64,000 bases of DNA, taken from a bacterium. GTDB lineage: Bacteria; Electryoneota; RPQS01; DYHQ01. How positions within the stretch are numbered: the stretch's first letter is position 1; every line of letters begins with the position of its first letter. The DNA is taken from contig JAUXGA010000001.1 of the NCBI GenBank assembly GCA_030622545.1, positions 62,001 to 126,000 of the forward strand, read 5' to 3'. Position numbers and translations under genes: made by a program. The notes under the pieces were generated by a model. That model saw only the letters and a program-made list of their open reading frames with translations, was not told the DNA's origin and did no database searches. Shown here in pieces: positions 1 through 64,000 of the stretch.

Positions 1-1
1 G

Positions 2-328
2 CGGCGTTTCTCTCCTGTTCTACTCTCAGGCCCCGACGAAAAACAGGTGACGGAGCCCGGCATTCGTCACTACCGTTTCACCGGTCCGATTTGGGAACTC
101 GGAGCCTGTCTAAAAACGCTTTGCTGGTTTTTGTCGATGGATTCCGGGCCTCGCCATTTCGCTGTGGCGCTCGATGTTCCTTCCATTGGACTTTTTCGAG
201 GCGGTGCACAGATGGAATACGGTCATGCGGACAGACGGAAGCATTTCGATTTTTCGATTGACCACGAGCCTAATCTTTTTTCGTCCGTGCTTTCAGCCGT
301 AAATAAAATATCTGAAAACTGTAAATAA
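2..328 (+). CDS. Glycosyltransferase family 9 (heptosyltransferase-like), 3' end only
   Basis: The reading frame is open from the first bases of the window, so this is the C-terminal part of a longer gene. It holds VLLSGPDEK followed by DSGPRHFAVALDVPSIGLF, which matches the GT9 pattern in which a GG.GE turn is followed by a conserved nucleotide-sugar-binding stretch (typically nDSGPmHlAaAlgvP.valFG). GT9 enzymes add heptose or related sugars to lipopolysaccharide core at the cytoplasmic face of the inner membrane. The final fifty residues are less conserved. A GTG at 47 could be taken as a start, but it would cut the domain. Only ten bases separate it from the next gene. The family call is by motif; the sugar donor and acceptor are unknown. 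Confidence 0.65.
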   Translation, partial: RRFSPVLLSGPDEKQVTEPGIRHYRFTGPIWELGACLKTLCWFLSMDSGPRHFAVALDVPSIGLFRGGAQMEYGHADRRKHFDFSIDHEPNLFSSVLSAVNKISENCK

Positions 329-341
329 GATTCTCTGATTG

Positions 342-1289
342 ATGAATTCCCTGTTGACGGATTTTAAAAACAGCTCTCGAACTGCTTTAGCGCGCGCGTT
401 AACGCTCATCGAGAATCGCTCTCCCGAAGCGGCATCGTTTCTTTCGGAGCTCAGTGGGCGCATCGGTCATGCGATTCGTATTGGCGTGACCGGTCCTCCG
501 GGGGCTGGGAAATCTACACTGGTAACTAAACTGACTCAGCACTGGCTCGAGAAAAACCTCAAAGTTGGCATATTGGCTGTGGATCCGACAAGTCCTTTTT
601 CCGGCGGAGCTCTGCTCGGAGATCGCGTAAGGATGATAAGTGTTTCGTTGGATTCGAGAGTCTTTGTGCGCTCTCTTGCGACACGCGGCAGTTTGGGAGG
701 ACTTGCGCGAGCGGCGGGAGAAATGGCGGACGTCATGGATGCGTTCGGTTTCGACCGGATTGTTTTCGAGACGGTCGGCGTCGGGCAGTCGGAGCTGGAA
801 GTAGTGCAGTATGCCGATACGACGATGGTGATTCTGGTACCGGAATCGGGTGACGGAATTCAGGCGATGAAAGCAGGCTTGATGGAGATTGGCGATCTGT
901 TTGTGATTAACAAATCGGATAGAGAGGGCGCGGCGCGGTTCGGAATTGAAATCGATACCGTGATGAACCTCAGACAATGGCAGGGATGGATTCCGCCGGT
1001 TCTTTCAACCATCGCGTCAACGGGAGAGGGAGTCGAAGAACTCAGTAACGTTCTTGGGCAACACGTCGATTATCTCAAACAGGAAGGACTCTGGGATAAG
1101 CGCCGTTATGAACGCGGGCTTAGGAAGTATCAACGGGTTGTGGATGATGAAATTCTTGGAGCGTTCTGGACTGCGAAACGAAAACAGCTTCTGAACGATG
1201 CTGTCGTGAAAGGGAAGTCCGCTTATGCTTTAGCGCGCACGCTTCTTCTTGATGTCATCCGTGAGATTCGTCGAACCCGTCCTGACTGA
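342..1289 (+). CDS. meaB: MeaB/ArgK-family G3E GTPase (methylmalonyl-CoA mutase chaperone)
   Basis: MeaB proteins load and protect adenosylcobalamin in methylmalonyl-CoA mutase or related B12 mutases, using GTP hydrolysis. The 315-residue protein has the P-loop GPPGAGKS near residue 52, the family block AVDPTSPFSGGALLGDR, the switch region FETVGVGQSE and the guanine-specificity motif NKSD. Length fits the family. A TTG lies directly before the ATG at 342; I prefer the ATG. No mutase gene lies beside it in this window, so the client must be encoded elsewhere. Its last 60 bases overlap the end of rlmN on the opposite strand. The family call is firm; the client enzyme is inferred. Confidence 0.93.
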   Translation: MNSLLTDFKNSSRTALARALTLIENRSPEAASFLSELSGRIGHAIRIGVTGPPGAGKSTLVTKLTQHWLEKNLKVGILAVDPTSPFSGGALLGDRVRMISVSLDSRVFVRSLATRGSLGGLARAAGEMADVMDAFGFDRIVFETVGVGQSELEVVQYADTTMVILVPESGDGIQAMKAGLMEIGDLFVINKSDREGAARFGIEIDTVMNLRQWQGWIPPVLSTIASTGEGVEELSNVLGQHVDYLKQEGLWDKRRYERGLRKYQRVVDDEILGAFWTAKRKQLLNDAVVKGKSAYALARTLLLDVIREIRRTRPD

Positions 1290-2309
1290 GGAAGGAATTG
1301 GTGTCGCCAACTGCCCGCAAGCGGCATTGCATTCCAATCCTCGACTGGTGCGCAGCGTAACGTTCAATCCGGTGGCGCGCAGTTTCTGTTGAAAAGCGAC
1401 GACTCTTTCTTGGGGGGAAGGCAGCCATGTGCTGCCGGTAGGGTGGAGGCCAAGAATATTAATCTTGGCCGGGATATTCCGCAAAAGCAGCGACAGCGCC
1501 TCCGCATCTTCCGGCCGGTCATTCAGGTCTTTGATAAGGATGTATTCGAATGTAATGGGGTAGCGCGTCACGTGAGCGTAGGCCCGCAGAGCTTTCATCA
1601 GCGCTTCCAGCGGATATGTTTTATTGACAGGAATGATTCGAGAGCGTTGGTGGTCGTTCGTTGCATGCAGGGAAATCGCAAGTTTCGCGTTCATGCCTTC
1701 ACGCGTAATTCTTTCGATAGCGGGAACGATGCCGATCGTTGAAACGGTGAGACGCCGCGCGGATAAGCCGATACCTTTCGAATCGGTGAAGAGATTCAGG
1801 GCTTTCATGACCGCGTCGAAATTATAAAACGGTTCGCCCATTCCCATCAGGACGACATTTCTGATTTTCGCGCCTTCTTCCTTTTCGATTTCAAAAACCT
1901 GACTGACCATTTCCCCCGCAGAGAGATTCCGCGAGAAACCCATCCGACCGGTCGCGCAGAATTCGCAGTTCAAACTACATCCGACCTGCGTGGAAATGCA
2001 AACCGTCTGGCTGGAAGGTCCAGGGAGATAAACCGCTTCGACACGATCACCGCGTTGAAATTCAAAAAGGTATTTCCTCGTCCCATCCGGTGCACGGGGC
2101 GAAAGATGAGCAATACGAGGCGTGTCGATTTGAAACGCCTGTGACAGTTCCCTTCGCAAGTCTTGAGGTAGGTCGGTCATTTCATCCAAACGACGCGCTT
2201 TCGCCGAAAAGACCCAGCGATAAATTTGCCGCGCACGGTAGGCAGGCTGCCCCATAGCGGTCAGGAAACTTTCCAGCTCGCCGAGCGTTAAATCTCTGAG
2301 GTTGTTCAT
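1230..2309 (-). CDS. rlmN: 23S rRNA (adenine2503-C2)/tRNA A37 methyltransferase RlmN
   Basis: RlmN is a radical-SAM enzyme that methylates C2 of A2503 in 23S rRNA and A37 in some tRNAs. The sequence shows the radical-SAM triad CSLNCEFCATG, the SAM-binding stretch VVLMGMGEPFYNFD and the C-terminal CNAACGQLA that carries the cysteine used to hold the transferred methyl group. I chose the ATG at 2309 because the predicted -10 box (2335-2340) lies almost on top of the more upstream ATG at 2333. Transcription should therefore begin at or after that codon. From 2309 the protein is 359 residues, normal for RlmN. It converges on meaB with a 60-base overlap. Confidence 0.95.
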   Translation of the reverse strand: MNNLRDLTLGELESFLTAMGQPAYRARQIYRWVFSAKARRLDEMTDLPQDLRRELSQAFQIDTPRIAHLSPRAPDGTRKYLFEFQRGDRVEAVYLPGPSSQTVCISTQVGCSLNCEFCATGRMGFSRNLSAGEMVSQVFEIEKEEGAKIRNVVLMGMGEPFYNFDAVMKALNLFTDSKGIGLSARRLTVSTIGIVPAIERITREGMNAKLAISLHATNDHQRSRIIPVNKTYPLEALMKALRAYAHVTRYPITFEYILIKDLNDRPEDAEALSLLLRNIPAKINILGLHPTGSTWLPSPQERVVAFQQKLRATGLNVTLRTSRGLECNAACGQLATPIPSSVRTGSTNLTDDIKKKRAR

Positions 2310-2334
2310 TTTTTTCTTTAAAGTATCCTTCATC

Positions 2335-2363
2335 AATATAGACAGATGTTTTTCGAAAATCAA
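2335..2363 (-). promoter_or_regulatory. Sigma70-type promoter for rlmN
   Basis: Read on the minus strand: TTGATT, 17 bases, TATATT. It matches the spacing seen at the other promoters in this window. The -10 box ends two bases before the ATG at 2333, which supports the downstream start at 2309. Confidence 0.6.
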
Positions 2364-2389
2364 GTTCTATCTGGAAATTTGGAGCTCTG

Positions 2390-3388
2390 ATGACAAACGC
2401 TTCCTCTTCTGATTTGGAAATCCTTCGCTCTCTGAAATCCGCCCACGGAAAACTGAAAGAAGAAATCGGCAAAGTGATTGTTGGGCAGGAAAAAGTCGTT
2501 CACGAATTATTGGTTTCCCTTTTGGCACGTGGGCATTGCCTTTTGGTTGGAGTGCCCGGCCTTGCGAAAACACTTCTGATTTCGACACTGGCGCAAGTGC
2601 TCGATTTGAAATTCAGCCGGATTCAATTTACGCCGGATTTGATGCCGTCCGATATCACCGGCACGGAAATCGTCGAAGAAGATCGAGCGACGGGTAAACG
2701 AACCTTCAAGTTTGTTGAAGGACCGATATTCGCCAATATCGTGCTGGCGGACGAAGTCAACCGAACTCCGCCAAAAACTCAAGCGGCGCTTTTACAGGCG
2801 ATGCAGGAGCATGAAGTTTCGGCGGCGGGAACGACCTATACACTGGATGAACCTTTCTTCGTATTGGCAACGCAAAACCCAATTGAACAGGAAGGAACGT
2901 ATCCGCTTCCCGAAGCGCAACTTGACCGTTTCATGTTTAATCTTTGGGTGGACTATCCGTCGTCAGACGAAGAAAATGAAATCGTGAAAACGACAACGAG
3001 CCGCTATTCTCTGCCGGTGAACAAGGTGCTTAGCGGTCAGGAGATAGTTGACTTGCAGGCGCTGGTGCGGAGGATTCCTGTAGCGGACAACGTTATTAAA
3101 TTCGCTGTGGAACTCGTGCGACGGACTCGTCCGAAATTGGATGGCACGCCGAGTTTTGTTACGGACTATATCGCATGGGGCTGCGGGCCGCGCGCTTCTC
3201 AGTATTTGATTCTGGGTGCCAAAACGAACGCGGCGCTTGACGGTCGCCCCACACCGGAAATTGAAGATGTGCGCAATGTCGCATTGCCGGTTCTCCGCCA
3301 TCGTCTCGTCACAAACTTTAACGCGGAAGCCGATGACGTTTCGGCTCCCGAAATTGTTAATCGACTTCTTGAGATGAAGCAGGCGTAA
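2390..3388 (+). CDS. MoxR-family AAA+ ATPase
   Basis: MoxR ATPases act as chaperones that help assemble protein complexes or insert metal cofactors, usually together with von Willebrand A proteins. The 332-residue protein carries Walker A GVPGLAKT, Walker B IVLADEVNR, sensor 1 ATQNPIEQEGTYPLPEAQ and the MoxR-typical LDRFMF. GGAG lies six bases before the ATG. A DUF58 protein begins 20 bases after its stop, the standard MoxR partner arrangement, so the two are almost certainly co-transcribed. The client complex is not evident from neighbours. Confidence 0.93.
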   Translation: MTNASSSDLEILRSLKSAHGKLKEEIGKVIVGQEKVVHELLVSLLARGHCLLVGVPGLAKTLLISTLAQVLDLKFSRIQFTPDLMPSDITGTEIVEEDRATGKRTFKFVEGPIFANIVLADEVNRTPPKTQAALLQAMQEHEVSAAGTTYTLDEPFFVLATQNPIEQEGTYPLPEAQLDRFMFNLWVDYPSSDEENEIVKTTTSRYSLPVNKVLSGQEIVDLQALVRRIPVADNVIKFAVELVRRTRPKLDGTPSFVTDYIAWGCGPRASQYLILGAKTNAALDGRPTPEIEDVRNVALPVLRHRLVTNFNAEADDVSAPEIVNRLLEMKQA

Positions 3389-3408
3389 AGAGTAGGTATT
3401 TTCAGCGA

Positions 3409-4302
3409 ATGGCTTCTACACGCGAATACTTAAGACCGGACGTCGTATCACGACTCAAGAATATGCAGCTTCGAGCGCGCCTGGTCGTGGAGGGGTTTGT
3501 CGCAGGTTTGCACCAGTCACCCTATCACGGGTTTTCGGTGGAGTTCGCCGAACATCGCCCCTATATGCCGGGCGATCCGCTGAAGCATGTGGACTGGAAA
3601 GTTTTCGGAAAGACCGACCGGTTTTATGTGAAGGAGTTCGAAGAAGAGACCAATTTAAAAACGTATTTGCTGCTCGACATTTCAAAATCGATGGACTATG
3701 GAACGGTCTCGGTTACCAAGCTCCAGTATGCGAGTTTTCTGATAGCGGCACTCGCGTTTCTCATGATTCAGCAGCGGGATGCTGTTGGGTTGGTCTATTA
3801 CGACACGGAACTGCGCGCGTATCTACCGCCGCGTTCGATGCGAAGCTATTTGAATGTTCTGCTTTCGCATTTGGAAAATCTTCGCCCATCCGGCAGGACG
3901 GATATTGGCCGAAATCTGCATGCCGTTGCCGAACGTATTCATCGGCGCGGTTTGGTTATTGTCCTGTCTGATTTTTTGGATGAGCCTGAAAAAATTCTTT
4001 CGGGGCTTCGCCATTTCCGGCACGACGGTCATGAAGTTCTCGTGTTTCATATTCTCGATCCGATGGAACGTCGGTTTGCCTTTCGCAGCGACAGCCGGTT
4101 TATTGATATGGAAACTGACGAAGAAATGCCCACTCAACCTTGGCACATCCGCCGGGACTACCGCCGACTGCTCGAGGAGTTTGTCGAGACACTGAAGCGC
4201 GGCTGTCGCGAACAGCTTGTGGATTACAACCTTTTAGATACGTCCACACCCTTCGATACAGCGCTGTTTCAATATTTGAAGAAGCGAAAACGGCTCCGAT
4301 AG
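3409..4302 (+). CDS. DUF58 domain protein with VWA-like fold, MoxR partner
   Basis: The 297-residue protein has the DUF58 hallmark EFAEHRPYMPGDPLKHVDWK around residues 45-65, followed by a von Willebrand A-like core with the metal-adhesion motif LDISKSM near residue 95. There is no clear transmembrane segment, so it is likely cytoplasmic or peripheral. DUF58 proteins are routinely encoded next to MoxR ATPases and are thought to link the ATPase to its target. A terminator follows closely, so the MoxR-DUF58 pair is a two-gene unit with none of the further membrane VWA genes common in Bacteroidetes. Confidence 0.9.
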   Translation: MASTREYLRPDVVSRLKNMQLRARLVVEGFVAGLHQSPYHGFSVEFAEHRPYMPGDPLKHVDWKVFGKTDRFYVKEFEEETNLKTYLLLDISKSMDYGTVSVTKLQYASFLIAALAFLMIQQRDAVGLVYYDTELRAYLPPRSMRSYLNVLLSHLENLRPSGRTDIGRNLHAVAERIHRRGLVIVLSDFLDEPEKILSGLRHFRHDGHEVLVFHILDPMERRFAFRSDSRFIDMETDEEMPTQPWHIRRDYRRLLEEFVETLKRGCREQLVDYNLLDTSTPFDTALFQYLKKRKRLR

Positions 4303-4326
4303 AGAGTTCCTCTCCCGCCTTTAAGA

Positions 4327-4361
4327 AGCTCCCAATCCGGAAAAGATTGGGGCTTTTTTTA
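4327..4361 (+). terminator. Rho-independent terminator after the MoxR/DUF58 pair
   Basis: An 11/10-base stem (AGCTCCCAATC pairing with GATTGGGGCT) with a short loop is followed by seven T residues. From 4362 to the next start at 4603 I see no gene, only a weak promoter candidate. Confidence 0.85.
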
Positions 4362-4484
4362 TGCTCTTTTGGTAATTCTTGCCTATCATTCTAAAATCTT
4401 CTTCAGCTCATAGAAGAGCATCAAATGCTTATATATTCAAAGGGTTAAGAAGATGCGAGAAGGTGGAAAACGAGCGTGAAATGC

Positions 4485-4512
4485 TTGGCACAGGCCTTGC
4501 TTACTTTATAGC
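4485..4512 (+). promoter_or_regulatory. Possible promoter for the small HTH gene
   Basis: TTGGCA, 16 bases, TATAGC. Both boxes are imperfect and the spacing is one base short of the local rule. It is offered because the gene at 4603 follows a terminator and needs its own promoter. Confidence 0.35.
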
Positions 4513-4602
4513 ACGAAACATAGAAGTTATCTGATAAAAAATACCGGAAGCTGCCAACGTGACTGCAACGATTTTTTTGAAACATAAAAGGAGATTTTGA
4601 TC

Positions 4603-4848
4603 ATGCCCCAAGTCTTGCCCCGAACCTACATTCGTCGGCGCCTCAGCGGCGTGAATGATTTCAATCGTGATCGCATTCGCGAACTTCGTATGAGTATGAA
4701 CATGACTCAGGAGAATTTCGCCCATGAGATTGGAGTAACCTTTGCGACGGTGAATCGCTGGGAAAACGGGAGGACAACTCCCAATAGAGTCGCTCAGAAA
4801 GTTCTTCAACAGATGGAAAAAAAGCTGCGGAAAATGCAGCGAACGTAG
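4603..4848 (+). CDS. Small XRE/Cro-type helix-turn-helix DNA-binding protein
   Basis: The 81-residue protein consists of a basic N-terminal arm (about 25 residues) followed by an XRE-type helix-turn-helix, MSMNMTQENFAHEIGVTFAT then VNRWENGRTTP, and a lysine-rich C-terminal helix. AAGGAG sits nine bases before the ATG at 4603, and a TTG two codons upstream is too close to that site. It is flanked by terminators on both sides, so it is a single-gene unit. The target is unknown; it may be autoregulatory. It resembles the DNA-binding half of stand-alone XRE regulators and shows no toxin partner next door. Confidence 0.8.
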   Translation: MPQVLPRTYIRRRLSGVNDFNRDRIRELRMSMNMTQENFAHEIGVTFATVNRWENGRTTPNRVAQKVLQQMEKKLRKMQRT

Positions 4849-4861
4849 GTGGATACTAAGG

Positions 4862-4890
4862 AAAAGCCGAGAGGATCTCTCGGCTTTTCC
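4862..4890. terminator. Bidirectional terminator between convergent small genes
   Basis: A perfect 12-base stem, AAAAGCCGAGAG pairing with CTCTCGGCTTTT around a GAT loop, has A-tract and T-tract flanks, so it can stop both the XRE gene and the minus-strand gene at 4938. Confidence 0.9.
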
Positions 4891-4937
4891 TTGAAAATAT
4901 CGTAGGCGGAACGGGTATATGGTTGGCGAAATCGACT

Positions 4938-5192
4938 TTAGGCGCGGCGGATGTCGAGTAGTTTACAAAGCTTGTTCAATTCTGCTTCGGCACTTTCCTC
5001 CAAATCTTTGTTATCAGCATAGTCACGCAATTGTTTCGCTAAAAGCTCTATACCCGTTGTAATAAAGCTCATAGCTTTTGGATCTCCGCCCCGTTCAGCC
5101 AGAATCTGGGCGGACTTCCCAAGCATGGTCATGGCGAGGCTGTAAGTCAGGAAGATCCGGCTGTTTCCCATCGTTTCATCAAAACTTGACAT
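4938..5192 (-). CDS. Small helical hypothetical protein
   Basis: The 84-residue protein starts at an ATG preceded by AAGGAGTG, a strong ribosome site that overrides longer in-frame extensions to 5279. It has no signal peptide and no cysteine except one near the C-terminus (KLCKLLD). Predicted structure is all-helical: a first half with SLAMTMLGKSAQILAERGG and a second half rich in Lys, Glu and Leu. I do not recognise a family. A well-formed promoter lies about 90 bases upstream and a bidirectional terminator follows, so it is a free-standing transcription unit and probably a real gene. Confidence 0.6.
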   Translation of the reverse strand: MSSFDETMGNSRIFLTYSLAMTMLGKSAQILAERGGDPKAMSFITTGIELLAKQLRDYADNKDLEESAEAELNKLCKLLDIRRA

Positions 5193-5283
5193 AAGCACAC
5201 TCCTTACACTTTCAAAGATGAAGGACCAGGGCTTCGCGGCGGCCTTCGCTATAAAAAAATGTCTCCTACGAATTACCATACTA

Positions 5284-5312
5284 AATATACCAATTCAGAA
5301 CCCGAGAGTCAA
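5284..5312 (-). promoter_or_regulatory. Sigma70-type promoter for the small helical protein gene
   Basis: On the minus strand: TTGACT, 17 bases, TATATT. The leader to the start at 5192 is about 85 bases. Confidence 0.6.
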
Positions 5313-5626
5313 GAGGAAAACTGTCCAGAAGTAAAAAGTTCGAGAGTCTCCCATGCGACGGCCTGAGCCAAAATCAGAAGATATGACGGATACAAATCAT
5401 CTCCCCTTTATGGGGGTCTCTTCTTTGATAAAGTGGGAAAGAACAAGTTCTACCGATTTCATGAAAAACTTGAAGTTGTTATATCGACGACTACAAACTC
5501 TGTTTCGTTCGTTACACTTTCGTCGCTAAAATTTTTTAGATTCCATGTCAAAAGACCCACGGATGCCTCTCTGAAGTCTCCGAGGATTTAGATTTCGATA
5601 AGGATCGCCTCTCCGCACGATCCAAG

Positions 5627-5678
5627 AGCCGGATGAACCCGTAGAGTTAAATCTCAGGTTTGTCCGGCTTGTCTTTTC
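5627..5678 (+). terminator. Terminator-like hairpin upstream of folC
   Basis: AGCCGGATGAACC pairs with GGTTTGTCCGGCT through two G-U pairs, followed by GTCTTTTCTTT. It would end a transcript from the left, for which no gene is visible, so it may be the 3' end of a small RNA. Confidence 0.5.
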
Positions 5679-5684
5679 TTTGAC

Positions 5685-5713
5685 TTGAAGATGTATGAGT
5701 ACTTTACTATCTT
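5685..5713 (+). promoter_or_regulatory. Likely folC promoter
   Basis: TTGAAG, 17 bases, TATCTT, immediately after the terminator-like hairpin and about 30 bases before the folC start. Confidence 0.5.
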
Positions 5714-5744
5714 ATAGCATCTTCAAAACAACTTCAAGTTTGCC

Positions 5745-7052
5745 GTGTTTTCAAACACTGAACAGATTGATGCCTACTTGAATGGGCTGATTAACTTCGA
5801 ACGCTCCGCAGTGATGTCTCCCAAGACAGGTGCTCCGGATTTCCGATGGATGCTTCGCGCAATTAAAGCGGCCGGACTTTGGAAAGCTCCCCCCATTACG
5901 ATTCTTATCGCGGGAACAAAGGGCAAAGGTTCGACGCTTCTGTATCTGGAAGCGTTATTATCGCCCGCTAAACGTGTAGTCAGTTTTACAAGTCCGCACC
6001 TGCTTTCCGTGCGCGAGCGCATTCGTGTTTCAGGAAAACCGATTGAGGAATCCATCTGGATTGACGGTTTCAAAAAATTATTTCCTGTTCTCGAAAAAAT
6101 AAAATTTCTCCATGAGCCTCTGACCTATTTCGAAACATTGTTCCTGCATTTTCTTTGGACGCTCTTTCACCTACAGGCAGATGTTGCGCTCGTGGAAGTC
6201 GGCCTGGGTGGAACGTATGATTGCACGAATATCTTGACGCCGACCGTCAGTGTTCTAACGCCGATTGATTATGATCACACTGAGATTTTAGGGAATAACC
6301 TTCTTCAGATTGCCCGCGATAAAGCGGGGATTATTAAACCGGGACGTCCGGTGGTTGTCGCCAAGCAAAGACCGACTGTCCAGCGCGAGATTTCTCGTAT
6401 TGCCCGAGAAAACCAAAGTCCAATAGTGATTCTTGGTAAAGATTTTCGGTGGATAGGTAAAAAAGGAAACCGGTGGGATTATTGGCAACAAGGCTCAGTC
6501 TTCTACAAGGATTTGCAGCTTTCTGCGCTGGGAGAACATCAGAGGGATAATGCCGCGACAGCTCTGCGTGTTTTAACGATGTTTGAAAAAGTCGGCATGC
6601 ATCTCTCAGTAGCCGATGTTCGCAGAAGACTGAACATAGCACGTCCGTCCGCGCGATTGGAACTGCTGCAGGGCACGCCACCGGTTCTCTTGGATGTTGC
6701 GCACAATCCCGCTTCGTTTCGAGCTTTGGCGACGCTCTTGCGCGAGAAATTTTCCGGCAAGAAAATCCTGCTCATCATGGGAATGGTAGAACAGAAGGAC
6801 TATCGTTCCTGTTTGCGCGCTGTGCAGCCGTATGTAAACGAGGCGGTTTTCGTAAAACTTTCTCACCCTCGCGCGCGTTGGCCTGAAGACTTGGCGTCCG
6901 TCGCTCTATCTATAGGAATCAAAGCTGAGATCGTGATGAACGAGAAGGACGCGTTTGAGCGAGCGCGTCTTCGCACTGATATTGATTTGATTGTCATCGC
7001 CGGTTCATTTATTTTGGCGGGCGAATACCTTCGATGGCGAAGCTCGGATTGA
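5745..7052 (+). CDS. folC: Bifunctional folylpolyglutamate/dihydrofolate synthase
   Basis: FolC ligates glutamate to dihydropteroate and extends the polyglutamate tail of folates in the cytoplasm, using ATP. The 435-residue protein shows the Mur-ligase-like P-loop AGTKGKGST, the family block SFTSPHLLSVRERIRVSGKP, EVGLGGTYDCTN, PIDYDHTEILG and the C-terminal DVAHNPAS. It starts with GTG at 5745; the N-terminus (QIDAYLNGLINFE) matches the usual FolC opening. No partner such as accD lies upstream, and it appears to be transcribed alone from its own promoter and ended by the cruciform terminator at 7109. Confidence 0.94.
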   Translation: MFSNTEQIDAYLNGLINFERSAVMSPKTGAPDFRWMLRAIKAAGLWKAPPITILIAGTKGKGSTLLYLEALLSPAKRVVSFTSPHLLSVRERIRVSGKPIEESIWIDGFKKLFPVLEKIKFLHEPLTYFETLFLHFLWTLFHLQADVALVEVGLGGTYDCTNILTPTVSVLTPIDYDHTEILGNNLLQIARDKAGIIKPGRPVVVAKQRPTVQREISRIARENQSPIVILGKDFRWIGKKGNRWDYWQQGSVFYKDLQLSALGEHQRDNAATALRVLTMFEKVGMHLSVADVRRRLNIARPSARLELLQGTPPVLLDVAHNPASFRALATLLREKFSGKKILLIMGMVEQKDYRSCLRAVQPYVNEAVFVKLSHPRARWPEDLASVALSIGIKAEIVMNEKDAFERARLRTDIDLIVIAGSFILAGEYLRWRSSD

Positions 7053-7078
7053 AAAACAAATGTAACCCCCCTTTAATT

Positions 7079-7096
7079 CCCCCCGCAGGCGGGGGG
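7079..7096. repeat. GC palindrome, CCCCCCGC/GCGGGGGG
   Basis: An 8-base perfect inverted repeat with a two-base loop, preceded by CCCCCCTTTAATT. It is the kind of short palindromic intergenic unit that occurs elsewhere in this window in different sequence forms. No coding function. Confidence 0.6.
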
Positions 7097-7108
7097 AGAT
7101 ACAAACAA

Positions 7109-7146
7109 AAAGCCACCTAACAGCGATGCTGTCGGTGGCTTTGTAT
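7109..7146. terminator. Bidirectional terminator between folC and the protease gene
   Basis: AAAGCCACC pairs with GGTGGCTTT, and inside it CAGC pairs with GCTG, giving a nested stem with A-rich and T-rich flanks. It lies between two convergent genes. Confidence 0.85.
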
Positions 7147-7164
7147 TTGATAATGTCCCGCGTA

Positions 7165-10149
7165 TTATTTCAGCAGTATGAGTTTCGTGACGCGGGACGA
7201 AATCTTTTCTCCGCGAATTTGAGCGAAGTAAATGCCTGTGGCTTCTGTTGCTCTCCATGTAATAGTGCCTTGCTGCTCGGTTAATGTAAACCGGTCAGCT
7301 TCACGTCCAAGAACATCGAATATCACCAGTTCCGCATCGCTACCCATCGGAATCGAATAAGGCAATGTCACTGAAGCGTTAAACGGATTGGGATAGGCGG
7401 CACCAAGTGTCATTACAGTCGGAACAGGCGTTTCGGAAATTCTTGGTTCAACAGTCAGAATATCCGACGCCCAATTCTGAAAGAGTTCCTGCAAGAAAAC
7501 ACCCAAGGGTTCCGAGTTCGCCATTCCCGAAATCGCTTCCATGCCGAAACCGAACACAATCCCGTACCCGTGATAAAAATCCAGACCGGCAATGCCATAG
7601 TCCCCTTGGACGCCGTAGCCGCAAAGCGCCGAGTTATCTCCAAGCGGGGAAAGGATAGAGATACGATCCTGATTTGAAGCTCCCGCTGTGCCGGTCAGGA
7701 TAAACATATTCTCCTCTCCTAACGGGCTGTCTGGAGTTGGTCGCAGAGAAGCGATGCGGAAACTATCCTGCTCAACTTCCATTTCAAGCACATCCTGCGC
7801 GAAGGGACCTCCGCTCAGTTCATCGATGAAATCTTGCCCGGATAAAACCACGCGATTGCCCCGGCTCAAATAATCGGGAATCAGGTATTGGTCATTCGTC
7901 GTCAGAGCGCTTTCTCTAAGATTTCCGGAAAGCCAGATAACAAGTCCGGGTTCGGGCAGGATTGAATCCGGCAGGTTTTCGTGTTCCGAAAGTTCAATCT
8001 CGTCGAATAAAAAATCAATGTCATGCAGCGCACTAACGACATACGATTCGACATCGCTGGTCGGATCATCCTTGACAAGAAGCACTTCTGGATAGCCAAT
8101 CGGGATGGTCACCTCATACTCAAAGACACGGCTCGTATTCTCCGCTGTAATCGATATCGTAATCGTTGCCCAGCGATCCAAAGCGTCCGGAGCGATATCA
8201 AAATGTATTGGCGCCGGAGTGGCGACCGCGTTCGGCTCGATATCGCCTAAGTTTTGTTCGCCGCTCGTAATCGTTAAATCGGGATTCGAGCTTGTCACTG
8301 TGAGAACTACGTTTTCGGCGGCGGGAGGGAAGAGAATAACTTCGTTGTAAATCTGGAACGTCATCTCCACGCGTTCGTTAACTTCCGGCCAGCCATCTCC
8401 ATCACCGCTGCTTCCGCCGATACCGTTTTCATACCAGTTGAGATTTTGGAGCGTGAAATTCGGATCAAGCCCCGGGCCGATCCCGTGATGGCCGAAGCAT
8501 GTGTAGATGGTTTCGCTGTGCGGAGTGCCGTTGGAAAGATCCCCGTCGTCGTCATCTGTTTCCAGCACTTCAACCAGATAGTCGAAGAAATTATCCGCAT
8601 GCCCATAGCGAGAGTAGTGCGCGAGAGAGTCGGCGATGTCCGCACCCAATGCGAGACGAATACGCCAGAGCGAACCGGAAATGAAAGGACTGTCGCGGTG
8701 TACTTCACCCTGCCAATTTTCCGGAAAGTGCATGTCGTTATACAAATTCCTCATATAGCGATTCGGATTTCCGTTAAAAAGTCCGCCTTCTCCGATTAAG
8801 GGTTCATCCGTAATCGTACAGGGGAAATAATCCGACCATGCTTCATTCATCGCGCCGGATTGCCCGGAATAAGGCAGCGGATAGCCTTGATAAATTCTCC
8901 CGGTCACTCCGTGAGTATATTCGTGATAGATAACATCGCAGTACATCGCGAGGTTTTCAAAAGTTATTCCTCCGGAACCGTAGTAGCAGCCTACGCCGTT
9001 CCAGAAAGCGTTGTCGTAGTTCGTTCCGTAATTGACGGTCACCGGCATGGAGTAGTCTAATCCTGTAAATCCCGGATCGATAACTTTGTACCACTGATGA
9101 ATAAAGCGCGTATGATAGTACGCGTTCATCTCTTCACGTGCAGCGGTTTCCGATGACCATGTCCAACTGAAAGGAGTAAACGGCGGTTCAAGAGCAAGCT
9201 CCATCTCGGCATCGTCGGCGTCTTCATTCGCAACGTTGCAGAAAGGTCCTTCCAAGCGAGTGACGAGGAAAGCATCTCCGGTAATGTCCCGAGAGAAATT
9301 CCCTTCCATATCCGAAAGGACTTCAATGCCGTTGATAATAATGCTCTCTTGAGTAAATGCTGCGGTATCGGTCGGGCTTGAATTGTAAGGATACCAGAAT
9401 TGTCCCTGCATCACGCCGGAAACCAAATCATTTTGAATGCCCGGCCAGTCAAGCAGGATGTCTCCTGTGGCGGCGTCCACAATACCTTCCCAGCGGGCGT
9501 GGGGAGCCTGACCCGCAAGCCGTATCCACCAGACCGGACGCAGTCCCTGTAGAGCTCTATCCGGAAAGAAAGCGGCAAAGGATTCATTCGGAGAAACCGG
9601 CCACTCCTGCTGTCCGATTTTATCCTGCAGCTTCCGACCTGCTATGTCAAGGGGAAGATTTGCTTCCGAGAGCAGCGGCCAAGTTGAATAGGTACGCAAT
9701 CCCCAGCGCATCACTTCGCCTCGGGAGTTGAGCGTGATATCTCCGCGAGAAGATAGGACGGGTTTCCCATCACGCGTCTCCTGAAAAAGCGCTTTCCATT
9801 TTCCCAAAACGTCTTGGCTCTTGAGCAGTTCAAGATTCACATTCGGTTCTCCAAAAAGAGCCGCCATTTGTAGCAGAAAAGCGTGCGTCTGCGCCTGACG
9901 TGTTTCATCATCCGCTCGTGGCGAGACCAGCGCAATTGGAGACCCGTAAGCGGTCAGAGGTGTGCTGTGTTCATCGTTCCAGACACCTTGCCAGCCCGTG
10001 AGCGCTCCGCGCGTGGATTGCTCCAAAAGCTGCGCGTTGTGCAGCGTTCCCGCGTCAAGTTCGCCCGGCCAGTCGTAGGAACCAGCGGCAAATCCCATGG
10101 AAACGATTATCAGGCACCCAATGAGCCAAAGACATGTTTTCGTGAACAT
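7165..10149 (-). CDS. Secreted M4/M36-like metalloprotease with type IX sorting domain
   Basis: The 994-residue protein opens with a signal peptide (CLWLIGCLIIVSMGFAAG) and a thermolysin-like propeptide region. The zinc site is YHEYTHG, with the third ligand in GAMNEAWSDYF about 25 residues on, the M4/M36 arrangement. After the catalytic domain come beta-rich segments. The last eighty residues form a sorting domain beginning AAYPNPFNASVTLPYSIP and ending VTKLILLK, used by type IX secretion in FCB bacteria. It is probably exported and anchored or released at the surface to degrade external protein. AAGGAT precedes the ATG. It lies 27 bases downstream of the barrel gene at 10177-10983 and is likely in its operon. 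Substrate preference is not deducible. Confidence 0.9.
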   Translation of the reverse strand: MFTKTCLWLIGCLIIVSMGFAAGSYDWPGELDAGTLHNAQLLEQSTRGALTGWQGVWNDEHSTPLTAYGSPIALVSPRADDETRQAQTHAFLLQMAALFGEPNVNLELLKSQDVLGKWKALFQETRDGKPVLSSRGDITLNSRGEVMRWGLRTYSTWPLLSEANLPLDIAGRKLQDKIGQQEWPVSPNESFAAFFPDRALQGLRPVWWIRLAGQAPHARWEGIVDAATGDILLDWPGIQNDLVSGVMQGQFWYPYNSSPTDTAAFTQESIIINGIEVLSDMEGNFSRDITGDAFLVTRLEGPFCNVANEDADDAEMELALEPPFTPFSWTWSSETAAREEMNAYYHTRFIHQWYKVIDPGFTGLDYSMPVTVNYGTNYDNAFWNGVGCYYGSGGITFENLAMYCDVIYHEYTHGVTGRIYQGYPLPYSGQSGAMNEAWSDYFPCTITDEPLIGEGGLFNGNPNRYMRNLYNDMHFPENWQGEVHRDSPFISGSLWRIRLALGADIADSLAHYSRYGHADNFFDYLVEVLETDDDDGDLSNGTPHSETIYTCFGHHGIGPGLDPNFTLQNLNWYENGIGGSSGDGDGWPEVNERVEMTFQIYNEVILFPPAAENVVLTVTSSNPDLTITSGEQNLGDIEPNAVATPAPIHFDIAPDALDRWATITISITAENTSRVFEYEVTIPIGYPEVLLVKDDPTSDVESYVVSALHDIDFLFDEIELSEHENLPDSILPEPGLVIWLSGNLRESALTTNDQYLIPDYLSRGNRVVLSGQDFIDELSGGPFAQDVLEMEVEQDSFRIASLRPTPDSPLGEENMFILTGTAGASNQDRISILSPLGDNSALCGYGVQGDYGIAGLDFYHGYGIVFGFGMEAISGMANSEPLGVFLQELFQNWASDILTVEPRISETPVPTVMTLGAAYPNPFNASVTLPYSIPMGSDAELVIFDVLGREADRFTLTEQQGTITWRATEATGIYFAQIRGEKISSRVTKLILLK

Positions 10150-10176
10150 TGTTTTTATCCTTTCAAATCAAAGTAA

Positions 10177-10983
10177 TCAACGATAGAAGAAGAGGCCGAG
10201 ACGCAGCAGATGGCAGAACGCTTCCTGAGCATCCACGCGCCGTTCTCCGATCCGGGTTCCCCCAGCATCATAAATCGGGATATAGTCATCAGGCGTCCAG
10301 GAATAGAACTGGTATCGGTATTCCAATCGGAATCCGAGACTGCCTTGTCCCCATTTGAGCCCCGCTCCAAGATTCAGCAGATTTCGGCTGTCCTGAGATA
10401 ATGTCAGAACCGTGTGACTAAGCGGGATATCCAGCGCCGTCCCGCCTCCAATCAGAAAAAAGGGCGTTGTACCCTCAATTTGCACCGGATGGAATAGGAT
10501 ATTCATCGAAACCTGATAAGCGGATTGATATGGATGCCAAATACTATCGCTTATAGCCGCATGTAGAAACGTGAAATCCGCTTCTCCTTCGATTCCCACA
10601 AAAGGCAGGACGGTGTAGCCGCCTAATATGGAGAATTGCAGCATCCGGCGCGAGGAGTTATCGCTCAGCTTCATACTTTGAAACGTCATGCCTCCGCCGA
10701 ATTCCCAGCCGCGTTCCCGTGGTCGGTATTCTGCCTTGATGTCAAATCGGGGAGGAGGGCGAAACCAGATGCTTTCGATTTCTTGCTTCTCGTAAACCTG
10801 CAGGCGAGGCAGCGGTAGATGGCGCTCATCCCAGTTAGCCAGAAAAACAGCCGCCGAATCCACTCGAACAATCGCTCCGGGGATGAGTTTGCCGTTCTTG
10901 AGGCGTAAGTAGTCCTGCGCGGATGCGATTTGCCCTATGCACAAAAGCATCAGCAAAGCGGCCAGTCCCTTTTTTCCTATCAC
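10177..10983 (-). CDS. Outer-membrane beta-barrel protein, function unknown
   Basis: The 268-residue protein has a signal peptide (LAALLMLLCIGQIASAQ). A short segment follows (YLRLKNGKLIPGAIVRVDS), resembling the small beta domains that read a response to a substrate or anchor in FCB proteins. The remainder is alternating-hydrophobic strands with a terminal aromatic (LGLFFYR), typical of 8-10-stranded outer-membrane barrels. GGAGG precedes a GTG start at 10983. It is the first gene of a unit with the sorted protease. No named family is recognised; OmpA/OmpW-like barrel is the nearest description. Confidence 0.7.
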   Translation of the reverse strand: MIGKKGLAALLMLLCIGQIASAQDYLRLKNGKLIPGAIVRVDSAAVFLANWDERHLPLPRLQVYEKQEIESIWFRPPPRFDIKAEYRPRERGWEFGGGMTFQSMKLSDNSSRRMLQFSILGGYTVLPFVGIEGEADFTFLHAAISDSIWHPYQSAYQVSMNILFHPVQIEGTTPFFLIGGGTALDIPLSHTVLTLSQDSRNLLNLGAGLKWGQGSLGFRLEYRYQFYSWTPDDYIPIYDAGGTRIGERRVDAQEAFCHLLRLGLFFYR

Positions 10984-11063
10984 AAGATGTCCTCCGACGA
11001 TAGACGCGTAGGGTCGGCGTCTGTGACCCGACCGTATACATTATTTCAGACGGGCAACGAACG

Positions 11064-11081
11064 GACAAGGCAGGCCTTGTC
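11064..11081. repeat. Palindromic intergenic unit GACAAGGC-AG-GCCTTGTC
   Basis: A perfect 8-base inverted repeat in the 338-base gap between divergent genes (10984-11321). The rest of that gap holds no gene that I can support, only this palindrome and the promoter at 11262. Confidence 0.55.
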
Positions 11082-11261
11082 CCTACCAATCGCCGCGGGA
11101 TACGTCCAGCGGCCCGGTTTTTCGACCCAGTCAGAACTTAATAATCTACAGAAAATCTCTTTTAATCGCAACTTGAACCGGTTCCCGCGAAAGAAAGAGG
11201 CATTTCCTCCAAGGTAGTTCGGAATTTCCGGAAAAAATTCCTGCCCAAGGCAAGAAAATTC

Positions 11262-11290
11262 TTGTTTTGCTTAATTATATATATTATATT
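11262..11290 (+). promoter_or_regulatory. Promoter for the SMC-like ATPase gene
   Basis: TTGTTT, 17 bases, TATATT, in a very AT-rich stretch about 30 bases before the start codon. Confidence 0.5.
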
Positions 11291-11321
11291 TTACCATAAC
11301 TGCAAAAAGTGAGAAACCCCC

Positions 11322-14300
11322 GTGCTCAAACTACGCCAACTCAAACTGGAAGCGACTCCGTCGCAGAACAGTTCCCTTCCACTGTCCTTCGAACTTCCCG
11401 ATGAGAACCCTTTGACAATTTTCGGACGGAATGCCAGCGGTAAAACCTTGTTTGTCCGAATATTACGAGATCTGTTTAGCGCTGAAGGCCGTGCCCACGA
11501 CTGGAGTTCGCACTTCGAGAGCGCGAGACTCGAGGTCAGAATGGGCCAGGAGTCCTATGTTATTAGGAAGGATTTCGCAACAGGGAAAAGGGAATCCTGG
11601 ACGGTCGAAGATGACAATGGTCGGATTCAGGAAGCCTCTTTTTCTCCCGAAACAGAGGGCGAAAATGACAGGGAATACCCATTTTTCTGGCAGGGCTTGG
11701 ATGATGCGCTGATTTCTCAGACATTTCTGGTCATTGATGGCGATATGAATGTTCGATTTAATTCAGGCTTGCTAAAGGATTTAGAACAAGTTGTGCTGCA
11801 TCCGTGGGCGGCGGCGCGCGCACGTGCCCAGCACCGGCTGAAATGTCTCGTATCCTCATCGGAAGAAGAGCACGGTCTGCTGACAAACGCGGAATGGGAA
11901 CTCGCCCGTGCAGAGGAACGGCTGACGAAATTCACTGAGGCGTGCCAGACGATAGAAGACAACGCAGAGCAGCGCCATTCTCTGGAAGCTCAAATGGTGC
12001 AGCAAATGGATAAACTCCGCCAGTTGCAGCAGGAACGCCATCAATTTGAACATCGAAAGCGCCTCCGGGAGCGACTGGATGTTTTACAGAATTGGCTCGC
12101 CGAAGTGGCGGAGGAACGTCAGGCTGTGGAGGAACTTCGAGCGCAGCATGTCGAGATTCTGAGTCGCTTTGAGGAGAGCTACCGTCCTTTCCGCGGGCTT
12201 CCTGAAAATTTCGGGGAATGGCTGGCGGAAATCTCGGATTTACTGCGGCAACGACAGACGCTTTCGATCCGTATTGACAGTCTTGTAGAGGCGCGAGCGA
12301 ACACAGAATCGGAACTTGCGACCATCCGTGAAAGAAAGGAGCAAGCTGAACAGAAAGCGCAGACTGTGACTCCGGCTATAGATAACGAACGCGCCGCCGA
12401 AATCCAGAAACAATTGAGAAGCTTGCATCAGACCCGCTGCGAACTCGAAGAAAAACGCGACGTAAAACGCCGGCATCTCCGGGAAGAATTTGGAGATGAT
12501 TGTGATGATTGGGAAAATTTCTGCGATAAAGCTCAGCGTCTTGCTGAACTTCAAAAGCAGCAACAGGATGTCGTTGCTAAGCGAGAAGAAATAGAAAAAA
12601 GATGGCTGACGCTGCAGGAGGAGGAACGAGAACAAATCCGGAGCTGTGAACTTGAATTTCCGAATTTCGACAACCTGCCGGAATTTCCCGAGGGCAGTCT
12701 GGATAAATTTGACAGTGCGCGCAGCGAGCTTCGAGACGCGGAGCGCCGCATGGTGGAGGCACAGCGACGTCTCGCTGATTTTCATCGCAATCCGCGACTC
12801 TTCGCTACGGGAGGTATCGCGTTTGTAACCGCGCTCGTTGGATTCTGTTTGGGATTAGTCTTGGCGGATTGGGCGGTCGGGCTTTTTGCCGCGCTGGTCA
12901 GCAGCGGCGCACTGCTGACGATCTTCGGCGGGGCGATGGCTTTTCCATCTCGAGTGCGAAAGAAATTGGAAATCGATTTACAGAATCGCAAAGAACATTG
13001 GAAAAGCATTCTAATCACGAAAGACGAGCTGGAACACGAACTCGGAACGCTGTCGAATTATCCTGACCTTGCTTCCGCAAGCCAAGCTTTTCAAGACTAT
13101 AACACGCGGAAGCGAAAATTGTTGAGACTTCACAACAGTCTCGCCGCCTGTGAACATGAAGCGTCGATGCTCCCGCATCTGGATAAAATCAAAGAGGAAA
13201 TCGCCTCTCTTTCTGCCGCCCTTCCTGAAAAACTTCGCGCCCTGTCCCCGGAGCAGCTTCTTCAGAATATAGGTCTCTACGTGCGAGTACAACGCGAAAT
13301 CGAAGACATTGAATCACGCCTGCGAGACTACGAATCCGAAGGCGAGGTCTATCATGAAATTCAGCAGCTTTCCGCGGAATTAAGCGAGATGGAAGTTTGG
13401 GAAGCCAGTCAGATTCGTGACCGGGAACAGCTTGCACAGGAACTCGCTGAGCTTGCCGAAAAGGAACAGCAGTTTCAGGCGGAACTGAACGAAGATCATC
13501 TATCGGCTCCTCAAAAAGAAAGCGAAGAACTCAGCGAGAGAATCCGGGAACTGTCAGCGAAACAAGCGGAATCCGTCAGGGGACAAGACCCGATTCTCCT
13601 ATCAGAAAAGTGGAACGAGATGATAAGCCTGCGCTCGAAACTGCGAGAGATTCGAGACAGCCTTTCGGCGCGACCGACGCTTGAGGAGCTCAAGAGTCGA
13701 GAACATATTCTGAAGGTGGAATTGGATCCTCTACAGTCCGAGTACGCCGATATCGAAACAGACCAAGAGCCGGATTTGGAACGTATTGAAACGGAATTTA
13801 ATGCGCTTGAGAACGAAATCGAGCAGTTAAAGAATTCCCGCGACACTCTTCCGGTTTCGATAGATGCTCTTGGGTATGCTGCCGAAGATTCTGTGGAATC
13901 CTTATCAGAGCAACTCGAAAAACGCCGCCAGGAATTTCAGGAGTTGAACGAAGAACGTGAGAAGCTTGAAGCAGACCTAACGCAAATAGAGCAGGAGATA
14001 GCGCGCTGTCGAGAGACGCTGCCACAGAGAGTACTGTCAACGGCAAAAGAATTCTTAGGGCGCTTGACGAAAGGAAAATTGCGGGAGGTGCTTCTCGAAT
14101 CGGATGAGCGATTCACTGTGCGGGAGGCGTCCGGACGCGAGTTGGCGATAGAGAACTTGTCGGGCGGGCAGCGTGATTTGGTAATGCTGGCGCTCAGGAT
14201 GGCGATGATAAACGAAATGGGAGAATTGGCTCCTCCCATTGTATTCGACGATCCATTTTCTCGGCTGGATTCTGAAAATCTGTCCCAAGTGCGGGAACTT

Positions 14301-14429
14301 CTAACCGCTTTTTCACAGCGGCATCAGGTGATTTTACTGACCCGCGATCCGCGTTATCGCGACTGGGGATATGCGATGTCTCTTGATAAATCCGCACCCT
14401 TTGAAGCGACTACGACGTCAAGCGGATGA
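11322..14429 (+). CDS. YhaN-like SMC/Rad50-family ATPase with a central membrane hairpin
   Basis: The 1035-residue protein has Walker A GRNASGKT (residues 35-42), long heptad-rich coiled coils on either side of two adjacent hydrophobic segments (about residues 490-540), the ABC signature LSGGQRDLVMLALRM (about 945) and Walker B PPIVFDDPFSRLDS (about 970). This order is that of SMC-type repair ATPases. The membrane hairpin in place of a zinc hook or hinge is the YhaN type. YhaN usually pairs with a YhaO/SbcD-like nuclease; none is next to it here, both neighbours being unrelated. It starts with GTG at 11322. A role in DNA end processing at the membrane is inferred from the family only. Confidence 0.82.
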   Translation: MLKLRQLKLEATPSQNSSLPLSFELPDENPLTIFGRNASGKTLFVRILRDLFSAEGRAHDWSSHFESARLEVRMGQESYVIRKDFATGKRESWTVEDDNGRIQEASFSPETEGENDREYPFFWQGLDDALISQTFLVIDGDMNVRFNSGLLKDLEQVVLHPWAAARARAQHRLKCLVSSSEEEHGLLTNAEWELARAEERLTKFTEACQTIEDNAEQRHSLEAQMVQQMDKLRQLQQERHQFEHRKRLRERLDVLQNWLAEVAEERQAVEELRAQHVEILSRFEESYRPFRGLPENFGEWLAEISDLLRQRQTLSIRIDSLVEARANTESELATIRERKEQAEQKAQTVTPAIDNERAAEIQKQLRSLHQTRCELEEKRDVKRRHLREEFGDDCDDWENFCDKAQRLAELQKQQQDVVAKREEIEKRWLTLQEEEREQIRSCELEFPNFDNLPEFPEGSLDKFDSARSELRDAERRMVEAQRRLADFHRNPRLFATGGIAFVTALVGFCLGLVLADWAVGLFAALVSSGALLTIFGGAMAFPSRVRKKLEIDLQNRKEHWKSILITKDELEHELGTLSNYPDLASASQAFQDYNTRKRKLLRLHNSLAACEHEASMLPHLDKIKEEIASLSAALPEKLRALSPEQLLQNIGLYVRVQREIEDIESRLRDYESEGEVYHEIQQLSAELSEMEVWEASQIRDREQLAQELAELAEKEQQFQAELNEDHLSAPQKESEELSERIRELSAKQAESVRGQDPILLSEKWNEMISLRSKLREIRDSLSARPTLEELKSREHILKVELDPLQSEYADIETDQEPDLERIETEFNALENEIEQLKNSRDTLPVSIDALGYAAEDSVESLSEQLEKRRQEFQELNEEREKLEADLTQIEQEIARCRETLPQRVLSTAKEFLGRLTKGKLREVLLESDERFTVREASGRELAIENLSGGQRDLVMLALRMAMINEMGELAPPIVFDDPFSRLDSENLSQVRELLTAFSQRHQVILLTRDPRYRDWGYAMSLDKSAPFEATTTSSG

Positions 14430-14431
14430 AC

Positions 14432-14460
14432 TTGACAATGCGCGCAAAAATGAATATATT
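14432..14460 (+). promoter_or_regulatory. Consensus promoter pointing antisense into the PorD-like gene
   Basis: TTGACA, 17 bases, TATATT on the plus strand: the best match in the window. It sits just after the SMC gene stop and ends two bases before the 3' end of the minus-strand gene 14462-15340, so a transcript would run antisense through it. The next plus-strand gene starts only at 15405. Confidence 0.55.
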
Positions 14461-14461
14461 C

Positions 14462-15340
14462 TTATGGTTTCCCACCTTCTGTTAATATCCGGTTATATTC
14501 GGATGCACGGCCGGGATCGATGCGCTTCAACTTTTTAAGGCCGTTGGCATATCCCACACGAACCAACATTTCCCCTAATTCCTGATAGTTTGATTCTAAA
14601 AACTTGTTCTGGACACCCACAGGAACTTTTTCTAATTTTACCAACGTGTAATACAGATAGTCTTTGGCTTTCGGGTAATCGTTTTTCTCGTAGAAATATC
14701 GTCCCGTTGACCAAAAGAAGCTCATTTCACGGGGGATCGTGTTGTCCGTACTGATATAATCCCGCAGAAGATCATTACGCTTATCCCACCCATAGACAAA
14801 GAAAGAGCGATTGCTCTGAAGGATAACATCCCGCGCCTTGTCTAAATAGCGTCGGCCTCCAAGTTTTTCCAGTTTATCATATTCAATTCCATAAACCATC
14901 CAGATATAGAATTCGATCATCGATATTAAAGGGGAGTATTCGTTTTCCCGAAACTGATACCCCGCGGCCAGACTGAAATCCCAGCGCCGGTCTTCAAAAT
15001 GCGCGTTCGCGTCCATTAAGTTCGTGACGATAAGGCTGGCTTTGAACTTATCTTCAGGTGGGCCGGGGATGTAGTCCGTGAAGTAAATGCTGACCCGTAC
15101 ATTCAAATCATACCGATATTCGTTGCTCCCCCATCGTTTCCGTTCCAGATAATCCTGCAGCTTCATATCCAGGCCTTCAAGCTTCGCTTGAGCTTCTTGA
15201 GGGACCTGATCAACATTCACCTGCACTTCCGGAATCAACCGTTGCCCGAAAGCTCCCAGAGGCGCAAGGAGCACTGACAAGAGCAGCGCCATCGGAAGGA
15301 CTGACTTTAGTCGTATTTTGTAATAGTGGTTCTGTTTCAT
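14462..15340 (-). CDS. porD: PorD-like (DUF4835) type IX secretion accessory protein
   Basis: The 292-residue protein has a signal peptide (MALLLSVLLAPLGAFGQ) and then the DUF4835/PorD layout: a beta-rich N-terminal half ending in YQFRENEYSPLISMIEFYIW, followed by GIEYDKLEKLGGRRYLDKA and a helical C-terminal half with WDKRNDLLRDYI. PorD is a periplasmic or outer-membrane-associated protein needed for type IX secretion in Bacteroidetes; its exact role is unsettled. The call fits the two proteins with sorting domains in this window. It differs from Bacteroidetes PorD enough that I rate it as homologous rather than certain in function. A promoter with perfect spacing lies upstream at 15371-15399. 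Confidence 0.65.
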   Translation of the reverse strand: MKQNHYYKIRLKSVLPMALLLSVLLAPLGAFGQRLIPEVQVNVDQVPQEAQAKLEGLDMKLQDYLERKRWGSNEYRYDLNVRVSIYFTDYIPGPPEDKFKASLIVTNLMDANAHFEDRRWDFSLAAGYQFRENEYSPLISMIEFYIWMVYGIEYDKLEKLGGRRYLDKARDVILQSNRSFFVYGWDKRNDLLRDYISTDNTIPREMSFFWSTGRYFYEKNDYPKAKDYLYYTLVKLEKVPVGVQNKFLESNYQELGEMLVRVGYANGLKKLKRIDPGRASEYNRILTEGGKP

Positions 15341-15370
15341 TTTCGTGCCGATTCCCCAAAAAGATATTAC

Positions 15371-15399
15371 AAATTATCGAAGTTTTCACGCAAAGTCAA
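15371..15399 (-). promoter_or_regulatory. Promoter for the PorD-like gene
   Basis: On the minus strand: TTGACT, 17 bases, TAATTT. The leader is about 30 bases. Confidence 0.6.
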
Positions 15400-15404
15400 G
15401 TGGG

Positions 15405-16220
15405 ATGCACAGCCTGAAAATTCTGGCGGTTCTACTTTTTCTTGTTGGATGTGTCGCCGGGTCTCAGGCGGCGTTCGAAAAGAACAGCGGCGGTCCCCGG
15501 TCGGCTGGGCTTGGCGGGGCTGGAGTGGCGCTCGCTGGAGATGCGTGGTGCGCCAACAGGAATCCCGCTTTGCTAGCGAACAAATCTCCACGTATCGGTC
15601 TGGCTTGGCAGCGGCTCTTTGACCTGCCTGAAATGTCCCACCTGCAACTGTCCGGAAATTTCAATGTTTCCGATTTTGCCGCAGGTGCAGGTGTTGACCA
15701 GTTCGGCGGGAAACTCTACCGCGAAACATCGCTGATGGTGTCAGTGGCAAGATCGTTTTCGCGCGTTCTATCCGCTGGCGCTCAGGTTTCGCTGAATCAG
15801 GTCGTGATTCAACATTACGGCGATGCAGCCGCTATCGGTGCGGTTCTTGGGTTATGCTGCCGACCGATTCCCGAACTGACCGCCGCCGCTGTTTGGCGCA
15901 ATTTCCCTCGCGCCGAGCTTGGCCGCTGGAATTCGCAAATGCCGGAAGCGCTGCATCTGGGGCTGGCCTTGCGGCTACCTCGTGGCAGTTTTGTGCTGGA
16001 TATCGTGGAAGAATCGCGATTCGCCACAGAGTACCGGTTTGGAGCGGAAGCGCCGGTTTTACCACAGCTTACTTTTCGCGTAGGCTCATCTTTTGAACCC
16101 GTCCGACCGTCTGTGGGTTTCACCGTAAACGTGCGGCGCTGGAATTTTCACTACGCAGGCGATTTACACCCAGACCTCGGACCGTCGCATTCCTTGGGGC
16201 TTGAGGTGACTGCGTGGTAG
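15405..16220 (+). CDS. PorV/PorQ-like outer-membrane beta-barrel protein
   Basis: From the ATG at 15405 the protein is 271 residues with a signal peptide (ILAVLLFLVGCVAGSQA). The mature start, NSGGPRSAGLGGAGVALAGD followed by ANRNPALLA, is the conserved N-terminal pattern of the UPF0164/PorV group of FadL-like barrels, in which a glycine-rich turn precedes an asparagine-proline-alanine motif. PorV and PorQ hold or hand on sorting-domain cargo in type IX secretion, but many family members in FCB genomes have no proven role. An in-frame extension upstream to 15345 overlaps the divergent promoter and is less likely. It overlaps the next gene by 7 bases, implying coupled translation. Confidence 0.7.
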   Translation: MHSLKILAVLLFLVGCVAGSQAAFEKNSGGPRSAGLGGAGVALAGDAWCANRNPALLANKSPRIGLAWQRLFDLPEMSHLQLSGNFNVSDFAAGAGVDQFGGKLYRETSLMVSVARSFSRVLSAGAQVSLNQVVIQHYGDAAAIGAVLGLCCRPIPELTAAAVWRNFPRAELGRWNSQMPEALHLGLALRLPRGSFVLDIVEESRFATEYRFGAEAPVLPQLTFRVGSSFEPVRPSVGFTVNVRRWNFHYAGDLHPDLGPSHSLGLEVTAW

Positions 16221-18064
16221 CGGTTTTATGGGTTTTATTGTTCTTTGGCACAAGCGTGGTCGCTGCTTCGCCCCTTGAGGATTACCTCGAAGGGGATACC
16301 GAAGCAGGCGATCGCACGGCGGCGATTGAGGAACAGCTTTCCGCGCCTCTTGACCTGAATCAAGTCAGCCGCGAGGAGCTTTTCTCGCTGGTCTGGCTGA
16401 CAAGACACGCGGCGGCGGCAATTCTCTGCGAGCGCAGTCGGCTCGGCGGTTTTCAGGATTTCGGACAGTTCGCAAGGATTCCGGAAATATCCCAAGCGGA
16501 AATAGCCTTACTTCGACAGTTTACTACTATAGGCGCACCTCTTGGCCGTTCCTTTCGCGGCAATGCCCGGATAAGCGGGAGCGGGCAACACGGCCATGCT
16601 CAAGCGCTGCTTCCCGAGCAGCTTTCCGGAGAGTCCCGGGCGCGCTTCCATACCGCATCAGGAGCGCATGGATTTGTGCTCTCGCGGCATCCGAAGGCAT
16701 CACCGGCACTTTCCCAGTTCACATCCGCAGGTTTGGAATTTCGCTGGCCGTCTGCTCGCCTTCTTCTGGGCGATTATCAAGCGGAATTCGGTTCAGGTTT
16801 GGTTTTCGCCGCCTCTTGGGGACAGGCAGGCTGGACGCGGGATGCACTTCGCGTGACTCCGCCGGATCCGCGCGGCTTATACAGTGCTCCGACAGCTTCG
16901 TCTTTAGGATATTATCGCGGAGCCGGGCTGGAATATCGCCGAAAGAATATCGGGGTATCGTTCCTGCTGAGTTCACGCGAATTAGCGGCGATTCTTGAAG
17001 ACGGGCAGCCTGCACAGCTTTATCGCTACAGTCTTGTGTCGAGTGCGCTCTTGGACGCGCGTTCAGGGCAAATCAGAGAAGAAACCTCTGGAATAGCGCT
17101 TTCCGCTTCCCGCGGCGGCTGGGATATCGGGCTTAATGGCGTTGCTTTTCGCTATTCCCCCGGTTTTTCAAAGGCGCCCACGCCGGAAACCCCCGAACCG
17201 CTGACCGGAAACTTGTTACGACTTGGCTCGGTTTACTTGTCGTGGGCACGCGAGGGATTAATTTTCCGCAGCGAAGTTGCGAGCTCATCGCCGGGAGGCA
17301 AGGCGCTTCAATCGGCGGTTAGTTTCAACGCCGGGCGGATGGCAATTGCTTTCTTCGCCGCCCATGCCGATGCCGACTTCCACAGTCCTCGTTCGCGCGC
17401 TTGGGACGAATTTGACGCCGAAGCGGGCAACAGCCAAACCGTCGGAACGCTTCTGCGGTTGGCTCTAACGAATCACTTGCTGACATTTCGCACGGCGACA
17501 TCAGCGACTCCTTTTCGCACCGCGACATCGTTACTCTCGCGGCGTTCCAGCGAAATCGATGCTCGTTGGCGAGCATCATGGCGCATAATAAGATGTGAAG
17601 TTCGGGGCGAACGCGATATTCGTGAGTCGGGCGGGGGAGACGCGGCAAGTTTCCCCATTAAAATCATCGGCGGTCGTCTTAGTCTTCGGATTCAATCCGT
17701 ATTTGAATTACGTTTTTACTCGCGATTTCGCCGCGCGGAGTCTGAACAACCCGGTCATTCAGGCGTCGGCACGCTCAGCTTCGTTCAGATTGGCCAAAAA
17801 CTTCCTCGCTGGAGATGGCTTACCCGGCTGACGGTTTTCCATGTTACCAATAGTGAAGCCGCGCTGACAGTTTACGAAAATCACCTGCGCGGCAGCTATC
17901 CTCTTGTTTCCTACTTTGGCGAAGGCAGCCGGAAAATGTTTTTCGTCTCTCGACGTTTCGGACAATTCCATCTGGGAGCGAAAGTCGCGCGCACCGACAA
18001 AACAGAATTTGATGCATTCGTCTGGGACTGGCAATTCGCTCTGCAAGGGGAAGTGCGCTGGTGA
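16214..18064 (+). CDS. Helix-hairpin-helix outer-membrane protein
   Basis: The 616-residue protein has a signal peptide (VAVLWVLLFFGTSVVAASP), then two helix-hairpin-helix units (LDLNQVSREELFSLVWLT and LGGFQDFGQFARIPEIS), followed by about 450 residues of alternating strands that look like a large barrel. This combination of ComEA-like helix-hairpin-helix repeats with an outer-membrane barrel is common in Chlorobi and Bacteroidetes, and its function is unproven; DNA handling at the surface is one possibility. It starts with GTG at 16214 inside the end of the PorV-like gene. A 137-base gap with a small palindrome-rich stretch follows before the next gene. Confidence 0.65.
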   Translation: MVAVLWVLLFFGTSVVAASPLEDYLEGDTEAGDRTAAIEEQLSAPLDLNQVSREELFSLVWLTRHAAAAILCERSRLGGFQDFGQFARIPEISQAEIALLRQFTTIGAPLGRSFRGNARISGSGQHGHAQALLPEQLSGESRARFHTASGAHGFVLSRHPKASPALSQFTSAGLEFRWPSARLLLGDYQAEFGSGLVFAASWGQAGWTRDALRVTPPDPRGLYSAPTASSLGYYRGAGLEYRRKNIGVSFLLSSRELAAILEDGQPAQLYRYSLVSSALLDARSGQIREETSGIALSASRGGWDIGLNGVAFRYSPGFSKAPTPETPEPLTGNLLRLGSVYLSWAREGLIFRSEVASSSPGGKALQSAVSFNAGRMAIAFFAAHADADFHSPRSRAWDEFDAEAGNSQTVGTLLRLALTNHLLTFRTATSATPFRTATSLLSRRSSEIDARWRASWRIIRCEVRGERDIRESGGGDAASFPIKIIGGRLSLRIQSVFELRFYSRFRRAESEQPGHSGVGTLSFVQIGQKLPRWRWLTRLTVFHVTNSEAALTVYENHLRGSYPLVSYFGEGSRKMFFVSRRFGQFHLGAKVARTDKTEFDAFVWDWQFALQGEVRW

Positions 18065-18201
18065 GAAGTTACACGGATGACGTGAAGTAAGTCTGGCGGC
18101 ATGGGCGGCAGTGTTTGCAAGGTCTCAGAGTAACAGTGAGAGCGGTTTCGCTCCGCCCCCGCCAAAGAAAATAAACTGCGCTTTGGAAGTTTTGTCGCCT
18201 A

Positions 18202-19038
18202 TTGAATGAGTCGATTGCCATCATCGTCTTGACCTATAACGGTCTTGCCTACACTCGCGAATGTCTGCAAAGCATCGCGGGATTGCGCGGAGGACGCCCG
18301 GCTGTCTATGTCGTGGATAACGCTTCGGTCGATGGCACAGCGGAGGCGATTGAACGGGAATTCGGCAGCGCCGTTACTCTGCTTCGCAATCCATCGAATC
18401 TTCTCTATGCGGGCGGTAACAACGTCGGCATCCTGCGAGCAATCGAAGATGGTCATACTGGAATTCTGCTCCTGAATAATGATACGTATGTCGCTATTGA
18501 TTTTCTTGAGCAGCTTCAACATGCCCGTCAGGAAAAACCGCGCGCGATTCTGGTTCCGAAAATCTATTATGCATCACAACCGGATGTTCTCTGGTATGCG
18601 GGCGGCATGGCGAATCTGCGACGCGCGCAGTTTAGTCATCGAGGCATTCGAGAGAAAGATACAGGGCAGTATGATGCGTTCGAGCCGACCGATTGGGCGA
18701 CTGGCTGTGCGCTTTTCGCTCCCCGCGAAATCTTTGATACCATAGGTCTGTTGGATGTGACACTGGGGCTTTACAACGAAGACGTGGATTTTTGCCTGCG
18801 TGCGAAAGCCGCGAACTTCGAGATCTACTACGTCCCATTGGCAAGAATCTGGCATAAAGTTTCCGCGGCAGTCGGAGGGAATCTATCGTGGAAGAAGCTA
18901 TCGCTGAAATGGCGCAGTCTTCGAGTACTTCTTCAAAAACATCTACCTGATCGCTGGGAAAGAGCGAGCGCGCTTCTTGATTTTATGATTAACGAACCCG
19001 TGCGTGCGGCGGCGCGCTACCTTCAAAAAGATACATAA
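18202..19038 (+). CDS. Glycosyltransferase family 2 (rhamnosyltransferase-like)
   Basis: The 278-residue protein begins IAIIVLTYNGLAYTRECLQS, the GT2 nucleotide-binding opening, followed by VVDNASVDGT and LLNNDTYV carrying the metal-binding acidic motif, and later ALFAPREIFDTIGLLD and NEDVDFCLRAK, typical of dTDP-rhamnose and related transferases. It acts on a cell-surface polysaccharide or lipid carrier at the cytoplasmic side. The start is a TTG at 18202 with no strong ribosome site; no ATG lies near the N-terminal strand, so an alternative start is unlikely. It stands alone, without an O-antigen cluster around it. Confidence 0.85.
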   Translation: MNESIAIIVLTYNGLAYTRECLQSIAGLRGGRPAVYVVDNASVDGTAEAIEREFGSAVTLLRNPSNLLYAGGNNVGILRAIEDGHTGILLLNNDTYVAIDFLEQLQHARQEKPRAILVPKIYYASQPDVLWYAGGMANLRRAQFSHRGIREKDTGQYDAFEPTDWATGCALFAPREIFDTIGLLDVTLGLYNEDVDFCLRAKAANFEIYYVPLARIWHKVSAAVGGNLSWKKLSLKWRSLRVLLQKHLPDRWERASALLDFMINEPVRAAARYLQKDT

Positions 19039-19052
19039 CTACGCACAGTATT

Positions 19053-19084
19053 CGCCGTTGTGGGTCTCATGGGCCCGCAATGGG
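19053..19084. repeat. Dispersed palindromic repeat, copy 1
   Basis: CGCCGTTGTGGGTCT followed by a centre and GCCCGCAATGG. A near-identical copy lies at 63462-63482. The unit is a hairpin in its own right (TTGTGGGTCT facing a GACCCGCAA-type arm). Confidence 0.7.
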
Positions 19085-19128
19085 TTTATCTAATATTGTT
19101 ATTTCTTAAACGCTGAAGAGGCTCTGCT

Positions 19129-20283
19129 ATGAAAAGAGCTTTCGTTTGTTTCGTCTTCCTTTTTCTGGGGAGTGGTTCCCTATGGGCAAGTTCTCTCTTG
19201 TTGCTGGACACAGAGGGAGTGCCTCTGGGAAGAGTTCCCTATATGGTACAGGGAGAAGAACGGCTGGTTCCTTTGACGGCCATCGCTTCCAAATCCGGAT
19301 GGGCTCTGGATACGGAAGCCGGCGTCGAAGTGCTGCGAGTGGACACCCTCGTTCTTCGAGTTCGACGTAATAATCCGTTCTATTTTTTGAACGCGCAATG
19401 TCGTCAATTTACATGCGCGCCTCAAGAATGGGACGGAGCTCTCTGGGTGCCGCTGTCAGGATTGTTTCAAGCGCTCCCTGAAAAACTGCTGCGTCAGAAT
19501 CCTCAAGACGGTTCTCTTCAAATCAAGAAAATCAAGATGGACGACATTCCATCGAGAGGAGAATTGAGCCGGTCATCTCAATCGGTTTGGACCATGAACA
19601 CGGTCATCATCGATCCGGGTCATGGAGGAAAGGATGTGGGAGCGGTCAGTCCCAGCGGCACGATGGAAAAAGATATCGTTCTGGATATCTCGCGTCGCTT
19701 AGCTAAAATTCTTCTGAAGAAAGGATTGGTTGCGAAACTGACGCGAACCGATGACCGCTTTATTCCTCTTGCCGAACGCACTAAATTCGCCAATTCCAAC
19801 CGCGGAGATCTGTTCGTTTCGATTCATTGCAATGCGTCGAAGGCACGCAGCGCCCGAGGTGTTGAAACCTATTTCTTAAGTCCCGCGCGAACAGAAAACG
19901 CGATTTCTGTCGCCCTGCTTGAAAATTCCGTCGTGAAACTTGAAGAGAATCCTGCTCAATATCAAGACCTGACCGATGAGAATTACATCCTGCTGACGAT
20001 GGCAACCAGTCAGTACTTGAAGGACAGCGAGAATCTGGCTAGCCTTACGCTGCAGGATGTCGCGGAAGTCACGCCCATACCGAAACGCAGAGTTGATCAG
20101 GCGGGCTTTTACGTTCTTATTGGTGCATCCATGCCGGCGATTCTGTTTGAAGCCGGTTTCCTGACGAATTCAGAAGACGAGAAATATCTGACCAGCAAGC
20201 GCGGTCGCCAGAAAATCGCCGAAGCTCTTTCTCGTTCAATCCTACAATTAAAATCGCAACTCGAAGTGGAAGCTTTGCGTTAA
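19129..20283 (+). CDS. N-acetylmuramoyl-L-alanine amidase (Amidase_3)
   Basis: The 384-residue exported protein cuts the bond between muramic acid and the stem peptide of peptidoglycan. After a signal peptide (FVCFVFLFLGSGSLWAS) there is a copper-amine-oxidase-N-like beta domain of about 110 residues, then the catalytic domain. The zinc ligands are visible in IDPGHGGKDVG, MEKD and SIHCNAS, and the catalytic glutamate in ILFEAGFLTN. Domain order matches AmiC-type amidases of FCB bacteria. It lies 63 bases before murI, another cell-wall gene, separated by a palindromic unit. Confidence 0.92.
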   Translation: MKRAFVCFVFLFLGSGSLWASSLLLLDTEGVPLGRVPYMVQGEERLVPLTAIASKSGWALDTEAGVEVLRVDTLVLRVRRNNPFYFLNAQCRQFTCAPQEWDGALWVPLSGLFQALPEKLLRQNPQDGSLQIKKIKMDDIPSRGELSRSSQSVWTMNTVIIDPGHGGKDVGAVSPSGTMEKDIVLDISRRLAKILLKKGLVAKLTRTDDRFIPLAERTKFANSNRGDLFVSIHCNASKARSARGVETYFLSPARTENAISVALLENSVVKLEENPAQYQDLTDENYILLTMATSQYLKDSENLASLTLQDVAEVTPIPKRRVDQAGFYVLIGASMPAILFEAGFLTNSEDEKYLTSKRGRQKIAEALSRSILQLKSQLEVEALR

Positions 20284-20288
20284 TAAAC

Positions 20289-20321
20289 CGTCGCGAGTGG
20301 GTGCCCCTCACCCCCGCGACG
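20289..20321. repeat. Palindromic intergenic unit CGTCGCG...CGCGACG
   Basis: A 7-base perfect outer stem encloses GGGTG/CACCC. It lies between the amidase and murI and has no T-tract, so I do not call it a terminator. Confidence 0.55.
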
Positions 20322-20382
20322 CTTCCCGCCGCGGCATGCGTCCCACGTGCCCGGAAAAAAAACGAACCTGAAAAAACAATCC

Positions 20383-21192
20383 ATGTCTGATTCCCGTCCC
20401 ATAGGAATATTCGATTCCGGTATCGGCGGCCTGACGGTCGCACGCGCCATCCGCAGAGAGCTCCCCAGGGAAGACCTGATTTATTTCGGCGATACGGCGC
20501 GTTTGCCTTACGGAACGAAAAGCGAACAAACCGTGTCTCGCTACGCTCATCAGATTGCGCAGTTCCTGTTGCGCCGGGACGTGAAAGTGCTCGTCGTTGC
20601 GTGCAATACCGCTTCAGCGGTTGCGCTGCCCGCTTTGGAAAAATCGCTTGAAATTCCCGTTCTGGGTGTCATCGAGCCCGGAGTGATTGGAGCGGTCAAG
20701 GCGACGAAAACGAATTGTATCGGTGTGATTGGAACTGTCGCGACGATTGAAAGCAACGCGTATTCGCAAGCTTTGCACGAGCAGAATCACGTGCTCGAAG
20801 TCGTGTCGGTCGCCTGCCCGCTCTTTGTGCCTCTGGCGGAAGAAGGCTTGCTCGATGGCTCTATTGCCGAGGCGATTGCGCATCGTTATCTGGATACATT
20901 TGGCTCGGCGGGAATTGATACGCTGATTCTGGGTTGCACTCACTATCCCTATCTAACGCCGGTGATTGAGAAAGTCGTCGGACGTCGCATCGCTTTAGTC
21001 GATTCCGGCTCTGAAACGGCACACATCCTAACGAATCTCCTGCAAGAGAAACAGATGACGGCGAAGGACTCATCAGAAGGGCGTTTGACAGTGCTTCTGA
21101 CAGACCTGCCGCGTCGCTTCCGGGAAGTCGGAGCGCGTTTCTTAGGGCAGCCGCTCGATGATATCGGACTTGTTTCTTTGGCGCATGATTAA
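20383..21192 (+). CDS. murI: Glutamate racemase
   Basis: MurI makes D-glutamate for peptidoglycan. From the ATG at 20383 the protein is 269 residues and begins SRPIGIFDSGIGGLTVARA. The two catalytic cysteines lie in VVACNTASAVALP and LILGCTHYPYL. The long form beginning at GTG 20347 would add a lysine-rich tail that includes the palindromic unit region and is unlikely. Upstream is a cell-wall amidase; downstream is rho. All residues expected for activity are present. Confidence 0.95.
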   Translation: MSDSRPIGIFDSGIGGLTVARAIRRELPREDLIYFGDTARLPYGTKSEQTVSRYAHQIAQFLLRRDVKVLVVACNTASAVALPALEKSLEIPVLGVIEPGVIGAVKATKTNCIGVIGTVATIESNAYSQALHEQNHVLEVVSVACPLFVPLAEEGLLDGSIAEAIAHRYLDTFGSAGIDTLILGCTHYPYLTPVIEKVVGRRIALVDSGSETAHILTNLLQEKQMTAKDSSEGRLTVLLTDLPRRFREVGARFLGQPLDDIGLVSLAHD

Positions 21193-21319
21193 ATCTTTCC
21201 CACCTGTTGATGTGTTGATGAAAGAATGATTTTCTTATAAGAACCTTTTTGACATAGTTTTTGCGCGATGATTTTGTAGCCTTTCCGTAAACCTCCCAAA
21301 AAATCCCGAAGAGAAAACC

Positions 21320-22573
21320 ATGGATATTGCTGAACTCCAATCTCTGAAGATGCCGGGACTCACCAAACTTGCCAAGCAGCTTGAAGTTGAAGAAATCCCC
21401 GGCCTTCCCAAGCACGAACTGATTTTTCAAATTCTTGCAAAACAAGCAAAAGAGGAAGGTCTCCTCTTCTCCAGTGGCGTCCTCGAAATCCTTCCCGATG
21501 GCTATGGCTTCCTGCGTTCCCCAAAGGCGAGTTATTTGCCCAGTCCGGACGATATTTACGTCAGTCCGTCTCAAATCAAGCGCTTCAATCTGCGCACAGG
21601 GCATGTCGTTTCCGGGCAGGTGCGTCCACCCAAAGAAGGGGAACGGTTTTTCGCGCTGCTGCGTGTGGAAGCGATTAATTATCAACAGCCGGATAAAATC
21701 AAAGAAACCGTCCTGTTTGATAATCTGACGCCCCTTTATCCCGAGGAAGCGATTCAACTTGAAACCGTTCCGGGTGAACTCTCCATGCGCATCATGGACA
21801 TCTTCACGCCGCTCGGGAAAGGACAGCGCGGGCTTATCGTGGCGCCATCGCGAACAGGAAAAACCGTGCTTCTCCAAAAAATCGCCAACGCCATCACTCG
21901 GAATCATCCGGAAGTGGTTCTCATTATTCTCCTGATTGATGAGCGACCGGAAGAAGTCACCGACATGGAGCGTTCGGTTAAAGCGGAGGTCGTTTCCTCG
22001 ACGTTTGATGAACGAGCTGACCGGCATGTTCAAGTGGCGATGATGGTTCTTGAAAAAGCAAAACGGCTTGTCGAATGCGGTAAGGATGTCGTGATTATTC
22101 TCGATTCCATCACACGCCTTGCCCGCGCGCACAACGCTGTTGTTCCCCATTCAGGTCGAATTCTTTCAGGTGGTGTGGATGCCAGCGCGCTCTATGAACC
22201 GAAACGTTTTTTCGGAGCGGCGCGCAATATCGAAGAGGGGGGAAGCTTGACGATTATTGCAACGGCTTTGATTGAAACCGGTTCGCGAATGGATGATGTC
22301 ATTTTTGAGGAATTCAAGGGTACGGGGAACATGGAGCTCGTGCTGGATCGTCACCTCGCCGACCTGCGCGTTTTCCCGGCCATCGAGATTAATCGCTCCG
22401 GCACCCGCAAAGAGGAATTGCTCATTGATCCGCAGGTGCTTCCCAAAATCTACCTTCTGCGCTCGGTCCTCGACCACAATACTCCCGTCGAAACCATGAA
22501 ATTCCTCATCGAAAAAATGCGCATGACCAAGAGCAACGCCGAGTTCTTTGAGATTATGAACAAATCGAGCTGA
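21320..22573 (+). CDS. rho: Transcription termination factor Rho
   Basis: The 417-residue protein has the N-terminal Rho helical domain ([20 protein letters not shown]), the RNA-binding cold-shock fold ([16 protein letters not shown]), Walker A APSRTGKT, Walker [15 protein letters not shown] and the R-loop region [20 protein letters not shown]. It is a hexameric RNA-dependent ATPase that ends transcripts. No species-specific insertion is visible, so it is of the short conserved type. A TTGACA at 21249 may be its -35 box, but the matching -10 is poor. The gap to rpmE (22574-22745) holds only the rpmE promoter. Confidence 0.97.
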
Positions 22574-22689
22574 TGCCTCCAATTCTCCAGCCCAGCGGTA
22601 AAGAATTTCACGGAAAGACACACCTAACTTATTTAATAACAACGTATAATAAGCGAGATAATACAAGGGGAGAACTTAAGTAATCGCAC

Positions 22690-22718
22690 TTGACGAAGTC
22701 TTAAAAAAGTCGTATATT
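22690..22718 (+). promoter_or_regulatory. Promoter for rpmE
   Basis: TTGACG, 17 bases, TATATT, ending 27 bases before the rpmE start, with GGAG at about 22736. Confidence 0.7.
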
Positions 22719-22745
22719 TAAGTTCGAAATTTTTTGGAGTTTTAC

Positions 22746-22961
22746 ATGAAGCCTGATATTCACCCCGGTTATCATCTTGTTGAAGTTCAGTGCGCTTGCG
22801 GGCACACGTTTCAGACACGCTTGACCATTCCAGACGATACGCTCAAAGTGGAAATCTGTTCGCAGTGTCATCCGTTCTATACCGGCAAGCAGAAGCTTAT
22901 CGATACCGCCGGTCGTGTCGAGAAATATTTGCGCAAGTACAAAATCAGCGAAACGAAATAG
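22746..22961 (+). CDS. rpmE: 50S ribosomal protein L31
   Basis: The 71-residue protein begins [20 protein letters not shown] and continues with [20 protein letters not shown], the standard L31 sequence. Four cysteines (CAC and CSQC) mark the zinc-binding form (C+), which is normally replaced by a zinc-free paralogue when zinc is scarce. The start at 22746 has GGAG close by. It is followed 73 bases later by a DUF1385 protein, an arrangement also common in Firmicutes and other phyla, where L31, the DUF1385 gene and prfA sit together; prfA is absent here. Confidence 0.97.
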
Positions 22962-23034
22962 GTTCTCGCAATTTTTGAATTCTACGCAAGGGCGATCCAT
23001 AGACCGTGGAGCGCTCTTTCTTTAGCTAAAGATT

Positions 23035-24027
23035 ATGTCAGACGACAACGATAATAAACAAAGCGAAACGGCACAGCCGGTAAACGACGCTGGCCGCAGC
23101 TCGATGTCCACCGAATTAGCGATGGGCGGACAAGCAATCATCGAAGGTGTGATGATGCGGAGCCCGCATCGAATCGCGATGGCCGTTCGCACACCGGAGG
23201 GTGATATAGTTGTCGAAAGCCGGCCGCACATTCCCTATTCCCGACGGAACAAATTTTTTGGCTGGCCGATTGTCCGCGGCGCTGTCAGTATGATTGAAGC
23301 GCTCGTTATCGGTATCGGAGCGCTGAACTGGTCGGCAGACCATGCGATGCCGCCGGAAGAAAAGAAGAAGGTCGAGGGATGGAAAAAGACTCTCGGCATG
23401 GGTTTCTCCATATTCGTGGGGTTGGCGCTGGGGCTTCTTCTTTTTATGCTCATTCCTTACTGGTTTGCCCGTGCGATGGGGGACGTGGCGAAGAACCAGC
23501 TTACCTTTCATCTGTTGGCGGGCGCGCTGAGGATTTGTTTGCTCCTCGGCTATATGATTCTGATTTCATTCTGGAAGGACATTCGCCGCATCTTTCAATA
23601 TCACGGCTCGGAACACAAGTCCATTTTCGCATACGAGAAAGAAGGCAACTTGGACGTTCAGACTGCAATGGCGCAGACCCGTTTCCATCCTCGATGCGGA
23701 ACGTCGTTCCTGCTGATTGTTGCACTATCGGCGATAGCTTTCTTTGCCGTTGTCGATACGATTATCGTCGCTTTCGTCGGTCAGTATCCCGGAGCTTTCA
23801 CACGTTTTCTCGCGCATCTGCCACTCGTGCCCTTCGTTGCAGGTCTTTCGTATGAAATCCTGAAATTCTCCGGCAAACGCACTGATAACCCGCTTGTAAG
23901 ATTGCTCATCGCTCCCGGACTCTGGCTTCAGAGAATCACGACGAAGGAACCCGAACCTGAAATGTGCGAAGTCGCTCTGACCGCCCTGCGCGAAGCCTTA
24001 CCGAAAGAGGAACCTGCCAAAACCTAA
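23035..24027 (+). CDS. DUF1385 (YqhQ-like) membrane protein
   Basis: The 330-residue protein has the DUF1385 hallmarks MGGQAIIEGVMMRSP, an RRNKFFGWPIVRGAVSM block and FQYHGSEHKSIFAYE followed by RFHPRCGTSFLL. There are about four membrane segments, near residues 115-145, 155-180, 215-245 and 255-275. Its function is not established in any organism that I know of; it is often next to rpmE and prfA. The N-terminal thirty residues are polar and the C-terminal tail is acidic. Probably co-transcribed with rpmE. Confidence 0.88.
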   Translation: MSDDNDNKQSETAQPVNDAGRSSMSTELAMGGQAIIEGVMMRSPHRIAMAVRTPEGDIVVESRPHIPYSRRNKFFGWPIVRGAVSMIEALVIGIGALNWSADHAMPPEEKKKVEGWKKTLGMGFSIFVGLALGLLLFMLIPYWFARAMGDVAKNQLTFHLLAGALRICLLLGYMILISFWKDIRRIFQYHGSEHKSIFAYEKEGNLDVQTAMAQTRFHPRCGTSFLLIVALSAIAFFAVVDTIIVAFVGQYPGAFTRFLAHLPLVPFVAGLSYEILKFSGKRTDNPLVRLLIAPGLWLQRITTKEPEPEMCEVALTALREALPKEEPAKT

Positions 24028-24077
24028 TCCTATCCTTTCGACCGAAACCATCTCTGCAAATGTGTGAAAAAAAGTTC

Positions 24078-24106
24078 TTGACTTTCTGCCGTTTATTCCT
24101 TATGTT
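24078..24106 (+). promoter_or_regulatory. Promoter for the membrane protein gene at 24159
   Basis: TTGACT, 17 bases, TATGTT. Confidence 0.6.
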
Positions 24107-24158
24107 AGGTATAACTAACTTGATGCAATATCGCTCTTGCTAAGCCGGTTTATTTCAA

Positions 24159-25004
24159 ATGGTTGGACTAAAAGCTTTCTTCTTTATCTTTCTTATGATG
24201 CCTCTGGGTCACGCGATGATGATTATCATCAATAAAGGTGGCTCTTCAGCGGAGGTTATCGGAGCCATCGGCTTAACTCTTCTTGGTCTGGGTATGATTG
24301 TCTGGACGCGCTGGCTGCGAACAGACCTGCACCAAAGCCTCGCCGGTTTGGTCGGGGGTATCCTGCTGTGGACGGGCGCTGTCGAATATGGTTTTATCCT
24401 TGCCAAACGCGCTTTGGGGGTTTCGGATTTAGTTGTAGATGGCAAGCTCTTCACCTATGGGGAGTACCGGATTCTCGAACATACCTGGGGTCTGGTATTG
24501 ATTGTCTTCTTTTACCTTCTTTACCATGAAGATGTCCGATGTAACATGATTCTTTGGCTCAGGCGGAAACTGCGATTGATGAAAGGAGCTCCTGTTCAAG
24601 GCAAGGTTCAAAACTACGGGCCGCGCGTCGCATTTGAAGTCATCACTGTTATGTGGACGTTCTATGTGGTTCTTCTTCTGTGTTTCGACAGGTCAATCTT
24701 TGGACCTCACCATCCGATGACTTATGGAGTGTTCATCTTATCATTGGGATGTGGTTTGTATTTGCTGTTTCGATTATTTCGTATTCGCGAATTGGGTCTT
24801 GCGATTCGTTATGCTATCCCCACGGTTATTATCACCTGGAACGGCGTTGAAATTCTCGCGAAGTGGGGACTTTTTCGAGAGCCCTGGGTGACGTTGAATC
24901 TGCCCGTGTTGGCAGCGATTCTTATTGCTTTCTTCATAACGACTTATCTTATCTTCCATCATCTCCGAACAAGTCACCGCGAAGCTCGTGCTTCAACAGT
25001 TTAG
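24159..25004 (+). CDS. Polytopic membrane protein of unknown function
   Basis: The 281-residue protein has about eight hydrophobic helices covering most of its length, with the first (FFFIFLMMPLGHAMMII) directly at the N-terminus. Conserved-looking polar residues lie inside or at the edge of helices: PLGHAMM, YRILEHTWGL, YHEDVRC and ITWNGVEIL. This histidine set could bind a metal or haem but that is a guess. I do not recognise a family. It has its own promoter upstream and a terminator downstream, so it is a single-gene unit. Confidence 0.7.
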   Translation: MVGLKAFFFIFLMMPLGHAMMIIINKGGSSAEVIGAIGLTLLGLGMIVWTRWLRTDLHQSLAGLVGGILLWTGAVEYGFILAKRALGVSDLVVDGKLFTYGEYRILEHTWGLVLIVFFYLLYHEDVRCNMILWLRRKLRLMKGAPVQGKVQNYGPRVAFEVITVMWTFYVVLLLCFDRSIFGPHHPMTYGVFILSLGCGLYLLFRLFRIRELGLAIRYAIPTVIITWNGVEILAKWGLFREPWVTLNLPVLAAILIAFFITTYLIFHHLRTSHREARASTV

Positions 25005-25041
25005 ATATGCTTTCATGAGGCTGAGCTTTTCGATAATTTTG

Positions 25042-25073
25042 AAAACCCCGACCAATCGGCCGGGGTTTTTATT
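25042..25073 (+). terminator. Rho-independent terminator after the membrane protein gene
   Basis: AAAACCCCG pairs with CGGGGTTTT, with an inner GACC/GGCC extension, followed by a T-run. Confidence 0.88.
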
Positions 25074-25149
25074 GTGAAAGATATTGAAACGGAACCTTGT
25101 CCTTTTTGACAGTTCGCCATCAAGAATCATTGTTCAGAACTACTAATGG

Positions 25150-25178
25150 TTGACTTTCCAAAGTAGAATCCGTATCTT
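25150..25178 (+). promoter_or_regulatory. Promoter for the MFS/POT transporter gene
   Basis: TTGACT, 17 bases, TATCTT, giving a leader of about 65 bases. Confidence 0.6.
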
Positions 25179-25250
25179 TTCAAATTCAGTAACTTAGGAA
25201 AAATCTCACGCATACATAGGATTTGACTAAACTTGTAGGAGCAACTTATC

Positions 25251-26753
25251 GTGCTGCTTTCTAACATTGTTTCAAACGACAAAGAGAAAAAAGAATTCCG
25301 AATGTTCGGATTCAAGTTCGGCTATTGGATGCTGTGCACCATTGAAATGTGGGAGCGACTGGCCTATTTCTGCGTCCGCTCGGTGGTTGCTGTTTACATC
25401 CTGCAAGCCGATGACCCCGGCGGGCTGCATTTCACCGCCGTTCAAAAGGGCAGTATTTACGCCTGGTGGTTTGTGTTTCAATCCGTGCTGCCGATGTTCA
25501 CCGGAGGGTTTGCCGACCGTTATGGCTATAAGAAAATCCTCGCTTTCTCGGTCACAATGAACATCCTCGGCTATGTGCTGATGGCGTACATGCGCTCCTA
25601 CACCGGCTTTTTTACGGCGATTATGGTTTTGGCTACGGGAACGGCTTTCTTCAAACCGGCTCTGCAAGGTTCACTGGCGCAGAACCTGACGAAAGATAAC
25701 TCATCCGTGGGTTGGGGATTCTTCTATTGGATCGTCAATGTCGGCTCGATGATTGCTTTCCCCATAGCTGGTCTGTTGCGTACAGGAATTGGTTGGAAAT
25801 GGGTGTTCCTTTTCAGTGCGATGGCCACGTCAATGAACTATTTGATGCTGCTGACGTTCAAAGATTTCCCATCGGGGGCGTCCAAAACTGAAACTCCCTG
25901 GCAGGTTTTCAAGAGGACGCTTAAGAATATTGTCGAGCCTCGCCTGATTGCCTGGCTTCTGATTATGTCCTGCTTCTGGCTGATGATGTATCAGCTCTGG
26001 GATTTGCATCCGAATTTCCTGACCGACTGGACCGACAGCGGTTCAATTGCCGGGCTGATTCCTCAGGGCATGTCGCACATGACCAACCGCGGACTGCAGG
26101 TCTTGCAAGAGAATCTGCTGAATCTGAACGCGATTCTAATCGTTATGTTCATGATTCCGGTTTCGTGGGCGGTACGCCGCATGAGGACACTCGAAGCAAT
26201 GGTCATCGGCATGACCGTCGCTACTGTTGGTGTACTGGTTGCCGGTTTGACCGCGAACGGTTGGATTTTTCTCTTGGGCGTCGTTTTCTTTTCAGCGGGT
26301 GAGATGCTCACGGGTCCGAAAAAGAACGAATACCTTGGTCTTATTGCTCCTCCCGGAAAAAAGGGACTCTACCTCGGCTATGTGAACATCCCAATTGGAA
26401 TCGGAGGATTCACCGGCTCGAAGCTTGCGGGCTATCTCTATGGCCATTTCGGTGAAAAAGCTGTCTTGGCTCAGAAATATCTGTTGCAGCACACTGCGCT
26501 TGGAGAAGGGAAAGTCTGGAACGGCGATCCGAATCAACTCGAACAGCTTATCGGTGTTTCTCGTACGGAATCCATGATTAAGCTGCAGGAAGTTCTCGGG
26601 ATTGACGCTGTGCAGGCGACGAAACTGCTGTGGGACACCTATTCGCCTCATCTCTATGTTTGGCTTCCTTTCGCGGCCATCGGCATTGTTGCCATCATTG
26701 CGCTCATCATCTTCGCCAAAATGGCGAAACGCTGGGATGACATGAACGCTTAG
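25251..26753 (+). CDS. Major facilitator transporter, POT (peptide) family-like
   Basis: The 500-residue protein has 12 or more membrane helices. The opening, FGYWMLCTIEMWERLAYFCV, matches the POT signature in which E-x-x-E/W-R motifs in helix 1 couple proton binding to peptide uptake (WERLAY in place of FERFSYYG). GGFADRYGYKKIL is the MFS loop 2-3 motif, and GTAFFKPALQGSLAQ resembles the POT helix 4 region. I infer proton-coupled uptake of small peptides or a related nutrient. The GTG start at 25251 has TAGGAG ten bases upstream; a later ATG at 25302 would remove a polar N-terminal arm only. A DUF3078-like barrel gene follows. Confidence 0.8.
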   Translation: MLLSNIVSNDKEKKEFRMFGFKFGYWMLCTIEMWERLAYFCVRSVVAVYILQADDPGGLHFTAVQKGSIYAWWFVFQSVLPMFTGGFADRYGYKKILAFSVTMNILGYVLMAYMRSYTGFFTAIMVLATGTAFFKPALQGSLAQNLTKDNSSVGWGFFYWIVNVGSMIAFPIAGLLRTGIGWKWVFLFSAMATSMNYLMLLTFKDFPSGASKTETPWQVFKRTLKNIVEPRLIAWLLIMSCFWLMMYQLWDLHPNFLTDWTDSGSIAGLIPQGMSHMTNRGLQVLQENLLNLNAILIVMFMIPVSWAVRRMRTLEAMVIGMTVATVGVLVAGLTANGWIFLLGVVFFSAGEMLTGPKKNEYLGLIAPPGKKGLYLGYVNIPIGIGGFTGSKLAGYLYGHFGEKAVLAQKYLLQHTALGEGKVWNGDPNQLEQLIGVSRTESMIKLQEVLGIDAVQATKLLWDTYSPHLYVWLPFAAIGIVAIIALIIFAKMAKRWDDMNA

Positions 26754-26810
26754 TGTTATTTCAGATTAGCGATGCAATCATGTCGTAAGAGGACAGGGAG
26801 CAAAAGAAGC

Positions 26811-27737
26811 ATGGTACATAAGCGCATTTATGTCTTGGCGTTGGGAATTTTTATGGTTTTTAGTGCAGGAACAGCTCTGGCGGAGTTACCCGAACCCGGC
26901 CCATGGAAAATCGGCATCGAAACCGGAATCGGATTGACGCAAGCGTCCTATTCCGATAACTGGACCGGCGGGGAAGCCGGCTCAATTATCTGGGCATGGC
27001 GTTTTCATGCCACCGCTGATCGTCAATACTCCTCCTCTTGGTTTCATGGAAACGAGCTGAAGCTGGAGTTCGGTCAGAGCCATACTCAGGATAAAGAGAG
27101 CAAGCAATGGTCGAAACCGGAGAAGTCCGCGGACAAGATTCGTTTCGACAGCATTCTTCGTTTTACGCGCGGCTGGTTTGTGGATCCGTATGTCGCGGGA
27201 ACATTCGAATCGCAGTTTTTGGATGCATCGGGAATAGAGAAACGATATGTTAATCCGATTGACCTGACCGAAACCACGGGAATTGCGCGCGTACTGGTGG
27301 ACGTTCCCGATGTGCGCACGTTGTCGTCACGCGTCGGAGCAGGATTCCGCCAGCATTTGATTAAGATGGACGATCCCGCGGATTCCAGCAAGACACTTTC
27401 AGAGACCACCACGGATGGAGGTTTGGAATGGGTGACAGACTTGACATTGGGTTCCCCGAAGACGAAGTATAGTTTTACCTCAAAGCTGACGCTGTTTCAA
27501 GCGCTGTTCTATTCCGAATCGGAGAATTTGGAGGGCTTGCCCAATGAAGACTACTGGAAAATGGTGGATATGAACTGGGACAATGTTCTTCGCGCAAACG
27601 TGACGTCGCTGCTGCAGGTAAGTCTGGCTTGGCAGTTATTGTACGACAAAGAAATCTCGCTGGGCGGACGCCTGAAAGAAACGATTACCGTTGGCCTTGC
27701 CTATGCCTTTGCTCGTCCGAACGAACCGGAGGAATAA
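26811..27737 (+). CDS. DUF3078-like outer-membrane beta-barrel protein
   Basis: From the ATG at 26811 (GGGAG ten bases upstream) the protein is 308 residues with a signal peptide (VLALGIFMVFSAGTALA). The mature N-terminus IGIETGIGLTQASYSDNWTG resembles the DUF3078 opening, in which a GL.xx.x...NW.GGG stretch starts the first strand. The rest is alternating strands with a final aromatic-rich segment (VGLAYAFARP). DUF3078 barrels are common in Bacteroidetes and related phyla and are of unknown function. It shares a transcription unit with the peptide-type transporter 58 bases upstream, so it might be the matching outer-membrane route. Confidence 0.7.
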   Translation: MVHKRIYVLALGIFMVFSAGTALAELPEPGPWKIGIETGIGLTQASYSDNWTGGEAGSIIWAWRFHATADRQYSSSWFHGNELKLEFGQSHTQDKESKQWSKPEKSADKIRFDSILRFTRGWFVDPYVAGTFESQFLDASGIEKRYVNPIDLTETTGIARVLVDVPDVRTLSSRVGAGFRQHLIKMDDPADSSKTLSETTTDGGLEWVTDLTLGSPKTKYSFTSKLTLFQALFYSESENLEGLPNEDYWKMVDMNWDNVLRANVTSLLQVSLAWQLLYDKEISLGGRLKETITVGLAYAFARPNEPEE

Positions 27738-27789
27738 AAAGACTTTTCCGATTCTAATGACGGCCTAACAGGTAATTTTTTTACGAAGA

Positions 27790-27820
27790 AAGCTCTGCAA
27801 TTCTGCGGAGCTTTTTTCTA
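27790..27820 (+). terminator. Rho-independent terminator after the transporter/barrel unit
   Basis: AGCTCTGCA pairs with TGCGGAGCT with one G-U pair, followed by six T residues. Confidence 0.88.
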
Positions 27821-27852
27821 TTCCGATTCCTAAGTGCCCGAAATATCACTAT

Positions 27853-27927
27853 GTAGGGGTGGACCCGCGTGTCCGCCCGCGATCACACAACGAGGCATGA
27901 CGGGCGCAAACATGGGAGCGCCCCTAC
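27853..27927. repeat. Imperfect 75-base palindromic element
   Basis: The outer arms GTAGGGG and CCCCTAC are perfect inverted repeats, with inner CGCCCG and CGGGCG. It has the look of a REP/MITE-like dispersed element: GC-rich, non-coding, within a 329-base intergenic gap (27738-28066). Confidence 0.55.
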
Positions 27928-27938
27928 CGCATTTGCAG

Positions 27939-27968
27939 TTGTCATAAATTCATCATATATTATATGTT
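27939..27968 (+). promoter_or_regulatory. Possible promoter for the M1 aminopeptidase gene
   Basis: TTGTCA, 18 bases, TATGTT, directly after the palindromic element. The spacing is one base longer than at other promoters here. Confidence 0.4.
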
Positions 27969-28066
27969 AAGGAAAACCGAATGTTTGAACGAAACAAACT
28001 GACAGAATCTGAGTTCTAACAAATACAATGTAACTATCGGCGAAGATTATTCGCTTTCAGAAAAGA

Positions 28067-29848
28067 ATGGACAAACCTATGACAAGACCTGACCCTCATT
28101 CCTGTTGGATTCCTCAAAATGGTACAATCAAACACATTCATTTCCACTTGACCGCGGATTTCAAGCGGCAGATTTTTTCAGGCTATGCGATTTACGATTT
28201 TGACAAACCTCTTTCGGATACTCTTTCTCTTGATACGCGCAAGCTGAATATCGAATCCGTCGCTTCAACCGATTCTCACGAAAAGAAGCTTGAGTGGAAA
28301 CTCGCGGATGAGACATTTCTCGGGCAAACGCTCACCATCTCAGGCGTGAAAGGTCTGCGCGCGCTTGCCATCCACTTCTCCACTTCACCCGATTCGGACG
28401 CGCTTCAATGGTTGGGCCCGGAACAGACAGCGGGGAAGAAGCATCCCTTTGTGCTCAGTCAGTGTCAAGCCATCTTAGCCCGCAGTATTTTCCCATGTCA
28501 GGATTCTCCCGGAGTTCGTTTCACATATGATGCGGAGTTTGCAGTGCCGACGGGTTTTAAAGCCGTTATGGCGGCGAAATCACTCGGCTCAGAAGAAACC
28601 AAGCAGGGAACTCTCTGGCGTTTTCACATGAAGCACGCGATTCCATCCTACCTGTTTGCGCTCGCGATAGGTAACATCGCCGCGGAGCAAATCGGCAAGA
28701 AGTCTTGGATTTACGCGGAGCCCGAAGTTCTGAAAGATGCCGCATGGGAATTCGCAGGGGTTGACAGCATGCTGGAACGCGCGGAAGCGATGTTCGGCGA
28801 ATATATTTGGGATCGTTTTGATTTGTTGGTAATGCCGCCGTCGTTTCCATTCGGCGGCATGGAAAATCCGACGCTGACGTTTTTAACGCCGACTCTAATC
28901 GCCGGAGATCGCTCACTGGTAAATGTGGTTGTGCATGAGCTGGCGCACTCATGGACAGGCAATCTGGTCACGAACGCTACATGGGAAGATTTTTGGCTGA
29001 ATGAAGGCTGGACAGTCTGGGCGGAACGCCGCATTTTGGAGCGGATTGAAGGCGAAGAATCCGCGCATCTACATGCGGTGAACGGACGTCACGCTCTCGA
29101 TGAAGCGATTGCCGACTTCGGAAAGGATTCGCCTCTAACGCGATTGAAAACGGACTTGAAAGGACACGATCCTGACGATGTCTATTCGCAGATTCCCTAT
29201 GAAAAAGGCTACCTCTTTTTAGTGGCTATCGAACGAGCCGTTGGTCGAGAAAAATTCGGCGGCTTCTTGAAGAAGTATATTGACCGTTACAAATTCCAAT
29301 CTCTCACGACCGACGGATTTCTTCGCTTTCTGAAAAAAGAGTTGCCTGAAGCGTATGATAAAGTCGATGTCGAAACATGGGTGTATGGAAACGGTATGCC
29401 TGCCGACGTTCCCGCCTTTCAATCGAAACTGATTGACGACGTTATGGATGTTGTCCGCAAATGGAAAGCCGGTCAGCGCGATATTCAGCGGGCGGTGAAA
29501 TCATGGGATGTCACGCAGAAGAGATTATTCCTGAGTGAACTTCCTCTGAAGCTTAGCCATGAAGATATCTCGACACTCGACAAACTTTTCAATCTGGCCG
29601 ATTCCCGGAATTCAGAATTGAAAGTCCCTTGGCTGTGCAAAGCCGCTGCCAGCAGCTATGAACCGGCCTATGAAAAAATCCGCGAGCTTTTAGGAGAAGT
29701 CGGACGCGGCAAATTTCTGAAACCGCTCTACAAAGCTCTCCATGAAAACCCGGATACCAAAAAACTTGCAGCGGACATCTTCGGTGAGGTGAAAGACCGT
29801 TATCATCATCTTTCCCGAGTCGCAATTGAGCGAATTCTTGAAGAATGA
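28067..29848 (+). CDS. M1 family zinc aminopeptidase (leukotriene A4 hydrolase-like)
   Basis: The 593-residue protein removes N-terminal residues from peptides. It has the exopeptidase motif FGGMENPTLTF, the zinc site HELAHSW with the third ligand in FWLNEGWTVWAE 18 residues on, and a C-terminal helical domain like that of leukotriene A4 hydrolase and its bacterial homologues. There is no signal peptide, so it works in the cytoplasm. The start could be 28067 or the ATG at 28079, four codons later. Next to it lies a convergent Xaa-Pro aminopeptidase, which suggests a peptide-scavenging theme together with the POT-like carrier. Confidence 0.93.
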   Translation: MDKPMTRPDPHSCWIPQNGTIKHIHFHLTADFKRQIFSGYAIYDFDKPLSDTLSLDTRKLNIESVASTDSHEKKLEWKLADETFLGQTLTISGVKGLRALAIHFSTSPDSDALQWLGPEQTAGKKHPFVLSQCQAILARSIFPCQDSPGVRFTYDAEFAVPTGFKAVMAAKSLGSEETKQGTLWRFHMKHAIPSYLFALAIGNIAAEQIGKKSWIYAEPEVLKDAAWEFAGVDSMLERAEAMFGEYIWDRFDLLVMPPSFPFGGMENPTLTFLTPTLIAGDRSLVNVVVHELAHSWTGNLVTNATWEDFWLNEGWTVWAERRILERIEGEESAHLHAVNGRHALDEAIADFGKDSPLTRLKTDLKGHDPDDVYSQIPYEKGYLFLVAIERAVGREKFGGFLKKYIDRYKFQSLTTDGFLRFLKKELPEAYDKVDVETWVYGNGMPADVPAFQSKLIDDVMDVVRKWKAGQRDIQRAVKSWDVTQKRLFLSELPLKLSHEDISTLDKLFNLADSRNSELKVPWLCKAAASSYEPAYEKIRELLGEVGRGKFLKPLYKALHENPDTKKLAADIFGEVKDRYHHLSRVAIERILEE

Positions 29849-29870
29849 TATTCTCTTCCATAGAAAGATA

Positions 29871-29910
29871 AAACGTGGACAGAAATCGCTGCCCACGTTT
29901 TTTTTATTTT
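29871..29910. terminator. Bidirectional terminator between two peptidase genes
   Basis: AAACGTGG pairs with CCACGTTT, with eight T residues on the right and AAGATAAAA on the left. It serves both convergent genes. Confidence 0.85.
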
Positions 29911-29928
29911 GGAAATGAATTTGAACGA

Positions 29929-31722
29929 TTATTTAATCGGTCGGGTCGCCTTTCTCAGCCATGCAGCAGCTTTCCGGTCTAACAAGGGGAGCAGCCGTTT
30001 GCGAACAGCGGCATGATATGCGTTGATCCACGCGATTTCCATATCCGAGAGCAGTTTAATTTCGATAAGCTTCGCGTCAACAGGAACGAAGGTAAGTTGT
30101 TTGAGACAATAAAATGTTCGCCCGCGTCTCGACGCCGGTTTGTCTTCTACGACGGCGACCATATTTTCCGTGCGAAATCCGTAGCGACCGGCTTTATAAT
30201 AGCCCGGCTCGTTTGAAAAAATCATCCCGACTCTAAGCTGAACCGTCAGCGCGCGCTTCGGGGAAACGCTGTGGGGTCCTTCGTGAACATTCAGGTAAGA
30301 GCCTACGCCATGACCGGTCCCGTGACCGTAATCGAGTCCCGCATCCCAGAGAGGTCTGCGAGCGAAGCTGTCTAATTGCGCGCCGGTCGTTCCCTTCGGA
30401 AATCTCGCCATCGCCAGAGCGATATGACCTTTTAAAACTCGCGTGAACCTATCTTTTTGTTCGGCGCTCGGATTTCCAAGACAAATCGTGCGTGTGATGT
30501 CGGTCGTGCCGTCGAGATATTGTCCGCCGGAGTCGATAAGATAAATTCCTTCCGGTTTTAGTCTGACATTTGTTCGCGGAGTGGATGAGTAATGAATAAT
30601 GGCTCCGTGCCCTGCGTACGCCGATATGGTGTCGAAACTGAGTCCCCGAAATAGGTCTTGCTCCGCGCGGAATGCTTCTAATTTATCCGAAGCGGATATC
30701 TCGGTAACGGTTCCTTTCTCCACATTGCGTTCCAGCCACGAAAGGAAGTTGACCATCGCTACGCCGTCTCGAATGTGAGCCGCGCGCGTGCCTTCGATTT
30801 CCACCGGATTCTTACAGGCCTTCATCAACGTAATCGGCGAATCTTTTTTGAGGAGCTTCGTCTTTGCGCCGAGGGTGTCCACCGTCAACTGATTGACCGT
30901 AGCGCCGTCCACCCAGACTTTGCCGCGACCTCCGGCAAGCTGCTTTAATCCCTTTTGAAAATCTTCGTAGGGTTTCAGTTGAACATGTTTCCCGAAAGTG
31001 CGGCGGAGCTTCGGGGTTACTTTTTCCGGCGCGGTGTAGAGCGTGGCTCGTTTATCCGTTACAATCGCATACGCAATCGCAACAGGATTGTAAGCGACAT
31101 CGGTACCCCGGATATTGAACAGCCATGCTATAGCGTCCAGCATCGTAATCACATGCGCTTTCGCTCCCGTGTCGTTCATCGCCGCGCGCAGCTTTTTCAG
31201 TTTCGCCTGATATTTTTCACCGGCAAACTTGACCGGATGAACATGAATTTTATCCAAGGGAATGGGCGGCTGCTCAGTCCACAGGGTATCCACTAAATTC
31301 TTCTTCACACTGACCAGTTTCAATCCGCGCTCGCCGAGCGAAGCTCGAAGCGTCATGTATTGGGTGTGTGTCATAATCGCGGGATCCACACCGATGCGAG
31401 AACCTTTTCGCAGTTTCGAAGCAAGAAATGCGGTCATGCTCGGCGTAGCGGGTTCGCCTTGTTTCATCAGCGAAATTCCGGAACCTTCGAGCTGTTTCGC
31501 CGCTTGAAGAAAGTAGCGTGAATCCGTCCAGAGCGCCGCTTCTCTCGTCGTCACAACAACATCTCCCGCGCTGCCGGTAAATCCGCTGAGCCAGCGCCGT
31601 CGCTGCCAGCAGTCGGGAACGTATTCGCTCGAATGCGGGTCGGTGCTCAAAACGATATACCCTTGCACGCCGTTCTTTTGCATCAGCGCGCGGAGTGCTT
31701 TCAGTTTTTGTTTCGTGTTCAT
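29929..31722 (-). CDS. Xaa-Pro aminopeptidase (M24B, XPNPEP1-type)
   Basis: The 597-residue protein cleaves N-terminal residues that precede proline. It has the two creatinase-like N-terminal domains (LSTDPHSSEYVPD; WLFNIRGTDVAYNPV) and a C-terminal metal-binding domain with ligands in YLIDSGGQYLDGTTDITRT, GHGTGHGVGSYLNVHEGP, FSNEPGYY and GFRTENMV. Length fits the three-domain eukaryote-like form instead of the shorter E. coli PepP. I prefer the ATG at 31722 because TAGG lies eight bases upstream and the predicted transcript starts near 31751; the ATG at 31737 is possible. Confidence 0.93.
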   Translation of the reverse strand: MNTKQKLKALRALMQKNGVQGYIVLSTDPHSSEYVPDCWQRRRWLSGFTGSAGDVVVTTREAALWTDSRYFLQAAKQLEGSGISLMKQGEPATPSMTAFLASKLRKGSRIGVDPAIMTHTQYMTLRASLGERGLKLVSVKKNLVDTLWTEQPPIPLDKIHVHPVKFAGEKYQAKLKKLRAAMNDTGAKAHVITMLDAIAWLFNIRGTDVAYNPVAIAYAIVTDKRATLYTAPEKVTPKLRRTFGKHVQLKPYEDFQKGLKQLAGGRGKVWVDGATVNQLTVDTLGAKTKLLKKDSPITLMKACKNPVEIEGTRAAHIRDGVAMVNFLSWLERNVEKGTVTEISASDKLEAFRAEQDLFRGLSFDTISAYAGHGAIIHYSSTPRTNVRLKPEGIYLIDSGGQYLDGTTDITRTICLGNPSAEQKDRFTRVLKGHIALAMARFPKGTTGAQLDSFARRPLWDAGLDYGHGTGHGVGSYLNVHEGPHSVSPKRALTVQLRVGMIFSNEPGYYKAGRYGFRTENMVAVVEDKPASRRGRTFYCLKQLTFVPVDAKLIEIKLLSDMEIAWINAYHAAVRKRLLPLLDRKAAAWLRKATRPIK

Positions 31723-31757
31723 AGTTGGCCTATTCATTTAAAAAAGTTATTCGTCTG

Positions 31758-31786
31758 AATGTAACGCATTTCCCACTGAAAGTCAA
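31758..31786 (-). promoter_or_regulatory. Promoter for the Xaa-Pro aminopeptidase gene
   Basis: On the minus strand: TTGACT, 17 bases, TACATT. Confidence 0.6.
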
Positions 31787-31811
31787 GTCAGTCTCTCTCC
31801 ATAGCGTAAAG

Positions 31812-31839
31812 AAAAGGTGAACCATTTAATTCACCTTTT
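31812..31839. repeat. Perfect 10-base inverted repeat (AAAAGGTGAA/TTCACCTTTT)
   Basis: A hairpin with an 8-base loop, between the aminopeptidase promoter and the next terminator. It may be a second terminator for the minus-strand lipoprotein gene. The rest of 31840-31984 holds nothing I can support. Confidence 0.5.
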
Positions 31840-31984
31840 ACGTGTAGAAAAATTAAGCTTGAGAGCTGACCATTTCAGTGTCAAAGGTATGGTCATATCC
31901 GGCAATCCATTTACTCCTTACCTGTATCAACAATGCAACGGATTTACGATAAAGTCAAGTCGAAGGAAGCGCGTACTGAGAGAA

Positions 31985-32022
31985 GAAAATCCCGGTTCAG
32001 ATTTATCTGAACCGGGATTTGT
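31985..32022 (-). terminator. Terminator after the repeat lipoprotein gene
   Basis: A 14-15-base perfect stem, AATCCCGGTTCAGA with TCTGAACCGGGATT, followed on the minus strand by TTTTCTTCT. Confidence 0.9.
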
Positions 32023-32044
32023 TGTGTCAGGGTAAAGAGGCAAG

Positions 32045-32566
32045 CTATTTCTTCTTTGGGGGAGCCTTTGGCTTGGGCGGTGTCTCAGTTTTGGGTTTTG
32101 CCTTGGGTTTGGATTTCTTCGCTCCTTTTTCACCGAGTGCTTTTTGGGCGAAATGTGTGTTGGGGTATTTTTCGATTAGCTCATCGAATTTCCCTTCGTT
32201 GTAGAGTTTCTCCGCCATCATCATCTCTGCTTTTTTTGCGGCGGGAGTTCCGGGATAGGTCGCGAAAAGCTCATCGAATTTCTCTTCTTCGAAGAGCTTT
32301 TCAGCCAGCATGTCTCGGGCGACTTTGGCCGAAGGGGTATCGCCGTACGCGTCCAAAACTTCCTGATACTTGCCCTCTTCGCACATTCCTTCGGCGATTT
32401 TAGCTTTCGCTTCCTGTGCGATGGGGAGGTCTGGGAACTTTGACAGGACTTGTTCATACTTGCCCTGATCAAACAGCTTCTGGGCACGCTGTTCCGGAGT
32501 TGCACAGGCGATAACGAGCATCGCCACGAAACTCAGCAACATGATAAAAGAAATAAAACGCTTCAT
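32045..32566 (-). CDS. Lipoprotein with four ~30-residue TPR-like repeats and a Lys/Pro tail
   Basis: The 173-residue protein has a lipoprotein signal (FIMLLSFVAMLVIAC, lipobox VIAC). Four near-identical units follow, each about 30 residues: KLFDQGKYEQVLSKFPDLP, EEGKYQEVLDAYGDTP, KLFEEEKFDELFATYPGTP and KLYNEGKFDELIEKYPNTH. Each gives a helix-turn-helix as in half-length TPRs of YfiO/BamD-type proteins. The last thirty residues are almost only Lys, Pro, Ala and Thr, which could contact peptidoglycan or nucleic acid. It is attached to a membrane facing the periplasm. It is too short for BamD; a scaffold role is inferred only. Confidence 0.75.
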   Translation of the reverse strand: MKRFISFIMLLSFVAMLVIACATPEQRAQKLFDQGKYEQVLSKFPDLPIAQEAKAKIAEGMCEEGKYQEVLDAYGDTPSAKVARDMLAEKLFEEEKFDELFATYPGTPAAKKAEMMMAEKLYNEGKFDELIEKYPNTHFAQKALGEKGAKKSKPKAKPKTETPPKPKAPPKKK

Positions 32567-32737
32567 GAGAAAATCTCCATAGAAAGTTTGCAGCTAACCA
32601 GCCCGGATGGGCCGGTGCGAATTATACAAATGTAATTGTCTTCAAAGTAGTTGTTGCCTGCTGTCTGCCGAAGCATTGAAAACATGCTAAAAGAGACGCC
32701 GAATCCCCCAATCTTATGAATTTCTCACATATTGTAA

Positions 32738-32766
32738 AATATACACCTTACACTCGCAAATGTCAA
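32738..32766 (-). promoter_or_regulatory. Consensus promoter for the repeat lipoprotein gene
   Basis: On the minus strand: TTGACA, 17 bases, TATATT, with a leader of about 165 bases. Confidence 0.65.
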
Positions 32767-33236
32767 GTATAATTTATTAAAAAATCCTATGTCCTTTTTC
32801 TGCGTAGTTATTAGCGTGTGCTTTCCCCGACAACATCTCCAACCAAGCGAACATGCCGAATCGTGGTCTCTTATGGGGCATCGGCAATCCTGCTAAGCTC
32901 GGAAGTACCCTGGAGGAAGGAGATTTTGACTCTCTTAAGAAAGCTTGATTAACGAACGATATTGTTAAAATAGCTAAATATCCATAGATACCTGCCCCCT
33001 TACCGCTAATGAGCGCGTTTGTGAGAGGCACAACCTTTGCCCAGCAAGTGGGCTGAACTTTTCCGACCCACCACAGCCCTCGCGATTCGAGTGCCATCTC
33101 AGCGGAATACGCGGATGACGAATCGTTGATAAACCCCCGGATGACGGTAATTTACCGCGGTGATAGGCAAAAAAAGGTGCATATGACCTGCTGGGTCTAT
33201 ATCTATGCGAAAGTTTCTTCAAAAAGAATTTTTTTC
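32767..33236. other. 470-base intergenic stretch without a supported gene
   Basis: A 106-codon minus-strand frame crosses it, but it has no ribosome site and no recognisable domain. I checked for 5S rRNA, RNase P, tmRNA and SRP RNA signatures and saw none. Confidence 0.5.
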
Positions 33237-33265
33237 TTGAATTTACGCTATTCATTAGGTATATT
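33237..33265 (+). promoter_or_regulatory. Promoter for the large sorted surface protein
   Basis: TTGAAT, 17 bases, TATATT, with a leader of about 130 bases ending in GGAGGAG before a GTG start. Confidence 0.6.
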
Positions 33266-33402
33266 GGAAATGGCAGGTGTATTCGAGCCTATATATAGAA
33301 TAGCGTTGCATCTCAAGCTGACAAGGTCGAGAAAAAGAAAAGCGTACACAAATAGAATAACCAGAAGGCAAATATAATTTCATTTCATGGAGGAGAAGAT
33401 AA

Positions 33403-36400
33403 GTGAAAAAGGGCTTATTATTTTGTGGCGTTATCACAGCCATAACCTTGCTCTGCTGTTATGCGCTGGTGACGGCGGATGTCGTTCAAAAGAAAACCGG
33501 CGGCAACGCGGTAACAAGCCAATCGGCAACACCGCTCCAATTACCGATTTCAAGTGAACCAATTCGTGCTGCAAAAACGGTAGAACCGGAAAAGGCGGCA
33601 AGCGAATCCGCAGCGGCACTATCTTTTGAAACGGAAATCGTCAGGCCGGTTGTCGCTCCTGCAACAGCTTCCGTGCCTCCTGCAGCCTTGACGGTTGCGA
33701 AAGCTCCCGTTTCGACCAAGGCGAAGAATGCGAAAATGCGGCGTGTCGAGGAGCTCTTTCAGAGAATACAGGAGATCAAGGCTCAAGGCGGCTACGATGC
33801 CGTGCTTTGGGAAGAGTATCACAGGCTAACCGCTGTCGAAAAACCGTCAGGCGGTCATTTTGACGAGGGTGGAGAGGATTGCGCAAGCGCAGTGCCCGTC
33901 AACGAACCCCTGCCCTATAACGACGGAGGGGACACCAGTGACAACCTCGATGACTATTTCCTCGGTGTCTGGGGTGATGGATGTCCTTTCGACGACGCGG
34001 CCCCGGAAGTTGTCTATATCTTTCGGCCTACGGCGAATGTGGTCGTGACTATCGATTTGAGTGGTTCCGACTACGATACGAAAATGTGGGTTTATCAAGG
34101 AACCTGCGATGCAGTAAACGTTGTTGCCTGTGATGACGACGGCGGCGATGGTTTGGATTCGAAAATCTCAAATCTCGCCCTGACCGCTGGTTCGGATTAT
34201 TTCATCATCATTGACGGATATGACGACAACTCCGGCGTATATACCATGCTCATTTCCACGCCGGGTCCATGTATTCCGGATTTCACCGTTGCTTTGAACT
34301 GTTCGACGGGCTACAGGAATGTAGCCAACACCTGCGGTGCGGTGAACGACTGCGACACCCGTGGCAGCGAAGACCATATCTATGAAATCGTAATTCCGGA
34401 AGAACGCCAGTATTCCTTCACGCTCTGCAATACATCCGGAGGTCCGGCAGCATGGGATTCCTATATATATCTGGATAACCAATGTTGTTCGTCCGGGCAT
34501 GTCACTTCCGATGATGACGGTTGCGGCACCATATTTGGTCTTTCCGATATCGATTGCATCTATCTATCGCCGGGAACCTATTACCTGCTCATCGAGGGAT
34601 TTGGCGTTACGGACTGTGGCGAGTATCTGCTTGAGATTGATTGCTGCGTACCGTGCAGCGTTGATTGTCCTGCGAGCGCAATTGCTGAGGGAGAACCCGA
34701 TTGTGAGGAAAACTATGACGATCAATACAATGGAGGCTGCAATACGGAGCCGACTCCGATCTTTCAATCGATTTCCTGCGGCGATACGATTTGCGGAAGG
34801 TCGGGAACGTATCTGTTTGATGGCTCCAACTACCGTGAAATGGACTGGTACGAACTCGTCGTGACCGAACGTGACAGTATTATTTTGGGTGCAGTCGCTG
34901 AATTCGATCTCAGGCTCTGGATTGTCGATGGAAATCAGGGTTGTGACAACTCGACAGCGATTATCACAGCCGCGGCGAACGACTGTGATACTCTCCGTGT
35001 ATCAGCCTGCGTGAATCCGGGGATCTATTGGCTTCTCGTCGCTCCGGATGCTTTTGAAGGATTTCCGTGCGGGGTGGAATATTTAGCATGGCTCGATTGT
35101 ACGCCCTGTCTGAGTGTGCCGCCTGCATGCCCGGAAAACACAACGTTCGGGCAGGTGGTACATTTGCCGGAAGAAGCATGGACAGCCGGAGTCAGCGATT
35201 TGCGTACAGGTTCGGGAAATGATCCCTTGATACGCTATGACAGCTTCTCGGGTGTCACAAGTCCGACCTGTGAAATCCATTTCTGGGGACTCAGTCTCAT
35301 GAATCCTTGGGCTGAGTGCGATGAAGACCCCATGACATTCGAAATTAAATTCTATCAAGATGCTGCTGGAGTCCCCGGTGCTGAAATGTGTTTCAATACC
35401 GTGACCGTTGCGCGGCAGGGAACCGGTCTCACGTATTTGGACTTCCCGCTCTATTACTACAGTGCGATTCTGGATCCCTGCTGCTATATCGCGGACGGCT
35501 GGGTTTCGATTCAAGGCACCAGTGTCGGTTCCCCGACGGATTGCTGGTTCCTGTGGATGAGTTCTGGGATGGGAGACGGCATGTCTCTGATGTGGGACGG
35601 CTCGGTTATGTTAGAAGAAGCGTTCGACTTGAGCATGTGTCTGGTTGGAACAGGAGATTTAATCGGAGCATGCTGTATTCCGGAGACCGGAGATTGTCAG
35701 GACGGTGTTGCCGCAGCGGATTGTCAGGGTATTTTCTACGGCGATATGACTTGCGCGGAGCTCGAAATTCCGTGCGGCCTCGGTGCGTGTTGTAATGACT
35801 TTACCGCCGAATGCGACTTGACCCTTTATGAAAACTGCCAAGCTCCCGGTCTGACCTGGCATCCCGGCATCGGCTGCGATCCGAATCCGTGCGAACCGGT
35901 TTGCCCTTATCCAGATCGGGACATAGAACCCGACAATAGTGCTTGTCCGCCGATGAGTCCTGCTTGCTACGTTATCTGCGAGGATACACTGTGCGGAGAA
36001 ATTCAGGTCAGTGGCGATGAGGATTACTACGAGTTCGTGATTGCACCGGGAGAGACCTATCAGCTCTTCCTTGATGTTTTCGCGGATGACACGCCGGGTT
36101 ATTGGACTTATGGTACGGGATTGGATCCGCAAGTCCGCGTCTACGACGCGAATTGTGTCGAGATCTTTTACAACGACGACGGCGGCGAGGGGCTCGATAG
36201 TTATCTTGAAACGGATGTGCTTTCTGCCGGTACCTACTATGTCCATGTAAAAGGCTTCTCCAGTTCGACCGGTCCCTACATCCTGTCGGTTTACTGCGTG
36301 CCGGGCGCGACGGATTGTGATGACTGGGTACTTTGCTGCGAACCGGGAGAAACCGAGCCTAACGATATCTGCCCCGATCCTGTCGATCCGCATACGATTG

Positions 36401-37410
36401 CCTGCGAAGATACGATTTGCGGCAAGGTTTGTCCGGACGTCGAACATGACATCTACCCCATCGTGGTTCCTCCACAGACCATCATGTCACTGGCGATTTA
36501 CGACGGCTACGACTGCAGCCAGCGACCTACGACCTGTATCGCTAACGATCTGTTAAATGACGATTGCTCTGTGGCAGGCAGCGGCAATACGGCAGGCTGG
36601 CAACTGACGAATGAACTCACGGAACCGTGGTATCTGTATTTGGATGTCTATCAGACCAGTCCCGGCTGCTGGGCGAAGTACAAGATTGTGACGCAGTGCT
36701 GTCAAATTACGGACTACTGCGAAGATCCGATTATCGTTCCCAACGTGTATCACTATGAGAACACCATCAGTACCTGTTGTGGAACGAATCCTGTACCCAT
36801 CGTGTGGTCTGATTACGATTGTTCCGGTTCTGATTATACTTCGGGTCCGGATGTGGTCTATCAGATTTCCATCGGGGAACCCGGAGTGCTTGATATCATC
36901 GCTTCAGGCACCGGAGATAATCAGGTGATGGTCTTTACGGACTGCGCAGATCCGACAAATACCTGCATGGGTTCAGCGGACAACACCTTTACCGGAGATG
37001 ATGAAGAAATTCTCGGTTTGAGCCTTCCCGCCGGAACCTACTTCATCTCGAAGTCGGTTTTCAGCACGAGCTGCGGCGAGATGACCATCGTCATTGAAAG
37101 CGATGTTTTGTTGACAGTGGAATCCCCGACGGAAGCGCTGGTACCGACCGAGTATGCGCTTCACCAGAACTATCCGAATCCGTTCAATCCGACGACAACG
37201 ATTCGTTATGATGTTAGAGAGACCGGACTTGTTTCTTTGAAGGTCTTCGATCTCTTAGGACGGGAAACAGCCACTCTGGTGAGCGAGAAGCTTATGCCCG
37301 GTTCCTACACGGTTGCGTGGGATGCGTCGAGTTTCCCATCGGGAGTTTATTTCTGCCGTATGGAAGCGAAAGAATTCACTCAGATTCGGAAGCTCCTGTT
37401 AGTGAAATAA
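33403..37410 (+). CDS. Giant Cys/Asp-rich secreted protein with pre-peptidase-like repeats and type IX sorting domain
   Basis: The 1335-residue protein starts with a signal peptide (LFCGVITAITLLCCYALVTA) and a low-complexity Ala/Val/Pro stretch. It then has at least five beta-sandwich units of about 110-130 residues that each contain an acidic turn (such as CDDDGGDGLDSK, SDDDGCG, YNDDGGEGLDSYL) followed by AGTYYVHVKG-type strands, the pattern of bacterial pre-peptidase C-terminal (PPC) domains. Many paired cysteines suggest disulfide cross-links. A cysteine-rich linker (GACCIPETGDCQDG...GACCNDFTAECDL) splits the array. The end is a sorting domain, NYPNPFNPTTTIRYDV to IRKLLLVK. It is probably a surface or matrix protein. 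No catalytic motif is seen. Confidence 0.85.
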   Translation: MKKGLLFCGVITAITLLCCYALVTADVVQKKTGGNAVTSQSATPLQLPISSEPIRAAKTVEPEKAASESAAALSFETEIVRPVVAPATASVPPAALTVAKAPVSTKAKNAKMRRVEELFQRIQEIKAQGGYDAVLWEEYHRLTAVEKPSGGHFDEGGEDCASAVPVNEPLPYNDGGDTSDNLDDYFLGVWGDGCPFDDAAPEVVYIFRPTANVVVTIDLSGSDYDTKMWVYQGTCDAVNVVACDDDGGDGLDSKISNLALTAGSDYFIIIDGYDDNSGVYTMLISTPGPCIPDFTVALNCSTGYRNVANTCGAVNDCDTRGSEDHIYEIVIPEERQYSFTLCNTSGGPAAWDSYIYLDNQCCSSGHVTSDDDGCGTIFGLSDIDCIYLSPGTYYLLIEGFGVTDCGEYLLEIDCCVPCSVDCPASAIAEGEPDCEENYDDQYNGGCNTEPTPIFQSISCGDTICGRSGTYLFDGSNYREMDWYELVVTERDSIILGAVAEFDLRLWIVDGNQGCDNSTAIITAAANDCDTLRVSACVNPGIYWLLVAPDAFEGFPCGVEYLAWLDCTPCLSVPPACPENTTFGQVVHLPEEAWTAGVSDLRTGSGNDPLIRYDSFSGVTSPTCEIHFWGLSLMNPWAECDEDPMTFEIKFYQDAAGVPGAEMCFNTVTVARQGTGLTYLDFPLYYYSAILDPCCYIADGWVSIQGTSVGSPTDCWFLWMSSGMGDGMSLMWDGSVMLEEAFDLSMCLVGTGDLIGACCIPETGDCQDGVAAADCQGIFYGDMTCAELEIPCGLGACCNDFTAECDLTLYENCQAPGLTWHPGIGCDPNPCEPVCPYPDRDIEPDNSACPPMSPACYVICEDTLCGEIQVSGDEDYYEFVIAPGETYQLFLDVFADDTPGYWTYGTGLDPQVRVYDANCVEIFYNDDGGEGLDSYLETDVLSAGTYYVHVKGFSSSTGPYILSVYCVPGATDCDDWVLCCEPGETEPNDICPDPVDPHTIACEDTICGKVCPDVEHDIYPIVVPPQTIMSLAIYDGYDCSQRPTTCIANDLLNDDCSVAGSGNTAGWQLTNELTEPWYLYLDVYQTSPGCWAKYKIVTQCCQITDYCEDPIIVPNVYHYENTISTCCGTNPVPIVWSDYDCSGSDYTSGPDVVYQISIGEPGVLDIIASGTGDNQVMVFTDCADPTNTCMGSADNTFTGDDEEILGLSLPAGTYFISKSVFSTSCGEMTIVIESDVLLTVESPTEALVPTEYALHQNYPNPFNPTTTIRYDVRETGLVSLKVFDLLGRETATLVSEKLMPGSYTVAWDASSFPSGVYFCRMEAKEFTQIRKLLLVK

Positions 37411-37450
37411 AATCACAAACAGGCGAATGTCTTAAATTCCGATACAAGCA

Positions 37451-37488
37451 CAACAAAGGCGGTGTTTCGAGCACCGCCTTTGTTGCAC
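37451..37488 (+). terminator. Strong hairpin terminator after the giant surface protein
   Basis: A perfect 14-base stem, CAACAAAGGCGGTG with CACCGCCTTTGTTG. The T-run is interrupted, so some readthrough is possible. Confidence 0.8.
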
Positions 37489-37552
37489 GCTTCTCGAAAG
37501 TACATGGGTTTCCAAGAATAGTCCGGCATACCCTCCGTGTGAAAAAGGGCGA

Positions 37553-37566
37553 GGGGCTGAAGCCCC
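37553..37566. repeat. Palindromic unit GGGGCTGAAGCCCC
   Basis: A short perfect palindrome followed by TTACC, one more of the distinct GC-rich palindromic units in intergenic DNA here. Confidence 0.5.
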
Positions 37567-37653
37567 TTACCTTAGGCGGGGGGAATATGAGAGGGTGCCT
37601 AATGCTATTCTTAAAAATTGGAACTTATGGGAATTCGTCGAGTATAAGTACCG

Positions 37654-37938
37654 ATGAAGCAACTTGCAATCATACTATCCCTCGTCTCATTACTGTTTAT
37701 CATGGTGACTCCTGTACTGGAGTTCACACATCACCACTCTGACGAGGAAGCTGTTGCAACCCATCCGCCGTCGGATTGTGACTGTGGGTGCGCTTCTCAT
37801 ACCAGCTTTCAGGCTGTCGTAGATAGCGAAGAAATAGTTAATTATTCTCCGGCGATTTCCATTACTGATCGCTGCAGTTTGACCCCACCTGACCCTCCCG
37901 TTTTCCCTCTATATCAACCTCCAAAATTATTCTCCTGA
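37654..37938 (+). CDS. Small exported His/Cys-rich protein heading a metal-efflux operon
   Basis: The 94-residue protein has an N-terminal hydrophobic segment (LAIILSLVSLLFIMVTPVL) and then FTHHHSDEE and SDCDCGCASH, which look like metal-binding sequences, with a proline-rich end. It is encoded 65 bases before the CzcC-like gene and in the same direction. Small His/Cys-rich periplasmic proteins at the head of RND efflux operons are thought to sense or deliver metal, as with CzcI/CopL-like proteins; I do not recognise the exact family. There is no strong ribosome site, so expression may be low. Confidence 0.6.
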   Translation: MKQLAIILSLVSLLFIMVTPVLEFTHHHSDEEAVATHPPSDCDCGCASHTSFQAVVDSEEIVNYSPAISITDRCSLTPPDPPVFPLYQPPKLFS

Positions 37939-38003
37939 TTCACTGCTTTTCCAGCGCGAAGAGTGTGCTGGACACTATTATCTTGTGAATTTGGAGGACA
38001 GGA

Positions 38004-39245
38004 ATGCACTTCCCCGTTTTATTTGTGCCGCTCCTGACTCGAGCGGCTTTTTTTGTCATGTCTTTTGTTATCGCTTGTTCTGCGTCCAACGCCGAAAACC
38101 TGAGCTGGATACTAACAGAGTTTCGTGCAACGTCGCCGGTGCTTGCCGATGCTCGGCTTAAGCTAACAGAAGCTCGCGCCGATTACACCTCTAATCGAGC
38201 TTTGCCGAACCCTTATCTTGTCGGTGAGCAGGAACGTTGGGACGATGATTCTGTTCCAACAGAAACGACCATCGGCATTCGACAGAATTTCGGTTTTCTC
38301 TGGTCGCAAAGTTCAAGAGTCCGTGCGGCGCGTCTCGCCTACGAATCTGAGCTCGCGAAGTTTGAAGAGTTGCAAAATGAACTTGCCGCTCAGGTTGTCG
38401 TTGCCGCTTATGAATATGATGGATTCCGGTGGCAAAGCGTCGTGCTGGACAGTGTATTGAACCGCGCGCGCGAACTAACGGATGCGATGGCGGCTCGGCG
38501 GGAGTTGGGAGATGTTTCTCTCTATGATGAGCAACGGCTGCAAATCGAATTGGTTCAACTCCAGCATCGCCGACAACAGCTATTCGCCGAGGAACAACGA
38601 GCGTTGACGGAACTGATTCGATTGACCGGATTGTCGCAGCGCCAGCTTGAAGCCCTCAACATCGATATAGAGATTCATCCGTCTGAGATGTCTTTAGAAG
38701 AAGCCTCAAGCTACGGATTGGAACACCGTCCCCGCGCTATCGCAGCGGCTCGCGAAGTGGAATCCGCCGATTGGTCACATCGAGCTGCCCGACTTTCGCA
38801 GCTTCCCGATTTCAGTATTGGATTCGGGTTGAAATCTCAAAAACCCGGACAGGATGGCAGCGTTATTGAAGCCGAGCTCGAGATTCCAATCTTCGGTCAA
38901 CGTCGAAGTCAGAGACGACTTGCCGCCGCTGCTCAAAGGCGCGCCGGAGTTCATTTCCTGTCAGAACGCCAGCTTGTCGAACAGGAAATTCGCGCGGCAT
39001 ACAAGCAGTGGAATCACCTGCAAACCATAGATGTTCCTATGAGCATCCGCATGGTGGAGGGTGCTCAATTGAACATGGAACGCGGCGTCTTGCTTTACCT
39101 CGAAGGTGAGCTTAGCATCTTTGAATTAGTTGATGCGCTTCATACGGGAATCGAGGCGCAGGAAACCGCGTTTGAGCTCAGAAATGCCTTGATAGCCACT
39201 CAGGTGGAATTGCGGCGTTCCATCGGTCTTGAAATCTTGGAGTAA
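38004..39245 (+). CDS. CzcC/TolC-family outer-membrane efflux protein
   Basis: The 413-residue protein forms the outer-membrane exit duct of a tripartite pump. A signal peptide (FFVMSFVIACSASNA) is followed by the TolC opening LSWILTEFRATSPVLADARL and LPNPYLVGEQERW. Long alpha-helical repeats and two sets of short strands follow, as in all TolC proteins, including the internal repeat near residue 210. It sits directly ahead of the matching adaptor and pump genes, with gaps of 5 and 11 bases, so the three form one operon. Confidence 0.9.
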   Translation: MHFPVLFVPLLTRAAFFVMSFVIACSASNAENLSWILTEFRATSPVLADARLKLTEARADYTSNRALPNPYLVGEQERWDDDSVPTETTIGIRQNFGFLWSQSSRVRAARLAYESELAKFEELQNELAAQVVVAAYEYDGFRWQSVVLDSVLNRARELTDAMAARRELGDVSLYDEQRLQIELVQLQHRRQQLFAEEQRALTELIRLTGLSQRQLEALNIDIEIHPSEMSLEEASSYGLEHRPRAIAAAREVESADWSHRAARLSQLPDFSIGFGLKSQKPGQDGSVIEAELEIPIFGQRRSQRRLAAAAQRRAGVHFLSERQLVEQEIRAAYKQWNHLQTIDVPMSIRMVEGAQLNMERGVLLYLEGELSIFELVDALHTGIEAQETAFELRNALIATQVELRRSIGLEILE

Positions 39246-39250
39246 GTTTC

Positions 39251-40843
39251 ATGATACATTACAAACTTCTACTTATTTTAGCGATGTCAGCATTAATCTC
39301 CGTCGTGGGCTGCAAGAATTCGGCACATCACGATGAATCGCATGAGGCTGACCAAAACAATCATGGGTTACACGCGCATGATGAGCATGGTGATGAACAT
39401 GAATCCCATTCGCACTCTGTCACACTATGGCAGGATAGTCTTGAACTGTTCGCCGAATGGGGGGATTTCATAGCGGAACAACACACCGATGCTATTATTC
39501 ATCTGACGGATCTGCGTGATTTTCGAGCCGTGGACAGCGGAACACTCTCGGTTTCTTGGATGCGGCAATCCACAGCGGTGAAGACCCAACACATTGAGGA
39601 GCTTGCCCATCCCGGAATTTTCATCGAAGAGTTGATTCCCCCAGAAGCGGGTGTCTATGAGCTGGTCTTATCGCTGAATACATCGAAGGTATCCGGAAGA
39701 ATCGTTGTGCCATCGGTGCGTGTTTACGCGAGTGAAGCTGAGATTCCTCACGAGCACGATGACACCGACGACGACGAAACCGTTTCCTTCCTGAAGGAAC
39801 AGCAATGGCAGTTTGACTTCCGAACGGAACGTGCAGGCCGCCGGACGCTCCACAACACGATTCGTGCTTTAGGTGAAATCAAACCTGCAGGCATCGGACA
39901 GGCAGAGGTGTTCGCGCCGTTTGACGCTGTCCTACTCCAAAATCCTCAGCACGGAGTCGTTCACCCCGGTCAGCGTGTGTCGAAAGGGGATGTGTTGGTG
40001 TGCCTTGCTCCTTCGGGAGGAGCGGAAAGCGGTTGGAATAAATTGCTGAATGATTACCGTCTGGCTAAAGCGGAATACGAGCGCGTAAAGCGACTGAACG
40101 ATATGGACGCCATTCCGGCAAGGCGGCTTCAGGAGGCGAAGCTTGACTTGGAAAACAAGGAGGTGCGTCTTCGCGGTGCGCTTGGCTGGAGTGATATCGA
40201 ACTCGACGAACGTTTCATGAACGGCGAGCATTTTCATTTGCGAGCGCCCGCAGACGGTATCTTGACGGATATTCACCTGCGTTATGGTCAGCACGTTCAA
40301 ACAGGCGAGCACCTGTTCGATATTGTAGACCCTTCGAAAATCTGGCTCGAAGCGCAAGTACCCGTATCTGAGAGTTCGCACATCGATCAAATTAATGATG
40401 CTTATTTCACCGTCAGTGGGTCCGACCACATTCTGCGAATCAGCGATTTCGACGGTCGGCTTATTTCGGCAAGTTCGTTGCTGGATCCACAGACGCGGCG
40501 CATCCCGGTAATCTTCGAGCTCCAAAATAAACGGAATGTTTTGCGACCCGGAAGCTTTGCACAGGTGGTACTGAAAACCTCGGCGTCTCGGAAAGCCGTG
40601 GCTATCCCTGAGTCTGCGATTTTAGACGAAGACGGTACGCCCGTAGCCTATGTTCAACAGCAAGGCGAAAGCTTTGTGAAACGAATCTTGAAGACAGGTA
40701 TCAAGGATGAAGGCTACATAGAAGTACTTTCCGGAATCAGCGAAGGCGAACGTGTGGTCACCACGGGGGCGTACAAAGTTCGACTGGCTGCCCTGAAATT
40801 GGGTATGGAAGGTGCAGGTGGACATGCTGGACACGGACACTAA
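39251..40843 (+). CDS. CzcB-type periplasmic adaptor lipoprotein with His-rich N-terminus
   Basis: The 530-residue adaptor links pump and outer-membrane duct. It begins with a lipoprotein signal (LAMSALISVVGC) and an exceptionally His-rich segment (HHDESHEADQNNHGLHAHDE and DEHESHSHS) that should bind divalent metal. The usual HlyD parts follow: a barrel-sandwich domain with an alpha hairpin (about residues 215-330), FHLRAPADGILTDIHL, a beta-barrel and a membrane-proximal domain. The extra ~170-residue N-terminal domain with EHDDTDDD is like that of CzcB homologues in Bacteroidetes. The C-terminal HAGHGH gives a second histidine cluster. Zinc, cobalt or cadmium is inferred instead of copper because Met clusters are absent. 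Confidence 0.9.
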   Translation: MIHYKLLLILAMSALISVVGCKNSAHHDESHEADQNNHGLHAHDEHGDEHESHSHSVTLWQDSLELFAEWGDFIAEQHTDAIIHLTDLRDFRAVDSGTLSVSWMRQSTAVKTQHIEELAHPGIFIEELIPPEAGVYELVLSLNTSKVSGRIVVPSVRVYASEAEIPHEHDDTDDDETVSFLKEQQWQFDFRTERAGRRTLHNTIRALGEIKPAGIGQAEVFAPFDAVLLQNPQHGVVHPGQRVSKGDVLVCLAPSGGAESGWNKLLNDYRLAKAEYERVKRLNDMDAIPARRLQEAKLDLENKEVRLRGALGWSDIELDERFMNGEHFHLRAPADGILTDIHLRYGQHVQTGEHLFDIVDPSKIWLEAQVPVSESSHIDQINDAYFTVSGSDHILRISDFDGRLISASSLLDPQTRRIPVIFELQNKRNVLRPGSFAQVVLKTSASRKAVAIPESAILDEDGTPVAYVQQQGESFVKRILKTGIKDEGYIEVLSGISEGERVVTTGAYKVRLAALKLGMEGAGGHAGHGH

Positions 40844-40854
40844 AGGGAGCAGCT

Positions 40855-43959
<3,105 letters not shown>

Positions 43960-44027
43960 GTTTGCTGTCGATAACAAGTGCATCAGGCGACACTCGCGGA
44001 AAGCTGATTTATGAAGGGAGTATATAA

Positions 44028-44669
44028 GTGAAGACAAAATTTGTGTTGGCGCTGCTTCTGGTATGTTTGATGGCGAGTATCAGCGCTGCACAAGAATGTG
44101 GTCCTTCTTGCCCCGTCTGTTCCGGAAGCCAGGGAGGAGCTTTGTTGGCAACCGGTTCATTGTTAGCGAGTGGAATCTATATCCCCGAAGGTGAAGAAGA
44201 GACCGGAGTCGTTAATCTTCGTTATGGAGTCTTTTCGTGGTTAGATATTGGGGCAGGATATACGGTGGAAGCTGAAAAGCCAATCTGGAGTTTGCGATTG
44301 CAACCGATTTCCGAGAACGAAAAAGGCTGGAGACCGGCTTTCATAGTGGGCACCGGAAGTGTCCAGACAGGGAACAGCGACCAGTCGGTTTTTGCTCAGT
44401 TGACGAAAGGATGGGAATTCTCCGAATTTTTCGCTCTCCGATTGTCCGGCGGTATCGCCAGTCTGATTCCGGATTTTAAACGGGGCTATGGTCTTGCCGG
44501 AATTACGATGACAGTCACGGAAAGATTCAGCTCATTCGCCTCGTATGATGGTCGAAAAACACACTTGGGTCTTTCTTGGGTCGTAACGGATTGGATGACG
44601 ATTTCCGGCTTACTCATTGAATCGAAAGAACCGGCGTTGTCATTCACGTATCGCTTGAATGTCTTTTAA
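44028..44669 (+). CDS. Small outer-membrane barrel with N-terminal CxxxCxxC, last gene of the metal-efflux operon
   Basis: The 213-residue protein has a signal peptide (FVLALLLVCLMASISAAQ) and then, at the very start of the mature chain, CGPSCPVC, a compact cysteine motif suited to metal binding. The rest is beta strands typical of an 8-stranded barrel, ending in an aromatic residue (YRLNVF). GTG at 44028. It lies 68 bases after the pump gene and before a strong terminator. A function in metal tolerance is inferred from position and cysteines. Confidence 0.65.
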   Translation: MKTKFVLALLLVCLMASISAAQECGPSCPVCSGSQGGALLATGSLLASGIYIPEGEEETGVVNLRYGVFSWLDIGAGYTVEAEKPIWSLRLQPISENEKGWRPAFIVGTGSVQTGNSDQSVFAQLTKGWEFSEFFALRLSGGIASLIPDFKRGYGLAGITMTVTERFSSFASYDGRKTHLGLSWVVTDWMTISGLLIESKEPALSFTYRLNVF

Positions 44670-44720
44670 CAGTTCAATCAGGACACGGTATGAAGTCTGT
44701 CTTATCTGCTAATCCGAGAC

Positions 44721-44755
44721 AACAAGGCCTCACTTTTCAGCGAGGCCTTGTTTCA
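44721..44755 (+). terminator. Terminator ending the metal-efflux operon
   Basis: AACAAGGCCTC pairs with GAGGCCTTGTT around a 10-base loop, followed by T residues. Confidence 0.88.
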
Positions 44756-44909
44756 TCATTCTCTTGCGGAGAGAGTGGGATTCTACGCACCCAATTTCTG
44801 CTAAGTCAAGTAAAGTATGAACACACACTTGTAAATAAAGAGATTTTTCGCTCGAAATCGTGTCCGATTTTTGCCTCAATTATCACATTTCATGGCACAT
44901 TTCGGGAGT

Positions 44910-45098
44910 TCATTTGCGTTTTTTCTCCCCTCTCAAGTACCTATCCAGCTCCTCCCTGCGAAACCTCTTGTTCTGCGTTCGGCGTATTTCACCTGACTGG
45001 GCTTTCTTGTACAAGGTCGATGGTAAGATCCGCAGGTAGTCCGCTGCCTCGCGTGTGTTCATGATATCCGGAGTGCTTCTAATCGTTTCCACAGCCAC
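44910..45098 (-). CDS. Small MerR-like (HTH_17, excisionase-type) DNA-binding protein
   Basis: The 62-residue protein is a single winged helix-turn-helix: MNTREAADYLRILPSTLYKK, then the wing QNKRFRREELDRYLRGEKKR. This is the fold of excisionases and of many small regulators encoded by mobile elements. The start shown is a GTG; an ATG at 45062, directly before NTREAADYL, may be the true start (50 residues). No integrase lies nearby. Codon use and the surrounding fragments (45120-45460) hint at a decayed mobile or regulatory region. Confidence 0.6.
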   Translation of the reverse strand: MAVETIRSTPDIMNTREAADYLRILPSTLYKKAQSGEIRRTQNKRFRREELDRYLRGEKKRK

Positions 45099-45119
45099 TT
45101 CAGAATTCGCAAGGGAGCG

Positions 45120-45347
45120 TTACACCAGATAAGCACGGAGGCTGGGATCTTTCAGATTCGAATGAAGCTTACCAAAGAATCCGTCCTTGTCACGCACAAG
45201 CTGTCCCGTAAATTCCAACACCCCGTCTTTTCCAATCGTAAACCAGTACAGAAACCCTTCTTGGGCTGCGAGAATCTGAAGTTGATGGGCGGAGTTCTTT
45301 ACAGAAGGATGGATTGTACCATTGCAGCTACCCTGTATGTGCAACAA
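45120..45347 (-). pseudogene. Possible gene fragment
   Basis: A 75-codon frame whose second half (ILAAQEGFLYWFTIGKDGV and DKDGFFGKLHSNLKDPSLRA) reads like a genuine protein end, while the first part is weak and starts at TTG without a ribosome site. A plus-strand frame just beside it (about 45340-45455, ending YVKTIEESGFEVYYVD then stop) also looks protein-like. I take the area as decayed coding remnants. Family unknown. Confidence 0.35.
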
Positions 45348-45450
45348 TCAGTTCTACTTACATTGAAGATATGGATGAAAAGAGAGTCTCTTTTTACCAA
45401 TCCTATGTTAAAACTATCGAGGAAAGCGGTTTTGAAGTGTACTATGTGGA

Positions 45451-46293
45451 TTAGCTCGTGGCAGTGTCGTTTGTTTTGCCAATAAAACTCAAGACGAGAC
45501 GGCGATATTCATCCGGAGAAAGCAGATCCTGCAAGTTCCTTGAAAGTTCTCCACCATCGTACATGGTATGGCCAAGCAGTTTTTTGCTGCGGCGCAGACT
45601 CTTGGTCAAGATGGAGTCGAGCCATTCGAGTTCTTTCAGGTACCATGGAAAAACAGCTTCTCCTACGCGGCAGAATCTCAAATCATCCTCAAGATTGTCA
45701 GGCTCGATACAGCAGAGCCATCCCTTACCCAGTGAATCAAGAACCAGCTCATCGGGAAAGGCATGCAGATCTTCATTCGTTTCTACAACTCGACCGGATA
45801 CCGGTGACAAGATTGAAAAAACCCTGACTCCCTGAATGATCTGACAGCAGCATTCTCCACGCAGGATTCGTTGGCCGCGTGCGGGTAACGACACGTCATC
45901 AATAGATCCCAAAACAATCGCTGCAATATTGTCGATACCAACATACACCCGATCCGGAGCCTTTACTTGAATCCAAGTGTGCTTCGGGTAGAAGTAGCGG
46001 TCGTCGTCGCGGAAATTTTCCAAGTGTGACACGAGCGAAAACCGCGTCGGATCGTAGTTCTGTCCTCGTCTTGAAACCGGTTCCACACTTGGAACCGGGC
46101 TTTTGTCCTTCGCTTCATCGGTGGTGGGAGTTCCCGCCAGTCCTCTCAATCCAATATCCAAAGGACAAGTATCGCAATTGAAATCTCGATCGCAGATCTT
46201 ATAAGCGACCACACCGAGTTCCATCCAGACACAGGGTTTATCCCCTTTCGGAATGACGGAAAACCGGCCTTCGTTTTTTGGTTTCGGATTCAT
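45451..46293 (-). CDS. GcvH-like protein without the lipoyl lysine, with an N-terminal cysteine motif
   Basis: The 280-residue protein has an N-terminal four-cysteine motif (CVWMELGVVAYKICDRD followed by NCDTCPLD). After a linker comes a lipoyl/GcvH-type domain: YPKHTWIQV, VGIDNIAAIVLGSID and ILSPVSGRVVETN, then GKGWLCCIEP. In the glycine cleavage H-protein the lysine 11 residues before SPVSG carries lipoate; here that position is a valine and the block reads CCCQIIQGVRVF, so normal lipoylation is not expected. Such H-like proteins with the cysteine N-terminus are often encoded beside heterodisulfide-reductase-like genes in anaerobes. Here it diverges from such a cluster. I infer a partner of the Hdr system; its chemistry is unknown. 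Confidence 0.75.
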   Translation of the reverse strand: MNPKPKNEGRFSVIPKGDKPCVWMELGVVAYKICDRDFNCDTCPLDIGLRGLAGTPTTDEAKDKSPVPSVEPVSRRGQNYDPTRFSLVSHLENFRDDDRYFYPKHTWIQVKAPDRVYVGIDNIAAIVLGSIDDVSLPARGQRILRGECCCQIIQGVRVFSILSPVSGRVVETNEDLHAFPDELVLDSLGKGWLCCIEPDNLEDDLRFCRVGEAVFPWYLKELEWLDSILTKSLRRSKKLLGHTMYDGGELSRNLQDLLSPDEYRRLVLSFIGKTNDTATS

Positions 46294-46435
46294 AAGAATC
46301 GCTCCTGTTGGGAAAGCTAAACGTTCCAGCCTACCCTTACATACCCTTCCCCCTCTTCATCGGCAGCTGCGGTAACTACCGGTGCCTCTGCAGGAAAGAT
46401 AGGAAAATACCGCACGATAATTCCAACGCGGAAGG

Positions 46436-46522
46436 TTATTCTGCTCTCTTCCCGAAGTACTGGATTCCAAGGTCCAGCAGCAGAAAGCCGATAACGATTC
46501 CGATTGCGGTAATTGCAGCCAT
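46436..46522 (-). CDS. 28-residue single-pass membrane peptide
   Basis: A very short frame, MAAITAIGIVIGFLLLDLGI followed by QYFGKRAE, with AGGAGGAG about ten bases before its ATG. It lies between the GcvH-like gene and the next small membrane gene on the same strand. One hydrophobic helix with a positive C-terminus predicts N-out, C-in membrane insertion. After its stop, a second frame (ending EGYVRVGWNV) continues to near the next gene; a frameshift joining the two is possible. Similar single-helix leaders precede GcvH-like modules in other anaerobes. Confidence 0.5.
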   Translation of the reverse strand: MAAITAIGIVIGFLLLDLGIQYFGKRAE

Positions 46523-46571
46523 ATTTGAATGACTCCTCCTCATCCGTCAAGTGGACTCTTCGCGGGGCGGA

Positions 46572-46826
46572 TTACGAATTGTCTTTGTCTTCCTTTTTCG
46601 AGTCGTCGTCGACCTTTTTACCCCCATCAGCCATCGTAAGCCCCAGTTGCCCGGTTTGGCGCTGGAAACCAATTGGTGACTTGGCGATGGACCGTTTAGC
46701 CCCAAAGAGACCTTGGAAAAGGGCGCTAATGCCGATGATTGGAAGTGCAATCCACGGCAAGAGAACCAGCAGGGCAAAGACGATCCAAATAATGAGAGCA
46801 TACCATGGTAATTCTATATAGAACAT
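46572..46826 (-). CDS. Small two-helix membrane protein with acidic/lysine tail
   Basis: From the ATG at 46826 (GGAGG eight bases upstream) the protein is 84 residues. WYALIIWIVFALLVLLPWIA and LPIIGISALFQGLFGAKRS form a membrane hairpin, followed by a polar tail rich in Lys and Asp (KKVDDDSKKEDKD). First gene of the minus-strand unit that includes the GcvH-like gene. No family recognised; an anchor or scaffold role is a guess. The 731-base gap from here to 47557 holds only the two divergent regulatory regions described separately. Confidence 0.6.
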   Translation of the reverse strand: MFYIELPWYALIIWIVFALLVLLPWIALPIIGISALFQGLFGAKRSIAKSPIGFQRQTGQLGLTMADGGKKVDDDSKKEDKDNS

Positions 46827-46883
46827 CGTCTTATCCTCCACCTAATAGCGGGTTAAATATCGTTGATGCTATCCTCGGTGATA

Positions 46884-46912
46884 AATACAGACTCGCTTTA
46901 CAGTAAGTGCAA
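46884..46912 (-). promoter_or_regulatory. Possible promoter for the GcvH-like gene unit
   Basis: On the minus strand: TTGCAC, 17 bases, TGTATT, with a leader of about 55 bases to the start at 46826. Confidence 0.45.
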
Positions 46913-47356
46913 CTCTCATTCCAATTTTGCAAGCCTTCTATTAACAGGATATTTGAAATCATATCGCGAAATTTTTCCCAAACTTTTGTAGAGAAATACA
47001 TCAGCACTTTCCAGAATCTCAACACTTCTTTCGGCGCATGGTTTCGGAAATGAAAACGTTCCCCGTGATCCAAGATAAATCAGCTTAATTGTCCGTGTTT
47101 TCTATATCTCCAGTTTGACGAGTTCTAACTACAGAGCCCTTGAATCGCCTAAATGGCCATCACAGTCCTATTTGCAATTTGAACGACGGCCAGCGATAGA
47201 CTTGTCAATTCTAAAAGATTGTTAATCCTGTCTACGGCATAAATAATACTTGCCAAGAGGTATGAGAGGTGCTGCGGCCATGGTAACCTCGAAAAGAGAA
47301 TTTCCTTCACCGACGCAGGATGATGGTGTTGGAATTCTCTACAATCGAGTTGTGTT

Positions 47357-47399
47357 TTGCCGCAAAATATTGCGAAATTTTTCTCAATATCTATCGCAA
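47357..47399 (+). promoter_or_regulatory. Palindromic operator with repeated CGCAA/TTGCG half-sites
   Basis: TTGC-CGCAA, then AATA, then TTGCG (47357-47374), and after a 20-base AT-rich spacer a further CGCAA (47395-47399). CGCAA-AATA-TTGCG is a perfect inverted repeat. The set also forms TATTGCGA...TCGCAATA. It lies just upstream of the -10 box for the Hdr-hydrogenase genes, placing the last half-site over the -35 region, the position of a class II activator or of a repressor. The binding protein is unknown; the sequence is not a standard FNR or Rex site. Confidence 0.55.
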
Positions 47400-47425
47400 T
47401 AACCTATTAATAAAGTACATATAAT
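47395..47425 (+). promoter_or_regulatory. Likely promoter of the Hdr-hydrogenase run (-10 TATAAT)
   Basis: TATAAT at 47420-47425 is a perfect -10 box, but the -35 position reads CAATAA, far from TTGACA. This points to an activator-dependent promoter, in keeping with the palindromic half-sites immediately upstream. The leader to the first gene is about 125 bases. Confidence 0.5.
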
Positions 47426-47557
47426 AGCGGCATGAGAGTTGCCCTTGTAATGAATAGATGGATTTTAGATTTACATGTGAAATATTTCACAGCTCGCTGA
47501 AAGCGGGAAGTCATTGTACACCTTTTCAAACCGTAAACCCCTCATTCTGGAGGATAT

Positions 47558-48154
47558 ATGCCATCCATTCCGCCCATTCCAGAGCCAAAGCGACAGCGCG
47601 AGGCAGATCTGCGCGAGGCCTTCTTAAAAGAGGTCGCAGGCATACCCGCTGGTGAAAAAATAAAGAACTGCATTCAATGCGGCACCTGCACCGCCACTTG
47701 TCCGGTCTCTCGCTGGATGGACATCACTCCGCGTGAGACGGTCGCCCTATTCCGGGCCGGAATGCTCGAGGAAATTTTGGAAAGCCGCACGATCTGGATC
47801 TGCGCCTCGTGCTACTCGTGCACGGTCCGATGTCCCATGGGCATCCAAGTGACAGATCTGCTGTATGCTCTGAAGCGGCTTGCAACGGACAAAAAGATTT
47901 ATCCGAGTCGCTTCCCTGCCCATGCGCTGTCGGATACTTTCATTTCCAGTCTATACAGGTTCGGTCGGATTTACGAGCTGGAGTTGGGATTAAGATACTT
48001 CCTCAAAACTCATCCCCTGAAGCTTCTTGCGAACATAGGCTTTGGTCTCTTGATGATCATCAAAGGCCGGATGGCTATATTGCCAAAGCGAATCAAAAAG
48101 GCGAATGAGGTCAAGGCTATCATTAATCGCGCCAAAGAACTGGAAGGTGTGTGA
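47558..48154 (+). CDS. hdrC: Heterodisulfide reductase-like subunit C
   Basis: The 198-residue protein is an iron-sulfur relay with two cubane sites, CIQCGTCTATCPVSR and CASCYSCTVRCPMGI, the HdrC layout in which HdrC passes electrons from HdrA to HdrB. The C-terminal helices are typical of bacterial HdrC. GGAGG precedes the ATG. It is the first gene of the run, and its stop overlaps the hdrB start by one base. In methanogens HdrC works with CoM-S-S-CoB, which bacteria lack, so the natural acceptor here is unknown. Confidence 0.92.
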   Translation: MPSIPPIPEPKRQREADLREAFLKEVAGIPAGEKIKNCIQCGTCTATCPVSRWMDITPRETVALFRAGMLEEILESRTIWICASCYSCTVRCPMGIQVTDLLYALKRLATDKKIYPSRFPAHALSDTFISSLYRFGRIYELELGLRYFLKTHPLKLLANIGFGLLMIIKGRMAILPKRIKKANEVKAIINRAKELEGV

Positions 48155-49038
48155 TGGAATACGCCTACTATCCGGGATGCAGCCTCGAATACTCGGGCAA
48201 ACCATATGATAAGTCCATTCGCGAAGTATTCAAAGCGCTGGGTGTGAAATTGCGTGACATCAAGGACTGGAATTGCTGTGGGGCTACAATGTACGTGTCA
48301 ATTGATAAAATCGTCGCCTGTTCCGTGGCCGCCCGCAACCTTGCCCTCGCGCAGAACATGGGCTGCGATATCTGTGCGCCATGCAATAGCTGTTACACAA
48401 TCCTTCGCAAGGTCAACCGCTATCTCGCCTACGATCCAGAGATGCGTGGCAAGATCCTCGAAGTTTTAAAGGCGGCAAACCTCACATATGACACACCTGT
48501 GGATGTTCGCCATCCGCTGGACATTCTGGTGAACGATGTGGGACTCGATACTATTAAAGAGGCAGCGCCATATCGCTTCGATGGTCTTAAAGTGGCTCCC
48601 TATTATGGTTGTCAGCTTGTCCGCCCTGAACACCACTTTGACGATGTGGACGATCCTATGACCATGGACAATCTGCTGACGGCGTTGGGAGCGGACGTTG
48701 TGCCGTTCGCCTCTAAGGTGCGCTGCTGTGGCGGTAGTCTGATGACCACATGCGAGGAGGTCGCGCTGGACCTGAACAATAGTATCCTCAAGGATGCAGA
48801 GGACAACGGCGCTGAAATCATGGTTACGGCTTGCGCATTGTGTCAAATGAACCTTGAAGGCTACCAGAAAAAAATCAATAAGCGTTACAGTCAAAAGCAC
48901 AACATGCCAATCGTTTTCTTCAGCCAATTGATCGGACTGGCGCTTGGCGTAAATCCCAAGAGATTAGGCTTACAGTCAATGTTGGTAAAACCTAAAAACC
49001 TAAAACTGATACCTAAAGGGATGAAGGTCGAAGCATGA
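48154..49038 (+). CDS. hdrB: Heterodisulfide reductase-like subunit B (two CCG domains)
   Basis: The 294-residue protein has two full CCG-domain motifs: the first ends in DWNCCGATMY and CAPCNSC, the second in VRCCGGSLMTT and CALCQMN. In methanogen HdrB these ten cysteines bind two non-cubane [4Fe-4S] clusters that split the disulfide substrate, so the active site looks intact. The start overlaps hdrC and its stop overlaps the next gene (ATGA), so translation is coupled. Substrate is unknown; a low-molecular-weight or protein disulfide is the natural suggestion. Confidence 0.92.
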   Translation: MEYAYYPGCSLEYSGKPYDKSIREVFKALGVKLRDIKDWNCCGATMYVSIDKIVACSVAARNLALAQNMGCDICAPCNSCYTILRKVNRYLAYDPEMRGKILEVLKAANLTYDTPVDVRHPLDILVNDVGLDTIKEAAPYRFDGLKVAPYYGCQLVRPEHHFDDVDDPMTMDNLLTALGADVVPFASKVRCCGGSLMTTCEEVALDLNNSILKDAEDNGAEIMVTACALCQMNLEGYQKKINKRYSQKHNMPIVFFSQLIGLALGVNPKRLGLQSMLVKPKNLKLIPKGMKVEA

Positions 49039-50003
49039 GCGAGAATAAGACGCACGGCAACGGCAAGATTCCTCGCTGCCGAATCGGTTTATACATCTGC
49101 CACTGTGGAACGAATATCTCAAAGATGGTGAATGTGGTACGCATCGCCAAAGAGATGGCGAGCCACCCTGATGTGGTGGTGTCTCGGGAATACAAGTTCA
49201 TGTGTTCCGAACCCGGTCAGGAGCTCATCATTAAGGACATTGAAGAGCATAACCTTGACCGCATAGTGGTGGCAGCCTGCAGCCCACTAATGCACGAGCC
49301 TACCTTCCGCACCACCGTAGAGCGAGGCGGCCTGAACCGATACCTTTTCGAGATGGTCAATATCCGTGAGCAGTGTAGTTGGGTATCGATGAATCGCGAA
49401 GACGGCACGAATAAGGCTCGAGCCCTCATTCGGGGTGCTCTGGCGCGCGTGAAGTTCCACGAATCTCTCGAAATGCGACGAGTTACCATTGGCAGGCGCG
49501 TTATGATCGTAGGCGGAGGCATCGCCGGTATCGAGGCGGCCTTGCAGATTGCAGATGCTGGTTACGAAGTGATTCTGGTAGAGAAAGAGGAATCCATCGG
49601 CGGCCACATGGCCCAATTCGATAAGACATTCCCCACTCTCGATTGCGCCGCTTGTATTTTGACACCTAAGATGGTTGCGGTGGGAACACATCCCCGCATT
49701 CGTCTTATGACTTTTTCTGAAGTAGAAGAAGTTCAGGGTTACATCGGCAATTTCAAGGTTAAGGTTAGAAAGAAAGCGCGGTTTGTAGATCCCGAATTGT
49801 GCAATAGTTGCGGGTCGTGCTACGAGGTGTGCCCGAGTCAGCCTTACCCCAAGGACCGCCAGCTTATCATCGGGGACAAAGTTTATAAGAAAGGTCCCCG
49901 TCCAAAGCCGCGCTTGGCGGAATTGCTGAAGCAGGCGAGCGAATTGGCCGCCCCAACTGATGCTCAACCCATCCCCGAGCAGGAAGGAGCTGAACTACCA
50001 TGA
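49035..50003 (+). CDS. hdrA: N-terminal half of HdrA (FAD Rossmann part)
   Basis: The 322-residue protein matches only the first half of HdrA. It has the N-terminal domain with LYICHCGTNISKMVNV and VVAACSPLMHEPTF, a Rossmann FAD site MIVGGGIAGIEAAL (about residues 157-170), EKEESIGGHMAQFDKTFPTL, CAACILTP and one ferredoxin-like site CNSCGSCYEVCP, after which it stops. The FAD domain of HdrA continues beyond this point; that continuation is encoded by the second half of the gene at 52539-54293. The break thus falls inside the iron-sulfur insertion of the thioredoxin-reductase-like fold, so the two polypeptides must associate to build one flavin site. ATGA overlaps link it to both neighbours. 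Confidence 0.88.
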   Translation: MSENKTHGNGKIPRCRIGLYICHCGTNISKMVNVVRIAKEMASHPDVVVSREYKFMCSEPGQELIIKDIEEHNLDRIVVAACSPLMHEPTFRTTVERGGLNRYLFEMVNIREQCSWVSMNREDGTNKARALIRGALARVKFHESLEMRRVTIGRRVMIVGGGIAGIEAALQIADAGYEVILVEKEESIGGHMAQFDKTFPTLDCAACILTPKMVAVGTHPRIRLMTFSEVEEVQGYIGNFKVKVRKKARFVDPELCNSCGSCYEVCPSQPYPKDRQLIIGDKVYKKGPRPKPRLAELLKQASELAAPTDAQPIPEQEGAELP

Positions 50004-50518
50004 GTCTCCCTGTCGAAGCCCAAGATGAACTCGAGCAGATAATCACCAGCATTGTTGACCGCTACAAGGCAAAACCGACGGCGCTGATTATGGCGTTGCA
50101 GGATATTCAAAAGTACTATCACTACCTTCCGATAGAGGCCTTGAAACTGATAGCGAAGAAAATGAATCTGCCTGTCGCGCAGCTTTTTGGCGTTGCTACT
50201 TTCTTCAAGGCATTTAGCCTCACACCCAAAGGCAAGCATCACATGTGCGTATGCACCGGAACCGCCTGCCATGTCCGACAGGCTGGTGTTATTGTGGACA
50301 ATCTTAGCCGCTCTCTGGGCATAAACCCCGGTGAGACAACACCAGACGGGGAAATCAGCTTTGAGACGGTGAACTGCATAGGCGCTTGCGCATTGGGCCC
50401 CGTTATAACCGTTGACGACGAATACCATGGTCATATGACCGTCGCCAAGCTGAACAAGGTTTTGGACGACCTGCGCGGTAAAAAGACGGCTGAGGAAATG
50501 GTGGAGGAAGTGCAATGA
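50000..50518 (+). CDS. NuoE-like [2Fe-2S] subunit (24 kDa/HndA type)
   Basis: The 172-residue protein is the thioredoxin-fold partner of NuoF in NADH-oxidising modules. After an N-terminal helical part (IVDRYKAKPTALIMALQDIQ) come the four [2Fe-2S] cysteines in CTGTACHV and NCIGACALGPVI, all present. NuoE/HndA/HydC proteins accept electrons from the flavin of NuoF. It overlaps the genes on both sides by four bases, so it belongs to the same complex. It is inserted between the two halves of HdrA. Confidence 0.93.
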   Translation: MSLPVEAQDELEQIITSIVDRYKAKPTALIMALQDIQKYYHYLPIEALKLIAKKMNLPVAQLFGVATFFKAFSLTPKGKHHMCVCTGTACHVRQAGVIVDNLSRSLGINPGETTPDGEISFETVNCIGACALGPVITVDDEYHGHMTVAKLNKVLDDLRGKKTAEEMVEEVQ

Positions 50519-52527
50519 ACAACAATAAATTCACCTCGCCGGAAGACCTCAATCGTCTGAGAGAGCGCTTGGTCAAGCAGCGCGAGGAAGGCCGAATCAT
50601 TATTACCGTGTGTGCCGGTACCGGTTGCCTCGCCTGCGGATGTGAAGCGGTAACGGCAGCCTTCCGGGAGGCGCTGAAGGAAAACCAGTTAGAAGACAAG
50701 GTTGAAATCAGAACCACCGGATGTCACGGGTTTTGTGAGCGTGGCCCGTTGGTTGTTCTGCGACCGGAAGGCACTTTTTATCAGCGGGTAAAACCAGCGG
50801 ATGCGAAACTAATTGTAGAGCAGACCATCAAGCACGGGAAATTGGTCAACAAACTTCTGTATCGCGATCCCCAAACCAAAGAAGTTATTGTCAAGGAAGA
50901 TGATATTCCGTTTTACAGCAAGCAGATGCGTCTGATATTCGGTATGAACGGACACATGGATCCCACATCCATCAATGACTACATCGCTTTGGGAGGCTAT
51001 CAGGCTCTGGCTAAGGCTCTGCTTACGATGACACCGGAACAAGTCATTGACGAAGTCAAGAAATCAGGACTGAGAGGCCGTGGTGGCGGAGGATACCACG
51101 CGGGCAAGAAGTGGGCTTCCTGCCGTAGAGCTAAAGGAGAACCGAAGTATGTCATCTGCAACGCCGATGAAGGGGACCCGGGAGCTTTCATGGATCGCTC
51201 ACTGCTTGAAGGCAATCCCCACGGGGTTATTGAAGGTATGGTCATCGGTGCATTCGCCATCGGCAGTCATGACGGGTATGTGTATGTGCGCAACGAGTAT
51301 CCTCTGGCGGTGAAGAACCTGAACATCGCCGTTGACGCTGCCCGCGAGCATGGGTTTTTAGGGGATAACATTTTCGGAAGCAGCTTCAATTTTGATATCG
51401 ATGTTTCCCGTGGCGGCGGGGCGTTTGTGTGCGGCGAATCTACAGCTTTGATGGCATCGTTGGAAGGAAAAATCGGCGAGCCTCGGGCTAAATATGTCCA
51501 TACCGTTGATGCGGGTCTCTGGGATAAACCGTCCAATCTCAACAATGTAGAGACTTGGGCGAATGTCCCGCTGATTATTGAAAAAGGCGCTGACTGGTAC
51601 AGCCGGATCGGCACCGCGAGCTCAAAGGGAACCAAGGTATTTGCTTTGACCGGCAAAATTAATAACACTGGTCTTGTAGAAGTGCCGATGGGGATTACCC
51701 TCCGCGAGATTATCTTCGACATCGGAGGCGGGCCTCCGAAAGGCAAAAAATTCAAGGCGGTTCAGACCGGCGGCCCATCAGGCGGAACCCTCGTCGTCGA
51801 AACACGCGAGCCGAAGGTGCATGAAAGCCTCGTGGCACACGGCGATATTCGCGACGAGGAGGAAGTCGTAAGTCTGCTCGATTTGCCGGTGGATTTCGAC
51901 GAACTGACTAAAGTCGGGTCCATGATGGGCTCGGGTGGCATGATTGTCATGGACCAAGACTCGTGCATGGTGGATGTGGCCAAATATTTTCTTAACTTCC
52001 TGCAGGAGGAGAGCTGCGGCAAATGTACCCCCTGTCGCGAGGGATTGCGCATCACGTTGGAGATACTGACACGCATCTCCGAAGGCAAAGGGCAAATGGA
52101 AGACCTTGACACTCTTGAGGAAATTTCGCAGGTGATGATTGACACATGCCTCTGTCAGTTGGGGGGAAGCGCACCCAACCCGGTTCTGTCCACGATTCGC
52201 TATTTTCGACAAGAATATCTCGCTCACATTGTAGAAAAACGATGCCCGGCTGGGGTGTGTAAGGAGCTTGTATCGCATGCGATTGATGAAACCTGTACCG
52301 GTTGCCATGTCTGTTTTAGTGTATGTCCCACAAACGCGATTATCGGCCAAACCAAGACCCTCCATGTCATCGACCAGGATGCCTGTATCCAATGCGGCGC
52401 GTGCTATCAGCTTTGCAGGTTTGACAGCATCAAACGAGTGAAGCGCGGCGAAGGTGACGCGATTCAGTATGTGGCGAAAGAGAAGTGGCATCCACCCGTG
52501 AAAAAGAAAGCCGCCGCCGTAGCTTAG
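50515..52527 (+). CDS. NuoF-like NADH-binding diaphorase subunit with extra ferredoxin domains
   Basis: The 670-residue protein has, in order, an N-terminal [2Fe-2S] thioredoxin-like domain (VCAGTGCLACGCEA; TTGCHGFCERGP), the FMN/NADH-binding domain (SGLRGRGGGGYHAGKKW; CNADEGDPGAFMDR), an SLBB region, the NuoF [4Fe-4S] site ESCGKCTPCREG with a distant ligand near DTCLCQLGG, and two C-terminal [4Fe-4S] ferredoxin motifs (CTGCHVCFSVCP; CIQCGACYQLC). This is the HydB/HndC layout used in NAD(P)-linked hydrogenases. The glycine-rich loop reads GGYHAG where most relatives have AGFPTG, and the usual CGEETAL reads CGESTAL. It should oxidise or reduce NAD(H) or NADP(H). Confidence 0.92.
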   Translation: MNNNKFTSPEDLNRLRERLVKQREEGRIIITVCAGTGCLACGCEAVTAAFREALKENQLEDKVEIRTTGCHGFCERGPLVVLRPEGTFYQRVKPADAKLIVEQTIKHGKLVNKLLYRDPQTKEVIVKEDDIPFYSKQMRLIFGMNGHMDPTSINDYIALGGYQALAKALLTMTPEQVIDEVKKSGLRGRGGGGYHAGKKWASCRRAKGEPKYVICNADEGDPGAFMDRSLLEGNPHGVIEGMVIGAFAIGSHDGYVYVRNEYPLAVKNLNIAVDAAREHGFLGDNIFGSSFNFDIDVSRGGGAFVCGESTALMASLEGKIGEPRAKYVHTVDAGLWDKPSNLNNVETWANVPLIIEKGADWYSRIGTASSKGTKVFALTGKINNTGLVEVPMGITLREIIFDIGGGPPKGKKFKAVQTGGPSGGTLVVETREPKVHESLVAHGDIRDEEEVVSLLDLPVDFDELTKVGSMMGSGGMIVMDQDSCMVDVAKYFLNFLQEESCGKCTPCREGLRITLEILTRISEGKGQMEDLDTLEEISQVMIDTCLCQLGGSAPNPVLSTIRYFRQEYLAHIVEKRCPAGVCKELVSHAIDETCTGCHVCFSVCPTNAIIGQTKTLHVIDQDACIQCGACYQLCRFDSIKRVKRGEGDAIQYVAKEKWHPPVKKKAAAVA

Positions 52528-52538
52528 GAGAGCTATTC

Positions 52539-54293
52539 ATGGAAAAAGTGTCCATAACCATTGACGGGAAGCCCATCGAAGTTGAAGAGGGAAGCTATGT
52601 CCTCCAAGCTGCGGAGGAATTGGGGATTAAAATCCCGACACTCTGCTACTATGAGCATATGACTCCCTACGCGGCGTGCCGAATCTGCTCCGTAGAAGCG
52701 CGGGACGGAAAAGGCTGGACAAAAATCGTAACCGCCTGTAACTATCCCGCATGGGATGGCCTGCAAATTTTCACGGACACACCGCGGGTAATCACCGCAC
52801 GCAAAGTCAACCTCGAAATGCTCATGAGCCATTGTGCCCCTGCTCCCGTGCTGCAAGAGCTCGCCGACGAACTCGGCGTCAAAGAGCCGCGCTGGGGCAT
52901 CGGCACAGACACCTGCATTATGTGCGGTCTCTGCGTGCGTATCTGTGACGAGGTAGTCGGCGCTCACGCTCTCACATTCAGCAGCCGCGGGATTGACCGT
53001 GAAGTCTCGACTCCGTTCAAACTTGAAAGCGAGGACTGCATTCTCTGTGGAGCATGTGCACGCTACTGTCCCACGGGGCATATCAGAATGACGGATACCA
53101 ATGGCCGGATACTACATTCGGAGCTTACACTCGGACCCAACACAGCGATATCGATTCCATTCCGGCAGGCAATTCCCAACGCCCCGCGCATTGACCCAGA
53201 TTATTGCATCCACATGGCAACCGGCGGCTGCAAGCTGTGCTCCAAAGTTTGCCCCAAGGAATGCATCAACTATGAGGACAAGGACGAATTCGAAGAGCTC
53301 GAGATTGGTGCCATCATTATCGCCACGGGGTTCCAGGACTTTGACCCCACCCCTATGCAGCAATTCGGATACGGCAAGTATCCGAATGTTCTTAGCTCCA
53401 TAGAATTCGAGCAGATGAATAATGCGGCCAGTCCCACGGATGGGAAAATTCTAATGGAAAACGGCGAGGAGCCGCGTTCTATTGCTATTCTGCATTGCAT
53501 TGGTAGCCGCGACGAAGACCACCATAAGTACTGCAGCCGCGTCTGCTGTATGTATGCCCTCAAATTCGCCCATCTGGTCAAGGAAAAGACCAACGCTGAA
53601 GTGTACCAACTCTACATCGATATGCGCACCTTTGGCAAGGGCTACGAGGAGTTTTATCAGCGAATCCTTACGGAAGGAGTGAATGTCATTCGGGGCAAGG
53701 GTGGCGAGATCGTTCCCGCTCCGCCTGAATACAGCAGTGAAGGCAATCTCCTAGTGCGATGCGAAGATACGCTGATTGGTAAATTCCGCGAAATTCCGGT
53801 GGACATGGTGATTTTATGCACCGCCCTTGAAGCCCGGGGCGATGCAGAGGACATTGCCCGGAAGTTCAACATCTCGACGGGAGCAGACGGCTGGTTCATC
53901 GAGGCTCACCCGAAATTGGCTCCGGTATCCACGACCACCGAAGGAGTTTTTCTGGCTGGCGTATGTCAGGGACCGAAAGATATTCCTGATACGGTGGCAC
54001 AAGGCACCGCCGCCGCGGCTCATTCGATAAGGCTGCTTAATATGGGTGAGGTCTTGATGGATGCTGCCTACGCCGAAATCGTGGAGGAATTCTGCAGCGG
54101 CTGCCGCATCTGCAACGGCTTGTGCCCATACAACGCGATTACCTTTGACGAAGAGAAAAAAGTGAGTGAAATAAACTCGGCGCTTTGCAAGGCGTGCGGA
54201 ACATGCGTGGCTGCCTGTCCGACCGGTGCCATCAAGGCTCGCCATTTCACGGACGACCAGATTTACGCACAAATTGAGGGGATTCTGGCATGA
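52539..54293 (+). CDS. hdrA: Fusion of HoxU/NuoG-type N-terminus with the C-terminal half of HdrA
   Basis: From the ATG at 52539 (TTAGGAG upstream) the protein is 584 residues. Residues 1-190 resemble the N-terminal part of NuoG/HoxU: a [2Fe-2S] site (C36, C47, C50, C67) and two [4Fe-4S] sites (C126-C136; C167-C177). The usual histidine-cysteine cluster motif is missing; its place reads LMSHCAPAPVLQ. From about residue 200 the sequence turns into HdrA: IPFRQAIPNAPRIDPDYC, GAIIIATGFQDFDPT, CIGSRDEDHHKYCSRVCCMY, FGKGYEEFYQR, a flavin-binding end with GPKDIPDTVAQGTAAA, and two ferredoxin sites (CSGCRICNGLCP; CKACGTCVAACP). It supplies what the gene at 49035 lacks. Confidence 0.9.
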   Translation: MEKVSITIDGKPIEVEEGSYVLQAAEELGIKIPTLCYYEHMTPYAACRICSVEARDGKGWTKIVTACNYPAWDGLQIFTDTPRVITARKVNLEMLMSHCAPAPVLQELADELGVKEPRWGIGTDTCIMCGLCVRICDEVVGAHALTFSSRGIDREVSTPFKLESEDCILCGACARYCPTGHIRMTDTNGRILHSELTLGPNTAISIPFRQAIPNAPRIDPDYCIHMATGGCKLCSKVCPKECINYEDKDEFEELEIGAIIIATGFQDFDPTPMQQFGYGKYPNVLSSIEFEQMNNAASPTDGKILMENGEEPRSIAILHCIGSRDEDHHKYCSRVCCMYALKFAHLVKEKTNAEVYQLYIDMRTFGKGYEEFYQRILTEGVNVIRGKGGEIVPAPPEYSSEGNLLVRCEDTLIGKFREIPVDMVILCTALEARGDAEDIARKFNISTGADGWFIEAHPKLAPVSTTTEGVFLAGVCQGPKDIPDTVAQGTAAAAHSIRLLNMGEVLMDAAYAEIVEEFCSGCRICNGLCPYNAITFDEEKKVSEINSALCKACGTCVAACPTGAIKARHFTDDQIYAQIEGILA

Positions 54294-54787
54294 CGAATTT
54301 CGAACCGAAAATCCTCGGTATTCTCTGCAATTGGTGCAGTTACACGGGTGCAGACCTCGCGGGAACCGCCCGCATGAAATATCCTGCCAACATGAGAAGC
54401 GTGCGGGTGATGTGCAGCGGTCGAGTGGACCCGGGGTTCATCTTCGACGCACTGCGCGCGGGTGCCGACGGCGTGCTGGTGTGCGGCTGCCATCCCGGCG
54501 ACTGTCACTACCATGAAGGCAATTACAAGTGTATGCGGCGCATCCCGCTGACGAAAATCCTGCTCGAAGACATGGGAATTGATCCCCGGCGACTTCGACT
54601 CGAATGGGTTTCCGCCAGCGAAGGCGCACGCTTTCAGCAGGTAGTCACCGAGTTTACAGAAGAACTTCGCGCTCTTGGCCCGCTCAAGCTACGTGAGCTA
54701 AACTTTGATCCTGACCATCCAGCCGGAGGCGATAACCATGTCGCCGTCGAGAGTGCAGCGCACGACGAACTTGAAGCGGGTCATTAG
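54290..54787 (+). CDS. mvhD: MvhD-like hydrogenase/Hdr linker subunit
   Basis: The 165-residue protein is a small [2Fe-2S] subunit that connects the hydrogenase to HdrA. The five conserved cysteines lie in LCNWCSYTGADLAG, VMCSGRVDP and VCGCHPGDCHY. About fifty residues of C-terminal extension, rich in His, Asp and Glu, follow the usual end. ATGA overlap with the fusion gene upstream and a short gap to mvhG downstream place it exactly between the HdrA-type and hydrogenase parts, as in Mvh-Hdr complexes of methanogens. Confidence 0.92.
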   Translation: MTNFEPKILGILCNWCSYTGADLAGTARMKYPANMRSVRVMCSGRVDPGFIFDALRAGADGVLVCGCHPGDCHYHEGNYKCMRRIPLTKILLEDMGIDPRRLRLEWVSASEGARFQQVVTEFTEELRALGPLKLRELNFDPDHPAGGDNHVAVESAAHDELEAGH

Positions 54788-54795
54788 GAGAAATC

Positions 54796-55767
54796 ATGGC
54801 GAAACCAAAACTTGCCATATATTGGGCAGCATCTTGTGGCGGATGTGATATCGCCATCCTCGACATCGAGGAGAAAATCCTCGATGTGGCCGAATTCTTT
54901 GACCTCGTTTTCTGGCCGTGCGCGATGGACTTCAAGTATGCCGATGTGGAAGCGATGGAAGATAAATCTATCACCCTCACGCTGTTTAATGGAGCTATTC
55001 GCAGCGATGAGAATTACCGCATCGCGCAGCTCCTGCGTAAAAAATCTGTTGTCCTGTGTGCCTTTGGAAGCTGTGCCTCCGAAGGTTGCATACCCGGTTT
55101 GGCCAACCTGTGTAATCTTGACTCCATTCTCGACTATGCGTATATTAAATCTCCATCAGTGAACAACTCGAATAAGATTATACCGCAGACAAAGACAAAA
55201 GTGCCCGAAGGAGAACTCACTATACCCCGATTGTGGAACACCGTGCGCACGTTGCCGCAAGTGGTGGATGTTGACTACATTATCCCCGGTTGCCCGCCGC
55301 AGTCCGATCAGATTATCGAGGTGCTTACCACTATCATTGATATTCTGAAAAATGATAAACCTCTACCTGAAAAAGGAACCGTCTTAGGGGCCACGGACAA
55401 GAGCGTTTGTGATGAGTGTACGCGTGAGCGTGATATAAAGAAGATTACCAAATTTATTCGTCCCTATGAAATCATCCCAGATCCCGATCTCTGTCTCCTT
55501 GAGCAAGGGATTGTATGTCTCGGCCCGGCGACTCGTTCGGGGTGCGGAGCCAAATGCGTATTGGCTGGTGCGCCCTGCCGCGGCTGTTATGGCAAGCCGC
55601 AGAATATACGCGACCAAGGCGCGAAGATGATTTCGGCGCTGGCCAGTGTGATTGATTCCACCGACCCCGAAGAAATCGAACGGATTATCCGTACAGTGCC
55701 CGACCCGATAGGGACATTCTACCGATTTTCACTGGCTGATTCTATGCTGAGGAGGGTGCAAATATGA
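54796..55767 (+). CDS. mvhG: Group 3c-type [NiFe] hydrogenase small subunit
   Basis: The 323-residue subunit carries the iron-sulfur chain from the [NiFe] site. The proximal-cluster cysteines appear in WAASCGGCDIAI, FGSCASEG and IPGCPPQ; further cluster ligands in VCDECTRERD, DLCLLEQGIVCLGP, SGCGAKC and CRGCYG. No twin-arginine signal or membrane anchor, so it is cytoplasmic, as in F420-non-reducing (Mvh) hydrogenases. It overlaps the large subunit by four bases. Confidence 0.93.
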   Translation: MAKPKLAIYWAASCGGCDIAILDIEEKILDVAEFFDLVFWPCAMDFKYADVEAMEDKSITLTLFNGAIRSDENYRIAQLLRKKSVVLCAFGSCASEGCIPGLANLCNLDSILDYAYIKSPSVNNSNKIIPQTKTKVPEGELTIPRLWNTVRTLPQVVDVDYIIPGCPPQSDQIIEVLTTIIDILKNDKPLPEKGTVLGATDKSVCDECTRERDIKKITKFIRPYEIIPDPDLCLLEQGIVCLGPATRSGCGAKCVLAGAPCRGCYGKPQNIRDQGAKMISALASVIDSTDPEEIERIIRTVPDPIGTFYRFSLADSMLRRVQI

Positions 55768-57248
55768 AAAGCATTGTGATTGATCCTATCACCCGCCTCG
55801 AAGGTCACGGGAAAATCCACCTGTTCATAAAGGACGACGGTGAGCTGGCCAATTGTTATTTTCAAGTGCCTGAATTACGTGGGTTTGAAGCTTTCTGCGT
55901 GGGGCGGCCAGTTGAGGAGCTATGCCGTATCACCACTCGTATCTGTGGTGTTTGTCCGGATGCTCACCACATGGCGTCTGCCAAGGCTATTGATGCGGTG
56001 TTCGGCGCAGAGATTCCCTCGGCGGCTCATAAACTGCGCAACCTTCTGTACAACGGGTTCTACGCCAGCGACCATACCGCTCACTTTTACGTTCTTGCCG
56101 GTCCGGATTTCATTTGCGGGCCTGATGCACCTCCGGGCGAACGCAACATCCTCGGGGTTATCGCCAAGGTTGGTCTTGATGCGGGAAAAAAGGTGATTGC
56201 TCAGCGTGCGAACGGCCAGCGCGTTATTGAGATTATCGGCGGAAAAAAGGTTCATCCCGTAACCGCACTCCCCGGTGGTATGTCTAAGCGCATCTCGAAA
56301 GAAGAACAGGAAGAGCTCATCAAGATCGGCGAAAACATGGTCGAGTTCGCCAAGTTCTCTATCCAAATAGTGAACGATGTTGTACTGGCGAATGAAGAGT
56401 ATGTAGATATGATTCTCTCTGATACCTACGCTCATAAAACTTACAACATAGGCCTCGTGGATGAGAACAACAAAGTGAACTTCTACGATGGCAAAGTGCG
56501 CGTTACGGATCCCGACGGGAAAGAACACTGTAAGTACGAACCAAAAGATTATCTCGAGTATCTGGCCGAACATGTAGAGCCTTACAGCTATCTCAAATAT
56601 CCTTACCTCAAGAAGGTCGGCTGGAAAGGTTTTGTGGATGGGGTGGATTCTGGTGTGTTCAAAGCCACGCCGCTGTCCCGGTTGAATGTGTCCGACGGCA
56701 TGGCGACTCCGCTGGCGCAAGCCGAATACGAACGCTTTTATGAAACGCTCGCGGGGGACAGCAGCGGTAAAACTCCCGTTCATGGCACGCTGGCCACTCA
56801 CTGGGCCCGCGTGGTCGAATTGGTTTACTCATGCGAAGCGGTGTTAGAGCTGGCCAAGGACGATGAGATTACATCAGACCATATATTTGATCCTCCGAAA
56901 GGCATCGTCGGTGAGGGAGTGGGCGTCGTGGAGGCTCCGCGCGGGAACTTGACCCATCATTACAAGACTGACGAGAACGGCATCGTCACCGAGGCTAACC
57001 TTATCGTGGGAACAACTAATAACAACGCAGCCATCTCGATGTCCATTAAGCGGGCTGCGGAGGGTTTGATTAAGAAGGGTACTGAAATAACTCAAGGAAC
57101 CTTAAACCGGATCGAGATGGCGTTCCGCGCCTACGACCCATGCTTTGGCTGCGCCACTCACTCGCTGGCCGGTGAAATGCCCCTTGAGGTTATTGTGCAC
57201 GATGCTGAAAGCGGTGAAGTCATCCAAACGGCACAACAGAATTGCTGA
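55764..57248 (+). CDS. mvhA: Group 3c-type [NiFe] hydrogenase large subunit
   Basis: The 494-residue catalytic subunit splits or makes H2. Both metal-binding motifs are intact: RICGVCPDAHHMASAKAID near residue 58 and DPCFGCATH near residue 459. The sequence continues 28 residues beyond the histidine of CATH (to ...QTAQQNC); in most [NiFe] hydrogenases such a tail is cut off by a protease after nickel insertion, and a protease gene follows at once. The N-terminus (VIDPITRLEGHGKIHLFI) is standard. The call as group 3c rests on the Mvh-Hdr context and the lack of signals for export. Confidence 0.93.
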   Translation: MKSIVIDPITRLEGHGKIHLFIKDDGELANCYFQVPELRGFEAFCVGRPVEELCRITTRICGVCPDAHHMASAKAIDAVFGAEIPSAAHKLRNLLYNGFYASDHTAHFYVLAGPDFICGPDAPPGERNILGVIAKVGLDAGKKVIAQRANGQRVIEIIGGKKVHPVTALPGGMSKRISKEEQEELIKIGENMVEFAKFSIQIVNDVVLANEEYVDMILSDTYAHKTYNIGLVDENNKVNFYDGKVRVTDPDGKEHCKYEPKDYLEYLAEHVEPYSYLKYPYLKKVGWKGFVDGVDSGVFKATPLSRLNVSDGMATPLAQAEYERFYETLAGDSSGKTPVHGTLATHWARVVELVYSCEAVLELAKDDEITSDHIFDPPKGIVGEGVGVVEAPRGNLTHHYKTDENGIVTEANLIVGTTNNNAAISMSIKRAAEGLIKKGTEITQGTLNRIEMAFRAYDPCFGCATHSLAGEMPLEVIVHDAESGEVIQTAQQNC

Positions 57249-57736
57249 AACCTATTCTCATATTATGTCTCGGCAACGAGATTGTCAGCGATGATGGCTT
57301 CGGTGTAGAGATTGCGCGGCGGCTCACGGATGTAGGTAATATACCAGAATCCGTCGAAGTAGTTTTTGCGCCGATCGCAGGTTTTGCTCTCCTTGATCTA
57401 TTGGCGGGCCGCGCGAAAGTGCTTATTGTGGACACAATCCGCACAGGCAACGCCGCGCCGGGAACGCTGCATAAGTTTGCTGCTGGAGTTCTTACCCCGT
57501 CTAAAAACCTGACCACCAGCCATCAGATTAGTTTGCCCACTGCGCTGGAATTCGGGCGGCAGTTAGGATTGGATATGCCTGACGATATAGATGTGATTGC
57601 TGTGGAGGCAGAAGACCTCGAGACGGTGAGTGAACAGCTTACGCCCTCCGTTCAGGCGGCTGTGGACCAAGCGATACGATTCGTATGGGATTGGATATCA
57701 CGCAACGCCACAGAGGAGATTACTCATGCCAACTGA
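57242..57736 (+). CDS. Hydrogenase maturation protease (HycI/HoxW family)
   Basis: The 164-residue protease removes the C-terminal tail of the large subunit. It has the family opening LILCLGNEIVSDDGFGVEIA with the nickel-sensing acidic residue, the second acidic ligand in VLIVDTIRTG, and the HQIS-type histidine (TTSHQISLPTAL). The start is a TTG at 57242 that overlaps the mvhA stop. It lies directly after its probable substrate gene, and the DnaJ-type zinc protein begins 11 bases before its end. Confidence 0.9.
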   Translation: MLKPILILCLGNEIVSDDGFGVEIARRLTDVGNIPESVEVVFAPIAGFALLDLLAGRAKVLIVDTIRTGNAAPGTLHKFAAGVLTPSKNLTTSHQISLPTALEFGRQLGLDMPDDIDVIAVEAEDLETVSEQLTPSVQAAVDQAIRFVWDWISRNATEEITHAN

Positions 57737-58031
57737 GAGAAAACGGGAACCATCCACGGGCGAACCCAAAACCTGCCCCGAGTGCAATGGTCGGGGTTGG
57801 ACGGATAACCTCTGCATCACCGAAGAACGCGCTCACCGATGCAGCTACTGTGATGGCAAAGGATTCGATGCGGCTGGAAAGGAATGCTACGCCTGCAGAG
57901 GCACAGGACTGATTGAAGTGCGCCGGGAGGACAAGAGTCCGTGTCCACTATGTCAGGGCGCTGGAGTCTATCCTGTTCCTGAATCCATGACGATAGAACA
58001 ATTCGCGTTTCATCCCGGTAAAAAAGTATAG
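57726..58031 (+). CDS. Stand-alone DnaJ-type zinc-finger protein (no J domain)
   Basis: From the ATG at 57726 the protein is 101 residues and contains four CxxCxGxG repeats: CPECNGRGW, CSYCDGKGF, CYACRGTGL and CPLCQGAGV. That is a complete DnaJ/Hsp40 cysteine-rich zinc-finger domain, binding two zinc ions, without the J domain or client-binding domains. It overlaps the protease gene by 11 bases and is followed by a nickel-permease-like gene, so it is embedded in the hydrogenase maturation block. I infer a chaperone or thiol-redox role in handling the unfolded large subunit or a metal donor. The function is not established. Confidence 0.8.
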   Translation: MPTERKREPSTGEPKTCPECNGRGWTDNLCITEERAHRCSYCDGKGFDAAGKECYACRGTGLIEVRREDKSPCPLCQGAGVYPVPESMTIEQFAFHPGKKV

Positions 58032-58048
58032 CTTTACTCTGGAGAAGC

Positions 58049-58699
58049 ATGTCAACTGAACTTTCTTTACTACTCGGGGCGGCCGCCACTCTGGGCTTTG
58101 TCCATACGGTGCTTGGCCCTGATCATTATGTGCCATTCATCGCGATGGCGCGAGCTCGCCGGTGGTCTTCTCGCCATGCGTTGTGGATTACTTTCTTGTG
58201 TGGGGTAGCTCATGTGCTGGGTTCGGCGTTGATTGGAGCTGCTGGCTTGTTGTTCGGCATCAAGGTACTCAAGCTCGAAATATTTGAGTCGGCACGAGGT
58301 AATATCGCCGGATGGTTGCTGCTTGGCTTTGGGCTGGCTTATATGATTTGGGGAATTCGCCGCGCCGCCCGCCAAAGCGCACCTGCATTGAGCAAGTTTA
58401 AAGAGCAGGCTAAGGATGGAAACATCATACCTTGGATTCTCTTTACAGTCTTTATATTTGGCCCTTGCGAGCCGCTGATTCCTGTGCTGATGTATCCCGC
58501 GGCCACAGCTAATGTGCCATGCTTGCTGGCTGTCATCGCTACCTTCGGTCTTTTTACTGTGGGCACGATGATGGCTCTCGTCTATGTCGCACAGCGCGGA
58601 TTGGCTGTATTGCCAGTACGCACCACCGCACGCTACTCCCATGCGCTGGCGGGATTCATGATAGCAGCATGCGGAGCGGGAATCCAGTTCGGTCTATAG
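58049..58699 (+). CDS. UreH/NicO-like membrane protein, probable nickel permease
   Basis: The 216-residue protein has six predicted membrane helices. The first helix carries HTVLGPDH, an H-x4-D-H pattern like that needed for nickel binding in NiCoT and NicO/UreH permeases, and helix 2 has GVAHVLGS with another histidine. FIFGPCEPLIPVLMYPA is typical of the UreH-like group within the TauE/SafE-related families. GGAG precedes the ATG. Position between the hydrogenase protease and hypF supports nickel supply for the [NiFe] site. A sulfite or other anion exporter of the same superfamily cannot be excluded. Confidence 0.7.
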   Translation: MSTELSLLLGAAATLGFVHTVLGPDHYVPFIAMARARRWSSRHALWITFLCGVAHVLGSALIGAAGLLFGIKVLKLEIFESARGNIAGWLLLGFGLAYMIWGIRRAARQSAPALSKFKEQAKDGNIIPWILFTVFIFGPCEPLIPVLMYPAATANVPCLLAVIATFGLFTVGTMMALVYVAQRGLAVLPVRTTARYSHALAGFMIAACGAGIQFGL

Positions 58700-58799
58700 T
58701 TCTTGCTGCTGCTGTAAGATAGAAATTGGCCGATTCTTGCTTGAATGTACTGAGGTCGCCCGGGCCTTCGAGAGTGAAGTTCAGGGCGATATTTTTATT

Positions 58800-61115
58800 A
58801 TGTCTGCAATGATTCGACACGTGGCAATCCATGTATTCGGCACGGTGCAGGGCGTGGGATTCCGTCCTTTCATCTATAACCTTGCTGGTCTGCATGGACT
58901 ATCGGGAACAGTACTGAACAACAACTGTGGAGTACACATCCGCGCACAGGGTCCCGCGGATCGTCTTCAGGCGTTTGTCGAAGCTGTTCGCTACGCTGCT
59001 CCCACCGCAGCCCGTGTGGAAGACCTGCAGACGACATCGTTGCCTCTGGCGCCGTATGTGGATTTTCGCATTCTTCCCAGTGAAGCCGAAAGCGATGGTT
59101 TCACGCTGATACCGCCTGACCTTGCTCTTTGCGACGATTGCCGGCGCGAACTGAACGAGCAAGAGGATCGCCGCTTTGCCTATCCGTTTATTAATTGCAT
59201 CCAGTGCGGCCCGCGTTTCACCATTGTTCGCACCCTGCCCTACGACCGCCCGCAGACAACCATGAATGTGTTTGCGATGTGCCCGGACTGTCGAGAAGAA
59301 TACGTAAGCCCGGCCAACCGACGCTATCACACACAGCCGGTGTGTTGTCGCGATTGCGGCCCTGAGCTGCGGTTCCTTAGTGCATCGTCCCATGAATGGG
59401 TACAAAAAGAGCAAGGTGAAACAGTAATCGCCCATTTAGTCGAAGCTCTGAAGGAACGGAAGATTGCGCTCATTCAAGGAATCGGCGGATTCCACCTCGC
59501 ATGCGATGCACGCGACGAAGAGCTTGTGCTCCAACTGCGACGGCGCAAACAACGCGATGAAAAGCCGTTCGCTGTGATGTTTCCCAGTGAACGCCATGTC
59601 CGAGAGAATTGCGAGGTTACTGAAGCCGAATTGGAACTTCTGCGCTCGTCACACGCACCCATTGTGCTGCTGAGAAAACGCGCAGGAAGTGTTGTAGCTT
59701 CGGCAGTAGCTCCTGAGAATCCCTTCATCGGCAGCATGCTTCCATACTCGCCGATTCACCTGCTTGTGCTCCGGGAGTTCGGTCATCCCCTCATCATGAC
59801 CAGCGCCAACCTGACCGATGAACCGATTGCTTATCAACTTGATGACGCACTGGTTAGACTACAAGGCGTGGCTGATGTAGCCCTTGTGCACAACCGTGAA
59901 ATCCACATCTTTGCCGATGATTCGGTGGCTCGCGTAATCAATGGTTCGCCGCGCATCTGGCGGCGGTCGCGCGGTTATGTCCCGCAACCTGTGAAGGTGT
60001 CGGAGCGTTTCCGCGTGCACACCCTCGCCTTCGGCCCACAACTCAAGAATACATTCTGCCTCGGTCGCGAAAAGATCGCGTTGCTCTCGCAACACCTGGG
60101 AGACATGGACACCGAGCAAGCCATCGAGGCTCAGCAGGCAGCCCTCAAGCATTTTCTTCACCTCTTCGATGCACAGGTAAAACTGGCGGCGTGCGACCTC
60201 CATCCCGACTATACGACTACGCGCATTGCAAAGGAGTGGTGCAACGCGCGTGGTATTCCCCTCATTCGCGTACAACACCATCACGCACATCTCGCAGCGT
60301 GTTTGGCTGAGAATGGAGAGAAGGATTCTGCCATCGGACTGTGCCTCGATGGCACAGGCTACGGCACCGATGGCGCCATCTGGGGCGGCGAGATTCTGGT
60401 CGGGGATGCTAACAGCTTTTCGCGAGCTGCGCACTTGCAGGAAGTTCCGTTGCTCGGAGGTGAGCAGGCGATTCGCCAGCCGTGGCGCATGGCGTTGGCA
60501 TGGCTGTATGAAGTCTTCGGAGAAAGCCTGTTCGACCTTCCGCTTCAGTTCATTCAATCGGTGTGTGCAGAGGTCGGCGAAAACGCCGTGAAAATGCTCC
60601 TGAATTCCGGCCTTGTTGCCAAAGCTTTTCCGTCCACATCCAGTCTCGGACGATTGTTCGACGCGGTCGCCGCGCTTCTATTCTTCGGTGTGCGTTCTCA
60701 ATATGAAGGACAGGCGGCCATGCAGCTCGAATGGCGGATGTCCACCACGCCTGAAAAGCCATATCCTTTCGGCATTCGCCCGTCGGACAGCCACTTCATC
60801 CTTTCACCTGAACCCATGTTCCACGCGCTGGTGGATGATCTTACCGCAGGAGTCCCCTCGGAAGTTATCTCACGACGGTTCCATGAAGGGGTTGTAGAAG
60901 GATTTGCTCGATTGTGTGAAATAGTCAGCGAGTCTACCGACCTTCATACAGTAGCGCTAAGCGGGGGATGTTTTCAAAACGCGTTCTTGGAATCCATTCT
61001 AACTGAGAGACTATCTGCACGAGGATTTCGCGTGTTGACACATCATCATGTGCCCACCAATGATGGCGGTGTGGCTCTCGGTCAAGCAGTCGTAGCCAAT
61101 ACACAAGGAGACTAA
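58800..61115 (+). CDS. hypF: Carbamoyltransferase HypF
   Basis: HypF makes the thiocarboxamide on HypE that becomes the cyanide ligands of the [NiFe] site. The 771-residue protein has, in order, an acylphosphatase domain (IHVFGTVQGVGFRPFIYNLA), two zinc-finger units (CDDCRRELNEQEDRRFAYPF...CIQCGPR; CPDCREEY...CCRDCGPE), a YrdC-like domain (KRKQRDEKPFAVMF-type block, MTSANLTDEPI) and the carbamoyl-transfer domain with HHAHLAACLAENG and LCLDGTGYGTDGAIWGGE. Start at ATG 58800 or 58809. HypC follows after three bases. Confidence 0.96.
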   Translation: MSAMIRHVAIHVFGTVQGVGFRPFIYNLAGLHGLSGTVLNNNCGVHIRAQGPADRLQAFVEAVRYAAPTAARVEDLQTTSLPLAPYVDFRILPSEAESDGFTLIPPDLALCDDCRRELNEQEDRRFAYPFINCIQCGPRFTIVRTLPYDRPQTTMNVFAMCPDCREEYVSPANRRYHTQPVCCRDCGPELRFLSASSHEWVQKEQGETVIAHLVEALKERKIALIQGIGGFHLACDARDEELVLQLRRRKQRDEKPFAVMFPSERHVRENCEVTEAELELLRSSHAPIVLLRKRAGSVVASAVAPENPFIGSMLPYSPIHLLVLREFGHPLIMTSANLTDEPIAYQLDDALVRLQGVADVALVHNREIHIFADDSVARVINGSPRIWRRSRGYVPQPVKVSERFRVHTLAFGPQLKNTFCLGREKIALLSQHLGDMDTEQAIEAQQAALKHFLHLFDAQVKLAACDLHPDYTTTRIAKEWCNARGIPLIRVQHHHAHLAACLAENGEKDSAIGLCLDGTGYGTDGAIWGGEILVGDANSFSRAAHLQEVPLLGGEQAIRQPWRMALAWLYEVFGESLFDLPLQFIQSVCAEVGENAVKMLLNSGLVAKAFPSTSSLGRLFDAVAALLFFGVRSQYEGQAAMQLEWRMSTTPEKPYPFGIRPSDSHFILSPEPMFHALVDDLTAGVPSEVISRRFHEGVVEGFARLCEIVSESTDLHTVALSGGCFQNAFLESILTERLSARGFRVLTHHHVPTNDGGVALGQAVVANTQGD

Positions 61116-61118
61116 ACT

Positions 61119-61340
61119 ATGTGCCTTGCCGTGCCTATGAAACTACTCGAACACCATGGCCAGAGCGGCGTTTTGGAAATTGGTGGCGCACGGAAGGAAG
61201 TCATGCTCACGCTGACTCCCGACGCGAAGGTCGGCGACTGGCTGATTGTGCACGCCGGTTATTCGCTTGAAATCCTCGATGAGCAGGAAGCCGAGAGCAC
61301 CCTCACACTCCTGCGAAAACTTGGCGAGTCGGAGACATGA
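61119..61340 (+). CDS. hypC: Hydrogenase maturation chaperone HypC
   Basis: The 73-residue protein begins MCLAVPMKLLE, in which the second-position cysteine is essential for carrying the Fe(CN)2CO unit with HypD. VGDWLIVHAGYSLEILDEQEA is the typical second half. Overlaps hypD by ATGA. Confidence 0.96.
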   Translation: MCLAVPMKLLEHHGQSGVLEIGGARKEVMLTLTPDAKVGDWLIVHAGYSLEILDEQEAESTLTLLRKLGESET

Positions 61341-62434
61341 ATATCCTTCTGCCGTTTCGTGATGCAGATGTCATGCAGCGTATCGCCGCTGAAATCCGGC
61401 AGTTTGACATAGACCGCCCCCTGCGGTTCATGGAGGTATGCGGTGGTCATACGGCGGTCATTTATCGCTTTGGATTGACCGATTTCCTGCTTTCAACGAT
61501 ACGGCTCGTATCCGGTCCCGGTTGTCCAGTATGTGTGACCGCCAATGATTTTATAGATCGCGCTATTGCTCTATGTGAATTGCCCGATGTAACAATAGCT
61601 ACCTTTGGCGATCTGGTGCGTGTGCCCGGTTCGACACGCTCTCTGGCCGAAGTTCGCGCTCGCGGAGGCGATGTGCGTGTCTTCTACTCTTCCGCCGATG
61701 CCCTCACGTGGGCGCGCGAACATCAAGAAAGAACGGTTGTGTTTCTCGGAATTGGATTTGAAACCACAGCCTGCACACTGGCGGCTACTATGGCCGAGTG
61801 CGTTCAAAGTGGTGTCAAAAACTTTCGTTTCCTGTCCGCACTTAAGACAATGCCCGCCGCGCTACAAGCGCTCTTCTCTGCTCCGGATGTGCACATTGAC
61901 GGGCTTATCTTGCCCGGCCATGTAACCACTGTCACAGGTTTGAGTGCTTTTCGTTTTATTCCGCGCGAATTTGGCATCCCCTGTGTGGTTTCGGGATTTG
62001 AACCTATTGATGTAATGGAATCCGTGCTCATGCTTTGCCGACAGATTAAAGACCATCATGCAGATGTAGAAAACCAGTATCGGCGCGTGGTGCGCGATGG
62101 CGGTAATCCGCAGGCGCGAGCGGTAATAGATGAAATGTTCGAGCCATGCGATATGCCGTGGCGCGGATTTGGCATCATTCCTGAAAGCGGACTCAAACTC
62201 AGCCCGCAGTTTGCATTCTGGGATTCGGAGAATGTTACTGTAGAGGTAGAACCGCCCCAAGAGCATCGCGGCTGTCGATGTGGAGATGTGCTATGCGGGA
62301 GGATTTACCCATCGGAGTGCTCTCTTTTTGGCACGGCTTGCACGCCCGAAACGCCCCGCGGCGCGTGCATGGTTTCTTCAGAGGGCGCGTGCGCGGCACT
62401 TTATCATTTTGCGCCGGTCAATTATGACAGATAA
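61337..62434 (+). CDS. hypD: Hydrogenase maturation protein HypD
   Basis: HypD is the scaffold on which iron receives cyanide and CO, using a [4Fe-4S] cluster. The 365-residue protein shows RFMEVCGGHTAVIYRFG, SGPGCPVCVTA, FLGIGFETTACTLA and a C-terminal set of cysteines (HRGCRCGDVLCGRIYPSEC; FGTACTPETPRGACM). All signature blocks are present. The hypE start lies within its last 11 bases. Confidence 0.96.
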   Translation: MNILLPFRDADVMQRIAAEIRQFDIDRPLRFMEVCGGHTAVIYRFGLTDFLLSTIRLVSGPGCPVCVTANDFIDRAIALCELPDVTIATFGDLVRVPGSTRSLAEVRARGGDVRVFYSSADALTWAREHQERTVVFLGIGFETTACTLAATMAECVQSGVKNFRFLSALKTMPAALQALFSAPDVHIDGLILPGHVTTVTGLSAFRFIPREFGIPCVVSGFEPIDVMESVLMLCRQIKDHHADVENQYRRVVRDGGNPQARAVIDEMFEPCDMPWRGFGIIPESGLKLSPQFAFWDSENVTVEVEPPQEHRGCRCGDVLCGRIYPSECSLFGTACTPETPRGACMVSSEGACAALYHFAPVNYDR

Positions 62435-63434
62435 AATCGTTACTCTGAATCACGGTGCGGGTGGAACGGCCATGCGCCACCTTATCACCGAGCTCTTCGT
62501 GAGCCATTTTGATAATCCTGCGCTATCAGAACTCGCTGACGCTGCTCTGCTTGAGGTAAACGGCAGTCGTCTCGCCTTCAGTACTGATTCGTATGTTATC
62601 AAACCGGTGGAGTTTCCGGGAGGTAATATCGGCAAGCTCGCGGTGTGCGGCACGGTGAACGATCTCGCCGTAATGGGGGCGCGGCCTCTTTACCTTTCAA
62701 TAGGTTTTATTCTTGAGGAAGGACTGAATCTTAATCTTCTCGAACGCGTCGTGGCATCTGCCGCTGATGTGGCGCGTGCAGCCGGCGTAGATATCGTGAC
62801 CGGCGACACCAAAGTGGTGGCGCGGAGCGAGTGCGACGGCATCTTCATTAATACCTCGGGCATTGGTCTGCAGCCACTGGGAAATGGACTTTCAAGTAAT
62901 CCCATTGCACCGGGAGATGTGATTATCGTCTCAGGCACTTTGGGCGACCACGGTATCGCTGTGTTGAGCGCGCGAGAAGGGCTGACCTTCCAGACGGACA
63001 TCGAAAGTGATTGCGCGCCGCTCAATGACATGCTCCACACCGTACTGAGCAAATCCGCCGGTGTAAAATGGATGCGCGATCCTACGCGCGGCGGCGCAGC
63101 GGCTGTGCTCACCGAGCTTGTGGAGCAGAAACCCTTTGGTGCTATCATCCGAGAGACCGCCATTCCGGTGCGCGAAGATGTTCATGCCGTGTGCGAACTG
63201 TTGGGATTTGACCCGCTCTACCTCGCCAACGAGGGGAAGGTGCTCATGGTGCTTGAAGCGAAGGATTCGGACCGTGTTTTAGAAATTCTTCGCGCACATC
63301 CGTTAGGACGGAACGCTGCCATCATCGGCAATATCACCTCTGATAGCCCGGGTCATGTCAGGATAGAAACGATGGTAGGAAGCGTTCGCCGTCTTCAGCG
63401 GCCAAGCGGCGAACTTTTACCACGTATTTGTTAG
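62424..63434 (+). CDS. hypE: Hydrogenase maturation protein HypE (carbamoyl dehydratase)
   Basis: HypE receives the carbamoyl group from HypF on its C-terminal cysteine and dehydrates it to a thiocyanate. From ATG 62424 the protein is 336 residues and begins IVTLNHGAGGTAMRHLI. It has GGNIGKLAVCGTVNDLAVMG and DPTRGGAAAVLTELV of the PurM-like fold and ends in PRIC, with the reactive cysteine as the last residue. A frame extending upstream to 62280 lies wholly in hypD and is not used. Confidence 0.96.
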   Translation: MTDKIVTLNHGAGGTAMRHLITELFVSHFDNPALSELADAALLEVNGSRLAFSTDSYVIKPVEFPGGNIGKLAVCGTVNDLAVMGARPLYLSIGFILEEGLNLNLLERVVASAADVARAAGVDIVTGDTKVVARSECDGIFINTSGIGLQPLGNGLSSNPIAPGDVIIVSGTLGDHGIAVLSAREGLTFQTDIESDCAPLNDMLHTVLSKSAGVKWMRDPTRGGAAAVLTELVEQKPFGAIIRETAIPVREDVHAVCELLGFDPLYLANEGKVLMVLEAKDSDRVLEILRAHPLGRNAAIIGNITSDSPGHVRIETMVGSVRRLQRPSGELLPRIC

Positions 63435-63461
63435 AAGCTATCCCAAAAAACCGCCGTTGTG

Positions 63462-63482
63462 GGTCTCCAGACCCGCAATGGT
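63462..63482. repeat. Dispersed palindromic repeat, copy 2
   Basis: CGCCGTTGTGGGTCT-CC-AGACCCGCAATGG, matching the copy at 19053-19084. Here the palindrome TGGGTCT/AGACCC is nearly perfect. It lies between hypE and hypA and may act as a transcript hairpin inside the run. Confidence 0.7.
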
Positions 63483-63504
63483 GAGTTTGCAGGAGTGAGT
63501 GGTC

Positions 63505-63888
63505 ATGCATGAGCTTTACATTGCTGAATGTATTGTGAAATCCGTAAACTCATCGCTTCCTCGCAATGTTGCGCCGACGCTGGTTACGCAGGTGCGCGTG
63601 CAAGTAGGACAACTTGATGCCGTTGTTCCCGAAACTCTGAAGTTCTCGTTTGATGCAATTAAACAGTCCTGCGGAATGCCGCGTGCTGAGCTTCTAATAA
63701 AAGAAATTGCGGTGCGGTGCCGGTGCCGCGACTGCGCCCACGAATTTGGAATAGACCTCCCGGTCTTTATCTGCCCGGCGTGCAATAGGGGGGATGTGGA
63801 AGTGTTACAGGGACGGGGAATCACACTTACCAGGATTATAGCCGACGAGCCTGAAGGAGAGACACATGGAAATACCAGTTATTCGTGA
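63505..63888 (+). CDS. hypA: Nickel-insertion protein HypA
   Basis: HypA delivers nickel to the hydrogenase together with HypB. It begins MHELYIAECIV; His2 is the nickel ligand, which fixes the start at 63505 over an upstream GTG. The zinc site has CRCRDCAHEF and ICPACNRGDV. The hypB start lies within its last 23 bases. Length 127 residues, normal for the family. Confidence 0.94.
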   Translation: MHELYIAECIVKSVNSSLPRNVAPTLVTQVRVQVGQLDAVVPETLKFSFDAIKQSCGMPRAELLIKEIAVRCRCRDCAHEFGIDLPVFICPACNRGDVEVLQGRGITLTRIIADEPEGETHGNTSYS

Positions 63889-64000
63889 TGTTTTAGAGGA
63901 ATCCAACGCACTCGCAAAAGAAAACCGCGCGGCCTTCGACCGTCACGGCGTATTCGTGGTGAACATCATGAGTTCACCCGGCTCGGGTAAAACCACCCTG
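63866..64000 (+). CDS. hypB: Hydrogenase/urease nickel GTPase HypB, 5' end only
   Basis: The 45 codons up to the window edge read MEIPVIRDVLEESNALAKEN then AAFDRHGVFVVNIMSSPGSGKTTL. The second stretch contains the G3E GTPase P-loop SPGSGKTT. The typical long His-rich nickel-storage N-terminus is absent; this is the short form. ATG at 63866, AAGGAG upstream. Truncated by the window end. Confidence 0.93.
   Translation, partial: MEIPVIRDVLEESNALAKENRAAFDRHGVFVVNIMSSPGSGKTTL

Follow-up and report, generated by a model that had tools for sequence, protein, structure and literature searches.

The window, i.e. the whole 64,000-nucleotide stretch of DNA analysed here, carries a forward-strand operon of Hdr, NuoE/NuoF-type and Mvh-type genes, with the following features:

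47558..48154, + strand: hdrC, HdrC subunit with two [4Fe-4S] (TIGR03290 76 bits, under the cut-off; Fer4_17)
48151..49038, + strand: hdrB, non-cubane cluster subunit with two CCG domains (PF02754 in two stretches)
49035..50003, + strand: hdrA-N, HdrA N-terminal domain followed by the start of the FAD (thioredoxin-reductase-like) domain and the first ferredoxin motif
49800..49832, + strand: first CxxCxxCxxxCP motif of the HdrA inserted ferredoxin (C256-C266), in hdrA-N
50000..50518, + strand: nuoE / BfuC (PF01257 163 bits; HoxE/NuoE models)
50515..52527, + strand: nuoF / BfuB, thioredoxin-like [2Fe-2S], FMN 51K, SLBB and NADH_4Fe-4S domains and two C-terminal [4Fe-4S] motifs
52539..53108, + strand: HoxU/BfuA-type module, N-terminus of the second HdrA chain (NF040763 1-215; 9mqx_A 4-188)
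53124..54293, + strand: hdrA-C, in frame with HoxU (NF040770 262-640; 5odc_A 242-649)
53205..53252, + strand: second motif of the HdrA inserted ferredoxin (C223, C231, C234, C238), in HoxU·HdrA-C
54290..54787, + strand: mvhD (PF02662 183 bits)
54796..55767, + strand: mvhG, [NiFe]-hydrogenase small subunit (PF01058; NF045875 208 bits, under the cut-off)
55764..57248, + strand: mvhA, [NiFe]-hydrogenase large subunit (PF00374; NF041785 421 bits, under the cut-off)
57242..57736, + strand: hydrogenase maturation protease (TIGR00072 112 bits)

In the profile search, hdrB scored 206 bits against TIGR03288 and 204 bits against SdhE, each under its cut-off. MvhA, MvhG and MvhD were all present, with Pfam matches over the cut-offs and VhuA/VhuG matches under the NCBIfam equivalog cut-offs; we take this MvhAGD to be a group 3c-type [NiFe] hydrogenase. 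DsrC, a candidate partner of HdrB, was not found in the window's genome and was rejected for that reason.

The initial annotation had described an HdrA divided over two polypeptides, and the open reading frames and alignments bear this out. Residues 16-269 of hdrA-N correspond to positions 1-256 of the HdrA2 model NF040770 (E 9e-113), and in the second protein residues 195-582 correspond to positions 262-640 (E 5e-133); each half scored under the whole-protein cut-off of this model, as expected of only half an HdrA. Aligned to the solved HdrA 5odc, the N chain covers residues 4-283, its homology fading past the first ferredoxin motif. The C chain covers residues 242-649, and the foreseen tiling of HdrA by the two halves holds. 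As had also been described, the first gene comprises the N-domain, the FAD motif and one ferredoxin site and stops inside the insertion, ending in a tail of ~55 residues after the first ferredoxin motif, and hdrA-C supplies the second ferredoxin motif, the remaining FAD domain and the C-terminal ferredoxin. The break lies between the two Cys motifs of the inserted ferredoxin, whose cysteines are invariant on both sides (all four of the CxxCxxCxxxCP motif in a 27-row alignment of hdrA-N, those of the second motif in a 32-row alignment of HoxU·HdrA-C). The N-terminal Cys, the FAD Rossmann motif, the TrxR-domain Cys and both ferredoxins of HdrA are thus distributed over two ORFs with nuoE and nuoF between them, instead of one continuous chain. 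For the second protein (584 aa) the start is ATG 52539; GTG 52485 gives a longer frame that is mechanical only, and was rejected.

Completeness was assessed in the frame of 26 intact HdrAs, a set chosen by a BLAST filter that the MvhD-fused HdrAs (L094 onward) failed. All 27 conserved Cys columns were present, 10/10 in hdrA-N and 17/17 in HdrA-C; which single Cys serves which HdrA cluster is presumed here. No near-invariant column was missed in both halves and one was covered twice, apparently an alignment artefact. The two halves retained 80/89 and 94/117 near-invariant columns, the N set being counted with two Thermodesulfobacterium rows (L032, L090) omitted and identical sequences merged. 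A second HdrA was not found among 42 candidates in the window's genome (96% complete), where only the two HdrA pieces and MvhD matched at E < 1e-40; the objection that a complete HdrA might lie elsewhere in the genome is thereby answered. AF2 models of each half alone reached pTM 0.50 (32 and 27 rows). Conserved segments poorly ordered in them (N 186-208; C 455-461 and 476-496) are expected to line the FAD site, an argument that is soft because the single-half models are weak; whole-chain Foldseek rmsd is not informative for the same modest models.

The genes between the halves are NuoE- and NuoF-like, as annotated, and the first ~190 residues ahead of the second HdrA half match HydA/HoxU/BfuA. 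The best one-stretch match of this HoxU part is 9mqx_A, from a structure titled bifurcating tungsten aldehyde oxidoreductase, and the part superposes well by Foldseek (TMt 0.71, rmsd 1.7). NuoF is of the long HydB/BfuB form, scoring 726-761 bits to its three best bifurcating enzymes (9mqx_B, 7t2r_B and 8a6t_B, its best solved relatives), whereas the best complex I NuoF reaches 365 bits. For the Bfu domains we relied on an InterPro-to-Pfam mapping that we assume to be correct. By the domain definition in the available part of PMC9304861, the BfuB domains (51K, SLBB, NADH_4Fe-4S, 4Fe-4S) and the thioredoxin-like domain of BfuC are present, the NuoF SLBB with 26.0 bits falling slightly under its 27-bit cut-off. 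The BfuA part has the Type 2 composition (A1, A2 and A4, no A3 or A5), i.e. a [2Fe-2S] domain plus two [4Fe-4S] sites with CxxCxxCxxxC motifs, and no His-ligand motif was seen in it by eye. These similarities indicate that the insert encodes a Bfu (HydABC-type, NADH/ferredoxin) module. Of the diaphorase wired to HdrA that had been proposed, the NADH-linked NuoE/NuoF module therefore stands, and the plain diaphorase gives way to a Bfu/HydABC-type core with a HydB-like NuoF that carries additional clusters. Four more NuoF-type cluster domains (PF10589) occur in the window's genome; it also encodes another NuoF with 70% identity to that of the window, whose neighbours, judged by eye, are 2-oxoacid oxidoreductase genes.

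The proposed search for the same gene order found it in independent genomes across two phyla. In the window's phylum, with 19 candidates scored per genome, the halves were separate genes in 16/39 genomes, on one contig in 13 of these 16, and in 8/16, including the window's, only the N half, the C half and MvhD appeared at E <= 1e-40. Among 132 genomes of the Zixibacteria phylum, HoxU·HdrA-C was found in 12 at E <= 1e-125, 11 of which also had the N half (both halves separate in 11/132). Several loci depart from this arrangement: G023 (L078) has an intact hdrA at the same place in the hdrCB-A-mvhDGA order; L029 (1243 aa) and L182 have a single-chain HdrA with GltD in the gap; in L177, hdrA-N is fused to NuoE and HoxU to hdrA-C, so that the cassette lies inside HdrA. 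Five genomes of the window's phylum (type C) have no NuoEF next to HoxU·HdrA-C, and HdrA is thus not always dependent on an adjacent NADH core. In a distant, Desulfobacterota-type set, 6/9 loci (L164-L167, L169, L170) have HoxU·HdrA-C with no recognised HdrA-N in the stretch examined, so the HoxU-fused C half can exist there without one. A single-chain fusion considered in G029 (open frame 958 aa) was rejected, as a TAA separates the genes.

Comparison of the operons points to the gap in HdrA behaving as an exchange site for inserted modules. Related HdrA backbones carry two Bfu lineages, HoxU alone or GltD, and HdrA-C is 68-84% identical between types although the inserts differ; mean cross-type identity is 39-50% for HoxU versus 74-75% for HdrA-C. 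By name, six long HdrA rows (L086, L145, L080, L075 and the second ORFs of L166 and L173) were left out of the sequences analysed. Over 22 operons in which each half was a usable frame (G011, G031, G033, G034, G039, G046 and G063 excluded), r(N,C) was 0.90 versus 0.41 for r(N,HoxU) and 0.32 for r(C,HoxU), despite the fusion of HoxU to HdrA-C; the bootstrap difference was 0.48 (0.21-0.77). The HdrA-C tree groups the window with L072 (96/92) and L177 with L178 (99/98), pairs that HoxU rejects (AU p 2.9e-5 and p 0.001); these groups were chosen in view of the first trees, and HoxU has some long-branched rows. The HdrA-C tree is compatible with a grouping of the four type-B rows (AU p 0.229), so that their scattering is unsupported and the count of exchanges is uncertain. 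In types A and B, NuoF and HoxU move together.

Among known systems, Flx-Hdr has FlxABCD as its NADH module, Bam-Bfu (BamB-I, class II benzoyl-CoA reductase) carries a benzoyl-CoA-reducing tungstopterin site and, to our knowledge, no [NiFe] hydrogenase, and we know of no NADH module in methanogen MvhAGD-HdrABC. The methanogen complex (5odc, 8rvu) has the same six subunit families and both halves match its HdrA, which is one chain there and two in the window. Flx-Hdr couples NADH to HdrABC, as proposed here, according to the available text of PMC10553843; unlike it, the ten operon proteins of the window match hydrogenase, MvhD and NuoE/NuoF families. Bam-Bfu also combines HdrA with HydABC-type BfuABC, and its HdrA-type module, compared by description, is not mentioned as split in the available part of PMC9304861. 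Wor-Bfu (9mqx) and Por-Bfu (Type 2 BfuA) share with the window NuoE, a long NuoF and a BfuA with [2Fe-2S] and two [4Fe-4S]; in contrast, the window BfuA shares its chain with half an HdrA, and the accessible descriptions of the Bfu/HydABC family include no Hdr-Mvh type. Closest in plan is type III HdrA of ANME-1 and Bathyarchaeota, likewise reported, in the parts available, with a pyridine-nucleotide module in the ferredoxin insertion (PMC12054007; HdrA 9-11, PMC9012536) and, in Bathyarchaeota, adjoining mvhADG as here. Type III is one chain with GltD/NfnB, whereas the window has two genes and a multi-gene Bfu core (NuoE-NuoF-HoxU, separate genes) fused to the C half; L029 and L182, with GltD in a single HdrA chain, are bacterial forms of type III among the relatives. 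GltD insertion into a single chain at this site is thus already known, and what is new is the gap as an exchange site; no report of a two-gene HdrA was found in open PMC text.

The operon quite likely encodes a soluble MvhAGD-HdrABC bifurcase with a two-chain HdrA, the Bfu module in the gap and the split site as a socket. Composition, tiling, the full conserved-Cys set, recurrence, exchange and joint evolution are read directly from the sequences; the co-folding of the chains, the interchain clusters and the electron path are what we infer. Sequence, relatives and coevolution all argue strongly for one flavin site spanning both chains: the chains would meet within the inserted ferredoxin domain and together form the single bifurcating FAD site. 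Given the usual Cys pattern of 2[4Fe-4S] ferredoxins (not coordinates), each of this domain's two clusters would be ligated by three Cys of one chain and by a fourth Cys of its partner chain. The BfuA part, fused to HdrA-C, would link the NADH/ferredoxin module to HdrA and, as the module fills the gap, would be wired to the low-potential ferredoxin branch; PMC9012536, in the available part, describes the inserted ferredoxin of methanogen HdrA as the exit branch that passes low-potential electrons to free ferredoxin. The HoxU/NuoG-type assignment of the initial annotation thus holds, and the 'electron entry' attached to it is only one possible direction, because the junction is the reported low-potential exit. 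Having a Bfu/HydABC-type core, the module may in its own right carry out NAD+/ferredoxin bifurcation. The fuller picture of a modular socket, two bifurcation sites in series (HdrA FAD and BfuBC FMN) and two cross-chain [4Fe-4S] clusters we consider slightly favoured; the split would let bacteria swap whole modules by recombination within the fused gene while the H2/disulfide bifurcase stays constant.

A possible, though tentatively held, alternative is that electrons run the other way: NADH and reduced ferredoxin would feed the shared ferredoxin, and HdrA would confurcate them with HdrBC electrons so that H2 is made at MvhA, opposite to the flow in methanogens. The available texts propose NAD(P)H as mid-potential donor/acceptor for type III HdrA with GltD (PMC12054007), and for Bam-Bfu a feeding of HdrA from NADH and ferredoxin by HydABC-type modules called reversible (PMC9304861), against which stands the exit role described for the methanogen ferredoxin (PMC9012536, available part); nothing in the sequence fixes the direction. 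That HdrA has two chains and NuoE/NuoF form a separate Bfu enzyme with a different partner, HoxU being a mere docking domain, would agree with the type C operons and with the four further PF10589 domains, since modules could be shared, and is made improbable by the covalent fusion of HoxU to HdrA-C, the movement of NuoF with HoxU in types A and B and the NuoE fusion in L177.

It is very improbable that the halves never combine and are decayed or repurposed remnants: they are separate chains with genes ~2.5 kb apart, and some distant C halves (6/9 loci) have no recognised N piece nearby, but every conserved Cys and most near-invariant columns are kept, across two phyla and with closely correlated divergence of N and C. 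An assembly error or frameshift is practically negligible. The named records with split HdrA are all metagenome assemblies of uncultured organisms, and frames are interrupted in L066 (hdrA-N) and L072 (NuoF), but many genomes share these junctions, mostly with both halves on one contig, which rules the error out; the hdrA-N and HoxU·hdrA-C split is confirmed as genuine by these sequence comparisons.

Electron bifurcation needs one flavin positioned precisely between two electron paths, and the bifurcating site is on one chain in all five distinct solved HdrA chains matched. A stable two-chain HdrA, if true, would be a natural test of the contacts required by this site, and its halves could be purified and recombined. 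The preferred reading predicts two bifurcation sites in series with a hydrogenase, a coupling that for Bam-Bfu has only been proposed. The pattern of exchange marks where evolution adds new HdrA partners and suggests that other modules have taken the place of the gap genes, the site being a natural socket through which hydrogen metabolism can be rewired; if true, it would explain lineage-specific coupling of NAD(P)H, ferredoxin and H2 pools and would offer a junction for engineering.

The operon reads hdrC-hdrB-hdrA(N)-nuoE-nuoF-HoxU·hdrA(C)-mvhD-mvhG-mvhA-protease, with all genes on the plus strand and with stops and starts overlapping at most junctions. The two HdrA pieces and the genes beyond the operon are:
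45451-46293, minus strand: divergent gene upstream, GcvH-like by eye
49035-50003, plus strand: N half of HdrA (HdrA-N)
52539-54293, plus strand: second chain (HoxU·HdrA-C, 584 aa)
57630-61115, past the protease: CxxCxGxG-type zinc-motif protein, membrane protein and HypF-like gene (by eye); the protease of locus L018 is followed by genes like these

The initial annotation had proposed that HdrA is divided between two polypeptides inside its iron-sulfur insertion, with NuoE- and NuoF-like genes between the halves and a HoxU-type module preceding the second one on the same chain, and each of these points was borne out. In profile searches HdrA-N matched positions 1-256 of model NF040770, and the second chain matched a HoxU/HydA-type module over its first ~190 residues and then positions 262-640; solved HdrA chains gave the same tiling. 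HdrA is interrupted within its internal ferredoxin domain, the inserted ferredoxin, at a point that separates the two cysteine motifs (C256-C266 in HdrA-N, C223-C238 in the second chain). An alignment of 26 distinct intact HdrAs was extended with fragments, namely 30 different N halves and 27 different C halves. All 27 conserved cysteine columns (cysteine in 95% or more of the intact rows) were present across the two chains: 10 in the N half, each in 30/30 rows, and 17 in the C half, each in 27/27 rows except one (26/27). Of the near-invariant columns, the N half retains 80 of 89 and the C half 94 of 117 when retention is required in 90% or more of the split rows, and none was absent from both halves in this alignment. 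Since in ordinary 2[4Fe-4S] ferredoxins the fourth ligand of each cluster comes from the other motif, interchain ligation of the inserted-ferredoxin clusters is predicted. After the first ferredoxin motif, the N half carries a tail (49833-50000) in which the pattern P..R.(L/I/M)..G recurs in gap types A, B and C, described below, and not in locus L177. The tail seems to be missing from intact HdrA in the slice of the alignment compared, and it might clamp the N half to HoxU or HdrA-C.

The split is not an artefact; it is real and conserved. The window's genome (2.66 Mb, 96% complete) has no complete HdrA elsewhere: all 42 candidates were scored and, beyond the two halves, only ferredoxin or Rossmann fragments were found. 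Both halves occur as separate genes in 16 of the 39 genomes of its phylum (G000, G031, G033, G034, G035; G008, G011, G015, G025, G036, G038; G014, G026, G029, G030, G032), on the same contig in 13 (exceptions G031, G033, G038). In 8 of the 16, including the window's, only the N half, the C half and MvhD were found at E 1e-40 (at most 19 candidates scored per genome). Two further genomes have the N half alone: G037, at a contig end, and G001, where no module gene was matched by our queries within ~3.5 kb downstream. In the phylum of a Zixibacteria genome, HoxU·HdrA-C is present in 12 of 132 genomes (E <= 1e-125), and the N half too in 11 of these, none being listed for G039; the gene order recurs in independent genomes. 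Genome G023 encodes an intact 746-aa HdrA in the order hdrC-hdrB-hdrA-mvhD-mvhG-mvhA, so the additional genes of the split operons occupy the interior of what is elsewhere a single gene. Interrupted frames of hdrA-N (L066, 13987-14792) and NuoF (L072, 1133-3070) are perhaps assembly errors.

No other line of evidence argues as strongly for a joint HdrA as the coevolution of the halves. In 22 operons having both, pairwise identities of HdrA-N and HdrA-C were correlated with r 0.90 (Mantel p 0.0002), compared to r 0.41 (p 0.0004) for HdrA-N and HoxU and r 0.32 (p 0.024) for HdrA-C and HoxU; the bootstrap difference, r(N,C) minus r(N,HoxU), was 0.48 (0.21-0.77). The two halves evolve like a single protein despite being separate chains, and HoxU, although on the chain of HdrA-C, behaves as part of the inserted module. 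Modelled singly, the halves gave mean pLDDT values of 74.9 and 71.3 and a pTM of 0.50, and the best Foldseek matches of both were solved HdrA chains. Three segments came out poorly ordered, 186-208 in the N half and 455-461 and 476-496 in the second chain. They include positions that are invariant or almost so, which would fit a need for the partner chain or FAD, a reading weakened by shallow alignments.

Four gap types were distinguished by what lies between the halves. Type A, the window's, contains NuoE, NuoF (670 aa) and HoxU. Its NuoF matched the domains of BfuB, the long NuoF of the HydABC-type NADH/ferredoxin module BfuABC (SLBB slightly below the cut-off), and its best solved relatives are the bifurcating enzymes 9mqx, 7t2r and 8a6t (726-761 bits, compared to 365 bits for complex I NuoF). 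The HoxU part has one [2Fe-2S] and two [4Fe-4S] sites, the content of Type 2 BfuA (PMC9304861); its model superposes on 9mqx_A (Foldseek TMt 0.71, rmsd 1.7). The type B gap is ~3 kb longer: L069 has extra genes for CBS-HATPase, DRTGG, PHP and HATPase proteins, resembled by eye by those of L024 and L025. Genes of this kind accompany HydABC hydrogenases. In L067 a Fe-hydrogenase-C-domain protein replaces this set, and L024 has a 127-aa ORF lacking a Pfam match and 37% identical to a NuoF N-terminal region. G038 (L072, L073) was typed B from NuoE/NuoF/HoxU sequence alone, a contig break concealing its gap. Type C has HoxU only, with NuoEF absent between the halves, and type D is a single-chain form carrying GltD (L029, 1243 aa, retaining both HoxU [4Fe-4S] motifs; L182, 1161 aa). 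In L177, HdrA-N is fused to NuoE (442 aa) and HoxU to HdrA-C.

The modules appear to have been exchanged at the junction. Identities were compared over 22 related operons (13 of type A, 4 of B and 5 of C, giving 231 pairs), with five more distantly related rows left out. HoxU averaged 72% within type A, 71% within B and 59% within C, against 50% (A-B), 48% (A-C) and 39% (B-C) between types; mean HdrA-C identity was 77-78% within and 74-75% between types (between-type range 68-84%). The switch falls inside a single ORF, somewhere between about residues 145 and 265, its place varying among pairs. L178 is the converse, its HoxU being 67-83% identical to the main type A set and its HdrA-C only 56-61%; its NuoF falls with type A. 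In AU tests on groups picked after the first tree and the identities were known, HoxU rejected two pairs united by the HdrA-C tree, the window with L072 (support 96/92; p 2.9e-5) and L177 with L178 (99/98; p 0.001), L177 being, with L039 and L176, a long branch of the HoxU tree; HdrA-C rejected L178 beside its HoxU relatives (p 0.0004). A single clade of the four type B rows, by contrast, was not rejected by HdrA-C (p 0.229), which limits what these trees say about the number of exchanges. The NuoFs of the 13 main type A rows, including L178, are sister (SH-aLRT 99) to a NuoF encoded beside oxoacid-oxidoreductase-like genes (by eye) of the window's genome; type B NuoFs form a separate clade (97), and those of L176 and L177 lie outside both, the latter with the Desulfobacterota-type loci L168 and L172 (96). 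In a wider HdrA-C tree (65 rows), with a minimum of 5 changes for split versus intact or type III (single chain with GltD inserted), L177 and L178 have intact HdrAs as near neighbours (88); the split, or the entry of a cassette, may therefore have had more than one origin.

Three other Bfu-like regions were noted in the window's genome. In L189 (contig C14, 6658-12676) a 2-oxoacid oxidoreductase set (by eye) adjoins NuoE-NuoF-HoxU, 70% (NuoF) and 41% (HoxU) identical to the window's; its NuoF is a possible source of type A NuoF. L190 (5423-13480) encodes a 1269-aa BfuA with GltD, a 589-aa NuoF and a Fe-hydrogenase-like protein, and L191 (4866-9631) a NuoF fused to GltD (1064 aa), along with NuoE and HoxU.

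In the phylum containing Thermodesulfobacterium, HoxU is directly followed by the HdrA-C region in at least 17 of 395 genomes (open frames of 818-1132 aa, E <= 1e-110; a lower bound, three candidates being scored per genome). A second HdrA lies downstream in all nine loci examined (L164-L172), with HoxU·HdrA-C·HdrA proteins of ~1077-1115 aa. In L168, L171 and L172 an upstream NuoE is fused to an HdrA Rossmann half, and no separate HdrA-N piece was recognised within the stretch fetched in the other six; in L168 and L171 NuoF is fused to GltD. The 1430-aa single frame of L080 (1919-6211) reads GltD, HdrA-C, HdrA-N, HdrA-C, an HdrA-N fragment match spanning its start; it is a bacterial tandem HdrA into which GltD is inserted.

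For methanogen HdrA, PMC9012536 describes the inserted ferredoxin as the exit by which electrons reach free ferredoxin, the C-terminal ferredoxin being the acceptor from MvhD; PMC6019823 places clusters HA3, HA5 and HA6 on the low-potential route. Since the Bfu module joins HdrA at the inserted ferredoxin, we propose that the low-potential branch of HdrA would be reversibly linked to a BfuBC core that works on NAD(H) and ferredoxin, the other ends of the complex being H2 at MvhA and some further couple at HdrB. DsrC was considered as HdrB partner and rejected, none being found in the window's genome. The main rival to this reversible link is a reading of the electron direction in which NADH is the input.

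Archaeal type III HdrA shares the insertion site, but carries GltD/NfnB there on one chain (PMC9012536, PMC12054007), and Bam shares the pairing of HdrA with BfuABC (PMC9304861). No description of a two-gene HdrA or of module exchange at the junction was found in the open PMC literature as far as its text is searchable. The GltD insert and the HdrA-Bfu pairing in Bam are known, and the two-gene HdrA with a Bfu module in the gap and the exchange at the junction appear to be new: the split HdrA, undescribed in searchable text, joins two known bifurcation families and exposes a site of exchange.

Follow-up and report, generated by a model that had tools for sequence, protein, structure and literature searches.

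A J-less DnaJ-type zinc-finger protein encoded behind the maturation protease of one clade of Mvh-type [NiFe] hydrogenases: a candidate assembly factor

The maturation of [NiFe] hydrogenases is usually described in terms of the proteins HypA-F, a protease and some helpers restricted to particular lineages. The stretch of DNA analysed here, 64 kb in length and called the window in what follows, encodes a small J-less zinc-finger protein of the DnaJ type (ZF), and the ZF gene is found directly behind the gene of the hydrogenase maturation protease in 21 species from two phyla, from which we conclude that the protein probably helps to assemble that hydrogenase. The more specific proposal, that ZF is a dedicated maturation or assembly factor for the immature large subunit MvhA and would act in the manner of plant BSD2 without being BSD2, leans in part on analogy and is given about an even chance of being correct. 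The genes and sequence elements of the locus are the following.

54290 to 54787, plus strand: MvhD (FlpD), from a profile search
54796 to 55767, plus strand: MvhG, the small subunit, from profile searches
55764 to 57248, plus strand: MvhA, the [NiFe] large subunit, with a C-terminal peptide after DPCFGCATH, from profile searches; the proposed client
57242 to 57736, plus strand: hydrogenase maturation protease with a TTG start, the constant neighbour of ZF (TIGR00072, 111.7 bits, cut-off 47.45)
57713 to 57718, plus strand: GAGGAG, a ribosome-binding-like site of ZF within the protease gene, from inspection of the start region
57726 to 58031, plus strand, ATG and stop included: ZF, 101 amino acids
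57774 to 57797, plus strand: motif 1, CPECNGRG, with a spacing that is invariant in the 21 orthologs
57813 to 57815, plus strand: C30, a ninth invariant cysteine outside the motifs, from the ortholog alignment
57840 to 57863, plus strand: motif 2, CSYCDGKG, from the motif scan and ortholog spacing
57885 to 57908, plus strand: motif 3, CYACRGTG, from the same two sources
57942 to 57965, plus strand: motif 4, CPLCQGAG, likewise
57966 to 58028, plus strand: conserved C-terminal tail of ZF, consensus VYPVPxSMTAxxFAYxPG in the ortholog alignment; a candidate client-binding segment
58049 to 58699, plus strand: membrane protein, permease-like by eye and under all curated cut-offs, adjoining ZF at some of the orthologous loci only
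58737 to 63888, plus strand: hypF, hypC, hypD, hypE and hypA, variable neighbours of ZF, from profile searches

The ZF frame is open over its whole length and, as the initial annotation had described it, encodes a 101-residue J-less protein with four perfect CxxCxGxG motifs, the ATG at 57726 being placed inside the protease gene (stop at 57736) so that the two genes overlap by 11 nt. These four motifs are the only ones of their kind in the six-frame translation of the window, and when the ZF protein was shuffled 200,000 times, three motifs were never reached and two were the most obtained. The Pfam profile of the DnaJ central domain (PF00684) matches ZF with 40.4 bits (cut-off 32.7), which places the protein in that family. 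A Pfam profile search of ZF finds no J-domain, and hence not the J-domain with HPD that defines a type I DnaJ/Hsp40, and the score against TIGR02349, 36.6 bits, is far under the cut-off of 377.2; the ordinary DnaJ of the same genome is encoded elsewhere, on contig 13. The description of ZF as made only of its four motifs goes too far, since they account for 32 of the 101 residues and C30 and the conserved tail come in addition. An alternative start at GTG 57630, which would give 133 amino acids, is mechanically possible; the ATG is preferred on the grounds of conservation and of the ribosome-binding-like site in front of it.

The 21 ZF orthologs have identities of 52-71%. In the phylum of the window (Electryoneota/AABM5-125-24) they occur in 15 of 39 genomes with about 163-190 bits, all remaining matches being below 31 bits, and in a second phylum (that of genome G333) in six of 133 genomes with 164-177 bits. 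A search of about 345 genomes from outside the window's phylum gave no match above 38 bits, and a further sample of other phyla, consisting mostly of the same genomes as the first, added no orthologs. All 21 proteins have the four motifs with an inter-motif spacing of 14/7/11, and their alignment contains 28 invariant columns, among them nine cysteines, namely C30 and the eight motif cysteines. The differences per site at codon positions 1, 2 and 3 are 0.26, 0.24 and 0.61, and each of the nine invariant cysteines is encoded by both TGT and TGC among the orthologs; from these two observations it follows that the ZF protein is under selection. ZF is, in other words, a real and conserved gene. 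Further small proteins that carry several DnaJ-type motifs and no J-domain are encoded at L047:7224-7556, L048:5327-5590 and L049:9869-10249; they are distinct from the ZF family, and within the stretches examined none of them lies next to hydrogenase genes like those of the window.

Consider now the position of the gene. When the site lies on one contig, ZF is found directly 3' of the maturation protease in every case (20 of 20 genomes), so that the recurrence beside the protease which the initial annotation had proposed as a check is seen at all sites where it can be checked. In 19 of the 21 genomes the gene stands behind its own MvhA-protease pair: this is the case on all contigs of the window's phylum that show the site, and in five of the six carriers of the second phylum. 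In G016 the site is split by contig ends, with one contig stopping just past the protease and another starting 32 nt before ZF, and in G013, where MvhA and the protease lie about 0.8 kb apart, protease and ZF still adjoin. In 18 of 20 genomes ZF starts before the protease gene has ended, the overlap being 4 to 56 nt (the start codon in G427 is uncertain), an arrangement which suggests that translation of ZF is coupled to that of the protease.

What comes after ZF varies: the membrane protein, hypF, hypA-hypB, hypB alone, or unrelated genes. The initial annotation had put ZF in front of a nickel-permease-like gene, and a membrane gene does follow in the window (58049-58699), but it is missing beside several orthologs and is not a constant partner, so that a partnership of ZF with a nickel permease was rejected. 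This membrane protein has no Pfam match above cut-off, and its ortholog at L034 passes DsbD_2 (34.4 bits, cut-off 24.9). Some of the orthologous loci have neither a hyp gene nor a permease after ZF, and for this reason the earlier description of the surroundings as a maturation block is too broad; the part that stands is that a non-standard member of the maturation set recurs behind the Mvh protease in 21 genomes of two phyla and is tied to one MvhA clade.

The region 47558-54293 contains HdrC-like and HdrB-like genes, a short HdrA-like flavoprotein (49035), NuoE-like (50000) and NuoF-like (50515) genes and, at 52485, an HdrA-like protein with a NuoG-type 2Fe-2S N-terminus, which is followed by MvhDGA; the layout is that of a possible electron-bifurcating Hdr-NuoEF-Mvh complex. 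HdrABC-MvhAGD has been reported for Candidatus Tariuqbacter arcticus of the candidate phylum Electryoneota/AABM5-125-24, and the portion of that account consulted here makes no mention of the finger gene (PMC10439189). Farther upstream, at 38004-43959, three genes resemble, by eye, those of an RND-type metal efflux system, with its pump, a membrane-fusion protein and an outer-membrane channel.

The presence of ZF follows the type of MvhA. The 15 ZF carriers of the window's phylum coincide exactly with the genomes whose MvhA identity is at least about 77%, and the 24 genomes without ZF comprise five with MvhA at 55-67% and nineteen others; the protease identities split in the same way (at least 51% in ZF genomes, at most 37% in those without). 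The association between ZF and the close MvhA type in this phylum has a Fisher p of 4e-11, a value that overstates independence, because the carriers form one MvhA clade and their counts are not independent. Eleven genomes of the second phylum carry an MvhA of the close type, and ZF is present in six. The contig stops within MvhA in three of the others (G404, G386 and G333) and about 320 nt past the protease match in a fourth (G451), and the fifth, G402, which is listed as 100% complete, keeps the MvhA and protease of the clade and does not have ZF (L189, G402:C24). About 65 genomes with Mvh-type large subunits from outside these groups show no ZF. In the MvhA tree, which leaves out two fragmentary members (G010 and G012), the close type is a single clade of 23 rows with 100/100 support that spans both phyla and takes in every ZF-linked MvhA of the tree apart from the one in G502; its sister pair, G025 and G028, is without ZF. 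All 21 carriers have an Mvh enzyme of this clade, which is the recurrent linkage expected of a [NiFe] maturation factor.

To see whether host or enzyme is followed, take the two host families that are mixed: in f3, ZF is present in G013 and G026 and absent in G018, and in f7 it is present in G022 and absent in G025 and G028. Because both families are mixed, ZF tracks the hydrogenase type and not the host family, and this within-family split is better evidence for the tie between ZF and the hydrogenase than the p-values are. The hallmark of the MvhA clade is a five-residue insertion, D[KR]SG[KR], at residues 332-336, together with one extra residue in the C-terminal peptide (483). As a strict mark of ZF the insertion was rejected, as the whole clade has it, including the ZF-less G402, and the terminal cysteine of MvhA was rejected as a mark of ZF-bearing enzymes because it is not invariant.

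Two genomes deserve to be treated separately. The operon of the expected close Mvh type in G502 is without ZF, and the gene stands instead in a second, 56% identical Mvh operon, behind a protease with 32% identity (L163 G502:C9, L191 G502:C99), which makes this genome a natural case of ZF relocation between Mvh operons. The other is G402, a natural ZF-less control, from which it follows that at least one genome can do without ZF or replace it, and that the gene is not universally needed. Now, if ZF were a passenger with an unrelated role, co-inherited with the hydrogenase genes, its restriction to one MvhA clade, by which the counts amount largely to a single origin, and its absence from G402 would both be expected. 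Strong conservation at the protein level over two phyla would not be, nor would the constancy of the protease while downstream and host contexts vary; selection on ZF and its reappearance in G502 right behind an Mvh protease gene weaken this reading in particular, and we regard it as quite improbable. It is slightly harder still to believe that ZF is a permanent small subunit which bridges or stabilises the mature Mvh-Hdr-NuoEF complex: confinement to one Mvh clade and production together with it agree with such a role, whereas the gene is placed behind the protease and outside the structural genes, is tied to a different Mvh operon in G502, and is lacking in G402.

When solved structures are searched by profile, the top match of ZF is DnaJ (1exk, E 5e-7). 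An AlphaFold2 prediction from a 15-member alignment reached a pLDDT of 61 with weak Foldseek matches, and addition of DnaJ fingers to the alignment raised the pLDDT to 74, with a global fold that is uncertain and global superpositions that are poor. For the latter model Foldseek ranks the finger of DnaJA3 first (E 9e-4) and Arabidopsis BSD2 second (E 1.6e-3), and it also matches anti-TRAP at 1.2 Å over 26 columns. The safe reading of these models is that ZF would consist of DnaJ-type zinc hairpins whose mutual arrangement is uncertain. A circular permutation of the DnaJ finger, with motifs 1-3 of ZF aligned to DnaJ motifs 2-4, was rejected because the rotated sequences score lower.

The resemblance to anti-TRAP raises the question of a regulator of operon expression, similar to anti-TRAP or to phage Q proteins. 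The zinc module of anti-TRAP (RtpA) matches motifs 3-4 of ZF with 28.4 bits against a cut-off of 32 (PF15777; NF058604 gives 34.1 against 65), certain orthologs score better against PF15777 (best E 1.9e-10), and Q-like antiterminators in PHROG match ZF weakly. These similarities, however, span the cysteine motifs only, ZF has four motifs and not two, and TRAP itself (PF02081) is absent in nine of ten ZF carriers searched, under conditions where the B. subtilis control was detected, the match in the tenth carrier being a fragment of 29 residues within a 4497-aa frame. Membership of ZF in the anti-TRAP family was therefore rejected, with the cut-offs unmet and the target absent, and the absence of TRAP weakens the regulatory explanation to the point where we give it hardly any credence.

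For the function of ZF, a dedicated assembly factor of the large subunit is the most economical explanation. The [NiFe] precursor keeps its C-terminal peptide and an open form as long as nickel has not been inserted, and cleavage by the protease comes after that (PMC12134894); of precursor and processed protein in E. coli Hyd-2, the latter is the more compact (PMC6769069). A protein that holds the open form would be useful at the protease step. The proposed sequence is as follows. ZF, MvhA and the protease would be made from one gene block, and the two zinc hairpins formed by the four motifs would, together with the C-terminal tail, bind pre-MvhA with its peptide still on. Until both Fe(CN)2CO and Ni have been installed, ZF would keep pre-MvhA soluble and open; the protease would then cut, and MvhA would close and join MvhG. 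Throughout, ZF would act without J-domain and without DnaK, much as plant BSD2 does with the large subunit of Rubisco. We infer, with the same reserve, that ZF contains zinc and that it binds, holds and releases pre-MvhA. Against an assembly factor it must be said that Mvh enzymes at 55-67% identity, and G402 likewise, manage without ZF, and that the structure model is moderate only (pLDDT 74).

The initial annotation had offered thiol management beside the holding of the unprocessed large subunit. In its present form the former would mean that C30 and H37 of ZF serve to maintain the active-site cysteines of pre-MvhA in a reduced, zinc-free state, or to carry or shield a metal at nickel insertion. 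The invariance of C30 in 21 of 21 orthologs and the near invariance of the nearby H37, neither of which belongs to the DnaJ motifs, agree with such a guard, as does the oxidising activity of ZnJ6, a related J-less protein (PMC7865324). Chloroplast ZnJ2, on the other hand, has a holding activity that is independent of DnaK and of thiols and forms no disulfides itself (PMC5818400), and searches with Pfam and curated TIGR/NF profiles match ZF to none of the metal-chaperone families. A thiol or metal guard is, on balance, unlikely, and by analogy with the J-less DnaJ-finger chaperones the holding of the unprocessed large subunit is the better guess.

The fold family of ZF is already known, and what is without precedent found is the proposed use in hydrogenase maturation: no paper describing a DnaJ-type finger in this process came up in a search of open-licence literature, a limitation by which this negative is weak evidence of absence, and a 2025 review of the [NiFe] pathway mentions neither DnaJ nor zinc fingers (PMC12134894). 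If the proposal is true, the DnaJ zinc finger is an added fold among the [NiFe] maturation helpers, and bacteria, like chloroplasts, have recruited stand-alone DnaJ fingers to serve in the assembly of particular clients. ZF is also an extra gene that can be tried directly in the heterologous production of Mvh-type hydrogenases. Whether it represents a new class of [NiFe] accessory protein, i.e., a bacterial J-less DnaJ-finger chaperone for one large subunit, translationally coupled to the protease and a functional counterpart of BSD2, we put forward tentatively, at somewhat less than an even chance.

Compared with DnaJ (PF00684; E. coli DnaJ 1exk), ZF has the same four CxxCxGxG motifs and lacks the J-domain, the G/F region and the C-terminal client domains; the 14/7/11 spacing, the extra invariant C30 and the distinct C-terminal tail are its own. 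With the known [NiFe] helpers HypC/HybG, HupF, HupK/HoxV and HybE it would share the part of a large-subunit-specific helper encoded alongside its client (PMC12134894; for the HybE cluster, PMC12727194), although these belong to other protein families. BSD2, for which genetic evidence points to a chaperone specific for RbcL (PMC5818400), differs from ZF in that the latter is bacterial and linked to a hydrogenase and not to Rubisco, with putative client binding, and the natural ZF sequence is unmatched by the cysteine-rich domain of BSD2 (PF25436, BSD2_CRD) at E up to 1, so that ZF falls outside the BSD2 family. With BSD2/ZnJ2 and the other J-less DnaJ-finger chaperones of the chloroplast ZF nevertheless has in common that it is small, J-less and equipped with four motifs, and its proposed role, as helper for one large subunit, would be the analogue of that of BSD2 (PMC5818400).
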